Shown here: positions 1 to 64,000 of the stretch, in pieces
Layout of the letters: the number at the start of each line of letters is the position of its first letter
How positions within the stretch are numbered: the first letter of the stretch is position 1
Source of the DNA: Watersipora subatra
Lineage: Eukaryota; Bryozoa; Gymnolaemata; Cheilostomatida; Watersiporidae
Direction: 5' to 3'
NCBI RefSeq assembly: GCF_963576615.1
Contig: NC_088711.1
Span: forward strand, 34,398,121-34,462,120
DNA length: 64,000 nucleotides
The notes under the pieces: model-generated
Seen by the model: the letters and a program-made list of their open reading frames with translations, nothing else
Databases searched by the model: none
Told to the model about the DNA's origin: nothing
Made by a program: the position numbers and the translations under genes

Positions 1-807
1 GAGTGGCTGCATGGGCTGAGTCGTGGCAGTTGAGATTTAATGCTAATAAATGCACATCTACATCTGTGGAACCAGTTAGATTTTCACATATATACAACTA
101 TTGCGGTACATCTCTTATATCCTCGCAATCCTTTTTATACTTGGGTATACTTGTTTCTAGCACCCTCAATTTTAATGAACACATAAATCGCATCATACGT
201 AAGGCTAACGGCACTCTTTTTATGTTTATGCGGACCCTTAAGAAAACATCTCCTAATGTCAAAAGGACAGCATACTATAGTGTGTGTCGTCCACTGCTAG
301 AGTACGCTTCGGAAATCTGGAGTCCACATTTTGATTATAGTATACAAGATTTAGAATCCATTAACCGAAAAGCTTTTAGGTGGGCCAACAATTTAAGAAA
401 ATTTGATAGTATATCATCAGAAATGGTGAAAATGGGATGGCAAACACTTGCAGAGAGAAGACGCATCAAGGACGAAAGCACACTGCAAAAAATTTTAAGC
501 CAAGACCTAATGGTCGATTTTAATAGATTTGTAATTAAGAACTCATCCTATTTTACTCGAGGCTCCAATATCAGACACACAATCAATACAAGTGCAATGA
601 AACACTCTTTTTTTAACCGTGCGATGAAATTTTAACATCTGATTCTCTTATAACTAGACCAAGCGATCTTATACTTTTATCCTTCAGACTTAGATAAATA
701 AGTCTATGCTTATTTGTGATCTTATTTTTATGCCTAATGCACCATTTTATTTCTACAGGCCTAGCGGCCACTTGAGATATTTTACAGAGATAGATAGATA
801 GATAGAA
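1..807 (+). mobile_element. 3' end of a non-LTR (LINE) retrotransposon
   Basis: The window opens inside a LINE. The reading frame at 3-635 is the C-terminal part of a reverse transcriptase, followed by about 150 bp of 3' UTR that ends in a short (GATA)n run at about 788-807. A simple-repeat 3' tail is usual in several non-LTR clades (CR1, L2, RTE and Jockey relatives). The 5' part lies outside the window, so clade and activity cannot be decided. Confidence 0.8.
3..635 (+). CDS. Reverse transcriptase C-terminal region (LINE ORF2, partial)
   Basis: About 210 residues remain open to a stop at 633-635. The order of motifs is that of the region after the catalytic palm in non-LTR reverse transcriptases: a KCTSTS stretch, then YLGILVSSTLNFNEHI, a basic KANGTLF segment, RPLLEYASEIWSPH (thumb, the 'P.LEYa..vWsP' motif), and an RRRIKDES element. 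The catalytic YADD box must be upstream of the window. No frameshift is seen, so the copy may be fairly young. The listed start is arbitrary because the frame runs off the left edge. Confidence 0.8.
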   Translation: MAAWAESWQLRFNANKCTSTSVEPVRFSHIYNYCGTSLISSQSFLYLGILVSSTLNFNEHINRIIRKANGTLFMFMRTLKKTSPNVKRTAYYSVCRPLLEYASEIWSPHFDYSIQDLESINRKAFRWANNLRKFDSISSEMVKMGWQTLAERRRIKDESTLQKILSQDLMVDFNRFVIKNSSYFTRGSNIRHTINTSAMKHSFFNRAMKF

Positions 808-1638
808 GTTTGAATAACGCAAATAATCTTAGCCATTTTTTGCATTTAAAATACTTGTTTTGTCAAAACTACTTATTTTTATACACTTCGTACATACAAG
901 TTTTGTTTAAAGCCGATGATCAAAAAACGGTATTTACTGTTGTTATGTTGGGTCGGAGAAATTTCAAATTATGCAATGCATATACATGTATATCCGAATA
1001 CCATATTACACTGCTAGATATGAATTGAATTTACCAGGTTGTGGAAGTTACATGGTACAATGACTGTAAAAAAACTTGAATAATTTGCTGTTTGTCTCAA
1101 TATAAACAGCTATTCAATTTGATAATTTGAACACACACATACATGTACTGTGCAAACAAAATTTTGTCATCCATACACTCTCCATGGCGCCTCTCTCCAG
1201 TATCTGTGTCATTAACAAACACCAAAGCCAATGCTAGTAGCCAGCATTGGAGAAAGATGCAAATAAAAATATAAACTAACATGCCTACATGATATATCCA
1301 AGTAGTTTGGTATTAGTTAAGTGCAATCTTTCGGGATAAGCGCAGCAGGCTTACAATAAGTGCATGGCTAGAAATGTTATCAAAAGGTTGTGGTTGGGTA
1401 GTCAAGTGCATTGATCACCATAGCAGAAAATGTTGAGCGAAAATAACAAATCGTGAACAATGCTCGAGAGATCAAGGTTTTTATCAGTTGTTTTATGTAG
1501 CCGTCGAAAGGCTAATTATAAAAGCCGAATATATTTTGGACCACTAAAGTAATTTGATGTCTTTTATTAAAAGTTGAATTAGCAAGTTTACTGTATTTAG
1601 AGGCTGTTGGGATAACCCGTTCGAGTAAAGCGCTACAG
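808..1638. other. Intergenic DNA upstream of HSP90B1
   Basis: No coding signal is recognised. A TATAAAA string lies near 1515-1521 but is about 370 bp from the HSP90B1 start codon and may be chance. The short reading frames here show no codon bias or domain. Confidence 0.5.
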
Positions 1639-1657
1639 CCAATGAACTGCGCCCAAA
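1639..1657 (+). promoter_or_regulatory. Degenerate ER stress element (CCAAT-N9-CCAAA)
   Basis: A CCAAT box at 1639-1643 is followed after exactly nine bases by CCAAA, which matches three of the five bases of the ERSE half-site CCACG. Taken alone this would be ignored. It is listed because two better elements lie within 100 bp and vertebrate GRP promoters carry ERSEs in groups. Confidence 0.35.
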
Positions 1658-1676
1658 TCAGCAAAACGGACACTGC

Positions 1677-1695
1677 CGTTGCTTGTGCTCATTGG
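1677..1695 (-). promoter_or_regulatory. Near-consensus ER stress element (CCAAT-N9-CAACG)
   Basis: On the minus strand CCAAT is followed after nine bases by CAACG, one mismatch from the ERSE consensus CCAAT-N9-CCACG. ERSE binds NF-Y at CCAAT and ATF6/XBP1 at CCACG in vertebrate ER chaperone promoters. It lies about 190 bp upstream of the HSP90B1 start codon. Confidence 0.55.
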
Positions 1696-1718
1696 TTTAG
1701 AGAATTGCATACCGATAG

Positions 1719-1737
1719 CGTGGTTCTCTGTTATTGG
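1719..1737 (-). promoter_or_regulatory. Perfect ER stress element (CCAAT-N9-CCACG)
   Basis: The plus strand reads CGTGG, nine bases, ATTGG. Its complement is an exact ERSE, CCAAT-N9-CCACG, about 150 bp upstream of the start codon. This is the class of element that drives unfolded-protein-response induction of GRP78, GRP94 and calreticulin in vertebrates. Spacing and both half-sites are perfect, which makes a chance match in a promoter of exactly this gene unlikely. Confidence 0.75.
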
Positions 1738-1886
1738 CTCTTTCAGATTAGAAAAGTCTTGGAACCGACTAAATTAAAGCGGTAGTCAACTCGTGGCGCC
1801 GGGTGTGTGTAGAAGGGTCGGTTCTCGAAGTGTTTCAGCCTACGTATTTCAATTGTAGTTGGCATAAAACTGCACTGTGGTTCACA

Positions 1887-4800
1887 ATGAACCGTCAGCT
1901 GCTTCTTCTGGCTCTTGTAGTGTCTTTATTGTTTATTGGTAAGCATTATTTCGCTGCCATCAACAAATGTTGTTAAACAATGTTTGATTGGCACCAAACT
2001 AGATACGCCACCGAAAGCTTGATTTTCCGATAGTTGCATGTGAAGTTACCAGTATTTTCTTTTATAAATGACTTTTACACTTGTCAGTTTTTATCTTGAT
2101 TATTTATCGAATAAACATGTTTTGAAGGGGGTGCTGTTGCCGGAGACAATGATGAATCTGCTGACGTCGATGCATCTGAAGATGCATTAGTGGAAGACGA
2201 TATTGGAAAAAGTCGAGATGGTTCTCGTACGGATGATGAAGTCGTTGCACGGTAGATCATTATACATTATTACCATATGGGACACTGCCATATCTGCTCA
2301 TCTTTTGCTTGCAGGTTAACAAACGTCCCAGTTGTGACTAGAAAAACAGTATTTGTTTTAGAGACAAGGGAATGCATTATTTTAAAAATAGGACATAAAC
2401 GTCCCAGACTGTTAAAAGTATTGTGGGCTTTGTGTTTTTATATAATTTGTTTGCTTAGTGTTTATTTGTTTCTTGGTATCTATCATGTCGACATTTTCTT
2501 GCAGTGAAGAAGAAGCCATTAAATTGGATGGTATGAGTGTTGCTGAAATGAAAGCTTTGCGTGATTCATCGGAAAAGCATGACTTCCAGGCGGAAGTTGA
2601 TAGAATGATGAAGCTCATTATCAACTCTCTGTATAAGAACAAGGAGGTAAGCTAGATTTATCATCTATCGACTCTCACTCAGTCTTAGCAAGAGTATGAA
2701 TGTTTAAAACGAGGTATGATAACCTTACAAGTTTTTAATGTGGCAAATTACTTGCTTTTGTTTTAAAACAAAATTCAAACTGTTAATCATCTTGTTTAGC
2801 AATATGCCAACTTGTAATTAACCGTATATATATCAGATTGGTGTGCCCAGTCAGTTGTTAATGTTATCCTGTCGCATACTCTTTTTGGGTTTTGGAGGTG
2901 ATCCTATTACTACAGATATACATGCGTGTATGTTTTTATATCTGTATGATTGTTCTGAAACTTGAAAATAGGCTGATATCAGAACACTTTAAATGTTTTG
3001 CCTTATTGTTTATACTAAGAATAATAAGTTAAATTAAGCAAAAACAATGTTACGAATAAATTTGTGAATCCTTACGACCATTAAAATGTCACAAGCTGTT
3101 TTGATTTTTTTAGATCTTCCTGAGAGAGTTGATATCAAACGCTTCAGATGCTCTGGACAAGATTAGATTCCTTTCACTCACGAATAAAGATGCATTATCT
3201 GCTGTTGAGGAATTGACAATAAAAATCAAAGCCGATAAGGACAATAATATGCTCCATATTACTGACACTGGCATTGGAATGACAAAAGAAGATCTTGTGA
3301 AAAATCTTGGTACGATTGCCAAATCTGGCACTAGCGAATTCTTCTCCAAACTCAATGATGCTAGCGCTACAGAAGCGAGCGACCTTATTGGACAATTTGG
3401 TGTCGGATTCTATTCAGCTTTTCTTGGTGAGTGTAATGTCCTGCAGCTGAGTACTTGCACCCTAGATTAATCTATCTCTGTATTTATTCTTCTTTTAATT
3501 TGGATTACAAGTGATACTTTAGCAGTATTTGCTTTGCACTACCGTAAGTCTACATGAATATTTATACAAGCTGGGCCTCCTGTTGTAATGCAATAGTTAT
3601 TAACATTTGCAGAGTCTTGCTGACCCGTCTGTGTATTAAACTACCTAGCGCTGCTATCTATAAATCAGTTGCATCGTTGATTGCATGATACTTTGCACTT
3701 GTGGAATAGTTTAACAGTGCCTTATATATAATGGAGCTAAAGTATACACGTATATTGTGTTTTCAATGATGCCTACCGTCTAGATGTTATTAGCCATTTG
3801 TGAGTCTTAACGAAAGCAATGCTAGTTTTGTGAAATCGGCAGTAATGTTGTCTTGCAGTGGCTGATAAGGTGGTTGTGACATCTAAACATAATGATGATG
3901 ACCAGTATGTATGGGAATCAGACGCAGCCAGTTTCAGTGTAGGCAAGGATCCACGAGGCAACACTCTTTTGAGAGGCACTCAAATAACGTAAGGGCTCTT
4001 TTGTGCATTGTAACTTTTAGCGCAACTGCTTAATGGGGCAGGGCAGTTAGTGCTGCCCGGGTACCATTAATAAGATATTTATAGCAAAGATAATTATTAG
4101 TAAACTGAACAGCAACATCTGATGTTCATTTTCTAGCATAATGCAATATTCATGCCATGTTGACTTTTGACCTGCGTCTTTAAGGTTAACTTTTTTGAAA
4201 ACCTAAAACTGATGATAGGTTTAACATAATTTTATGTCTTTGCGCATGTTATTACCGTGCCTTCGTAAAATTAGTTAAAATGTGCATTATCCATCAGACC
4301 GGATGCTGTAGTGGTGCGAGTTTACATTTTATTCCTGCATACAACTGTTCTATAGTCAGAATGAGATGTAAGTGGGAGAAAATATGAATGCTATATTTGC
4401 AAAAATGCTATTATTAGCCAAGCAAAAAAATCATTTTGCTTGGCCGATAATTGTCGATAATTTGTTGTTTTGCTGTTTCTATCTACCAACAAGTGATAAA
4501 ATACACAAATATGTAAGTTTTGTGACTGTTCTAAAGCGAATGTCTAAAGCATTTGGGAAGGTGTGAAGGTGATTGCTTAAGCAAAAACAACTTTTGGATT
4601 CATATTGTTATTGTTACCATTAAGTCGGAGTCGGGTCCAACATATCAGTAGATACATAAATTACATTTTTGTTGCTATTTAAATCGAATGCAATTAGTAA
4701 GTTACTTCTGTCAATGTTAGCTAATGCTTTTATTTTCTCAAATGTAGTATAATAGTAATGTTTTGCAGTACATATATGTATAATGGCTAAGTTTATTTTA

Positions 4801-7800
4801 TTAGATTTTGTTGCTTTGTTAAACATTGGGAATGGTGAATTTTTATTAATAAAAGATAAGACTTTTGACAAACATACCCATCTTTATATACATAGATTAT
4901 AAAGCACAAAATTTCGATCATCATCAATCTTCAGCAATCAGTTCTTTAACAAAAATGCCTCGTACCAAGATACTTGAATGGTTGCAGACTTCATCTTAAA
5001 GAAGAAGCTGCTGAATATCTTCAACCTAATACTATTAAAGACCTGGTGACTAAGTACTCACAGTTCATCAACTTCAACATCTACCTTTGGGAAAGCAAGA
5101 AGGAGACAGTGGAGGAAGCAATTGATGAAGATGAAGAACCGGTTGACAAAAAGGATGAAGCAACGGATGCTGAGGATGATGATGCAGAGGTTAGCGTTAA
5201 TCGCATATGCGACAATGTGGGGGGTTGATGGCATTGTAATGCTGCAGAACTAGTGTTGTCCTTTGACCTTTTTAGGTTGTGGAGGAAAGTGATGAGGATA
5301 AGCCAAAGACAAAGAGTGTGGAGAAGACTATTTGGGATTGGGTCCTGGTGAATGGCAACAAACCAATCTGGACCAGAAAGTGAGTTGACCTACTATTAAT
5401 AACACCTTGAAGATATAAAATTTTTAGTTATGTTATCGCTTGGATCATATGTATAGCACTGGTTTGGCAATGATTTAAAGATTTTAAACAACCGACTTAA
5501 CATATTTTTGTGTGTAGGTTGACTGAAGTACATGCACTTCATGCAAATTAGTTGTAGCACTATGCCAATAGTGGTCCTGTTTAATTTGTTTGAGGGCACC
5601 ATAACTGCTCTTAGACATGGTTATGGCTATTTTAGTGATAGTTATGTTGCCAATTGAGCATTATTGATAATAGAAAAAAAATGTTTTAACAAAAAGACGG
5701 AGAATTTTCCCAAACTAGAAGACATCAAGTAAGAGTTGAAAGTGAATTTTGTTGCATTTTGTGAAGATGGTGGTGTTCACCAGAAATCTTTCCTGCTGTA
5801 GCACATTCTGTGCTACAGCAGGAAAGATCAACTGTAGCACATTCTGTGCTACCTATGGTGATGCAAAAGAGAGCTAGAAAAATTGCACATTTATCAAATT
5901 AAATTTTTCAACATAATTTGAATCATTTAAAAAGCCTTACACATTAAAATTTTTGTAGAAGAATGGCAAATAGCTCTAATATTTTTTGTAACAATTTTCG
6001 TAAATGGTCACAATTCTTGAACAGCTGCTTGTTTAGTGTTACATTAGCCAAAGTGTGAATCAAGTAGATTCGTGTTGCTTGTGAATGGTTTTCTACTGGC
6101 TTGGTATGCCTTTTAGCTACTCCATGGTATTTTTTATAACCACAAAATGCTTTATTATTGTAGGGCTGGGGAGATTGATGATGACGAGTATAATGAGTTC
6201 TACAAGTCGTTTTCGAAAGATAGTGATGATCCACTGTCTAAAACTCATTTTACGGCCGAGGGTGAAGTGACTTTCAAATCCATTCTTTTCATTCCTAAGA
6301 ACAGCCCTGTGGACTGGCAAAATCAATCGAAGAACAAGGTAGGACTATCAGAATTAGAACCATTTTAGTAGTATTTGTTTTGTTTTATACACTAGCAGTG
6401 GCAATCAAAAGTATACTCAACATATTGCACCTGCCACCTTGCTGTAACCACACAAGTATGCATTTTAATTTATCAATAAAAGTATGAGTACAATTCAACC
6501 TAATACACACCATGAAACTGTTTTAAGTTGCGCTATTGTTGGTTAGCGAGCACAATTCTAACAACTTTTAAAATTTACGTAGTCCGAAGCACATAAAGCA
6601 ATACGCAAGAAAAATATTACGGCAATTCGCCATAGTAAATATGATGCAACTGACTTGATTGCGCTAAAGATGGCAACTCTTTCTACCACGGAACTTTTGC
6701 TGCTGAAAAGAAAATTGTTGTTAAAAAAGAAACGATTTTTAGCCATAGTGTCCGAACGATAAAAACCAACAATAGTGGCTAAGCAGTTGCATCATGTGTA
6801 CTATGTTGAACTGCACTTGTAATTTTATTGTCACATGTTTCTTGGACAATACTAATTACAAAAGCTGCCAAAATCGTGCTCGCTAATAACTCATTTAGCC
6901 AATTAAAAGCGTTTCATCGACGAATTCGGTGTGCATGCACAGCTCAGACAATTCTGTTCATTTCGTGATTTCGGTCAGAATGAACAAATAATTCGTTCAT
7001 TTCGTGATTTCGGTAAGATTGAACGAATAATTCGTTACGTGTGGCCGTACCTTTAGTCTTAATCAGCATTATACATTCTATGAACATTGTGTTACATACA
7101 ACTTGATCAAACATTGGCAATGCGATTTTCTAAACCATTTTGAACTGATTTATGAAATTTAGTTTTTCAGCAGTTATTGCTGATTAGAAGTTATTTTATA
7201 TTGTCATGTGAATTTATACAATATAATTATTGCGCTCTTTTCTTTGCATCAATCAGGTTTATTAATAAGAGTTGCCACTTTTTTGAAATAATTTTATGAT
7301 TCAGATTTAACAGTGAGACGGATAAATAAATAATTCAATCAATGATGTTTGCATGTGGTGAAAGTTGTTTTGCCCTTTTTGAACTATTAACTGACAATTA
7401 TTAGTTTCATGTCATTATAATAAATAGATATTGTAATCAATTTTGCTTTTCACCAGGCATTGGCAATTGTTAGGTTTGAGGTAATTTATCCCTATGACTC
7501 TGATCATGAACTGGTCTTCTACGCGTTGTTACTATGTAATATGTAAGCTATACATTCAGCATGAAATTCGCAATATTGACCTTATAACTTACTCAAACTT
7601 ATCTGTATGAAATTGGACATTAGTCTGCTAGATATTCATCAGTTAGGCCAAGCTGGAGTCTTGCAGGTTCTTCTGGTGCAGCAAATGTAAATACATGTTT
7701 TTGCATATTTTACATGTGTATGTCTGTAGAATTCATTTTCAGTGTCAGTGCCTAATCATACTACTCTGTTGTTCTATTCAGGGCAATATAAAAATGTATG

Positions 7801-10800
7801 TTCGTCGAGTATTTATTACGGATGATTTCGACGACATGATGCCCAAGTACTTGTCATTCATCCGCGGCATTGTCGACAGTGATGACCTCCCCCTAAATGT
7901 CTCTAGAGAAACCCTTCAGCAACACAAGCTTCTTAAAGTCATCAAAAAGAAGCTAGTAAGAAAGGCTCTCGACATGATAAAAAAAATCAATGATGAAGAC
8001 TATGAACAGTTTTGGAAGGAATACAGTACCAAGTATGTTACTGTGATGTCAGTGTCCAATGGGTTTTAACATTTCCAGGCCATTTAGTTTAAACTGCCTC
8101 TTTTGCACAGCAGTGATTGTGTGGTCAATAGTTGTGCTAGTAACATCAACTCTAATTAGTTATTTAATTACTACTGCAGTTGTTGCAATCACTACCAGTA
8201 CTAATTTGAAATCTTGTTCACTGCAGGCTGCTGCCTTAGTTATGTCTGTACATATTTATGTTTAGTTCGATACTAAGCAGGGATAGTTTGATAGTAAGCA
8301 AGGCTTACACTAAATGTTGTGGAAGAGATTGTTTAAGTCGGATACTTTTATCTACAAAAATACATGAACATGATTGTGAAAGAGAATGATTGGGGAATGT
8401 TATGAGGTCATTAAGAATGAATGTACGAAGCAGATGTCTAGCTTTTCAGGTAGCATCGACTGCTTCTCTCATACTTAGAAATGGTTTTGTGCTGGCAATT
8501 AGGATGCTGCTCAGTAAATCGCATAGCTAACTGATGCCTGCTAACCTTGTGCTGCTGCCTGTTAGTGTATGCATTATGAATAGTATTCTTTTGATAATGT
8601 TGTTCCTGCCAAAGTCAATTGCAATGATGATCTTTTACAGTCGGATGCCTTATGCTGGTCATATATAATTGTCTGGATTTTTAAGGCATAAAAAAGGTCA
8701 CAATCTAGCGATCAGCTGCAGTCTTTCATTGTTTTTAATGTGTTTGTTTCGTCTGTTTGTTTGCAGCGTAAAACTGGGAGTTATTGAAGATCATGCCAAC
8801 AGGACTCGTCTCTCCAAACTGTTGAGATTTAAATCATCAAATGATGAAGAAAAGGGTTGCAGTCTTGCCGACTATGTTTCGCGAATGAAGGATAAGCAAG
8901 AGCACATTTATTTTATGGCTGGTGCTAGCTTGAAGGAAGTGAGCAGCTCTCCATTCGTTGAAAGATTACTCAAAAAAGGCTACGAGGTTTGTACTAGCGA
9001 TAATAGATACCTAATCTGTGATCAGAACTGACCATTGTTATTTTGTTGCCATCATCTAAGAACTTGTGAGATTGTGGCTTCACTCAAGATAATCAGTACA
9101 GTGAAGATTTGCTACATCCATATGCAAGGCTTTAGGTGCACATGTTGTAGGTTAGTGTACACTAGAGGTCTTTTTCTATTAAAAATAGTTTGAAAAAAAA
9201 TAAACCTTGATTAATAGTTTTACTCAGTTTGCGTGTTTGCCATGTTATTTATAGCAAGAGGTACTAATAACACATCTTATAGGTACTGTACCTCGTGGAA
9301 CCAATTGATGAATACACTATCCAAGCCCTTCCAGAGTTTGATGGCAAGAAGTTCCAGAACGTAGCTAAGGAAGGTTTGGATATCGATGGTGAAGACGGCA
9401 AGGAGAAGATGGAAATACTTTCCAAAGAGTTTGAACCTCTAACAACATGGCTTAAGGAGAAGGCCCTCTCCGACCTCATTGACAAAGCAACTGTCTCGGC
9501 GCGTCTAACTACATCACCATGTGCTCTTGTGGCTAGTTCATATGGATGGGCTGGCAATATGGAGAGAATCATGAAATCACAGGTAGGGTTGTTCTTATTT
9601 CGCTTAATCTCTCACTACAGACTCAGTGATGGATCATTCTTTTCTTCTAGGCTGCCAGGGCTGGTGAAAATTTTACTTAACTCTTTATAGGCATATGCTA
9701 AGACTGGAGATGCCAACAGCGACTTCTACTCCTCTCAGAAGAAGATCCTGGAACTGAACCCTCGACATCCTCTTGTCAAGGAATTGAGATCTCGTGTAGA
9801 CGCTGATGAGGATGATGCAGCTGCCAGCGAACTGGCAATGGTTCTCTTTGAGACAGCAACCCTGCGATCAGGATATACCCTCAAGGATACATCAGCCTTT
9901 GCAGAAAGAGTTGAGAAGATGATGAGAAGAAGTCTAGGGGTCAGCTTAGATGAACCAGTGAGTATTTTTATTACTGCACGGAACCAGTGATGGCAGCATT
10001 TACTAGCTTGATAGTTCTAACCAATAGTTCTTACTCGCCGATAGTTACAGTTGTGCACAAACTGTTTCGTCAGGTGGAGGAGGAACCAGAAGAGCTTGTT
10101 GAGGATGATGAGGATGCAGAAGAAGTCACGGATGATGATGATGTCTCGGAACCCCCGGTGCCTATTGATGAACAGCCAGTAGATCAAAAGCTGACCTCCT
10201 CAGAACACGAAGAGGTAAATTCTCATTTAATACATTGTTGGGTATATTCGCTGGTTTTGCGTTGCCCTCTTTTCAGCGTGTCCCTTTGTAGTTGGCAGTT
10301 GAAATATATTGTTGTTTCTTCATGGCAATAAACAGGAAAAATTGTAATACATGAGTTAATTGACAGGTTGCTCGGATACTTGTGTTTGGAGATTATTTGT
10401 GTCGAAATATATTTGATATTTAGTTTCCATATCCACTAACATGCGAAGTTGTTTTTGAGACCATAGGATAACCACACTTGAACACTGTATTTTTACATGC
10501 CATGCAACATTCACTATCATACACTGACAGTAGAGCAAGAGCATTTAAACAACTTGCCACAACTGTTTTGAATTAAACTTGCCCCATTGAATAAGTGATA
10601 GTTGTTTGTTGTAAACCAAAATTCAAACAACTTTTAGACTTGGCTGACATATCTTTTCATGAAGCACGGAATGCTGCATTGTTGGTTGTGGCAATTTTTT
10701 TATGGAAGCATCTTGATTTTTACTCTGTAGGCATTAGCACCTAGCCCCATTGGCCATAGCTTTCTTGTGCATACATGTAGTCAAATGTGCCACCCTGTGT

Positions 10801-10962
10801 TTTCCCTGCATGATGCTGTGTGAATGCATTTGATTTTACTCATTCATAATTGTGCTTGTTTCTCTTGAGCATGGCAATGGTAAGAATGCCTGGTTGGTAG
10901 CATTTCTGAAAAGCTTGTGTTCTGTTTATTTGTAGGCTGATGATGTCCATGATGAACTGTAG
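1887..10962 (+). CDS. HSP90B1: Endoplasmin (GRP94), ER-lumen HSP90 chaperone
   Basis: ATP-dependent HSP90 paralogue that folds secreted and membrane client proteins in the ER lumen and binds calcium. Fourteen exons with matching phases: 1887-1938, 2128-2251, 2505-2646, 3114-3426, 3859-3988, 4988-5189, 5276-5379, 6164-6338, 7782-8032, 8767-8986, 9283-9582, 9691-9957, 10074-10214, 10936-10962. The product is 815 residues (human 803). Visible features: a signal peptide ([18 protein letters not shown]); the GRP94-specific pre-N segment; the ATP-binding N domain with [12 protein letters not shown] (about 111-122), DTGIGM (157-162) and [10 protein letters not shown] (202-211); a long acidic linker rich in E and D (about 290-340); the middle domain with [12 protein letters not shown], whose catalytic Arg is about 456; a C-terminal dimerisation domain; and an acidic tail ending HDEL, the KDEL-receptor retrieval signal, on its own 27-base last exon. 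All HSP90 ATPase residues I checked are intact. ERSE-like elements sit upstream. Confidence 0.97.
5786..5828. repeat. Perfect 20-bp hairpin in HSP90B1 intron 7
   Basis: Two exactly complementary 20-base arms (5786-5805 and 5809-5828) flank a TTC loop. A shorter copy of the inner stem, GTAGCAC-ATTCT-GTGCTAC, follows at 5834-5852. Such a compact duplicated hairpin may be a MITE remnant or simply a palindrome; the stem is short for a typical animal miRNA precursor. Confidence 0.6.
6543..6886. mobile_element. Short MITE-like element in HSP90B1 intron 8
   Basis: About 345 bp bounded by imperfect terminal inverted repeats beginning TTAGCGAGCACAATT on the left and matching TTAGCGAGCACGATT on the complement of the right end. 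No coding capacity is recognised. Target-site duplication is unclear. Confidence 0.5.
6956..7034. repeat. 39-bp direct tandem duplication in HSP90B1 intron 8
   Basis: Two adjacent copies, beginning GTTCATTTCGTGATTTCGGT at 6956 and 6995, with few differences. Each contains a GTTCA...TGAAC inverted pair, so the unit itself can fold. Confidence 0.65.
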
Positions 10963-12109
10963 CCTTATAAAATCATATTGGTTCATATAGGAATTTCTCT
11001 TCTTTTTTGTTGTGCACAGACTCAATTCTACAACAGCGTTATTTATAGGCAATGCTAATTTTTGTGTACATTTCTGTAAATTTCTTCTATATATCCACTA
11101 CTTAGCCATTCCAACTGTGCTATTATTGGTATGCACTAATTTCTCAAATGGCATTCTACACAATACAACATTCATCCTAATTACTGTAACTACGTTCCAT
11201 TGAGCAGCCAATAAAAAGTCCCTCCTGAACGCTGATAATACTGGTGTTGTCTCGAATGTAAACAGTCTGTAACGAAATAAAATGCTATTTAACTGACACT
11301 CTTTGTTTTGCTTTTTCACTGAAGCTAACTGTGTGCCTGTAGCCCATAGTAACCTTAATAAATGACATGCAGGCGGGAGATCCATGAGTATTTCTGCTAC
11401 AATTGAGTTGTGAGCCTTAGCAAGAGTTAGAGGCCAATGGTAAAATTATTGAAGACACCACTAGCAAATCTTACACAATGTCTTTAATAAGCAACAAAAA
11501 ATTGGTACATTGTTCTTCCTGAGCTTGGTTGATCTCTTCTGGAAAAGCTACATAGCTTTGCAGCATGGTAGCACAGCATGTTTGTGGTGAGTTTACAGGT
11601 ATTTCTCTATTAGCGGAATGCATTGCGTGTGATGAGAATACCACCGGAGTCAGTATGTGCAAGTCTGCTGCTGTCCAACTACATACAATGACAAATGCGA
11701 TTGAAATGGTCAAATGTTTGCCAGAATTTTTTTTGTGAAATCAGCTTAATGCTAAGCATTTAACTAATTCACATGCACCACTATATTAGTTAGTTCATGG
11801 TATATAGCTCAACCATCCAGTACACCGAAACCTGAAGTCTGTTCATTACCAAAGAATTTTGATAGCTTAATTTTCACATTATTTATAAGATGTTAGATGA
11901 ATATCACTCACTTAAATTTAAATTAGATTAAAATATAAACCTATGTCACCTGTATAACAAATGCACAATAGGTTTGCCGTAGTATTGTCCTCATTGAAAT
12001 TTTAGACTGGACAACAAAGTAGAGCAAAATCAGATGACTGCTAAGCTAGGGATGACCAAAAATACTGTATATTATAAAGCGATTTACATGATTTGCTTGA
12101 ATTGTTTAG
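10963..12109. other. HSP90B1 3' UTR and intergenic gap before the Asp-rich gene
   Basis: Two AATAAA candidates for HSP90B1 polyadenylation occur at 11210-11215 and 11276-11281, about 250 and 310 bp after the stop. The rest should hold the promoter and perhaps a first (signal peptide) exon of the Asp-rich gene, but I found no convincing ATG-plus-hydrophobic exon with a good donor on the plus strand. Confidence 0.5.
11210..11281 (+). promoter_or_regulatory. Candidate HSP90B1 poly(A) signals
   Basis: AATAAA at 11210-11215 and again at 11276-11281, the first canonical hexamers noticed after the HDEL stop codon. Which one is used cannot be told from sequence. Confidence 0.5.
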
Positions 12110-15100
12110 ATGTTTCAATATGGAAAAGGACTCGAGCAGCAAGCACCTCCTAAGCGTAGGCTCCTCAGTATTGAGGAAAGTGAAGACGTGGAGGATAGGG
12201 AAACCATGGATTTGAATAGGAATGGTATTCCTGATTACCTTGATGTGGATACGGATGGAGATGGCCTTCCAGATTACCTTGATCTGGATGATGATGGAAA
12301 TGGAGTGCTCGACGAACATGAGCAAACTTGGCGTGGTAAGTCAGTAAAAAAATTGAAAGGTCTACACTGTATATAAATCATTCTAGCCAGTGAAACAACT
12401 AAGTAGAAGTGAAATGGGAAGAAACAGAATCTTTAAATATAAGGGTATATGTGCTTTAGAAGCATGCACTATTCAGAATGGTGAACTAAAGACCACATGT
12501 TTGGCCTTGTAAAAAAAGCAACCTGCTGAAAAAATTTTGTTCCAAGCATAGGAAGTCGAGTAACGAAAACAAAGAATTTATATTGTATTACATAGGTACA
12601 ACCTCTTAAGTATTTCTAAAAGGATAGGGTGAAGATATGGTAAGAAAGGCATTTTTTGTGACAAGTTAGAGATGTATTCAACGGATCTGTACTGATGTAT
12701 TTACGAAATATGGCTGTCAAACAGTTTTAAAGGTGTCCTGGCAGCCTTAGAGTTTCATCAATCGTCTAATTTTGGTCATTAAATGTCAAATTATGTATTG
12801 TAGATGAAGTTGCTCTTCACTAAAACGTCTGAATCAATTGGTTTCTTTAATAAATAAAATGAAGCTACATATGTTATATCGGATAAATTACAAGTTTTTA
12901 TGCTGTTCACATTATGACTCTTCATGTTTGTAAATGTTTTTCATTTGTTTCGTTTTTTTAATACGTGTACAGTAATACTTGACTTACGAGTGCTCCAACG
13001 GACGAGGAACTTGAGATACGAGCCAGCTTTTAAGCAAGTTTTAGCACTAACATACGAGCCATGTTTGAGATACGAGCACGTGAGTCAGTTGCCAAGTATG
13101 CCGGAGGTGTTTTATGAGAACAGCATCACTCTGTATTTTTCAACTGCTCAGGTTATACTTTTGTACCGTGTTTTTTTTTGCGCGCGATTTTCAGTGCAGA
13201 ATTATGAGAATTAAAAGTACGGTGCGTAGACCGCAAGTTTGCCAGTACAATGAAAAATAATGGAAAGAAAAAGCAAATGATAACAATGGGTATTAAACGA
13301 AAAATTATTGTAAAATATGCGAAATGTGTATGCGTGACTGAGCTAGCTCAGCAATATGACAGAAATACATTCACAATTATCAAACAGAAGGATTATACTC
13401 AGGGCATTTAGTTTGTAAAAGGACTAACCATAGTTTCTAAACGGCGCAGCGATCTTCACGACCGCTGATGGAGAGACTGCTCAGGCATTGGATAAAAGAT
13501 AAACAATTGGCTGGTGACAGCGTAACTGAAACGATGTTTCAATAAAGGCGAAAAGGCCGGTGGTGAAAAGGCGAAAAGGCCTATGTGAAAAGGCCGGTGC
13601 TATCTATCAAAACTATAAAAATAGACTTTCGGGCAAGTTGGCTAGTGGTCGTGCATTAACCCTTTGTGACAACACCAGTGTTCGTCCTAATCGCAACATG
13701 TTGAAAAGGTGACAAAGGCAAACGTCCTTAGATAGGTTTATCTTAAAACAGACGGCTAGTCGTGAAAGCAAAACAAAGGAAAATTGGCTAACCAGCAAGA
13801 AACTTCAAACTATGAACGCCGAAGAAATTTTAATTACGTTAAGTTAAAAATGAAAGTTTGTTTTTAAGTTTGTTTTTTAAGACTTTGATAAATGCAAATT
13901 TATCAAATTCAACTGTTGTAATGAAGGATAACACTTATATCTCCCTCTCTGGCAAATGCTAGCGTTAGCTGCTACTGCATGTATTTAATTTTACATTTTA
14001 ATTAATCACATTTCCTTGCATTATTTTTTATTTGTTGCTTTTTGAAAGCATATAGTAAGTTAAGACAATAACCAACATGCTCTTTTTGTTACAATATCTA
14101 GTTTTGAGTGTTTTATTTGCATTTTGTTAGAGTATGGAAACCAATCAATATATCTTTAATTGTTCTATATATAAATAAATTGCACCAACATGCGAGTAAA
14201 TTAACAATTGAGCTTTGTCTCGGAACGCATTAAGCTCGTAAGTCGAACTATGACTGTAGTTATATTTTTTGTATAGCAAAAAATGATTAATATATCCTCA
14301 AAGAGTTCGACATGAGCCATTGTTTGGCGTTGACAGGTTTTTTATGGAAGGCGCTAATGTATTGGAGAAAAGAGTTGCAGGTCTATTGAGAACCATGCCA
14401 CAAGTGAAATATGCAAGAAAACAAAAGAACCTATGCTAATTTTATATTGAACTATATGAACTTGCTAAATGTACATAAATATTTGCGCTAGGATCTAGGT
14501 AGATAGCTCTTGAGGAATTAGACATTAATAAAATTTGGGTGAAAGTTGAATCAATGATCATTTAGAGAAAGATACAGATGGGGATGGTATACCAGATCAC
14601 CTAGATGAGGATGGAGACGGAATACCAGATCATTTAGAGAAGGATACTGATGGGGATGGTATACCAGACCACCTGGATGAGGATGATGATGGAGATGGAA
14701 TACCAGATCGTTTAGAGAAAGATACAGATAGAGATGGTATACCTGACCACCTAGATGAGGATGATGATGGAGACGGAATACCAGATCATTTAGAGAAAGA
14801 TACAGATGGGGATGGTATACCAGACCACTTAGATGAGGATGATGACGGAGATGGAATACCAGATCATTTAGATAAAGATACAGATGGGAATGGTATACCC
14901 GATCACCTGGATGAGGATGATGATGGAGATGGAATACCAGATCATTTAAAGAAAGATACAGATGGGGATGGTATACCTGACCACCTAGATGAGGATGATG
15001 ATGGAGATGGAATACCAGATCATTTAGAGAAAGATACAGATGGGGATGGTATACCAGACCACCTAGATGAGGATGATGATGGAGACGGAATACCAGATCA

Positions 15101-18100
15101 TTTAGATAAAGATACAGGTGGGGATGGTATACCAGACCACCTAGATGAGGATGATGATGGAGACGGAATACCAGATCATTTAGAGAAGGATACTGATGGG
15201 GATGGTATACCAGACCACCTGGATGAGGATGATGATGGAGACGGAATACCAGATCATTTAGAGAAAGATACAGATGGGGATGGTATACCAGACCACCTAG
15301 ATGAGGATGATGATGGAGACGGAATACCAAATCATTTAGAGAAGGATACTGATGGGGATGGTATACCAGACCACCTGGATAAGGATGATGATGGAGATGG
15401 AATACCAGATCATTTAGAGAAAGATACAGATGGGGATGGTATACCTGACCACCTGGATGAGGATGATGATGGAGATGGAATACCAGATCATTTAGATAAA
15501 GATACAGATGGGGATGGTATACCAGACCACCTAGATGAGGATGATGATGGAGACGGAATACCAGATCATTTAGAGAAAGATACTGATGGGGATGGTATAC
15601 CAGACCACCTGGATGAGGATGATGATGGAGATAGAATACCAGATCATTTAGAGAAAGATACAGATTGCGATGGTATACCTGACCACCTGGATGAGGATTA
15701 TGATGGAGATGGAATACCAGATCATTTAGAGAAAGATACAGATGGGGATGGTATACCAGATCACCTAGATGAGGATGATGATGGAGATGGAATACCAGAT
15801 CATTTAGAGAAAGATACGGATGGAGATGGTATACCTGACCACCTGGATGAAGATGATGATGGAGACGGAATACCAGATCATTTAGAGAAAGATACAGATG
15901 GGGATGGTATACCTGACCACCTGGATGAGGATGATGATGGAGATGGAATACCAGATCATTTAGATAAAGATACAGATGGGGATGGTATACCAGACCACCT
16001 AGATGAGGATGATGATGGAGACGGAATACCAGATCATTTGGAGAAAGATACTGATGAAGACGGTATACCTGACCACCTGGATGAAGATGATGATGGAGAC
16101 GGAATACCAGATCATTTAGAAAACGATAGTGATGGGGATGGTATTCCTGACCACCTGGATGAGGATGATGATGGAGATGGAATACCAGATCATTTAAAGA
16201 AAGATACTGATGGGGATGGTATACCTGATCACCTGGATGAGGATGATGATGGAGATGGAATACCAGATCATTTAGAGAAAGATGCAGATGGAGATGGTAT
16301 ACCAGACCACTTAGATGAGGATGATGATGGAGATGGAATACCAGATCATTTAGAGAAAGATACTGATGGGGATGGTATACCAGACCACCTGGATGAGGAT
16401 GATGATGGAGATGGAATACCAGATCATTTAGAGAAAGATACAGATGGGGATGGTATACCTGACCACCTAGATGAAGATGATGATGGAGATGGAATACCAG
16501 ATCATTTAAAGAAAAATACAGATGGGGATGGTATACCTGACCACCTAGATGAGGATGATGATGGAGATGGAATACCAGATCATTTAGAGAAAGATACGGA
16601 TGGAGATGGTATACCAGACCACTTAGATGAAGATGATGATGGAGATGGAATACCAGATCATTTAGAGAAAGATACAGATGGGGATGGTATACCTGATCAC
16701 CTAGATGAGGATGATGATGGAGATGGAATACCAGATCATTTAGAGAAAGATACGGATGGAGATGGTATACCTGACCACATGGATGAAGATGATGATGGAG
16801 ACGGAATACCAGATCATTTAGAAAAAGATACAGATGGAGATGGTATACCTGACCACCTGGATGAAGATGATGATGGAGACGGAATACCAGATAATTTAGA
16901 GAAAGATACAGATGGGGATGGTGTACCTGACCACCTGGATGAGGATGATGATGGAGATGGAATACCAGATCATTTAAAGAAAGATACAGATGGAGATGGT
17001 ATACCAGACCACTTAGATGAAGATGATGATGGAGATGGAATACCAGATCATTTAGAGAAAGATACAGATGGGGATGGTATACCTGATCACCTAGATGAGG
17101 ATGATGATGGAGATGGAATACCAGATCATTTAGAGAAAGATACAAATGGAGATGGTATACCTGACCACATGGATGAAGATGATGATGGAGACGGAATACC
17201 AGATCATTTAGAAAAAGATACAGATGGAGATGGTATACCTGACCACCTGGATGAAGATGATGATGGAGACGGAATACCAGATAATTTAGAGAAAGATACA
17301 GATGGGGATGGTATACCTGACCACCTGGATGAAGATGATGATGGAGATGGAACACCAGATCATTTAGAGAAAGATACAGATGGGGATGGTATACCTGACT
17401 ACCTAGATGAGGATGATGATGGAGATGGAATACCAGATCATTTAGAGAAAGATACGGATGGAGATGGTATACCAGACCACCTGGATGAGGATGATGATGG
17501 AGATGGAATACCAGATCATTTAGAGAAAGATACAGATGGGGATGGTATACCTGACCACCTAGATGAAGATGATGATGGAGACGGAATACCAGATCATTTA
17601 GAGAAAGATACAGATGGGGATGGTATACCTGATCACCTAGATGAGGATGATGATGGAGATGGAATACCAGATCATTTAGAGAAAGATACAGATGGGGATG
17701 GTATACCTGATCACCTGGATGAGGATGATGATGGAGATGAGACACCAGATCATTTAGAGAAAGATACAGATGGGGATGGTATACCTGATCACCTAGATGA
17801 GGATGATGATGGAGATGGAATACCAGATCATTTAGAGAAAGATACGGATGGAGATGGTATACCAGACCACCTGGATGAGGATGATGATGGAGATGGAATA
17901 CCAGATCATTTAGAGAAAGATACAGATGGGGATGGTATACCTGACCACCTAGATGAAGATGATGATGGAGATGGAATACCAGATCATTTAGAGAAAGATA
18001 CAGATGGGGATGGTATACCTGACCACCTAGATGAGGATGATGATGGAGATGGAATACCAGATCATTTAGAGAAAGATACAGATGGGGATGGTATACCTGA

Positions 18101-21100
18101 TCACCTAGATGAGGATGATGATGGAGATGGAATACCAGATCATTTAGAGAAAGATACGGATGGAGATGGTATACCTGACCACATGGATGAAGATGATGAT
18201 GGAGATGGAATACCAGATCATTTAGAGAAAGATACAGATGGGGATGGTATACCTGATCACCTGGATGAGGATGATGATGGAGATGGAATACCAGATCATT
18301 TGGAGAAAGATACTGATGGAGACGGTATACCTGACCACCTGGATGAAGATGATGATGGAGACGGAATACCAGATCATTTAGAAAACGATAGTGATGGGGA
18401 TGGTATACCTGACCACCTGGATGAGGATGATGATGGAGATGGAATACCAGATCATTTAGAGAAAGATGCAGATGGAGATGGTATACCAGACCACTTAGAT
18501 GAGGATGATGATGGAGACGGAATTCCAGATCATTTAGAGAAAGATACAGATGGGGATGGTATACCTGACCACCTGGATGAAGATGATGATGGAGATAGAA
18601 TACCAGATCATTTAGAGAAAGATACAGATGGGGATGGTATACCTGACCACCTGGATGAGGATGATGATGGAGACGGAATACCAGATCATTTAGAGAAAGA
18701 TACAGATGGGGATGGTATACCTGACCACCTAGATGATGATGGAGATGGAATACCAGATCATTTAAAGAAAGATACAGATGGGGATGGTATACCTGATCAC
18801 CTGGATGAGGATGATGATGGAGATGGAATACCAGATCATTTAGAGAAAGATACAGATGGGGATGGTATACCTGATCACCTGGATGAGGATGATGATGGAG
18901 ATGGAATACCAGATCATTTAGAGAAAGATACTGATGGGGATGGTATACCAGACCACCTAGATGAGGATGATGATGGAGATGGAATACCAGACCATTTAGA
19001 AAAAGATACAGATGGAGATGGTATACCAGACCACTTAGATGAGGATGATGATGGAGACGGAATACCAGATCATTTGGAGAAAGATGCAGACGGGGATGGC
19101 ATACCTGACCACCTAGATGAGGATGATGATGGAGATGGAATACCAGATCATTTAGAAAAAGATACAGATGGAGATGGTATACCAGATCACTTAGATGAGG
19201 ATGATGATGGAGACGGAATACCAGATCATTTAGAGAAAGATACAGATGGGGATGGTATACCTGACCACTTAGATGATGATGGAGATGGAATACCAGATCA
19301 TTTAGAAAGAGATGCAGATGGAAATGGTATACCAGACCACCTAGATGAGGATGATGATGGAGATGGAATACCAGATCATTTAGAGAAAGATACTGATGGG
19401 GATGGTATACCAGACCACCTGGATGAGGATGATGATGGAGATGGAATACCAGATCATTTAGAAAAAGATACAGATGGGGATGGTATACCAGACCACTTAG
19501 ATGAAGATGATGATGGAGATGGAATACTAGATCATTTAGAGAAAGATGCAGATGGGAATGGTATACCTGACCACCTGGATGAGGATGATGATGATAGAAA
19601 TGGAATACCAGATCATTTAGAGAAAGATACTGATGGGGATGGTATACCAGACCACTTAGATGAGAATGATGATGGAGACGGAATTCCAGATCATTTAGAG
19701 AAAGATACAGATGGGGATGGTATACCTGATCACCTGGATGAGGATAATGATGGAGATGGAATACCAGATCATTTAGAGAAAGATACGGATGGAGATGGTA
19801 TACCTGACCACTTAGATGAGGATGATGATGGAGATGGAATACCAGATCATTTAGATAAAGATACAGATGAGGATGGTATACCAGACCACTTAGATGAGGA
19901 TGATGATGGAGATGGAATACCAGATAATTTAGAGAAAGATACAGATGGGGATGGTATACCAGACCACTTGGATGATGATGGAGATGGAATATCAGATCAT
20001 TTAGAGAAAGATACTGATGGAGATGGTATACCTGACCACCTAGATGAGGATGATGATGGAGATGGAATACCAGATCATTTAGAGAAAGATACTGATGGGG
20101 ATGGTATACCAGATCACTTAGATGAGGATGATGATGGAGACGGAATACCAGATAATTTAGAGAAGGATACGGATGGAGATGGTATACCAGACCACCTGGA
20201 TGAAGATGATGATGGAGATGGAATACCAGATCATTTAGAGAAAGATATGGATGGGGATGGCATACCTGACCACCTAGATGAAGATGATGATGGAGATGGA
20301 ATACCAGATCATTTAGAGAAAGATACAGATGGGGATGGTATACCTGACCACCTAGATGAAGATGATGATGGAGATGGAATACCAGATCATTTAGAGAAAG
20401 ATACAGATGGGGATGGTATACCTGACCACCTAGATGAAGATGATGATGGAGATGGAATACCAGATCATTTAGAGAAAGATATGGATGGGGATGGTATACC
20501 AGATCACTCAGACGAGGATGATGATGGAGACGGAATACCAGATAATTTAGAGAAGGATACGGATGGAGATGGTATACCAGACCACCTGGATGAAGATGAT
20601 GATGGAGATGGAATACCAGATCATTTAGAGAAAGATATGGATGGGGATGGCATACCTGACCACCTAGATGAAGATGATGATGGAGATGGAATACCAGATC
20701 ATTTAGAGAAAGATACAGATGGGGATGGTATACCTGACCACTTAGATGAAGATGATGATGGAGATGGAATACCAGATAATTTAGAGAAGGATACGGATGG
20801 AGATGGTATACCTGACCACCTGGATGAAGATGATGATGGAGATGGAATACCAGATCATTTAGAGAAAGATATGGATGGGGATGGCATACCTGACCACCTA
20901 GATGAAGATGATGATGGAGATGGAATACCAGATCATTTAGAGAAAGATACAGATGGGGATGGTATACCTGACCACCTAGATGAAGATGATGATGGAGATG
21001 GAATACCAGATCATTTAGAGAAAGATACAGATGGGGATGGTATACCTGACCACCTAGATAAGGATGATGATGGAGATGGAATACCAGATCATTTAGAGAA

Positions 21101-22682
21101 AGATACAGATGGGGATGGTATACCTGATCACCTGGATGAGGATGATGATGGAGATGGAATACCAGATCATTTAGAGAAAGATACGGATGGAGATGGTATA
21201 CCTGATCACCTGGATGAAGATGATGATGGAGATGGAATACCAGATCATTTAGAGAAAGATATGGATGGGGATGGCATACCTGACCACCTGGATGAAGATG
21301 ATGATGGAGATGGAATACCAGATCATTTAGAGAAAGATACAGATGGGGATGGTATACCTGACCACCTAGATGAAGATGATGATGGAGATGGAATACCAGA
21401 TCATTTAGAGAAAGATACAGATGGGGATGGTATACCTGACCACCTAGATGAAGATGATGATGGAGATGGAATACCAGATCATTTAGAGAAAGATACAGAT
21501 GGGGATGGTATACCAGATCACTTAGATGAGGATGATGATGGAGACGGAATACCAGATAATTTAGAGAAGGATACGGATGGAGATGGTATACCAGACCACC
21601 TGGATGAAGATGATGATGGAGATGGAATACCAGATCATTTAGAGAAAGATATGGATGGGGATGGCATACCTGACCACCTAGATGAAGATGATGATGGAGA
21701 TGGAATACCAGATCATTTAGAGAAAGATACAGATGGGGATGGTATACCTGACCACTTAGATGAGGATGATGATGGAGATGGAATACCAGATCATTTAGAG
21801 AAAGATACGGATGGAGATGGTATACCTGATCACCTGGATGAAGATGATGATGGAGATGGAATACCAGATCATTTAGAGAAAGATATGGATGGGGATGGCA
21901 TACCTGACCACCTGGATGAAGATGATGATGGAGATGGAATACCAGATCATTTAGAGAAAGATACAGATGGGGATGGTATACCTGACCACCTAGATGAGGA
22001 TGATGATGGAGATGGAATACCAGATCATTTAGAGAAAGATACAGATGGGGATGGTATACCTGATCACCTGGATGAAGATGATGGAGATGGAATACCAGAT
22101 CATTTAGAGAAAGATATGGATGGGGATGGCATACCTGACCACCTGGATGAAGATGATGATGGAGATGGAATATCAGATCATTTAGAGAAAGATACTGATG
22201 GGGATGGTATACCTGATCACCTGGATGAAGATGATGATGGAGATGGAATACCAGATAATTTAGACAAAGATACAGACCAACTAGATGAGGATGAAATGGG
22301 ATGGGAAAGACTACTCATGGGAAATGGTGGCAATGCTAACAAACACGTCCGCAAAAGTAACAGAAACGGTGATACAAATTTTGATAAAGAAGGTAATGCG
22401 GAACATTTCACTTCTTCTAGCAGTAAAGCAAATGTACCATCTAGCAAAATCTCTGAACGATGTGAAAGCCTTTCTAATTCCATAACTGATGAAAGTGCAT
22501 CAGATATAGACAAAAAAACTATGGATGATGATTCTTTTATTCTTAAATTATTTGACTATGTCTCAGATTTGGTTTATGATGGACCTCCTGTTATAAAACA
22601 GCTCGTAGATGAATCCGGAACAAACGACGATCCAAGTTCACACACAGTGAAAATTCCAAAGAAACGGTGTTCGGTGAACTGA
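12110..22682 (+). CDS. Giant Asp-rich calcium-loop repeat protein
   Basis: Two coding exons are visible: 12110-12335 and 14566-22682 (donor GTAAGT, phase 1). Together they give about 2,780 residues. The first exon has a basic patch (PPKRRLL) then three diverged loops of the type [12 protein letters not shown]. The second holds about 99 units of 26 residues, each two 13-residue loops: [12 protein letters not shown] and [12 protein letters not shown]. This DxDxDGxxDxx[D/E] pattern is the metal loop of EF-hands, dockerins and thrombospondin type 3 repeats, so about 200 Ca2+ sites are predicted, with a net charge near -11 per unit. The C-terminus (about 140 residues from 22270) is non-repetitive, Ser/Asn/Asp-rich, without a membrane segment, ending CSVN. 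Frame is open throughout. No signal peptide is seen in these exons, so an upstream exon is likely missing; the ATG at 12110 lies right after a splice acceptor. Secreted or vesicular calcium buffering, matrix or biomineral roles are inference. Confidence 0.85.
12970..14256. mobile_element. Tigger/pogo-like DNA transposon in the Asp-rich gene intron
   Basis: Bounded by inverted repeats CAGTAATACTTGACTTACGA and, on the complement of the right end, CAGTCATAGTTCGACTTACG, with TA on both sides (12968-12969 and 14257-14258). TA duplication and the CAGT start are typical of Tc1/mariner-superfamily Tigger elements. It contains decayed transposase coding sequence (13250-13544) and is about 1.29 kb, shorter than a full element. 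Confidence 0.75.
13250..13544 (+). pseudogene. Decayed Tigger/CENP-B-like transposase N-terminus
   Basis: An ATG at 13250 opens a frame with [19 protein letters not shown] followed by [18 protein letters not shown], the first helix-turn-helix of Tigger/CENP-B/jerky transposases. After a stop, another frame (13462-13544) reads [15 protein letters not shown], the second CENP-B-type DNA-binding segment. A later fragment near 13720-13770 ([16 protein letters not shown]) resembles the linker of this family. Several stops and frame changes show it is dead. Confidence 0.75.
14556..22283 (+). repeat. 78-bp coding tandem array, about 99 copies
   Basis: The unit begins GATCATTTAGAGAAAGATAC and is 78 bp, so it codes 26 residues per turn. 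Rare units lack 6 bp (for example near 14605, 18735, 19275, 19970) or 3 bp (near 22075), and one near 19590 has 3 extra bases; every such change is a multiple of three. The Met variant (codon ATG after GAGAAAGAT) recurs at 20247, 20481, 20637, 20871, 21261, 21651, 21885 and 22116, nearly all at spacings that are multiples of 78 bp, showing block duplication. Copy number in an assembly of such an array may not be exact. Confidence 0.95.
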
Positions 22683-22948
22683 TAGCAATTGGCCATATCG
22701 CAATTTCCTAACCCATTATGCAATCCTAAATTCTACTATACATTGATCACTCTCTGTTAATTTGTTTAACAATATGTTCTACACCAGCCTTGCATTATTA
22801 TTCTGAAAGCCCAATAGTATAACAAAGTAGTATACTCTATTTTTGGATTTTTTGTAGAGTCAAAATCAAAGTGTGATTGACACTTAGGAGAATTAGCGAA
22901 ACTTCTTATCAGCCTATGCTTCAGTACAAATATATGTAATACATGTTT

Positions 22949-22954
22949 AATAAA
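22949..22954 (+). promoter_or_regulatory. Candidate poly(A) signal of the Asp-rich gene
   Basis: Canonical AATAAA, the first clear one after the stop codon at 22680-22682. Confidence 0.5.
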
Positions 22955-23971
22955 TTCAATGCATTCCCCAAATCTTTGTATATTAAAAGTTTTACGATGG
23001 TAAATTATAGTAATTGCATTAAAAAAGTTCGTAAGTAGAATTGCGTACTGACATATCCTCACATTTTTATAAAAAAAATTTTCGCCATAATATTTCGCAC
23101 CTTTATGGATTCAATGGCTAGCATTAATTTCCGGTTACTGTCTTTACAGTTGAAATTTATTGAAGTTGAAATCAGTTACAAATTTTTTTTAAGGATTGGC
23201 TTCTTCCTAATTATGCAAACCATTCACTATTCTGCCAGCTCTATCACTGTTTACCAATTCCACACATGTAGGATTCTATTCCTATTATAAAACATTGCTT
23301 AAAAAGAGTAAATGTTATTAAAAACAACGGTGATCATCTCAAATATAAATGAAGACTAACTAAAAATATTTATGGTAATAGCTTGGTTGCCCAGTACGCT
23401 TTGCGGTATACATATTACAATTTTCCAGTCCATAAAGAGATTTATTGCTAATTTTCTGATCTCTCGATGCTAACTGCGTGTGTACACTCATCTATACCAA
23501 AGATGTCTGAGATTAAATTGACAGCCTCTCTTAGAAATTTTTTACCAGATTGCCGACTGCTTTTAGAGATGAAAGATCAAGCTCCAGAAATTTATAAGTT
23601 TCAATGTTGTTTGCCAAATTTGACATACATTATAAGATAATGTTGGAAACCACTGAAGAACTCTGAAGGGGAATGCTGGAGTTCATAGTTGACAAAGCTA
23701 ACTTCTCATGAGTTGTTTAGTTTTATCAATTTGCTATCTCAATCGAAATTTTGCGATTGCAATAGTTGTTCATGGTAAACTTTTAACAACATGAGTTGTA
23801 TGATATTGCAAACTAGTCATAACATTTCACTCGGGACAGAATCTGTTGACTCATTGGAAAGTGATTTTCACTTGTCAATTGATAGCAAATCTGTGCCTTA
23901 TAGTAACTTATAATTTTCCTTGGTACTGGAAGCCTTCGACAGGAAACTGTTTTGGCTGTTTTAAAAATCAG

Positions 23972-24076
23972 GGTCCAGCAACATGAGGTCTCCAGCAACA
24001 TGAGGTCTCCAGCAACATGAGGTTTTCAGCAACATAAGGTCCCCAGAAACACGAGGTCTCCAGCAACACGAGCTCT
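23972..24076. repeat. 17-bp minisatellite, about six copies
   Basis: Repeats of GTCTCCAGCAACATGAG with point changes that increase toward the right end. Confidence 0.8.
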
Positions 24077-26335
24077 GTTCTAGACCTCATGATGTGACCT
24101 CTAGTGTCATGATCTGACTAGAACTGAGTGTATTACGTTATGTAACTTGCCTTCATAGCAACTCCATCAGTTACAATACTTAGCTATGTGATGAAAACAA
24201 ATACTGCAATAGACATATAGGCTCTGCTCTTTCATTGGATATCGTGAGCTAAAGCTCTTAGACTATCCGCTAATAGGCATTTGAGAAAATAGCTTGCTTG
24301 CAACAATGATTATAAAGCCAAATCCTACATCTTGAGCAATGTGACCACAACCCTTAATGAACTGAATTCAGCGATAAGCTCTTCATAATAGCCTCAGACG
24401 TAACAATTATAATCGATTTTTGGAAGTTCCAAAGTTTATGTTCAACCGCTGTATCTATGCTAGTCAACTCTAAGAAGATGTCCTGTTTGGCAAAAACTGC
24501 AAAAAAGTGAGATGGCCAGACTGAGGTACAAATATTACAAAACCAATATTAATTTATAGCGCCATGTTTTTGATATTCACATTCAAACTATTAAATCATC
24601 AATCGTAACATACAGTGCAGGCATAATCTATTGTTTCTAAGCATGTGATTTCAAGTTTGTACATTCTCATGTTGAAGCTCAATTGTTTGTAGTACTTGAG
24701 TCGATCAACAAACTCCTGGACTAATGTTAAATAACGTAACTAATGGGTCAACTAAACTACAGAAGTGTTCACTGCATCCTTAACACAAATTATTTGATCT
24801 ATTACTTTTGGTTAAAGAAATGTGTAACCAAAGAAATGCTTCGTGTCTTCGCTGGTTATTACTGCAATGACTACATCTGTTCAAAATTACCAGTTTAGAA
24901 ATTTCTCAACTGCACAGCAAACACAAACTAGCTTGAGAATTCCAGTTGCTCAATGTTTATTCAAGTATGTTTTACGTAGGGATTATTTATATGCAATATT
25001 TGCAGGCAAAAGTAGTGATGTTTTTTGGCAACGTTTGCTTGAGCAAAGTTTATATAGCTAAGAGCTGATTTGTCATTATCATAACAAAATATGCCTAACA
25101 AAATCACTGAACTGAGTGTTCGCTAAAGTAGCGGCTGCTGTTAATATATACTACATATGCAAATACTTCTTTGTTGTTGGACATTGCAGGTGAGCCCTGT
25201 GCATGGTTTTGGGATGATTTAACATATCTACTTGAGAGCCATACTTGTGTAGCTTGAATTGTTATACTGTACGTGTATAATGTTAAATAACTGCATACTT
25301 GCAGCTCAAATTCGTTATTATCAACTGTTTGAAAAAATCTTTAGAAACATCCCTAAATAAATCCTTTTGCAGATGAAGTGTCAACAAGAGCATTGAAGTG
25401 GACAGTGTATTAGTTTGTGTATATAGGCTAATTCCCTATGATCACCAATCGGTTGTAAACTACTTTTGCATTTTTGTAGTATTATCTCGTCATTTAAAGA
25501 CTTCTTGAGAATATACATACATGTACACTGTATATGTTTTATTTTAGGCTGGACTAGCTGTCATACAAGTTTTCGTTTGTGAGTTAATAAAATCCACCAG
25601 CCTCGGCCTTTGTTGCTAGATGTTTGCCCCACCTCTAAGCCTACAAGTAGCACTGCACCTGCAATTTTGCATCAAATACCGTAGGTAATGCGCAGCATAC
25701 AAGCAACACATCCTGAAGTGTGTCTTTCATAGAACATTACTAGCTTACGACTTGAAAGCCATGTTTATTCAAATGGTTAAAAGGGTGGGGTGCATGGAGA
25801 TTAGGAAAAGATACAGGATAAGAGAGGGTGCAATTAATCTGTACAAATAAAAGACTAACTTAAATTCTGTCTAGATCTTTTAACATCCTTTAAAACTCTC
25901 CTAAAATCAACATTCATGACCCATTAAATTTGTATCAAATAAGTATTGCCCGCAATACAAGCAACACACCCTGAACTCTTTTTTTCATCAAGGATAGAAA
26001 GTAATCTTTATATTATACATACAGCGGTCATATAGACACATAAACGATAGCTGGTGAGTGGTGCATTTGCAGCAGCTTGATTTCTTGATCATTGCACCAG
26101 TGGCTGATGTTGTGCCAGCACTCAGCTGGCACCAGCAGAACCTTGCATTACCAAGCTTCGTTCATAGCTAGGCAGATTGCCCTCTAGGAGTTGGTTATTT
26201 CCTTACTTCAGAACCAAGCGGTGTTATTCGCCAAGTGGTGTTGAAGTTGCATTCCCTCTGGCAGAAGTATCGGAGGAGACAAACACAGGGGAGAAAACTT
26301 CGACTATGTCAACGCGATTTGCATAATAGCATAAA

Positions 26336-26537
26336 TATGGCGCCTTACAGTGCCTCGCGTTGCGTGTTTGCAACTCGAGTTGATCAACTCGAGTTGCACA
26401 ACTCGAGTTGTGAACGCGCAACACGACTTTTCAAAAGTAAGGTGCAATATATTGGTATTACGGTAGAATAACCGTAGATCTGGTTATATTAATAATGGTA
26501 TATCAATAGGCACCCGTTAGCTAATAGAAATTAAACT
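26336..26537 (+). repeat. Left terminal inverted repeat
   Basis: Partner of 30037-30238 in inverted orientation, about 98.5 percent identical by eye. Contains three CTCGAG sites. Confidence 0.85.
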
Positions 26538-27021
26538 ATTAGTCTGGTGGCCCACAGGGCATTATCGTGTCAACAGGTGGCAGAAGATGGGGTCTATGGT
26601 AACTTGACACTTTTAACATGTTTCTAATTTATTCATTACTAATTTAATTTCCTACCAGTATTTTAGTTGATAAGCTAAGAGTAATTTGCCATTAAATGGT
26701 GAGTAGTTATACAAAAATAAATTTTTTCTTACGCCGTGTGCAGTCAGTCGGAACAGCTAATCAGAGCCGTAGACCAACATTTACCTCATGTTGTAGTACG
26801 GGGGTATTAAATAACCCCGATATCAATTAGGTTTGTTGTCAGTTTCCTGTCTCATCGAGCGACCGCCGGCGTTTGGAGTAATGATCGAAAACTTTAATTT
26901 ACTAATTATACCGATTTCCAAAGCTAGCTGTCATGGATTACATAATTCAATATAATCAACTACTACATTATATTAGATAAAAGGCTGTTCAACGCACTAA
27001 CACGTTCAACACTGCATCTTC

Positions 27022-27415
27022 ATGGCAAGTCTGACCCTACAAGTGAAGCCGACGCCAGATACAGGTTGTTCTCATCAAGGACATCTTATGAAAAAAAACC
27101 TTCCACCAAGAGGGTTCTCTCCGTCGGCATTTAATGAGGGTCAATTAATAAGCAACAATACAGCAGTGGAAAATTCAACCATTAATGGTGCCCCCAGATT
27201 CCACAAACCATGTCTGGAGTAAAGATGATGATGAGATTTCTGGGCAATGCTTTCCTGATGAGCAAAGCGCTATTCCTAGGCAGCTTGTCCAATGAACCAG
27301 TTGCTCATGCAAAAAAAAAGAGTTTGCAAGTCTATGCGGCTGTGTAGAGTGCAGTAATGAAATGACTGATGAGATTGAGGATGGTAATCAATTAGACGGT
27401 GATGATGAGCTTTAA
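27022..27415 (+). pseudogene. Decayed element-borne reading frame with Cys-rich tail
   Basis: A 66-residue frame (27022-27222) ends in a stop. A +1 frame then gives KDDDEISGQCFPDE, a TGA, and CSCKKKEFASLCGCVECSNE followed by an acidic tail ending DGDDEL at 27413-27415. The Cys spacing (CxCKK...CxCxxC) recalls CXC-type Cys-rich tails found in some animal transposon proteins. Breaks show it is not functional. Family assignment is tentative. Confidence 0.4.
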
Positions 27416-28329
27416 GATTATAATTATGTAATAGTTTTATTAAATACTTTGCAATATGCTTTCTAGAAACAATTAACAGTTTTTGATGTATCATGATAAA
27501 CAGACTATGTATTTTGGTAAACATGCTATATAATAATCATACTAGTCTTCATAAGTCTTCATAGTCTTCATACTAGTCATCATAAGTACTAAGATACCCA
27601 TACAAAGACATGATATTAATTAATCATCCAGAAAGTTGGTTGTCATCGAACATACTGCACCACACATTCCATCATACTGGTTACATTCAACATTTCAACC
27701 ATACATGGTTTCAAAATACTGCATGGTTTTAACATGCTACCAGTACAATAAATCTAAAGCTAAGCCAGAAATTTCGCATATTGATGTCAGTTAAATAAAA
27801 AAGAAATAATTTTAATAATAATAATTTCATTTAAAAGATTAAGTTTACATTAGATTTGTTAGTTAGTCTGCGTCACAACCAGTGTACCCAATGAGGTATA
27901 CAGTATAGCCTGTCAATCAGTAGTTGTACAGGTATCAATGTAACGAGTATGAAGAGGGTTTCTGGCAGATCAGTGGCTAAGGTGATGGCAAGAACTGTTT
28001 GTCATATCAAGTCCCTGGCGGCCGACTACAATGTAAAGAATCGCATCCATTAGAGACAATGAGTTCAAAATACAAAATGATCATATAGACATATAAGAGC
28101 TGACATACATTTATGGTGCGATATTTATCGATCATAACCTACCTGAAAAACGATCTATCAAAGAATGTAGCAATAAATTTAAAACTTGAAAATAGGAAGA
28201 GCTACAATACTGATTTGAACGTGTACGCAATGTGCATAGCCCTACATAAAAGTAATAGATGTACCCCTTTAGCTTTAACCACAACAATAATTAGTTAACT
28301 CATACATCGCATACTTCTGTAAGGTAATA

Positions 28330-28560
28330 ATTGATATGTGAGTGCTATAACAATACAATATAATACAATTGATTAAAATACAACAAAATATGCATTAATA
28401 TATATAATATGACACAACATAATGCAACATATCAGTCCTATAGCACAATTCAAATCAGTTCAATACAACATAATACAGCTATTATAATACAATACACTAG
28501 AATATAGTGTAATAACACAATAATACAGTACTGATAAGTTCTGCATGACACAATATAGTA
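28330..28560. repeat. AT-rich degenerate ATACAAT/ATAATACA tract
   Basis: Low-complexity A-rich DNA made of variants of AATACAATA on the plus strand; no further structure. Confidence 0.6.
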
Positions 28561-29801
28561 ACTTAAAACTAACCAAACCATCAGTTAAATAACAATCATA
28601 CATTTGCATAAAGGTACTACACTTTGTGTTGATATTGGTTTGACGTTTCAAAGAGCAATACAGTCTCCAATTTTGTAAATAGGCGAGCTAAGTCTTAATA
28701 AAAATCAACAGAGGCATTCTATATTACAAATAGTCTAGTATTACTGGTTTATTAAAAAAATACCCAATCTAGGTATTCTAGTATAAGTAAGTATAAGTAA
28801 TATAAGTAGCTTATAATGTTATGTAGTGCTACCGTTTTAGCCTAAAAATTAAACAAATTGAGTTAAGCTATTGAGTGTATGAAACAGTGAGTGTCTGAAG
28901 ACACAGCAACAATACCTACGACAGAGATTAGTTTATTGTATAGTTTGTAACCAATATGTAAAATCTGGACTGAGAAGTTTGACTTGAGAGTTTGATTCAT
29001 TATAATCAACACCTATCACTCATTGATCCAACTGACTACAGTACACAGTGAAGGAAACGCAAGATTTTCAATAAAGCAATGCATTTAATCTTTGATTAAT
29101 TATTCATAAATATTAAGTAAATGAGTTTGCTATCATCTCACCTTATTTTTTCAGGGGTTTGAGATTCTTTGCAACTTGTGAAGCTCTTTGTTATTTCGAC
29201 TCACTAGCAATCTTCCTCAAGCATTCAGTGTGGCATTTACATACGACTGACACTGCGAGCTGCGATCTGACTGTTTGTAGATGGTGCTCTACATCTCATA
29301 AAAACTTTGGATTATCGCTTTTTTCCGTTAGTAAAACTTTGTTGACTTCTTAGCATGTAAAACCAGATTATAATGAATTATGTAACTGATAATAGCTAGC
29401 TGTGGTAATCAATTTAAATAGAAGATACTAAGTTTGCGCTACTACTAACCAACGTACACGGCAGTTTCTAACACGGAACAGCGGAAACAGACTAAGGGCA
29501 CAAATGTTATCGGTGAATGCAAATACGCCCCGTATTAAACAAATGCATAGATTTATGTTTACCTAGCTGATTGGCTGATTTGGCTAATTGCGCATGGCGC
29601 AAGGGAAATCTCATTTATGCATTTCTACCCATCTTTTAATGGCAAATAATCACTGCTTGACAAGAATAATTCCGGTAGGTATAATAAAAAAGTTAGGAGA
29701 TGTTTTATTCTATCCATTAAATCTAAGATTCGTTATACCCCATTGTCGTGCCACCTTGGCAAAAAACGACACAAAAATTCCCTGTGGCCACCAGACTATA
29801 T

Positions 29802-30036
29802 GTATGTACTGTAAAACTAAAGCTAATAGCGAATTATTAGAATTATACTGTGCCGAGTTTGCAACTCGAGTTGTACAACTCGAGTTGCACAACTCGAGTT
29901 GTACAACTCGAGTTTGTAAATATAACTCGAGTTGTACAACTCGAGTTGCACAACTCGAGTTGTGCAACTCGAGTTGCAAACTCGGCACAGTATAATTCTA
30001 ATAATTCGCTGTTAGCTCTAGTTTTACAGTACATAC
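29802..30036. repeat. 235-bp near-perfect palindrome with CAACTCGAGTTG repeats
   Basis: Arms 29802-29913 and 29925-30036 (about 112 bp each) are complementary with only a few mismatches around an 11-base spacer. Within the arms, the 12-bp palindrome CAACTCGAGTTG or a close variant occurs eight times, so the structure is a palindrome built of palindromes. The outer ends read TACTGTAAAACT, with TA symmetric on both sides, which would suit a TA-target MITE. It directly abuts the right terminal repeat of the 3.9-kb element. Confidence 0.85.
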
Positions 30037-30238
30037 AGTTTAATTTCTATTAGCTAACGGGTGCCTATTGATATACCATTGTTAATATAACCAGATCTAC
30101 GGTTATTCTACCGTAATACCACTATATTGCACCTTACTTTTGAAAAGTCGTGTTGCGCGTTCACAACTCGAGTTGTGCAACTCGAGTTGATCAACTCGAG
30201 TTGCGAACACGCAACGCGAGGCACTGTAAGGCGCCATA
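30037..30238 (-). repeat. Right terminal inverted repeat
   Basis: Inverted partner of 26336-26537. Followed by CATAAA, also present before the left repeat. Confidence 0.85.
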
Positions 30239-30250
30239 CATAAATGTATT

Positions 30251-30427
30251 CATACCTGCCAACTCCACGCATTGGGCGTGAGACTCACGCAATTAGCCCA
30301 AAGAAAAAATGGAAAGGCGTGAGATTTTTGCCCCAATTTCCACGATTTTATATATACTATCATTGATACATCAATTGCCCTAAAACCAAATCTCAAGCAT
30401 TGCCCCACTCTTGGGTTGGCAAGCCTG
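30251..30427. mobile_element. 177-bp hAT-like MITE
   Basis: Ends CATACCTGCCAACTC and, on the complement of the right end, CAGGCTTGCCAACCC. It is flanked by the 8-bp direct repeat AATGTATT (30243-30250 and 30428-30435). An 8-bp duplication with CA...TG ends is the hAT signature. No coding capacity. Confidence 0.7.
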
Positions 30428-30446
30428 AATGTATTGTTAGCGATTC

Positions 30447-30835
30447 TTGCAAAAAATACAAATTCTACTTTTACAGTTGCAGTTAAGCTACACCAACAGC
30501 CTATATTTCAAACAACTAGAAAAGTTACAAAATAAGGCTGTGAAATTCATCTTTGATTTACGAGGGCAAGTTAGCTACACTGCTATAAAGGAGAGTAGTA
30601 ATATACAATTGCTAAAAGATAGACGAAAGGAATTAAGAGTGAATTTGTTTTGCAAAGCTACAGCCAGTGGGGTGATTAAAGATACATATAAGCAAGAGCC
30701 CGAACAAATCTATAATACTCGTCAAGAGGGAGGGTTGTATGTACCATCAATAAAAACCAAAGCTTATTTTAATTCTTTCTGGCCTAGAACCACTCGAGAA
30801 ATCAGAGATGGAATTTGATAATTTCGGCACACCCT
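30447..30835 (+). mobile_element. 5'-truncated LINE fragment (RT C-terminal tail)
   Basis: The frame ending at 30818 carries LYFKQLEKLQNKAVKFIFDL, then DRRKELRVNLF and YVPSIKTKAYFNSFWPRTTR. This is the extreme C-terminus of many non-LTR reverse transcriptases, including the SF.PRTxR box. Everything 5' of it is missing, as is usual for incomplete target-primed insertion. A long T run near 30933-30950 lies shortly downstream. Confidence 0.75.
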
Positions 30836-31760
30836 TTTTGGCAACTTTTGGCCCGGGGACATTGTAATCAATGTTGTATTTATATCATTGTAAATATTTT
30901 GTATATGGCATTTGATTCATTAATTCATTTTCTTTTTTTTTTTTTTTTTGATTCACATAGCAGTATTAGAAATAGATATTATATGATGTAAATATGAAAT
31001 ATCGAAGGAATATTGTTGCAATACTCTTTAGATACAAATACAAGCCGAAAGCAAAATTAAAAACACTGAAAAAAGGGAAGAAGGGGAAGAGAGAGGAAAG
31101 AAAGGAGGAAGGGAATGGAAAATTTTTGCTGGTATACTGTTTAAAATAAAGAGTTCCCACGTATTTTGCCTCCTGCGTGAGGCTTTCAGTGGGAAAAACC
31201 CGATCCGATCCGATATTTAAAAATAAAATAAAAAAGTAGCAAAGCGCAACGCTTTTGCAGCTTCTATTAATATTGTTTCATTCATAAACGAATGGCTCAG
31301 CGATAACGATTTTGTTAATGAGGTTAAATACTAGAAAATGGAATCGTTGCAAATTTCTTTTTTGTCACAGTATCGATCCAGCCGTGGATTGGTTTATGGC
31401 GATTGGTTTTGTGTCAGTAGTAATTCGTGACAAGGCCCCGCGTTTCTGATGATCGCCGATGACAAGCTATCTCCATTTAACGGAAGCTAGTCTGTGCTAA
31501 ATCTATACTACATGTACATTAACTGACAAGAGTGTATTTAATCGTCTTCTGAAATGCCAATGGCCTTGGTTCGGAAAACATTTTCATACCGTAAAATAAC
31601 TATACTGAAGTTTTAAATTAGGCACGTGGAGCGTTTCTTTGTAATTTGTTTTCGTTAGCTTTCAATCCGTGATTCAAGTAATAAAGAATAATATAAACGT
31701 GTCAATGATGCTTTTTCAAAGAGGCATATGTTGTTTTACTTATACTAAAGCACTTCACAG
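30836..31760. other. Region upstream of the KIAA0930-like gene
   Basis: Contains an 18-base poly(T) tract, A-rich purine DNA around 31070-31120, and two inverted CCAAT boxes (ATTGG at 31388-31392 and 31402-31406) that could belong to the promoter of the downstream gene. The first exon of that gene should be here but was not recognised. Confidence 0.4.
31388..31406 (-). promoter_or_regulatory. Paired inverted CCAAT boxes
   Basis: Two ATTGG pentamers nine bases apart, about 360 bp before the first recognised coding exon of the KIAA0930-like gene. Promoter role is a guess. Confidence 0.25.
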
Positions 31761-34700
31761 ATGCGTTGGAAGACTTCAATAGCTCTTCAGTTAACATAAT
31801 TGAGCAAACAATGATGAATACTGAACAACCGCAAGATCTAAATTATGTTTCCGGCCGACAGCATAACTTACCCAATGGTCAGCTAAGACAGAGTGGTCTG
31901 CCAACACACGATGACACCTTACTTGCTACTAACCAAAGGAAATATACAAGATCATCATCTATCCAACGGATGCTTGAAACCATAATTGTTGAACGTAACA
32001 AAGGCAAACAAGGTCAGCAAGAAGAAAGTAAGATAACATATTAATAACTTTTGTTGACATAGTCGGATAACAGTCGACTTCGGCTCTTCTGGTGTCAGTT
32101 GTGTCCGTGATACTAAATTGCAACTCTAAGAAGGTTGTGCTATATCACAGTGTTTGGTTTCAGGTTACTACTTCCAACTTGTATTAAATGAGTGTGTGTA
32201 GCAATTTTAATGTTGCTGGGTGTAAAGTGCTGCTACAATTTGTGGTGCTAACAGTTGCTCTACAGTGTGGTGTATTGGTCTCTGTGAGTTTTAAGGTCGT
32301 TGCCTCACTTGAGGTACCATGTAAAGTGCTGCTGCAAGTTGATTGCATGCGTGTCACAGAACACTGGGCGTTTCTTCTAATAAAAGTATTCATATTGTTG
32401 TAGATGAGGATTATGTCTTAGTTCACTGTTCTGCTGAAGCATTTTGGACTTCAATATTTTCCAAATATTTTCTATCACAGTCAGTTCACGAAACAGAGAG
32501 TGATAGCCGAGATGACTTATTATTTTTTGTGCGAAATTGTAACACAGCAGTACAGACGAGGTATGGCAGTTCTTCCAACCTTTATGATCAGGTTAGTTTT
32601 AAGCTTCCTCGTTAATTATAAACTTTTATGTTTTGATCAGTTATAACTATTTGATCTTATCCCACAGCCAAACACGAGCGAAGCGAGTGTTTGGGAGTTT
32701 TACGATAAATGCAAATGCGCACACAAGTTCCGAAAATTATTCATCAACGCTGTACCCAAAATCTTGTACCGAAATCTCGTCAACAAATTTAACCATTTTT
32801 GTTTGGAGTCGTTTAAGTATAATAACGATACAAAACACATATAAACCTATTTAAATATGTGACAAAGCTTTTGGAAATTCTCGACAATATCCTAAAACTT
32901 ACCCATCTGATCGGATAATACATAACTAGACAGATTAATTTGGCCTAAAATCGCCATTAAAACCTGACAAGCCTTTTTTAATCAAAATTAAGACCGGCCA
33001 ACGAAATGCCAATAAAGCCGTGTGACAAAGAGTAGAACCATCAAGTCGTGCGCATTTCACGAGAAAGACGTGCACATTTCACCAGTCTATGGCATTTTCC
33101 AATTGCCGAAGGTTTCTGTAATTAACGTAGAAGTACTGAAAAGTAATCGTTTCTTTTTTGCCGATTTTAAAGTTAACTCTGACATTTTGAACCCTTATAA
33201 TGAGTACTTTGGTATTCCAACTGATGTCCAAAGCAGTGAAAGTGAAGGAAATGGCGAGGATATTTTTCTAACGATTCTTATAAGATTATTACAATATTTA
33301 ATTATAAGAATAATTATTCGATTTTGTAAGATTATGATAAGATTTAATTATATATATGAATATATTAATTAATATTCATATATATAATTAAATCTTATTA
33401 TTATAAGATTTAATTATATATCTGAATATAAAAGAATAATCATTCGAATTTACAAGATCGAAGTATATAGTGACCGATGGTGGGCAATATGTTACTGTTA
33501 TTATTTTTCTAAAGATTTTGTTGATGATACTACGGCTGCGCCCAATATCGCTGTACTGCCAAGCCGTTTTTATTATCTGCAAAATTAAGTTATAGGCCTA
33601 CATTTTCTTATAGATATACAGCTATTTCTATGACAACCAACTAAAATCTGTTTAGATTTTTAAATTCAGCATAATCTTTTGCATTTAAATACCAAAATCT
33701 AGATAAATATTACAACTTCTTGATATTGGTTGCTATGACGTTTTGAAATGTAAACAAAATTATGCATTGGTTTTTGTTTCTCAAACTTTAACGCCAGTTT
33801 TCTCAGAGCTATGTTTTCGCACTAATGGTAAACATGCATTCAGTTTATTGACCATAAAATTTGCTGTAATTAAGCTGGAATCAAATTTTTTTGCAAAATA
33901 ACTGAGAATTTTCTCCTTCTGCTAGTGTAGATAACTCAAAATCTCACACACCCGACTTAATCATGGTTTCTGTGATCACGACCCATTTTTTCACTCTGGT
34001 TACAGATCGCTGTCAAAACTATTCTACATTCAACACAACCAACTTCCAAACTGTGTAAATTACACAGCAGCTTGCCATTTTACTTCTAATATTGCATTTC
34101 TCCTATTGCAGGGGAGAGATATAAACATATAATCTTTTCCTTTCATTATTGCTGTTTGTTGTACATAATAACACCCAGTACATTGCAGCTACCATTACAG
34201 CTCCGCTATTGCACTGCAGCGCCATTTGACTGCTAATATTGCATTTCTCAACCAGCAGTACCCTTTCTTTTTTCCAATATCGCTTTGGTCGTGGGCTGTA
34301 TGACAGGGGAATTTCTAGTTGAGTTTCTAGTTGAAATTTCTAATTTCTATTTTGTCACTTTTAACAGCAAAAGGATGTGGTGCAGGTATTCAGAAAGGAC
34401 TCCAAGAATTTGCCAAGCCTTGGAGATTTAGGCTATAATTGGGAGGAGACTGTCTATCTCAACCTCATACTTCAACAGGTACATTTTTAAACATCTGATT
34501 GACTTTGCTTTTGATTATGTACATACTTGTAACATAAGCTCCTCAACAGTCATAAAGTTGTAGGCATGGGTTTACAAATTGTAAGAATAACATTGCATGG
34601 GAGTTGTGAGCTTGGACTTTCTTGCAAAACATTTTCCAGGTTTTTTAAAACTTGATTCGCCCCACACTGTTTGCGCTAAGATGTTTCACATGCTAACTAG

Positions 34701-37700
34701 AACAAAGCTCAAACTGCAAGTGGTAATACTAAAGCAGCTCATACAGGAATGTAGCCTGCATGGCAGCCTGCTGGTCACTCTTGCATATCAGAAAACAGCT
34801 CAATAGAAATATATCATTGTTCAAAAAAAATTGTTTTGTAAGTAAAAGGCAAATGGCTTTTCAAAGTGCCGTTGAAGCTTGAGCTCAAGTAATTTTCAGT
34901 TTAGACTGAGTTACACTAAATATTTTATTCCACTCCTCCGCACATGAGCATACCCATCAATATGGTGCCAATACTTTCGCTTGTGTGTCTCTGACGGCAA
35001 AGTAACTATAAAAAACCTCTTTTTATTGATTATTACTTTATTCATTGTACTTTCTACTTATAATTTAAATTTGGATTTCTTTTTCGTACTTTATAAAGTG
35101 AATTTGTGTTAACGTTATGTGTACAGTATTTATGAGATAGTTGTTGTAGGAATGATTAAAATAAATTATGAATTGCCATGCATTTTTATAAAAATCTTCT
35201 CCAGCATACAATGTTTACATATGAAGCAGATTTTTGACTTAACTGAATATAAAGGGTTGACTGTAATTAGCTGAATATAAAGGTTTGACTGTAATTGGCT
35301 GAATATAAAGGTTTGCCTGTAATTAGCTCAATATAAAGGTTTGACTGTAATTAGCTGAATATAAAGGTCTGACTGTATTAAGCTGAAAAGCAACAAATGA
35401 TATCTTCTCTAATTCTAATACTTATAGACATTGGTATAAAGGGATAACTCCTATATCTATAAACATGGTATGGATAACTATAACACTTATAAACACTGGT
35501 ATGATGGTAGAGCTTCTATATTTATAAACATGGTATAAAAGGATAACTCATATATTCATAAACATGGTATGAAGGAATATCTATAACACTTATAAACATT
35601 TGTATGATGGGATAACTCCTATATTTATAAACATGGTATGAAGGAATAACTATAACACTTATAAACATTTGTATGATGGGATAACTCCTATATTTATAAA
35701 CATGGTATGAAGGAATAACTATAACACTTATAATCTTTGGCATGAAGAGATTACTCCAACACTTATATGAACATTGGCATGAAGGGATAACTCAATACTC
35801 ATAAATATTGCTGTGAAAAGATAGTATGACAATCAGCGTATCTTTCTCCAACAATTGAACCATTCGTATATAATTATTTGTATATAGGCGGTCCTTCACC
35901 AATGTTTAGCTTGATCAAAAGCGACTGTTGAAAGGACAAGTGTGGATTGCTACGCTGTGAAGCATATTGAGACAGACTAGTTTAGGTTTTCAGTAAGCTA
36001 GTTTGGTTAAGTTTGTTATTCATTTTTTATTATAGATTTATCATTTTAATTTTGTAGTTTGAATACTCGCTGACATGTGCAGTCTGCTCACGTACTGGTG
36101 ACCAAGAACTCCAGATACTCAAAAAATCCACTCAGGTAAAATCTTGGTTAACCTCTTCTTTTTTAATGCTGGTCAAGGTCAGTAGTTGATCTTATATTGT
36201 ACTCACCCTTTGCACCATTTGTATTTGTAGAAAGTCTATGCTTCCCCTAGTCAAAGGTCAATGGAGTCAAAAGGAACTGGAGAGTCTCTCGCATACCCCA
36301 ATATTTACTTCACTGTAGATAATTTCGAAGAGGTATAATTTTAATATTTTTGTATGTTATGCAAGCTGAAATACCTGTTGTCGCTTGTTCTCGCTCCATC
36401 TCTTTCCATTCCTATGCGCCTATCTATAAATATTTCTCATATGTATGTATTTGTGCCATATTAATATGGCTTAATCGCAGTACTCACACACAATACAGCT
36501 TGGTTGATGTATAAATATCCATTTAAATTAAAGGGGATGAAAAACTGTGACCGCAGAGAAAATACAAACGTGTTTGTAACATCTCTAAATATCTTTTAAC
36601 GAGTTTCACACAGATAAGGAACACTGGAAATGGATCAATAGTAATTGAAATAAGTAAAATTTGATAAAAAAAATTGCTATAAAAATACAATAAGTTATTT
36701 AAGTCCAGCTCATGTTTACTTAGAAGAAATTGTTGTACATATGTTTCATTTTTTCTGTATCAACTAGAAATGTTATAAAAAAACTTTGATGACAAAGAGA
36801 TGAATACATTATTTGTAACACGTCCGTGTTGAGGGAGTTTTATAGAAGTAAACAACTGCGAAACACAAGTAATCAATAAAAATGGCAAAGAATTACCACA
36901 ATTCATTAATTCCAAATGTACGAGTAAATTTATTACAGTGTAAATAAGGTTCTGAATAAAAAACAAATGATTTAATATTCTAATAAAAATGGTAAAACTG
37001 ACAATTACACCAAAATTAATAAACAGTGAACAATGCAAATTTCACTAATAAGCTCAATTTTACGAATGTTTATTTAAAACCAACCGGAATGCTATAAATA
37101 GAGAAATTTGTTATTTGCATCCATTTCTAAGCAGATTCCTAAGAATTAAAATTGGCGGATAACAGAAATTATTGCTAAAGATATGATATGATTTGACTTC
37201 TCTTTCATTAACCAACAAGCTTGCACACTTGTACACGGTGTGAATGAGTGGAACTATATGGTAATTGGCAAAGGTTCTTTTCATTGATCGCATGTAACAT
37301 TTTTTGATATAGTCGACAATGTTGACATGCCAATTTCAGAATATTACAGATTTAGATTAATACAAATTGTTCATCTCATTGTTTTTCTAATAGTGAATTC
37401 CACCGCAGTGAATGACATATTTTTTAAGGTATTTGAGGACATAGTGATAAGGGACAGTGAGATGGTGTGTGTGGAGCTGGTAGCCACAGACAGACATGGT
37501 GACTTTCAAGCTGTTATATTCATTGGCTCCATAAGGTACGAAGCTCTACGAAATGTCTTCGATTCCAAGGTGAGTCGCTGAGTTAGTTTTGTACCTGTAC
37601 AGTTTTGTTTCTATGTGTGTCAAGCGTTAATTTATTTAGAGATTTATTATACAACTACATACATGTAAAAATATGTAATTTAATCTTTTCTGTGTTAGCT

Positions 37701-40700
37701 ATGAATGCCGATGAAACTTCACGTATTCCCCTATTGGCTTCTAGTCTTGTTGGCATCCAACCTTAGTGTCGTTATTTGAACTTTATTGAAAGTCATCTGC
37801 CTAAAACACCTTGCATCACAGTAGTGTCTTGTTGAGTATATTTAAGCAAATGTTTACAGTTTTTTCTAAGTTTATCAGAGTCTCACGAATGCATGCTAGT
37901 GGTTCATTCAAGATGAAACTTTGTATTTCTATACTCTGGTTTGCTGTTCAGACAGTCTTAAACAATATCATATGGCGACAAACGAGCAAAGTGTTGAGCT
38001 AACGATTCTTTGCTCTATCTGTTTATTTCAAATGCAGCCTTACTATCTACTCTCTCTTCTCTTTTTTTTTCTCTCTCTCTCTTCTCTCACCGGTGTTGAT
38101 GGCTTACATCAGTCATAATATTTTGTGTGTTTTAGCAATCGTCTTTATCTGCTAGAATGAAGCAATCATTTTCTTGGGGTACTCAAAACCAAAAAATCGA
38201 CACTCGACGAACAGAGTTCATCAGAATGAGAGGTCCTCATGGCAAGGGTAATGTCCTATATGAGTGTCCTATACGAGTGTCCTATACGAGTATCCTATAC
38301 GAGTGTCCTATACGAGTGTCCTATACGAGTGTCCTATACGAGTATCCTAGACGAGTATCCTAGACGAGTGTCCTGGCAAAGAATGTCTCCAGTCTGCTCT
38401 TTACTTGTCACCACGAGTTCCTTTCTTCATGATGAGTTATAGCAGTATTTGGTGATATTGAAAATCTGCTCGACTTTGTTGTATTTTATAGACACTAGAA
38501 ATAGTTAGAGGATCCTACAATATGTGCTATTGTATTTTGAGGGTACTATGTGCCATGGTAGTTTGAGAGTCCTATGTTCTATGGTATTTTGACGGTCCTA
38601 TTTGCCACGTTATTTTGAAGGTCCTATGTGCCATGGTATTTTGAGGGTCCTATGTGCCATGGTATTTTGAGGGTCCTATGTGCCATGGTAGTTTGACCGC
38701 CCTATGTGCCATGGTACCCTACAGGATAAAAATATTCGTTGGTTATAAAAATTCGCGATTTCGCGAACAGCCAATTTCATGAATTATTAAATTCTGTGAA
38801 AAATTAGTTCTATTTTTAATCACGAGGGAGATTAACTACTGCATCAAATTAAAAACTAGCTGCTAGGCTAGTTTTTAATATAAATACTAAATGTAGTTGA
38901 GTTTCAAAACATTTTTAAAATCATTGCCTGGGCTTTGAGCTAACACCATTGCCAATGCATCACATTTCTTTACAAAATTATTCAAGGTTGTCACAAGTTA
39001 TGCAGAATGGCGTCATCGCGAAAATAGCCGCTAGGCAGAAATACTAAACATCACCGAGTTCCAAAACTTCTTTAAAATCATTGCGGGCTTTGAGTTTTAT
39101 TGCCATTGCATCAAACTTTACAAAATTATTCAAGGTTTTCACAAGTTATTTGGCATGGCTTCGTCATCGCAAAAAATCTCTCCTAGTCTTTTTACATTGA
39201 AATCAACTCCATCAATCTCTAATACCAAAGTTGAGGACGATCATGATTCTGATCTGGGCATTATGGTATGTATTTGATTTGCAGTGCAGATACGTTTTTC
39301 CATAATTAACTGCATTAGTTAATTTTTTTGTTTAAAAACTGATCGCTTTCATTAAATACTTCAGCTATTGTTTTTGTACTTCCTTAACATCTATTAATAT
39401 TTTTTCTTTTTTGTGTTTACTGCAGATTGAGAATGAAACAACCTATTCCGATTACGAAAACTAAAGACAAGTAGTAATATTTACCGTGGCAGAAATATTG
39501 GCAGAGAAGCAACCAGTCAACCTAGACCCCTTCATCGACAACAACTCCTTGATATCGCTGCAGCAAACATGATTAAATTATATATTTTATTTCATGTATA
39601 GATATATTATAATTTATTACAAACTTGAGCGTACAAATAAAATATTTCAAATACAAATAAAATTTTACAAACGATGAATGGAGTAAATATAAACAGTTTA
39701 GTCTATATGGCGGTTGTCTAGAGCAATAAAATTAAACTGATACTCTTGATAAGTGAATACTAGCGTGTAATGGCGCTCTCTGACTAGTTATTTTGGTAAT
39801 AGCAGCCCTATATCGCTGTCACTGTCTTGGGTAGATGTTAAAGGCGATTCTCTCGCCACTACATGGCTGGTAAGGAAGTTATCATCAGAACTCTCCTCGT
39901 GGCTTACTATTGCAAAGTTCTGCCGGTTGGCCAGAGATTTGTGCTCGTAAAGGCATTTTTGTTCCTTTTTTTAAAACATATATTCTCCTCGTAAGTAGCT
40001 GCAGTCACTTCAACCTCAATTTCCAGCCCTCCCTGAATGATTGGTGATCTTCTAAGAATGACATATACCACCCTTGCGGTCATTGTGCTTGCGTGTATGA
40101 TGAAAAATCTTTCTCACACTAAAACAAATAATGAAGCGGTAGGGATGGAAAAAATAAATATTGCGTTTTACCGAAGAACCAAAGTAAAATTCAACTAATT
40201 TAGTAAATGGTTTAGAAAAAACTCATTACTTACCACAAATTGTTGGTTCATCAAAGGCCTCCAAATCTATGAATATTTGTGAAAACCTCTGAATGCAGCA
40301 AAAAATTTATAGCTTAGCACGATCGACCCATAGTTGTAAGCTAAATAGAAAACGAAACACGCAATGCGCGCATGCGTAGAATTAATTCTATTGCTAGACG
40401 TAATAGAGTTAACTCTTCATAGAGAGTGACAGTTTTCAGCCGCGAATAAATTAATCCGCGAATATGCATGAAATGGCAATTTTCGCGAAATATAACTCCG
40501 CGAATAAATTCATCTTGTAGGGTATTTTGAGAGTCTTATGTACTATGGTAGTTTGAGGACCCTATGTGCCATGGTAGTTTGAGGGTCTTATGTACCATGG
40601 TAGTTTGAGGGTCCTATATGCCAACGGTAGTTTGCGAGTCCTATATGCCTTGGTAGTTTGAGGGTCCTATGTGTCATGGTATTTTGAGGGTCCTATGTGC

Positions 40701-43700
40701 CATGGTAGTGTGCGAGTCCTGTGTGCCATAGTAGTTTGCGAGTCCTATGTGCCATGGTAGTTTGAGGGTCCTATGTGTCATGGTATTTTGAGGGCCCTAT
40801 GTGCCATGCCAGTGTGCAAGTCCTATGTGCCATGGTAGTTGAGGGTCCTATGTGTCATGGTATTTTGAGGGTCCTATGTGCTATGGTATTTTCAGTGGAA
40901 GATGAAAAAGGTATTATTGCTAGGCGTTGTTACCTTCTATCGAGTGAATTAGTTAATTGTGTTTATACAACTATAATATGTTTAAAGTATGTTTTATATC
41001 CAGAATAGATATTTATTCATGAGTTATTAATACTACTGAGCTGTTATACTATCTGTATCCATTCTTTGGAGGCAGCTTGCTTGTAAATATCTGTGAGTAA
41101 ATGTTATGCATGTACGATCCGTAGCTACACTGTAATTTGTTGTTGGTATTAACTTTGCACTTTGCGAGCTATCACCAGCTCTTGAGTTGTCAGGTTTTTT
41201 TGTAGCTCTCGCTAAATAGTTCATGATGACACGGCAGGAAACCTGAGGAGTATTTCTGCTAGTTAGAATGTATAAACTAACTTGCAAGTTTATATTAGAC
41301 TCACTACGAGATTATTTTGTTACGGAAAGCTTCAAATATAAAAATGTATTTATGGTTCATAACAACCCTTGGAGGTCCCTTGGCAATCTGTATGTTTCTT
41401 ATCCTAGATGGGAAACTATTCATCTCTGTAATTGATGATCAGAAATATGGCAGCTGCTTATGAAATACTTTCTCTAGTGTCACTTTTGAAGAGCATTCCC
41501 TTATTGACTCTAGGTCATGCAGAAATGGCAATCAGTAGGCAAAAAGGTGTACCAGATACTCCCTTGGCTACACCACTCACAACTCCTAGAGCCACTCCTC
41601 GAGCTACTCCGTTGACTACACCAGATATTACGCCTTGTCCAAGTCCTGATCGAGAAAAGCCCCCACCATTTCCTGACAGTAGCTCTGATGCAAGTTGTCC
41701 GAATAACCAGCAGGTGAGAAGAGAAAATCTGGATCACTTGGGAACATCTAGGGCGCTCTTACATTCCCTATGCACGGCCCAAAGAAATCTCGGAAAAATT
41801 GTTAATGGCACGCTTCAGATACTGTGTTGTTGACATAAATAAAAAGAACTTCTATTTACGAATATGTTACCTCGATAAGTTACCTCGAATATGTTTGCCT
41901 CGAAAAAAGTGTGCGAGCAACATTTGTGACAAGTCATTGTTTAAAAATTATCAGCTGACTGGAAATTCCAGATAAGTATGAGATTATTACTGCTGTTGCA
42001 GCTACTAGCACTTTGGCTTCACGCACTACTATCAGAAAACGTATATGAAATTTTGTCAATAAATTTTTCCCCTTCTGATTCAGGTATGTTTTAAATTGTC
42101 AACGTCGTTGTATGCAGTTTCAGTTTACTTGCCAATGTCCCTAAGCTCGACTATATAGTTATTATCGTGAACAGTTTCTTTTCAAGTCTTAGATTTTTCA
42201 TGAGTTCAAAAATGTGATATGAGTTGCAAAATGCACCTGAATAGCTACCAAGTTTAGAACCATTAAATAGTTCTGAAAACCTAAACAAATCCTGTCAATG
42301 AGCTCCATAGTTACGGTCACTTTGGCCTATGAAGAGACAACATCAACTAATTCTTTGTTATGTTGTTAATTGTTATTGATCGTTGCAAGTATTACTCAGC
42401 AGCTATCTTGTTTACAAATTTGATGATATTCCATCCATTTAGAAACCCAGAAAGAAGCTTAGAAAGAAGCACAGCCTAATCGTCATCACTTTTATACTCT
42501 CTGGTATTTGCGTGGTTATTGTTTGTTGCCTTTGTCAACTCTGGTAAACTCCACTAGCATCAAAATAATGTCTATCTGGCGACAGATCAGATAGCACACA
42601 CACCTAAAGATGCAAACGTCATCGGGTCAATGTGTTTCCTCCGATGACATTACTGGGGGTACGTCATACGGAGTCGTCATTTTAAATTTTGAATGACTAA
42701 GCTTATCGATCCCAATGTTATTCAAAGCGTCCAATTGTAATAGTTTTGGGAGATGTAGTTTTTTTGTTCAATTGCATAATTTACATTTTAAAAAACCAGC
42801 TGATTCATTGATTCAAAATTACATTGATTTGCCATTAATTTTCCGTTTTTAGAACACATACCACGCGGAGAAACGGCGCTATAGTGAAATAACTCCTGGT
42901 TCCAAAAGTTCCTTTAAGTGGGCACTCGGTGGTCTCAGCAAGTCTCAGTCAGCCACGGATCAGGTGGGCCTCTGTTCTAATGATACGGGTGAAGTCGAAG
43001 CCAAGAGTATAAGTGAAGGTATGCACTTACTTTAGTTTATTACCCTTTTCTATATATTCGTAGTACTTTCACAATTGTACAGTTAAGAAAATCAAGTGTG
43101 GCGTAGTTCTCCATAGCTTACTGCTTGTAAGTAGAAATGCTCTATTTTGATAAGGTTACCTTTTCGGTAAGTAAGTATAGGAATAAATGTTGTGTTTGTA
43201 ACCAATCTTCCAGAGAATCTAGTGAAAATTTTTTGGAAACAAGATGTGCCTGACCTGGAAAGATATATTATGACAGTGAATACATATTTTAGTTTTCTTT
43301 TGTAAAATAAAACTAGCTTCTGACCAAATTCAGGCATAGCCTGAATCATAACTTCTGGGAAGACGTAAGAGAACATGGATCCGTTTTCTTAAGCTTTTTC
43401 TGAAAAACAAATCATTGCTCCTGATGTGTACATTGAGTGTTCAATGCCTAGCTTGCTCATGTACTTCCCCACCATCTGTATAGCAGCTTGTTTGAGCGCT
43501 GTAATATTCCAGCTATGGACACCCCGCAATGTGTTAGAAATGTTTACAGGGCCATAACCAACGCTATTATTGCAAAGAATTTATGAATGGAACATTACTA
43601 GAAGCCCCTGATTCTTTTGTTATATAATAAAATTGATCATTGAAATTAGGCATTGACCTATGAATAATTGAGGATCAGGAAAGAAGTCACACTTAGCAAT

Positions 43701-45414
43701 TGAAAGTGAGAATGAAATGCTGAAATCAACAATGTAAATTTATTTTGTTCTGTCAAAAATATTAAATAGATTTAATGTTACTGGTTTAATTTTACTCCAG
43801 TGTTGTATGCTAGTTGGTGGTAAGTTGAATATTTGAAATAGATCTCTTTGTTGTGATTGCAGTGGGTTTTCATTTATTTTGAACAAATGAAAAATTGATT
43901 TCAGATTTGATTTAACAAGAATGAAGTAGTTGATTTAAAAAAGATTTAGAATTTGAATTTATTAAACAAATCAAATTATTAACAGACATTTTCCCATTCA
44001 ATCTTTTAGTGGGTAATTGATCAGTTATAAAACAGAAATATGTGTTATGCAAGTAACTTAGCCATTATAGTGAAATTTTCATTGAAGGCAGTTTGGGTAA
44101 TATGACGCTGGTATTGAACACCCAGCCTAATGTTAGTTACAGTGCTCTGTCAATGACACTTTTGGATGCTTAGCTGAAGAAAATCAATTGCAAAATGGCC
44201 GGCAGTAATAGTATGGAGGTTGTCTTTTAATTTAATCGTTTTATCTCCTTACCTTTCAGTTCTTTGGACATTTTCATTTTTACATGACAGCTCTCTGGTA
44301 AATTTGTGATTTGCATCTATTGATTTCATAATTGCAGAAGTAATATCGGAATATGCGTAATCATCATATAATAATCTCTGGATGAATATTATAATAATCT
44401 CTGGATTGTTATTATAGGATGTCTAATGGTTTTTAGGATTACCATATTTACAATGGTAAAACCACATTATTGATGATACACTTCTTAGCGCTGATACAAT
44501 AAAATAGGATAATTGCTGTCTAGGCTTACGACATCTGCTCCAGTAGAAAAGTTTTTTAGAAAAGCTGATTTAAATGGGTCCATGGTGAAAGTATCAGATT
44601 CCAACTTTTAAAAATTTCAGTGTCTAAAATATTGTGGCAATAAGTGAGTGGTAAAATGAGTTGGAATATTTCTGCGTACTGTTATTCTTGTGTAAATATA
44701 TTAAATATATCCAACACATTGATGAATACAATGTAAGGAAAGAAACACGCATCAGTTTTATATTTAGTGATTTTAGAACGTTGTGTGTGTTTGCTTATTT
44801 TCTAGATTTTTTTCTTATTTTCTACATTAAAAAACAAAACTCATTCTCATATTTTCATAAAATTACAAGGTTGAACTGTTCCGTCATTCATTGGCTATTC
44901 ATCTTAGTTTTTCATTTTTCAAGAATGTCTCATTCAAGGCATGTATGTATCTTTCTTTAATACATGTACTTGGTATTGGTTGATCTCTCATGCCCCTCTG
45001 CTTATGCCTGGATCCCAACTTCTTTGTTATACATTATAAAAAGTAGCTTTGTTATAAAATGCGTAGAAAATTATTTTTTATGTACTGGTTTTTGTACTCT
45101 AAAATGACAATTATACTCAACATTGGTGGCTGCTTTTGCCCTCTGTTGATTTCCTAGATGAAATGCACCATTTGCTAGCTCTACCAAGCGGGTAAATGAT
45201 CTCTTAAAGCTCTCTTGATTTTATAGAGCTTCACCAACATCCTGGTACAGGTTTATTTGGTCGCTCTTTGGGCCAGGCGTGGCATTGGTTTAAGGAGCAA
45301 CGTCGAGCCGCTTCAATTGGCCTAAACACAAGATTGACATATGTGACACTACCATGGCACAGAATCATTGGGGATGTCCTTGACAAGAGGCAAAGCCCCG
45401 TTTTATCATTCTAG
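31761..45414 (+). CDS. KIAA0930: KIAA0930-family protein
   Basis: Orthologue of human KIAA0930 (C22orf9), a conserved cytosolic animal protein of unknown molecular function. Ten exons with consistent phases: 31761-32027, 32404-32591, 34368-34478, 36058-36135, 36231-36332, 37429-37569, 38136-38247, 41514-41713, 42853-43018, 45227-45414. Family landmarks in order: MLETIIVERN, EAFWTSIFSKYFL, DDLLFFVR, VYLNLILQQFEYSLTCAVC, SKGTGESLAYPNIYF, EMVCVELVATDRHGDFQAV, GSIRYEALRNVFDSK, EFIRMRGPHGKGHAEMAISR, and the C-terminal RLTYVTLPWHRIIGDVLDKR. From the ATG at 31811 it is 500 residues; from 31970, the position matching the human start, 447 (human about 404). Between the core and the C-terminal motif lies a Thr-Pro-rich linker (TPLATPLTTPRATP) and a Ser-rich segment, both poorly conserved. 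An upstream exon probably exists because the first exon enters in phase 1. Confidence 0.92.
33337..33398. repeat. Perfect 27-bp AT-rich hairpin in a KIAA0930 intron
   Basis: Arms 33337-33363 and 33372-33398 are exactly complementary around the loop ATTAATTA, itself a palindrome. A degenerate wider symmetry extends outward. Confidence 0.7.
35244..35386. repeat. 28-bp minisatellite, five copies
   Basis: Unit GAATATAAAGGTTTGACTGT plus AATTAGCT, repeated head to tail with a few substitutions. Confidence 0.85.
35400..35830. repeat. About 70-bp minisatellite of two related half-units
   Basis: Alternating half-units of about 35 bp built on ATAACTCCTATATTTATAAA and ATAACTATAACACTTATAAA, each followed by a CATGGTATGA- or CATTTGTATGA-like string. 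Degenerate at both ends. Confidence 0.75.
38250..38376. repeat. 12-bp minisatellite at a KIAA0930 splice donor
   Basis: About ten copies of GTGTCCTATACGA-like 12-mers begin directly after the donor at 38248-38249. Expansion here could affect splicing of the exon 38136-38247. Confidence 0.85.
38530..38716. repeat. 26-bp minisatellite, left part
   Basis: About seven copies of GGTCCTATGTGCCATGGTAT plus TTTGAG. It is interrupted at 38716/38717 by a DNA transposon and resumes at 40523. Confidence 0.85.
39155..39464 (+). CDS. Small two-exon reading frame inside the 1.8-kb element
   Basis: ATG at 39155, exon 39155-39265, donor GTATGT, acceptor TGCAG, exon 39426-39464, stop TAA. It predicts 49 residues: a Ser/Thr start (MASSSQKISPSLFTLKS), then an acidic DDHDSDLGIM and SDYEN end. 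Sequence and splice sites are retained in the second copy, but there codon 5 is a stop (TAG). This could be an exon pair of the element's original protein or a captured host gene end. Confidence 0.35.
39788..39965 (-). CDS. Small acidic-tail reading frame inside the 1.8-kb element
   Basis: On the minus strand a frame reads SLANRQNFAIVSHEESSDDN and ends DSDSDIGLLLPK, stop at 39788-39790. Upstream, another frame (in copy 2 at 57300-57400, plus strand) reads RRSPIIQGGLEIEVEV. The two frames differ by a shift at an A run in both copies. Possibly the remains of one protein of the element. Not recognised. Confidence 0.25.
40523..40900. repeat. 26-bp minisatellite, right part
   Basis: About fourteen further copies of the same unit as 38530-38716, with alternating GGTAGTTTGAG and GGTATTTTGAG endings. 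Confidence 0.85.
42443..42547 (+). other. Possible alternative terminal exon encoding a tail anchor
   Basis: After a good acceptor (CCATTTAG) and in phase 0 with the preceding KIAA0930 exon (ends 41713, phase 0), 34 codons run to a stop: a basic stretch KPRKKLRKKHS, then LIVITFILSGICVVIVCCLC and QLW. A basic flank followed by about 21 hydrophobic residues at the very C-terminus is the shape of a tail-anchored membrane segment. Skipping it joins 41713 to 42853 in frame, so this would be an alternative ending. No KIAA0930 isoform known to me has it. Confidence 0.35.
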
Positions 45415-46045
45415 CGTAGTCAATCTTTTTTGAAGCACAGATGGCTCTCCTCTAGTCCCCAAAATTATTAGATCTCATGCCGGTGGGCATATTTCATAAT
45501 TCTTAATTTTATCGTTCTGCTTTATTATTCTAGTCTACACGAATTTAGACAATCAAATTCCAGTAACTTTGCCAATTCACTACTACTAAAGCCATATAAG
45601 ACCTACATACCATCTATTATCTTGTAGTTGATTTGCAAGCCAGTGTTGTACTCCTATTATGCATATACAGTTGGTGATATCATCGTTTTTGGTAAATGTT
45701 TTGTCATAATATATACTTTGATATTCTAGTTTTATGGTCATTTAGTATTGTTATCAGGAATTTTTGAATATCACAGAAATCATTGTATTGTGACCTCATA
45801 TTTGTGCATTGGATATTGTTTGCATAGTGAATTATAATTAATTGGTCTCATATAGCAAATATAAATCCCAAAACATATCTGTATCAAATTATTGTAAAGT
45901 CAACGCGAGTCATCCATCATAGAAATTCATAGCTTATAAATGCATCTATAACACACTCCGCTTCATAAAATGAATGAGAAATGAAGTCTCATGGCTGTGA
46001 AGTTGAGCAGATGTATAAGGATGTCTTTCAGTTTATAGGCCATCC
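45415..46045. other. Shared 3' region of two convergent genes
   Basis: About 630 bp separate the KIAA0930 stop (45412-45414) from the stop of the minus-strand gene (46046-46048). A minus-strand AATAAA lies at 45521-45526. No other gene seen. Confidence 0.5.
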
Positions 46046-49000
46046 TCACGGCTTGTCATCATCCATTAAAAAAATTTCCAAGCCTTCCGGTAACATCTGA
46101 AAATCTTCTACACCCTGTGGGAGTAATATATGTGGTTCGTACATACAACTATATACATATATACAACAATAAAATTCTTTTGTTGAAATGTGTGTCAAAT
46201 ATTGATAACATCTTGGTCATGCTGTGTGATGGGTTATCCAAATTACCGTAAAACCTCTATTTGAACGCCACCTTTGTTTGAACGCCACCTCCATTTGACT
46301 GCCACTATAGTAAAAGGGTTGAAAAATGAGCGCGACCTTTTAATTGAACGCCACCTTCACTTTGACATCCTTTGATCTTTACGAACGCATAATAGTAAAA
46401 GATCAGTAGAAGAGTGTCCACAAAATGATGCTAATAATAACTCGGTTACATCTATAGCAATTAGTTTTTCTGTGGTTGCTGTTCATATCGAAGTATGTTT
46501 TCTAACTCCAAAACTTACAGATTTTTCTTTGAAAGCAACACCATTGAAATAATTAATAACTGTATATAACTATACCAGGCTATAGTAGTTGTTTGTTTAA
46601 CGCGGTCTTAATACTTCGACATAGTTATGTGATAAACAGTTTACAATTGCGATGGAATCTGTAGTACTATTTTCAGACTACAAGTTGTGCTTAGCACTCG
46701 TGCAGCTAAAAGTTGGGCTCTGCCAAAAAATTGTTAGGAGGCTAATATCAACTAGGTCAGCAATGCAGAAGAAGAGTTGAAGTCAACAGACATTGTGCAA
46801 GGTATTGAACAGCCAGACGAAAATGAATTCCATATGAAGCAACAATCAGAACCCAACCTGCTGAGCAAACGATGCAAATAGTTGTGTTTCAACATGTTCA
46901 TTTTTGTTTACGCATGTATTGTAATTATGGTTGGTTTATGTCCCTTGTTCTTAAATACATATTTGTAGCATTTGATAGATTATTATTATATAACTTAAGA
47001 ATTTGCAGGTTTATAGCATATTAGTCGATAGCATCATTGTGGTTATATAAACCCGGCTTACAATGGATTGACGCTCATAACTCATCTTCTATTGCACATA
47101 AAAGTCAGTTTTGGCTGCAAACTGTAGCAAACATATCATTGAGTACAATGAGCTTCAATGTAACATGGTTACATATAAGCAATCTAGTTATAAAATAATA
47201 TGCTTTCAAATTTAGAATGAAATAGAAAATTGAAAGCTCCAACAAATTGCAACGCAGGCTATAAGATCTGTTAATCGAAAGCAATTGATATGAACTGGTA
47301 AAGATATTTCTCAGATTCCCAATGCATATTTATTTAAAGCTCTTTGACAAATTGGAGGCAAGTTATAGCAGATTTATTGCATCCAAAAGGGTTAATGTCG
47401 CTCCGATAGGAGTGCAAAATATAGGCAACATTCGCTATGCCCAGGAAAGGGTTGAATTTAGCTTCTTAAAATTCCGATGAGCTGTTTGAAAAATACAACA
47501 CCACTTTTTATTTGAACGCCACCTTTAATAAAACACCACTGCAGGGGAAGGGTTGAAAAACATAGAGCCACGGCATTCAAATAGAGGTTTTACGGTATGT
47601 AGCAGTACATGCAAGAGAGCACAACTCACCTGCGCATCCATGTCTATCAGCATTTCAAGAGATGTATTTCCCCGAGTTGATGATGGTATAGGCAGTGCAC
47701 TGCTCTGTCCAATATCTGTTGAAAGCATAGGATCACTTTCACCACTCAGCAGTTTATCATCGTCAGGGTGAAAGAGGTTGTTGTAGAGTTCCTGACAGGT
47801 AAAGGCATAAAACTAAGGAATGATTCCAGATTGTGCATCAGTCATGTGATACACTAACAATGCAGATTGTGCATCAATCATGTAACACTAATATCTTAAG
47901 GTAGTGCAAAAAGTGTAGTAACTCAATGGACTAACCACATCATCCTCGCTGGCATAGTACTCCTCTGCTAGAGATGGAGGTCTATGTGGTTCTGCTCTCT
48001 CTTTCTGCTAAAATTTCAAGGAGCTTATCAAATCAGCGCGCAAGTGAGTGGAGAGTTTGATATCATTCATTCGTGAATTTTATTGCGCTAAGATATTTCC
48101 TGCAGACTAAAGACATGCCGCCAAGAGTTTTTTGCTGAATGTCACTGATTGCTGTTTAACATTGTAAAACATTCAATTTTCAGCCCTGCTCTCTTTCCAC
48201 ATACACTTAAATCAAATAGCACAAAATATAAGCTAGCAATAACATTTCATGCTTGCGCTAGAGAGAATTACAGGGTAGTTATTCTAATAATACTTTTGAC
48301 AGAAGAAATTTATTATAAAAAGCAGAGGGTCTAATTGAAAATCGCACACCCATGCTTTCCTTGTTGGTCTCTTTAAGTAAGTTTATTCAGTGCATATCTC
48401 AAATCATGTTCTTCATATAAAGTTGTGTTGGCACTGTGTCCATGCTTTACCCAAGGCTTCCCATTGTAAATAGCTAGCAGCCGGTATTACGTTTGTTTGC
48501 AGGTTACCTACATGTAGATCAACTCATCTTCTCATACGCATGCAGTTTACAATAGTTTGTCAAGATGTAATCAGATAGCAGCATTACGCAAAGCTATTGA
48601 TATATGTCAAGGTTACTCAATTTCATCCCCGACACTTTGTGTGTCATGCAGATAATCTTCATGTCTGCACCCATCTAACGACAATAGCAAATTACTTAAA
48701 GAATAGAGAAAGCATAATATTATTATGCTTTATTATTTATCTTGAGGTGTTGACTGGTGTTTTAAAAAAAGAATCAAGGAGATTGACCAACCAGAAGCTG
48801 AGATATAGCCAGCCAAACATAGGTCTACCTAAAAACGAATCGGAGGAAAAACCCCTCGAAAACCCCAAAAGTTGTGACGTATAAAATCGACTTATTGGAT
48901 ATGTGCCGGAGTTGCGCACCCTTACCTCCATTGCGTATACTGATTGTTTTAGGCTGTGAGATGCGAAACGCTTCTCGCGGTAGTAAATAATTTACAGACA

Positions 49001-52000
49001 AGCTTTGGTTTCTCAAAAAAATCAAGCAAACATTGTGTGGTTAAGGCAACTGCCCACAACCCCCTGCCATGATTTGTCAAAACAGAAGAGGATATTTTGA
49101 TTATTGTGCCTCAAACTTCAACTCTATATGCACCGAAGATCGTCTGTTGAACAAACGGCGCGTGTATAGCCTATGCCGGTCTATAATTTACAATATCCGC
49201 TATTCGCAGTTTGTTTACCAGTCGAATAAGACACGCGGGTGTAAATCTTTGTTCCTTCTTCATCTTTGTACCTACTGCAGCATTTAGTTGATTTTTAGGA
49301 TTATTGTCACTGTTAATTAAACTGTAAGTTCACTACAGCCATATTTTTGAAAAGAATAACTTGACCGTGCTGCTCTTGTCGTAAGAAAAGAAAACAACTT
49401 TTGATTTGATTCTTCTGTCTATGTTATCTATAATTGTTTTTTATGATTAATTAATATAATCATAATGCATATTATACAAAATAATAATATACCTTTGTAT
49501 AGAATTAACGATGTAATTAATATAATTTGTAGAAAATTCCAAATGATAATCGCGATTGATGATTGATTGAAGAAAATACTATGCAGATACTTATGCTGAA
49601 GTTCATATCTTATCATTTAATATATTACTTACTGAACTGATCATAGATGCGTGTAATTATTTCATGCTAAAACTAATCTACACGTCAGAGGGACTGGTTC
49701 GGAATTTTTGGAGCAATGATTGTTAGGCCCAATTTGATTAGTCTATTCTTTCTACGATTAAACCAATTAAACCGTCGTGATTGTTATAGGAGCGCGCATT
49801 AGTTGGCTTGATTGACCAATGGCACACAAGTCGATTTCATACGTCATATTTTTATGCTAATATGAGGATTACCAAAACACTTATGTTTTTTGGTAGACCT
49901 ATGTTTGGCTGGCTATATCTCAGCTTCTGGTTGGTCAATCTCCTTGATTCTTTTTTTAAAACACCATTCCACACCTCAAGATAAATAATAAAGCATAATA
50001 ATATTATGCTTTCTCTATTCTTTAAGTTTAGTTTTCTTTTAATAAAGGCTTTTATGCAAAAAGGATGTTTCGGGAGTTTCCTTGAAAAGGGAAAAGATAG
50101 TTTCTTTGCCCATAAATAGACAGAGAAACAGTGTTGAGAGGTGAAGAGACACGCTATGAAGCCCTGAATATGAAAGTAATGATAGAATACATACTAAGGA
50201 AACAGCGTGAAAAGACACAAGTTCAGTGGGCATTGATTGGTCAAAGCGAGCGTCTCCAGTAGCTTCTGCTCCTAGGTCTTCTAAGATGTGCATAGGAACA
50301 GCGTGGCTAGGGTAACAGCAACACACTGAGAGATCAGGGGCCATACTAGCTGAGCTTCAACAAAAGTTTGCAGAGGTAAAATAATAGAAACAACACAACT
50401 TATGCCACAGTCATATGAGTCTCTGAAGCGTGCTACCCATATCAACCGCAAGCACTGGTGGAAGGCCTACTGGACTGTCGCAATGAAATGAGAACATACG
50501 CTTCGAGTTTGCCTTTGGTTGCCAATGGTTAGCACAAGAGTTGAGGGCTGTTTAACTTTTGCAAAGAGCCGCATGCCAAACTGTCCCAAAATGCATTGTA
50601 AAGGCGATGGTTGGCACTCAAGCTTGTGCCATTGCAAGTGGGCTAACACGGCTGATATGTATAGACCATGCTTATCGACTTGTTTTCCCTTGATAACAGC
50701 CATTTTTAAATGACCTTGACATTTTTAGCTACCCGGCAGTGTGATCAATAGTGACCCTGCTTTCTGTGAACTACGTCGATCAAGCCTTACACCACTGACA
50801 TGTCTGGTGGCATCAATTGTGGCCCGGCTCTCACGATCAGAGTCATTTATAGAATTTCCGTGAAAAACGATTAAAGGTTGACTTGCAACAAAATTCACAT
50901 TACAATTATTTGGTATGAAAAGGATCATCATGTCTTACTCTGCTGTGACCTTTTATTGGCATTTTATTTCACGTGATAACATCATGTGTCAAAACAATAA
51001 CCACATCGACTTGAGTACGTCGTCGAAATAAAGGGATTCCAACCTACCCTAGGACACTTATATTTCGCTAGTATTTAGTTTCGTGAGTAGCTCACAGAGT
51101 AAAATTTCGAAGCAACTTAACTTCGCAGCTCTGATGAGTGCGAAAATATAGTGATGTGAAAATAAATGCAGTGGAACAAACAATTATATTCCTCAGGTTC
51201 GGTCCACCAATAAAAAAATTCAATTTGCGACTAGTTTGTAATTGTGAACCGCAGGTAGAATGATGTGGGCAAGGTCAATAATGCAATTTGATCGCTTGCT
51301 GCCATCTGTTTTTTGGACTATCAACAGGCCAGTTTTCCCTGGGGCAGCTGGCCGGCTGAGCCGCCCTAACTTTTTGGGAATTTTTTACGGTAAGTACAGT
51401 CCAACTCGAAAAACTCGCCCTCAGATAAAATGTAACATTTCATCTCAAACACAAGGTCAACTCAAACGGATTTGTTTGGTCAGTTCCAACGCAATGATAA
51501 ATTCCTTCAGATAACTCGACCTCAACATCCTTTATTCGAAAAGTTATTTGCCCAACGGCCATGGACGCGGTTTTTATCGCTGTAGAATGTCACTTCATTC
51601 CAAGCCATAGAGACAAACATCAACTTCTAGTAGTTCTTAGGCATCATTATTATCATCATCAGAGGCAAAATATTTTTGTTAACGACTTTTATAAAGGTTT
51701 GCAAAAGATTCAGTTTTATCAATCACCCGCTTGGCCGTGTCCCATCGAAAGCGTAAAAGCCTCCGAATGAACTTAAAATAAAATCCGCAAAATTGATCTT
51801 TGTTAAAACGCTCAAAAGGAAAAGATGTTTTTTTTTCTGAGCGTATTAACTGCAGTCATGTTTTGCCTATTTTAATTTAAAAACGTCTCGTCAGTCACAT
51901 CACTTAAAACAAAACAAATCTAAAAAAATTACAAGTTATTGAAGAGGTGTCAGTGGTGAATCCAAACCTTTCCAGAGCCATGCTGCTTGTATAGTACTGC

Positions 52001-55000
52001 GAGTGTCAGTGCATGTGTCTTATTTTCTTTCAACACACGGTGCTCACTGCATTGATTGACGTCCCCAGCAAACGATAACGCTAACTAATGCATGTGCATT
52101 GACATCAAATTCTTATCATTATAAATCATTCCTAATGGGAAAATGGAAAATAATCCTAAATAATTGCAAAATAAATTTTGACAGTCAAATTATTTTGTCG
52201 GTTTATATTTTAACGATGCTATAGTGGTCGTTAAAAACGTTAAAATAAATGTCGTTATAAAATTCAAATATACAGTATCAATGAACAAAGCTATTTAGTT
52301 TCGCTTTTTCGCTCGTTTGTTATGATAGTTTAGTTTCGCACATGAAACTTTCGCGAGAGGATGACACCGCGAAAACGCGAAAGTTAGATGCCGCGAATAC
52401 ATAAGTGTCCTAGGGTACGGCGTTTTCGTCATGGCTGCGATTAACGGTTCGGTTTTGAGCTTTGAAGAGCTTGTAATTACATTTCCACATATTTTGTTCC
52501 TACAACACAACAGAGCAAGACATGGTAAATATTTTGATTCCAAATAACTGCAACGTGAATTTTGTTACAAATCAAAGTTAAAATAACAAAAAAGCCTAAT
52601 TTAGTAAGTCTGTTCGCTATTTATTATATCATTGTGCAAGATCTACGATTAACAATAATATGGAGCATACCTCGCACTGTCACTAAACCCTGGATGTTGA
52701 TGGAAAGGAGGAGTGGTGCTACCTGTCATCTCTTGCTGCTGTTCTCCCTCACCATCAGGAAATTTAGCTATGTGGTCAGCCAAGCTGGACTGTCATCAAC
52801 ACCGTAAACACATGCAAGAGCTAAAAGGCTTCAAAGCATAATGCTTGCTTAATCACAACTCATACGCAGTTTTTATCTTTTGTTAAATTTTTATTTCATA
52901 TTAATTTAACTTCAATTTTCATTACATATTACTTTCACCTTGATTTACACTACATTATGCTTTCACCTCAACTAACATCCTGCGTTCCGTCAAGAGAGAG
53001 AACTTACCGCCAAGTTAATATTAAAACAGAAAGCTATCTTAATATGGTACTTCCATTACTATTACCGACTATGAGCTGTGTCTATAGTCTCATGACAAAT
53101 ATGAAAAGTGCAACCAACCATCCTCTATCCGAAGACAAGTCTTTTAGATAATATGAATGCCTGATCAGAAAATTATGAATGATTATATTCTGATTATAAA
53201 ATTAACTTAAAACAGAATAAGGTCAAATGGAATGAGTAGAACCAACTTATATGAAAAATTGCAAGATTAGTTGTCCAACTTGAAATACAAGTCTTCAGTT
53301 CTTTTCCGCATTCAATTGAGTTACAGAATTGCACTAGTACCTTCATCAATCATCAGTTTTGAGATAGAAAATAGACCCTTTTAATCAAGCCTCTGATACT
53401 TCCCTAAAGAATCTAGACACTTGAATAGGTTCACTTCTACTTCTAATTATTTTCATAGAGCAAAATAACAGTTCCAAGTACATATGTTACGGGTTTTTTT
53501 TAGCAACTCTTGTTGCTAGTATATTAACCTTGAAGAGGAGAAATTGATACCAACACATCTTTTCATCTTTTAACTTTAGCTTGGTAACACCCCTGTGTAA
53601 ACATCTCTAATGGTTCATCATGAACTCTAAGTCTTTTGCAGTGGTTATAGTAAAACCACTTTCTCAAAAACACTTTCACAAAAACACTTTCCCAATTCCA
53701 TTCTTGAGTAGTGTTTGTCTTTCATGATGGTAAATAAGTATTTCTTATGGTTTATAGGGAAAATGTTACAGCAAAAATGTGTTCATTAGAGTAATGTAAG
53801 CCTTATTCACACCGAAAATGCAATGCATCCTCATTCTCATTCATCAAAACAGAATTTGACACTATGTGCTGATCTAGTTATAATTTTGTTATACATCTAA
53901 ACAGCAAATAGTGGGTGTTTAGCTGGGCACATGTGAGTGAGCAGTTTAACTGATGTAGCTTGTGCTTACCAATACAGTAGATGTTCCTATAACGTAAACT
54001 TCAAATAACATAAATATAAAAACATTAAAAAAATTTCATATAACGTAAAGTGTCAAGTAGGGGAAACTTTTCAAATTCGGTTTGACGAGTAATCTATCAC
54101 GTCGCACTTGTAATAAAAAACGACATGCCTTTAGTGTTATATCTATTATATACACAACTTTCATGACGTTTTAGTTCATCTTCATAGATCGTCAGATGCT
54201 TTGACAAAACAGAGAATAGGTAGCTGTGAAATTGTTAATAAGCACTCGAAGACGACCAATTTGTGTAGGTATTAATTACAGCGTCGGTCTATCAATTTGA
54301 ATGTCACGAGTTAGGGGTATCATCGAACGTTATCTTTTATCCTAACTTTGACCCCCGGATACAGATAGATGTCAAATAGGTAGTTTTTTCTATAGCACAA
54401 ATATATTTTTGTTTTGCTTTATTGTAGACGCATAAAATATTTGTTATTAGTATCATTTTGCAGAACAAACTTTGCTATCTAGAAAAATAAACAAATCGTT
54501 ATGAATGAACGTCGAATATGTGTGTTCCCAACAACTTATTGTAAAATTACCGCAATCATAGTCTATAAAAACAGCGAAAATAATCAGACAAAGGAGACAA
54601 GTTGTCGATGCAAACTAACAAAATTACAGTTAACATACAGTCAACAAATTAAAAAGTCAAGTGTAGTTTTTGTATGACCTGAAGAGTGAGTTTGGAAAAC
54701 TTTGGAATGGATTAAGCAATTTATATGTATTTTACTGTTTGTATAACATAAAATCCCTATAGCGTAAACCCGGAATGGATTATTTACATTGTAGGAGCAT
54801 TTACGGTGGGGCCTTCTACATAACAACACACTGTCAGCAAAACAATGCGGTCATCTAGTTAACAGACAACTACCAACAAACAGTATTAATTAGTACGAGT
54901 ATAAACCAACCAATGAAGGAGATGTTGCATCGCTGGCATGACCAGATACGACAGCAAAGGCAGGCTGAGAATCTTCCCCATTTTCCTCCAATATGACTAC

Positions 55001-58000
55001 AGAACAACCCGCCAGAGGTTAACAGTTACCAGACTGCAGATGTCTGGGCACTCAAGACAACGAAACACCAATGCATACAAACACTTACAGTTACCAGACT
55101 GCAGATGTCTGGGCACTCAAGACAACAAAATACCAATTCATACAAACACTTACATTCAATCTCATTCTCCCTACACCACTGATGAAGTGACTCCAAACTG
55201 TCCTCAATACCAGCGCAAGTAGATGAGTTCCTGGAGCTGGTACCATCGTCTATATCGCTGTAAGAGCTAGGCAGGTAAATGATGAATGAAAACATTAACC
55301 AGATACCATACTGGCAACACTCTTGCATGCCACTGCAAGATATGGAATGCACATGAAGTATCTTGCAGTTTTTTCGTGACGTCATTTTATCGTTGTCGGC
55401 TATTTTTATAGACAATTTTATCGTTGCAAACACGAAGCTTTTGCAATGAACTTTTAAAATGATGCTTTTGTTTACAATTTTTTTATTATAGTATCAAAAC
55501 AACACCAAAAAGTACCATTAAATAAAAGAAAAACGATCGTTTTCTACAAATATTACAGCTTTTTTCGTGAAAGAGCGCATGTGCAAACAGCTTGATGACG
55601 TCCAAAAAAAAACGATGGATTGCTAGAGGTAAGTTATTTTATTATACTTATTTTCTTTTACCATCTCAAACAAACAACGCACAATGGAGAGTAAACGTAG
55701 ACTCTAGCACATGTGAAATTGTGAGTCTCCAGATGCACAAACTACTGGCAGACTTTCAGTTATGACTGTACGGGGACAGATTTATCAATACTTCCCTTGA
55801 AGCAACTCGATTTTATCATTAAGCCGAGCTATAATGAACAGTGTAGAACCAGCTGGTATGCCTTCCATGCTATGCTAAGGACGCATAAGACTCCCTAATT
55901 TTCATAAAGCAGTGCTAACAGTATAATTGGGGAAGGCAAAGGTGAATACCGTACAACCTGTATTTGAATGCCACCTTTATTTGAGCGGCACCTTTATTTA
56001 AACGCCACCTCTATTTGAATGCTACCTTTATTAGAACTTCACCTCTATTTGAGAGCCACTATGAGAAAAGGGTTGAAAAATAGAGCGCAACCCTCTAATT
56101 GAACGCCCCTTCTACCTGAACGCCACTTCTATTTGACCGTTACTATTTGACATTCAGTAATCAGTAAAAAAGTGCCCACAAAATCGTACTAATAACAGCT
56201 GAATTATACCAATAAAAAATAATTTATTCTTTGTTTTTGTTTATATAGAAGTCCATTTTTCCATCTCCAAGTCTAGGTTTTTTCTTCAAAAACTTTTATT
56301 GCAACAACAAAGAAATAATTAGTAACTGTTTCAGGCCAATAATAGTTCCGTTTTTAGCGCGGTCTTGATGCTTCGATGTCTGTGGAAAAAAGTTTTCATG
56401 TTTATGGAAAATGTACTCAGTATTTTGAGGCTACCATTTTAAGGCTAACATTTTGAGGCTAAAATTTTGAAGCTATTTTGATTACACGCGGCTTCTCATT
56501 AGTTGTACTAGAAGTTTCTATTTGAAATGGCATCGAGTACAAGTTTTGCTCTGCTAAAATTTTTTTGGACGCTAACATCAACCAGCCCAGCTGTGCAGAC
56601 GATGGGTTGAGGTGTGAGGACAATATGGAAGTTATTGAGCAGTCAAAAAACATGAGATAATTCCAAACAGAAGCAACAATCAGAACACAACTGACCGAGC
56701 AAACGATGCTAATATTTTTTGTTTTAAAAAGTTAATATTTGTTTTAAAATGCTAATTTTTGTTGCTGTATGTATTACATATAGCTATGGTTTGTTTATGT
56801 CACTTATTCTTGAATATATATTTCCAGCATTTGATGAATTATTATTATGATAAAACTTATACCCTACAGGATGAATTTATTCGCGGAGTTATATTTCGCG
56901 AAAATTGTCTTTTCATGCATATTCGCGGATGAATTTATTCGTGGCTGAAAACTGCCACTCTCTAGGAAAAGTTAACTCTATTGCGGCTAGTAATAGATAT
57001 TCCTAAGCATGCGCACACCGCGTGTTCCGGTTTACTTTTAGCTTCCAACTGCGAGGCGATCATGCTATTCTACGGTGAACAATTTTTGCTGCGTCCAGAG
57101 GTTTTCACGAATATTCATCGCTTTGGAGGCCTTTGATAAGCCAACAAATTGTGGTAAGTAATGAGTTTTTTTATATTTACTAAATTAGTTGAATTTTACT
57201 TTGGTTCTTCGGTAAAACGCAATACTAGTTTTTTCCATCCCTACTGCTTCATTATTTGTTTTAGTGTGAGAGAGATTTTTCACCATACACCGAAGAACAA
57301 TGATTGCAAGGGTGGTAGATGTCATTCTTAGAAGATCACCAATCATTCAGGGAGGTCTGGAAATTGAGGTTGAAGTGACCGCAGCTACTTACGAGAAAAA
57401 TATAACTGTTTTTAAAAAAGGAACAAAAACGCCTTTACAAGCACAAATCTTTAGCCAACCGGCAGAACTTTGCAGTAGTAAGCCACGAGGAGAGTTCTGA
57501 TGATAACTTCCTTACCAGCCATGTATTAGCGGGGGAATCACCTCAACACCTACCCAAGACGGTGACAGCGACAGAGCTGCTATTACCAAAATAACTAGTC
57601 AGAAAGCACCATTACACGCTAGTATTCATATATCAAGAGTACCAGTTTAATATTATTGCTAGACAACCACCATATGGACCAAACTGTTTATATTTACTCC
57701 ATTCATCGTTTGTAAAATTTTATATTGTATAATTTGTATTTGAAATATTTTATTTGTACAGTCAAGTTTGTAATAAATAATAATACATCTATACATGAAA
57801 TAAAATATATAATTTGATCATGTTTGCTACAGCGATATCAAGGAGTTGTTGTCGATGAAGGGGTCTAGGTTGACTGGTTGCCTCTCTGCCAATATTCCTG
57901 CCTTGATGAATATTACTACTTGTCTCTAGTTTTCGTAATCGGAGTAGGTCGTTTCATTTTCAATCTGCAGTTAACACAAAAAAGAAAAAATATTAATAAG

Positions 58001-61000
58001 TGTTAAAGAATTACAAAAACAATAGCTAAAGTATTTAATGAAAGGGATCAGTTTTTAAACAAAAGAATTAACTAATGCAGTTGATTATGGAAAAACGTAT
58101 CTGCACTGCAAATCAAATACATACCATAATGTCTAGATCAGAATCATGATCGTCCTTGACTTCGGTATTAGAGATTGATGGAGTTGATTCTAATGTAAAA
58201 AGACTAGGAGAGCTTTTTTGCTACTCTGAAGCCATGCCGAATAACTTGTAAAAACCTTGAATAATTTTGTAAAGTTTGACGCAATGGCAATAAAGCTCGA
58301 AGCCTGGCGACGATTTTAAAGAAGTTTTGGAACTCGGCTACGTTTAGTACTTCTGCCTCGCGGCTATTTTCGCGATGACGCCATTCTGCATATCTTGTGA
58401 CAACCTCGAAAACTTTTTGTAAATAAATGTGATGCATTGCCAATGGTGTTAGCTCAAAGCTCAGGCAATGATTTTAAAAATGTTTTGGAACTCAATTACG
58501 TTTAGTATTTACATTAAAAACTAGGCTAGCGACTAGTTTTCAATTTGATGCAGTAGTTATTCTCTCTTGTGATTAAAAATAGAACTAATTATTCCCTGAA
58601 TTTAATAATTCGCGGGATTGACTGTTCGCGAAATCGCGAATTTTTATGACCAACGAATATTTTCATCCTGTAGGGTAAGATTTGCAGATTTATACCATAT
58701 TATTTGATAGCATGATTGGAGTAGTCTTAACTCCGCTTACAATGTTTCAAAACCCGTAGCTGCTGTTCTATTGCACATAAAAACCCAGTTTTGGCTGCAA
58801 ACTGTAGCAAAAATACCAATGAGTACAAAGAGCTTTTATGCAACCTTGTCAAATCTATATAAATCTTAAAGTTTGGGTGTCTGTCCTTCGGTATGTCCAG
58901 TTATAGCTATTAAAGTCTTGGAATTAAAATCTTGCATCTTACTGGATTTGAATTCACGAAGATTGCAGTTACAGGTTTGAATCCAATTGTCTAACCACGA
59001 TTCTACGAAGGCTCTTACGATTCATAAACCTTACTATACAATCTATACATCCTTTTCCCCATTTTACATGCTAAATGACGTATTTATCGAAACTCTATGA
59101 AATCTATTATCTCTATGAAACACGATGCTTTTTTGTCCTCGCCGTATTAGCGCTAATTGTTTTCCGCCAAACGATATCAACAAACAGATCTTTCAAAATT
59201 AAAATTTGGCAATTGTATTTCAGTTCAGCGTCATCCATTATGGTAAAAACGGATTCACAAACAAATAAGGATGAAGTTTTGGTTAAAAAGTTACTAAAAT
59301 GCATACTAAAACTTCCTTCAGGTATGTTTAGTATGCTAAATTCATTTAAGTTAAATTTAGCATTCATGTTACACGTCTGTCTTGAAGGTAAGAGCTTTGC
59401 ACGTAGTACATTGTAATGTTACATTTTCTTGCAGATCATAACCACAAAATGTACTAAAGTCACTGTAGGTAACTATAAATACTAAGGTTAACATATTGTT
59501 TTGTTACAATTATTTGCTGATGATGACTTTGACCAGACATTGATTGCATTCAATAATTACTATGGGTTTCTATACCACTCTATACGATATTTTTGCGTTA
59601 TGATGCCAACACTGAAACAAACTAAAATCATATATTTGTATACCGAATAATTTTTCTTTGTAATCGTAGCAAAACAGACTATATTTAGCCATTACTTGCT
59701 AAGGATTTCACATTTACACCTTAAAAGTTTTATATTTCTCCTTTTTTATTTCAAAAAACACTTCTTTCATGATATGTAATTTAAAAGTTAGTTGTTTAAA
59801 AAAGTTTGAAAACCTTTACAGTTGTTTTCTTCTTTCTCTTAATTCATTTGAAGTGCACATAAACACTTTTCCCATGATATGAACTTTAAAAGTTAGAATG
59901 GTAGATGTTAAATAAAAGTAAATTTTCTGTCCAAAAACTATTTTATTACCCGCGCAACACCGGGCATCCATTTAGTATAGTTATAAAATGAAATTATGCC
60001 TTAAAATTTAAAATGAAATAAAAGCTTTGGACTCCAACAAATTGCAAAGTAGGCTATAAGATCATTGTATGTTGATTGTAAGCAATAGACATCAACTGGT
60101 AGAGACATGTAGCATCTTCCGCGTGTTCATTTATTTAAATGTCTACGGCAAGTTGAAGGTAGGTTAGCAAATTTATTGCGTCCAAAAGGGTTACTGTCGC
60201 ACCGCCAAAGGAGAGTACAAGATATAGGCAACATTTGATTTGCTCGTGAAAGGGTTAAATATTGTCTTGTCAACATTCTGATGAGGTGTTTGAAAAATAC
60301 AAAGCCACTTGTTATTAGAACGTCATCTTTAATAAAGCGCCACTCTATACTAAGGGAAGGACTACAAAATAGAACGCTATGGCATTCAAATCTAGGTTTT
60401 ACAGTAACTACTATTTACAGAAGATCAGACTCAGCAGCCAATTTTGCAGCGGCCTAGCTACAAAGGTATCTACTAAAGGTGTTATGCACTCTCTGAACAG
60501 TTTGATAGCCACAGATGGCAAACTGAAACTATGCAAGACAGCTTTGGTTATCACGCTTGGGCAATAAAACAGACACACAGTTCACCCTCGAGATACGATG
60601 TTAATCCGTTCCAAGGCTGCATCGTGAGGCGAAAAAATCGTATGTCGGGGTATAGAAACCATTGTAATTATACAATGAAAAAAAAGTATGTAAAAATCGT
60701 CCAAAATTTTATAAAAAATGCTGTACATATTGAAAATTAGTAACCAAATAGTATGTTAATTTTAGTAACTATAGTTACCTGCAGTAGCTGCATTGTGTTA
60801 AGTGCACCTAGTGATTATAATCTGCAATACTGTAAAATTGTAATCTGTGTACCAAATGCAGATCGTATGGTAACAAGTTCTTACCTTCAAAAGGTACGCA
60901 TAACATAAACATTGAATTTACTTCAAATAAGTTTAGCTTGCCAAACTCACCCTTAAAACCAAGTTTTAGTATGTATTTTGAACTATTTTAATGAATTTCA

Positions 61001-63794
61001 ACTATTATCACGAAACTTTATCCTTGATAAGTTTCTGTCTTCACTTTCATTATAAAATTTAGCGTGTCTGGTTGAAACCTTTTTCAACCAGAATTCAATA
61101 AGGCCGAGTGATGCAGTTATCGAAAGCGGCCTCTCACACACCTGACCATTTAATGGCTACCGAAAAGAAAAATGAAATTTTATTAACTATACAGGACGTA
61201 CATACCTTTGGAGTAACATGACTTTAGCTGGTATATTGTAGCGAATAAAGCAGAGGAGGCAAATGGGTATCAATGCTAATTATGTTGCTGTACACTTGAA
61301 GATTAATTTAATACGTAATAAAATGGAATTTTTAGCAGGCTAAAGAAGGTTGTCTAGTCCTGTCCAATTTTTCTTTTGGTTTAAAAGAAAAAATGCTGGT
61401 GCAATGCAGAAAACTGCTAGCTAGCTAAAGCTTGTAGAAGGATCCAGAGAAGGTGCTACAGTAGTTTTTCTTGTATGAAATGTGCAAAAGAATCAATGTA
61501 ACCATACGTACACAGTTTGTACGTATTTATACCCTAGAGGAAAGGGCTTTAACAAGCTTCAGAAAGAAATGTAAATGCGTCAACTATCTTGAGTAGCTAG
61601 TTATACGAGTTACATACATACGATGAATTGTATTCACGTAGGAGATAACAAGCCCATCTGCAAAGACATAGTTAAACAAGAAAACAAAACAACATCAAAA
61701 GGAAACAAATAAAAATGAATAAAATATGAAAAACATGCCACACAAGAAATAAATAATATATATTATACATGCATTGTTTTAATGTACCAGTCCACATCAG
61801 CAAATTAAACACTTGAAATATTTCTGCCAATGTGGGGTTTTCTGTATCTTCTACTTCCTCGCCTTTACTAAATGGTTGCTCCTTTTGAATGCTGATCGCC
61901 TGCATGACCTAGCTCATTCAAATCTTCAGCCGGAAGCTCTTTCTTGTGCTTGCTTTAATGGAGTTCTTGTTTTAATAATAATTGCAAATGCTGATTGGTT
62001 GCGATCATATTCCTTGACAAAGTTAATAATACGGGTGCGTTCTTATTTACGACATCCAACTTTGTTGACATAAAAATCATTTTTCCTTCGTTTTGTAACG
62101 TTTGTATCGGTCTCAGGTTCCATAGCTAACAATTTAAATGTAGATACTTGGAGTTATATACGTAAGCTGACTTAAAAGTTTATAGTAAAAGATATAATAA
62201 CGCTACAAATGAATATTTGCTCTTGCTGGTGTATTTTACACGAAATTTTCCACGCGGAATGCTGACATAAGAGAAGTCGATCATCGTGTCTCTTCTAAGC
62301 GTTCTGAAAATGTTTTCGGCAAACTATATTTCGGTGTCTTTTTTATTTCGACGTGTGTTATGAGCACACCGACCGCCAAATTTTAACTCGGGCGAAACTT
62401 TTCTCAAAATCGCATGGTGAAATAAAATTCGTATAGCGAGGTGAAGATATCGCAATGTTTGACTTCGTAAAGTGAAAAAAATCGTATATCAGGATAATCG
62501 TATCTTGAGGGTGCACTGCACTATGCACTAGCACCCACCTATCAACACAATCTAGCACACTGAACAAGGGAGCGATTATCTCAATTCTAATGCTAAAGAA
62601 CCATGCCAAAATAAACTTCACAAAATTTCTGGCATTTAATTCACTTCTGCTGTGCAGAATATCATACTAGCAAGATCTTTAAACTTAGATAAAAACAAAG
62701 GAGAGCACTGTAGGGGTGCATTTCTAAAAAGTACTCAGGTAGGAGGGTACATGAAGGAAGCGTTAAATGTGCTCTATGCAGAAAAGTAATCAGAAACAAA
62801 TACAGTGGTACCGCTAAGTACAAAATCAATTTGTACCAAAAAACGTCTCATAACTTGATAAGTAAAACACTTTTATCATTTCAAGCCTTTTAAAATCGGC
62901 TATCGATTTTTTATAAATTACAAAAATGCATCAAATTCTCTCATAAATACATATTAGAATTCGCTTACTGCACATTTAATATGAAAATGAGATTTGTACA
63001 AAATGTGAAGAATAAGGCTTTTTGTTTCCTTTTATTTTAAATTTTTTTTTGTTTTGACGGTTATATTTATCACCTTTCACTTTCCTTGGTTTAGCTTCCC
63101 TCTCAGCAGGGTTTTAGTAAAACATTTAGTAAAAAGTCAATCCAAGGTCGTTTGCTTCGGTTGGTTTTTAACAATCTTTCAAAAGTATGCAAGGCAAACA
63201 TCATCATAGTGAATGATAGTCTAACTAGGGGCACCTGTTTGAGTGGTTATTTGCAAAAATTTTGAAATCTCATACTATTTTCCTAAAATGTACCGGTATT
63301 TTATTGGAACTATCAGAATAATGACTGCAACTCCTTCATCTTTATTATCTTTTCTTGCAATGTCGTGTGTTGCCTCGCCTCTAATTCTCTCAGCTCCTCA
63401 GCCAAAAGCTCCTACTGAGTCAATGCTTACGTTTGTGACTCTCTGGGTGGACTTTGCGAGCTAGTTTTAAATAATCACCTTTCGTACCCTGAAATTTCCT
63501 TCATAAAAAGGGCAAAAATTTTCCAAAGAAGTGTTTCGTAACCTACAAATTCCATCTGAATAGTCTTTAGTAAGTAAAAGTACAACTGTAATTCTGATGA
63601 CTTCTCCAAACCACTAATGTCAAGTCTACCACAGAGCATGCTGACCTGTAATATGAATCGGCAATGCTTGCAGTCCTACTTGTCGAAGGAATCAGCCTTT
63701 CACTTGAGCTCGATGCTTGAATTAAACAGGCGTCGCTATATATGGGTTGAGCAGCCGGGTTAGTCGTGCTCAGACTAGCACGCCTGGCGTTCAG
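46046..63794 (-). CDS. Unrecognised Ser/acid-rich protein, last eight exons
   Basis: A minus-strand gene assembled from exons in consistent phase, 5' to 3': 63794-63646, 55266-55154, 54996-54911, 52789-52671, 50306-50195, 48004-47936, 47791-47630, 46114-46046. They give 292 residues to a TGA; the 5' part lies beyond the window or was not found. The product is low-complexity and probably disordered, with an RRASLSTTN stretch (basophilic kinase-like), many Ser, then SLESLHQWCRENEIE, ADHIAKFPDGEGEQQQE, AVPMHILEDLGAE, PPSLAEEYYASEDDV, ELYNNLFHPDDDKLL and a hydrophobic/acidic end FQMLPEGLEIFLMDDDKP. No domain or membrane segment is seen and I do not recognise the family. Strong points are eight GT-AG exons whose phases all fit and open frames interrupted by transposon-filled introns. 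Confidence 0.75.
46246..47595. mobile_element. Tigger/mariner-like element A, copy 1
   Basis: 1,350 bp with ends CCGTAAAACCTCTATTTGAA on both termini (inverted) and TA on both sides (46244-46245 and 47596-47597). Subterminal DNA repeats TTGAACGCCACC several times. It sits in the last intron of the minus-strand gene. A second, nested copy is at 55949-60404. Confidence 0.8.
48695..50026. mobile_element. 1.33-kb element with long inverted ends
   Basis: About 135 bp at the left (48695-48830) is the near-exact inverted repeat of the right end (49893-50026), and weaker symmetry continues inward to about 230 bp (shared GACGTAT.AAATCGACTT). Each end contains its own palindrome, AAAGCATAATATTATTATGC plus TTT, so ends can fold two ways. 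No coding capacity recognised; target duplication not obvious. Confidence 0.7.
51047..52415. mobile_element. TA-target DNA element with CCCTAGGACACTTAT ends
   Basis: 1,369 bp, inverted ends CCCTAGGACACTTATATTTC and CCCTAGGACACTTATGTATT, flanked by TA at 51045-51046 and 52416-52417. Subterminal TTCGCG motifs resemble those of the CCCTACAGG element, suggesting related families. Contains an exon-like frame at 51260-51403. Confidence 0.75.
53975..54806. mobile_element. Degenerate Tigger/mariner-like element
   Basis: 832 bp with imperfect inverted ends CAGTAGATGTTCCTATAACG and CCGTAAATGCTCCTACAATG. TA precedes the left end; the right flank is TG. A degraded non-autonomous copy in an intron of the minus-strand gene. 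Confidence 0.55.
55022..55151. repeat. 65-bp tandem duplication beside a splice donor
   Basis: Two copies starting ACAGTTACCAGACTGCAGAT at 55022 and 55087, with few differences. The sequence lies just inside the intron from the minus-strand donor at 55153 and carries another minus-strand GTAAGT at 55087-55092. Confidence 0.8.
56862..58675 (-). mobile_element. 1.8-kb TA-target DNA element, copy 2
   Basis: 1,814 bp, inverted relative to copy 1 (38717-40522), with the same CCCTACAGGATGAA ends and flanking TA (56860-56861 and 58676-58677). Inserted in element A copy 2. Contains the same two small frames, the 49-residue one broken by a stop at codon 5. Confidence 0.85.
58854..59975 (+). mobile_element. 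Helitron-like non-autonomous element
   Basis: Begins TCTATATAAATC after AAA and ends with a GC-rich hairpin-forming string CCCGCGCAACACCGGG about 10 bases before a terminal TTTAG followed by T. A 5'-TC, a 3' hairpin close to a CTRR-like end and insertion between A and T without duplication are Helitron traits. The empty site is inferred from element A copy 1. The terminal TTAG departs from CTRR by one base. Confidence 0.55.
58960..59030 (-). repeat. tRNA-like remnant inside the Helitron-like element
   Basis: On the minus strand TGGTTAGACAATTGG resembles a tRNA box A and GAATTCAAATCC, about 35 bases on, resembles box B. No full cloverleaf was worked out; it may be a SINE head or chance. Confidence 0.25.
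60578..62518. mobile_element. Tigger/mariner-like element B
   Basis: 1,941 bp with inverted ends CAGTTCACCCTCGAGATACG and CAGTGCACCCTCAAGATACG. Flanking dinucleotide is CA on both sides rather than TA. A decayed minus-strand stretch near 61860-62050 (INFVKEYDRNQSAFAI, DLNELGHAGDQHS) may be a transposase remnant. Confidence 0.65.
63313..63411 (-). CDS. Possible terminal exon encoding a coiled coil
   Basis: After an acceptor-like CAGTAG, 32 codons read ELLAEELRELEARQHTTLQE then KIIKMKELQSLF and a TGA at 63313-63315, with AATAAA at 63305-63300 directly after. The heptad-like Leu/Glu/Lys pattern looks like a real helix, and weakly recalls the helical region near the C-terminus of the ubiquitin ligase HRD1. 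Its phase does not join to the exon at 63646-63794, so it is not part of the listed gene model. It could be an alternative ending, a nested gene or a retro-fragment. Confidence 0.3.
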   Translation of the reverse strand, partial: ELLAEELRELEARQHTTLQEKIIKMKELQSLF

Positions 63795-64000
63795 CTGGTA
63801 TCTAAATAAACACACTTTTAGCGTATTTGTTGGTTATCAGCACAAGACACATGGCAAGGCAGTTGAACCAGAAGCTTTTAAAAATGGATGAAAAAAGGCA
63901 AACAACCACACAACTCAATTAAACTTTGAAGGTCAACTGATAGCAAAAAATATTATTGCTTTAACATAGAAAGACATGGATTATATTACAGATTAAGGTT

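Follow-up and report, generated by a model that had tools for sequence, protein, structure and literature searches.

A candidate gene for a giant, nearly cysteine-free chain of thrombospondin type 3 calcium loops in a bryozoan genome

We describe here a 64,000-nucleotide stretch of the Watersipora subatra genome (the window) that appears to contain a gene for a very long calcium-binding repeat protein. We put the probability at about 0.6 that this is a real gene, grown as a coding minisatellite, whose product of about 300 kDa would be a nearly cysteine-free chain of some 199 thrombospondin type 3 loops acting as a high-capacity Ca2+-binding rod. The two-exon model, on the forward strand, predicts 2,780 residues (300 kDa) with 199 loops and three cysteines, and the loop-to-loop spacing is exactly 13 residues in 190 of 198 cases.

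The array consists of a 78-bp unit present in 99.3 copies (TRF, 14556-22276; 92% matches and, after rounding, 0% indels), and lies within a forward-strand frame of 2,710 open codons without an internal stop (14550-22682), with an in-frame TGA at 14547-14549, upstream of the array exon start at 14566. Each 26-residue unit contains 10 Asp, 2 Glu and 1 Lys and forms two 13-residue loops, a composition and copy number that agree with the original prediction of about 99 two-loop units with 10 Asp and 2 Glu; its estimate of a polyanion of roughly -1,000 is likewise borne out by a computed array charge of -1057 (Asp and Glu against Lys and Arg). The strict pattern D.D.DG..D..[DE] occurs 180 times in the open frame 14550-22682, and a looser pattern 196 times. 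Codon alignment divides the array (14568-22265, forward strand) into 101 segments; 92 are complete 26-residue units, of which 69 are distinct at the DNA level. Gly6, Asp9 and Asp12 are kept in 99 of 99 first loops of the array, and among the 199 loops of the gene model position 11 is Leu or Met in 197 and position 10 is His in 186. Variants at likely ligands, which tell against the Ca2+-binding rod, comprise D5N in three copies and D1N, D3N, D3G, D14N, D18N and D22N in one copy each.

Judged from its sequence, the array looks genuinely protein-coding, with its amino acids kept by selection. The open frame was discarded as proof of coding, as neighbouring minisatellites and the window's antisense frame are open too, and because the flanking arrays stay open for hundreds of codons we used codon-phase tests in place of openness. 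Variants between the 92 full units number 51, 19 and 257 at codon positions one, two and three respectively. The codon-phase concentration of the array's 348 variants is 0.78; in ten control arrays within 100 kb on either side (TRF score of at least 200, period divisible by three, at least eight copies) it is 0.65 in one (L064, 178 variants; a point against our reading), 0.67 in another that has three variants, and 0.00-0.53 in the remaining eight. Synonymous changes make up 23 of 52 single-nucleotide variant types in the coding frame against an expectation of 25%, and 13 of 52 in the open antisense frame of the array against 29%, the expected shares being computed with transitions weighted 3:1. 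Replacement types are also the rarer within the array, as 27 of 34 occur in two copies or fewer compared with 9 of 22 synonymous types. The p values for the synonymous excess in the coding frame (binomial, 0.002) and for this rarity (Fisher, 0.005) assume independent variant types, an assumption that unequal exchange breaks. We consider it very unlikely that the array is a non-coding minisatellite, open by the accident of a period divisible by three. The flanks do contain arrays of such periods that stay open over long distances (as many as 776 codons in L048), and the antisense frame of the window is open for 2,587 codons, but the codon-phase bias of the variants speaks against this explanation, as do the two flanking segments (upstream exon and tail) that are in frame, the matching splice phases, and the meaningful motif borne by the upstream exon.

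The upstream exon (12110-12335, forward strand; MFQYGKG...EQTWR) encodes three diverged 13-residue loops and is bounded by an acceptor, tttag/ATG, and a phase-1 donor, G/GTAAGT. An acceptor at 14566 (ttag/AG) fits this donor at 12335/12336, and splicing from 12335 to 14566 would join the upstream and array exons in phase, although the array-exon acceptor has a weak pyrimidine tract, scoring 0.53 where that of the last endoplasmin intron scores 0.71. The array exon, with the C-terminal tail and stop, spans 14566-22682 on the forward strand (8,117 nt); the earlier proposal of a single 8.1-kb exon with about 200 loops thus holds for the modelled exon, but not for the whole gene, which would include the upstream exon. 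Loop 2 of the upstream exon differs silently from loop A of the array at six codons and by residue at three, with four codons identical. Taken alone, the upstream exon gives 1.3e-4 against the BamM model, far under the family cut-off, and 0.0053 against TSP_3 (16.8 bits, also under the cut-off). The intron (12336-14565, forward strand) carries a probable transposon copy at about 12972-14258, which we take to be of the Tc/mariner type, with similar inverted ends and a transposase-like remnant recognized by eye.

Downstream of the array is a unique 138-residue tail (22266-22682, forward strand) that continues the open frame to a TGA stop at 22680-22682. Across the six frames of 22683-64000, an open run of 138 codons begins after only 17 of 77,377 codon positions, and none of 20,000 base-shuffled tails remained open, so the tail is improbable by chance. 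It matches no Pfam family at E≤1 and no NCBIfam family at E≤0.1, and when used as a query against the genome it retrieved one match, itself; its only PDB match, annexin at E 1.2, we take as chance. The motif AATAAA at 22949-22954 (forward strand) is a candidate poly(A) signal, and scans of the window with Rfam and for tRNA were empty.

Profile matches indicate that the loop is a thrombospondin type 3 loop (PF02412) and not that of EF-hands or dockerins. The first 478 array residues match TSP_3 (PF02412) at 9.4e-40, with 134.5 bits against a cut-off of 25, and TSP3_bac (PF18884) at 6.2e-23, with 80.7 bits against a cut-off of 25. No EF-hand is listed at E≤1 for these residues, the upstream exon gives 10.2 bits against EF-hand, under the cut-off of 25.4, and a 13-residue period would leave no room for EF-hand helices; no dockerin is listed at E≤1 in the three segments scanned (the first 478 array residues, the upstream exon and the tail). 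The original prediction had named EF-hands, dockerins and thrombospondin type 3 repeats together as bearers of this loop, and the last of these is retained, with the type 3 match above its cut-off and the other two unmatched. In the PDB the array matches COMP (3fby, 2.8e-10) and, more weakly, BamM, thrombospondin-2 and thrombospondin-1. The account of COMP Asp435 in PMC10702128 has this residue binding Ca2+ with Asp437, Asp439, His441 and Asp446, and these correspond to loop positions 1, 3, 5, 7 and 12.

We propose that each loop would bind Ca2+ through these five positions, as in COMP. The chain would be an extended polyanion without Ca2+, and on binding it would condense to a long, slender rod with about 200 Ca2+. 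Thrombospondin holds two Ca2+ per loop, and the load could rise to about 400 if the same were true here; the earlier suggestion that hundreds of Ca2+ could be bound gains support from a coding array of about 200 loops. The 78-bp coding segment may represent the paired-loop module of thrombospondin minus its cysteine spacer, turned minisatellite, with growth by whole units; unequal exchange would have kept the copies similar, while changes at Asp and Gly would have been weeded out by selection. Type 3 repeats have low Ca2+ affinity, and the most likely job would be high-capacity, low-affinity Ca2+ binding, as a store, a buffer or a Ca2+-stiffened tether. The array offers an animal case of a coding minisatellite that has expanded under selection to giant size, and the gene could bear on bulk Ca2+ buffering or storage in animals. 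If expressed, the product would provide a natural Ca2+ chain of high regularity, whose length would allow a test of whether 13-residue TSP3 loops can form a rod in the absence of disulphides; its unit might also find use as a tunable Ca2+-binding polymer.

The question of secretion concerns the location and use of such a protein under this explanation, and does not compete with Ca2+ binding. The original prediction suggested extracellular matrix, adhesion or mineral control; Ca2+-loaded rods outside the cell might organise matrix or nucleate calcium salts, a tentative reading that we regard as possible but on the unlikely side. Animal thrombospondins are extracellular, low-affinity loops suit millimolar Ca2+, a bacterial array protein (L020) begins with what looks by eye like a signal peptide, and MtsC, weakly matched by the array, belongs to a family named as a cell-cell cohesion protein. 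However, judged by hydropathy, neither the model nor the sequence between it and the preceding gene shows a signal peptide, and this weakens the matrix and mineral reading. The best 15-residue hydropathy near the N-terminus is -0.05, also when a possible additional MFV is included, and the gap of about 0.75-0.9 kb after the preceding gene (stop 10960-10962; AATAAA motifs at 11210, 11276 and 11357) has no clear signal exon, the weak candidate MLIFVYIS (11052-11075, phase 0) lying inside that gene's presumed 3' UTR.

The same hydropathy result favors a cytosolic or membrane-tethered Ca2+ sink, which we think rather improbable; in its disfavor, low-affinity loops would stay largely unoccupied at the Ca2+ level of resting cytosol. 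The model ends in CSVN, which is CaaX-like with the Cys fourth from the end behind KKR, and could be a prenylated box accompanied by a basic patch. In favor of the CaaX reading, PMC11304957 places CLIN, which likewise has a terminal Asn, with the sequences of higher screening score whose Rho1 variants tended to grow better in yeast, although a mixed modified and unmodified population is suggested there. On the other hand, PMC9141697 gives the canonical X residues as A, M, S, Q or L, I, F; the Asn of CSVN is atypical and its Ser is not aliphatic, CSVN itself is absent from the main text of PMC11304957, and a Cys at the fourth-last place can be chance.

We give long odds to an intracellular, possibly lipid-anchored 300-kDa polyanion whose roughly 199 loops on the cytosolic side of a membrane would constitute a single-molecule Ca2+ store, with capacity tuned by unit number through in-frame germ-line gain or loss of units and perhaps through splicing. 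The array contains 345 YAG acceptor-like sites, 339 of them in one codon phase, and 89 GTATAC donor-like sites, all in the codon phase of the main YAG sites, and splicing within the array would therefore leave the frame intact in most cases; the weak pyrimidine tracts of the acceptor-like sites (median 0.35, best 0.59) count against the splicing component. That the chain is a nuclear or DNA-mimic polyanion with incidental Ca2+ binding seems to us exceedingly unlikely: a charge of about -1,060 and basic PPKRR and PKKR motifs close to the ends of the model would fit, but plain acidity has no need of the exact loop pattern that is kept.

Returning to the Ca2+-binding rod, of the 67 matches (E≤0.01) that a five-unit query found in the genome, 33 fall within the gene, 32 of them in the array and one in the upstream exon; the other 34 lie outside it, with identities of 18-33%. 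No second copy of the gene was found among the 150 of 304 candidates scored, and the five of 34 outside matches inspected, in four stretches, are other minisatellites with no loops in the frames examined (more than 12 Asp and 60 codons; the matching frame of L086 falls under the Asp filter). A genome search with PF02412 found just two thrombospondin-like places, on C3, and one with PF18884 found nothing; these searches are insensitive, as both families match the array in hmmscan yet miss it in the genome. An annelid linker family and a mollusc haemocyanin family had no matches in the genome, and none in the control searches.

Thrombospondins and bacterial proteins contain the repeat of which the array is a greatly extended form, almost free of cysteine. 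A thrombospondin-like exon elsewhere in the genome has a 13-spaced pair, DTDEDGLGDICDT/DDDNDGIPDFRDN, and after it a spacer with Cys, and shares with the array the loop DxDxDGxxDxxD and the spacing within a pair, as in thrombospondin and COMP. Thrombospondin loop pairs are separated by NC...NPxQ Cys spacers that the array lacks, and the first loop of the exon's pair has Cys at position 11 where the array has Leu or Met. Thrombospondin has 13 type 3 motifs, compared with about 199 here, and for the tail and the upstream exon Pfam lists neither the C-terminal domain of thrombospondin nor an EGF domain. An Opitutales protein (OFTM35, 776 aa; PF18884-type), the bacterial array protein noted above, also has an uninterrupted, cysteine-free-looking 13-residue array, but with far fewer loops (a run of 32, in diverged copies) and with further non-repeat C-terminal sequence as well as its signal-peptide-like start. 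The longest bacterial run is at least 32 loops, in a prokaryote scan that used one repeated peptide pattern and measured runs in the loop-richest open frame of each locus. BamM (NF053691, PDB 9n2d) and MtsC (NF047638) share the loop-pair pattern, the first 478 array residues giving 152 bits (cut-off 315) and 62 bits (cut-off 350) respectively, although BamM itself has just a short stretch of such loops.

Searches of open-licence PMC text brought up no animal protein described with such an array. For length and homogeneity we found no equal in the material searched, but the original prediction that none was known goes too far for kind, which is represented by the bacterial array and by an annelid peptide. 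The peptide has a cysteine-free DGDGIPD loop in an animal, a likeness at the level of the peptide. It comes from LC-MS/MS of an earthworm hydrolysate and is assigned in Table 2 of PMC11547318 to the annelid protein 'Ofus.G011730', whose prefix presumably stands for Owenia fusiformis. PMC8510874 names PF02412 in a list of mollusc shell-related families, and short stretches of loops are also present at two loci in viral contigs.

The 78-bp repeat at window 14556-22276 is a real coding repeat, and its loops belong to a known family arranged in an unusual architecture and length. TRF reports 99.3 copies with 92% matches and 0% indels, each unit encoding 26 residues, within a plus-strand frame of 2,710 open codons (14550-22682) that closes with a non-repetitive tail and a stop. 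The frame contains 180 strict loops (D.D.DG..D..[DE]), and the array has a charge of -1057. The two-exon gene model has 181 strict and 199 loose (relaxed-pattern) loops, spaced by 13 residues in 190 of 198 cases with a longest run of 80. Gly at position 6 and Asp at positions 9 and 12 are present in 99 of 99 first loops, and the second loop of the units shows some changes.

Openness of the frame is itself weak evidence of coding in these surroundings, because several minisatellites in the 200 kb of flanks are open for hundreds of codons, and the antisense of the array is open for 2,587. Minority bases at codon positions 1, 2, and 3 number 51, 19, and 257 across 92 full units. In the sense frame, synonymous changes account for 23 of 52 variant types against 25% expected (binomial p 0.002), compared with 13 of 52 against 29% in the open antisense frame. 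Most replacement variants (27 of 34) occur in two or fewer copies, whereas most synonymous ones (13 of 22) occur in three or more (p 0.005 for the contrast). Both p values are rough because the copies have a common history. The array was correctly described in the original prediction as a coding repeat of Ca2+-loop motifs. We also compared phase concentration, the bunching of between-copy variants on codon positions, among arrays in the window and 20 flanking loci with TRF scores of at least 200, consensus lengths divisible by three, and at least eight copies. The Ca2+-loop array scores 0.78 (n=348 variants), and the 10 others that pass include L064 at 0.65 (178 variants), one at 0.67 (3 variants), and eight at 0.00-0.53. 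The L064 value is either a caution for this test or a sign of another coding repeat. That 30-bp array (L064:1318-3270, 61-64 kb downstream of the window; 65 copies) has a minus-strand frame of 592 open codons with an SDTDTSIESQ repeat, and is possibly a second coding repeat. Many minisatellite-like repeats, in the flanks (L048, L049, L057, L058, and L064) and elsewhere in the genome (L084-L087), are open for hundreds of codons with neither loops nor other coding sign, and constitute a trap for gene finders.

The predicted upstream exon (12110-12335) encodes a 39-residue stretch of three loops. Its second loop shares four identical codons with the first loop of the array, with six silent differences and three replacements, and loops 1 and 3 are further diverged (6-8 residues changed); on its own, the exon gives a BamM hit in NCBIfam at 1.3e-4, short of the family cut-off. 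Its phase 1 donor, GTAAGT, would join the acceptor at 14565 to form a GAG junction codon, and the in-frame TGA at 14547-14549 means that the array exon cannot begin any earlier in its frame. From the ATG at 12110 the product would be 2,780 aa (299.5 kDa, 3 Cys). For the 138-residue tail (22266-22682), Pfam gives no hit at E<=1 and NCBIfam none at E<=0.1. Of the 77,377 codon positions downstream of the array gene, only 17 have 138 codons without a stop after them, and 0 of 20,000 tail shuffles stay open. An AATAAA lies 3' of the stop, at 22949. The intron contains a probable Tc/mariner-type transposon copy (12972-14258) with similar inverted ends. Within the array there are 345 YAG acceptor-like sites with weak pyrimidine tracts, 339 of them in one codon phase, and 89 GTATAC donor-like sites all in that phase, a phase matching that makes in-frame internal splicing conceivable.

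In the 783.7 Mb genome (239 contigs, the window being C4:34398121-34462120), the upstream exon finds 98 matches, all inside the Ca2+-loop gene, and the tail finds only itself. A five-unit query gives 67 matches (150 of 304 candidates scored), 33 in the gene and 34 elsewhere; the five of these 34 that were read resemble unrelated minisatellites, although in L086 the frame read is not the matching frame. No further copies of the array are present in the 200 kb of flanks. Units differ on average at 4.6-6.0 of 78 bases over lags 1-30, with minima at lags 5, 13, and 3 and no smooth rise with distance, an uneven pattern that copying of blocks inside the array would be expected to give. We propose that the array may have spread by such copying; in other proteins, expansion of thrombospondin type 3 repeats is placed mostly on the N-terminal side (PMC1553488).

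The loop had been likened to EF-hands, dockerins, and thrombospondin type 3 repeats, and only the last likeness holds: the first 478 array residues score 134.5 bits for TSP_3 and 80.7 bits for TSP3_bac (Pfam cut-offs of 25 bits each), with no EF-hand or dockerin at E<=1. PDB matches are COMP, BamM, thrombospondin-2, and thrombospondin-1, to which a profile search adds a bacterial OmpA-family protein. A thrombospondin-like exon on contig C3 of the same genome has a 13-spaced loop pair followed by a Cys-containing spacer, whereas the array repeats the pair and omits the spacer. In COMP, Asp435 binds Ca2+ together with 437, 439, 441, and 446, and Gly440 changes are associated with pseudoachondroplasia (PMC10702128); these correspond to array loop positions 1, 3, 5, 7, 12, and 6. 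According to PMC3123361, the Dx[DN]xDG motif evolved often, aided by Asp-rich sequence expansion.

At least 40 prokaryotic loci contain loops. In the loop-richest open frame of each locus listed, the highest loop count is 54, and the longest exact 13-residue run is 32, in a 776-aa Opitutales protein (L020:6939-9269) with a signal-peptide-like start, the closest architecture among the matches listed; the other prokaryotic loci listed have runs of two or fewer, and a viral locus reaches four. A 13-residue loop peptide from an earthworm hydrolysate, assigned to an annelid protein in Table 2 of PMC11547318, makes it likely that animal relatives of the loop exist and are expressed.

Hydropathy reveals no signal peptide in the gene model or between it and the preceding gene; a GTGAGT donor at 11587 offers a possible phase-0 join of an upstream exon, adding only MFV. 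The tail end is CaaX-like with an atypical X, and together these features leave an extracellular location possible, but not favored by the sequence. We propose that the protein would bind Ca2+ at high capacity, perhaps at two ions per loop as in thrombospondin structures, and that the chain would stiffen with Ca2+. Directly upstream on the same strand is the multi-exon endoplasmin (HSP90B1, GRP94) gene (3114-10962), with HATPase and HSP90 Pfam matches in two exons and a last exon, read as 10936-10962, ending in a VHDEL retention signal. Its division into exons suggests that the genome is animal-like. The genes for an ER Ca2+-binding chaperone and for a giant Ca2+-loop protein may be neighbors by chance or through shared regulation. 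Elsewhere in the window are further minisatellites (35239-35817, 38252-38716, and 40521-40892; periods 28, 34/69/103, 13, and 26) and, at the left edge, an open fragment (3-635) that by eye is reverse-transcriptase-like.
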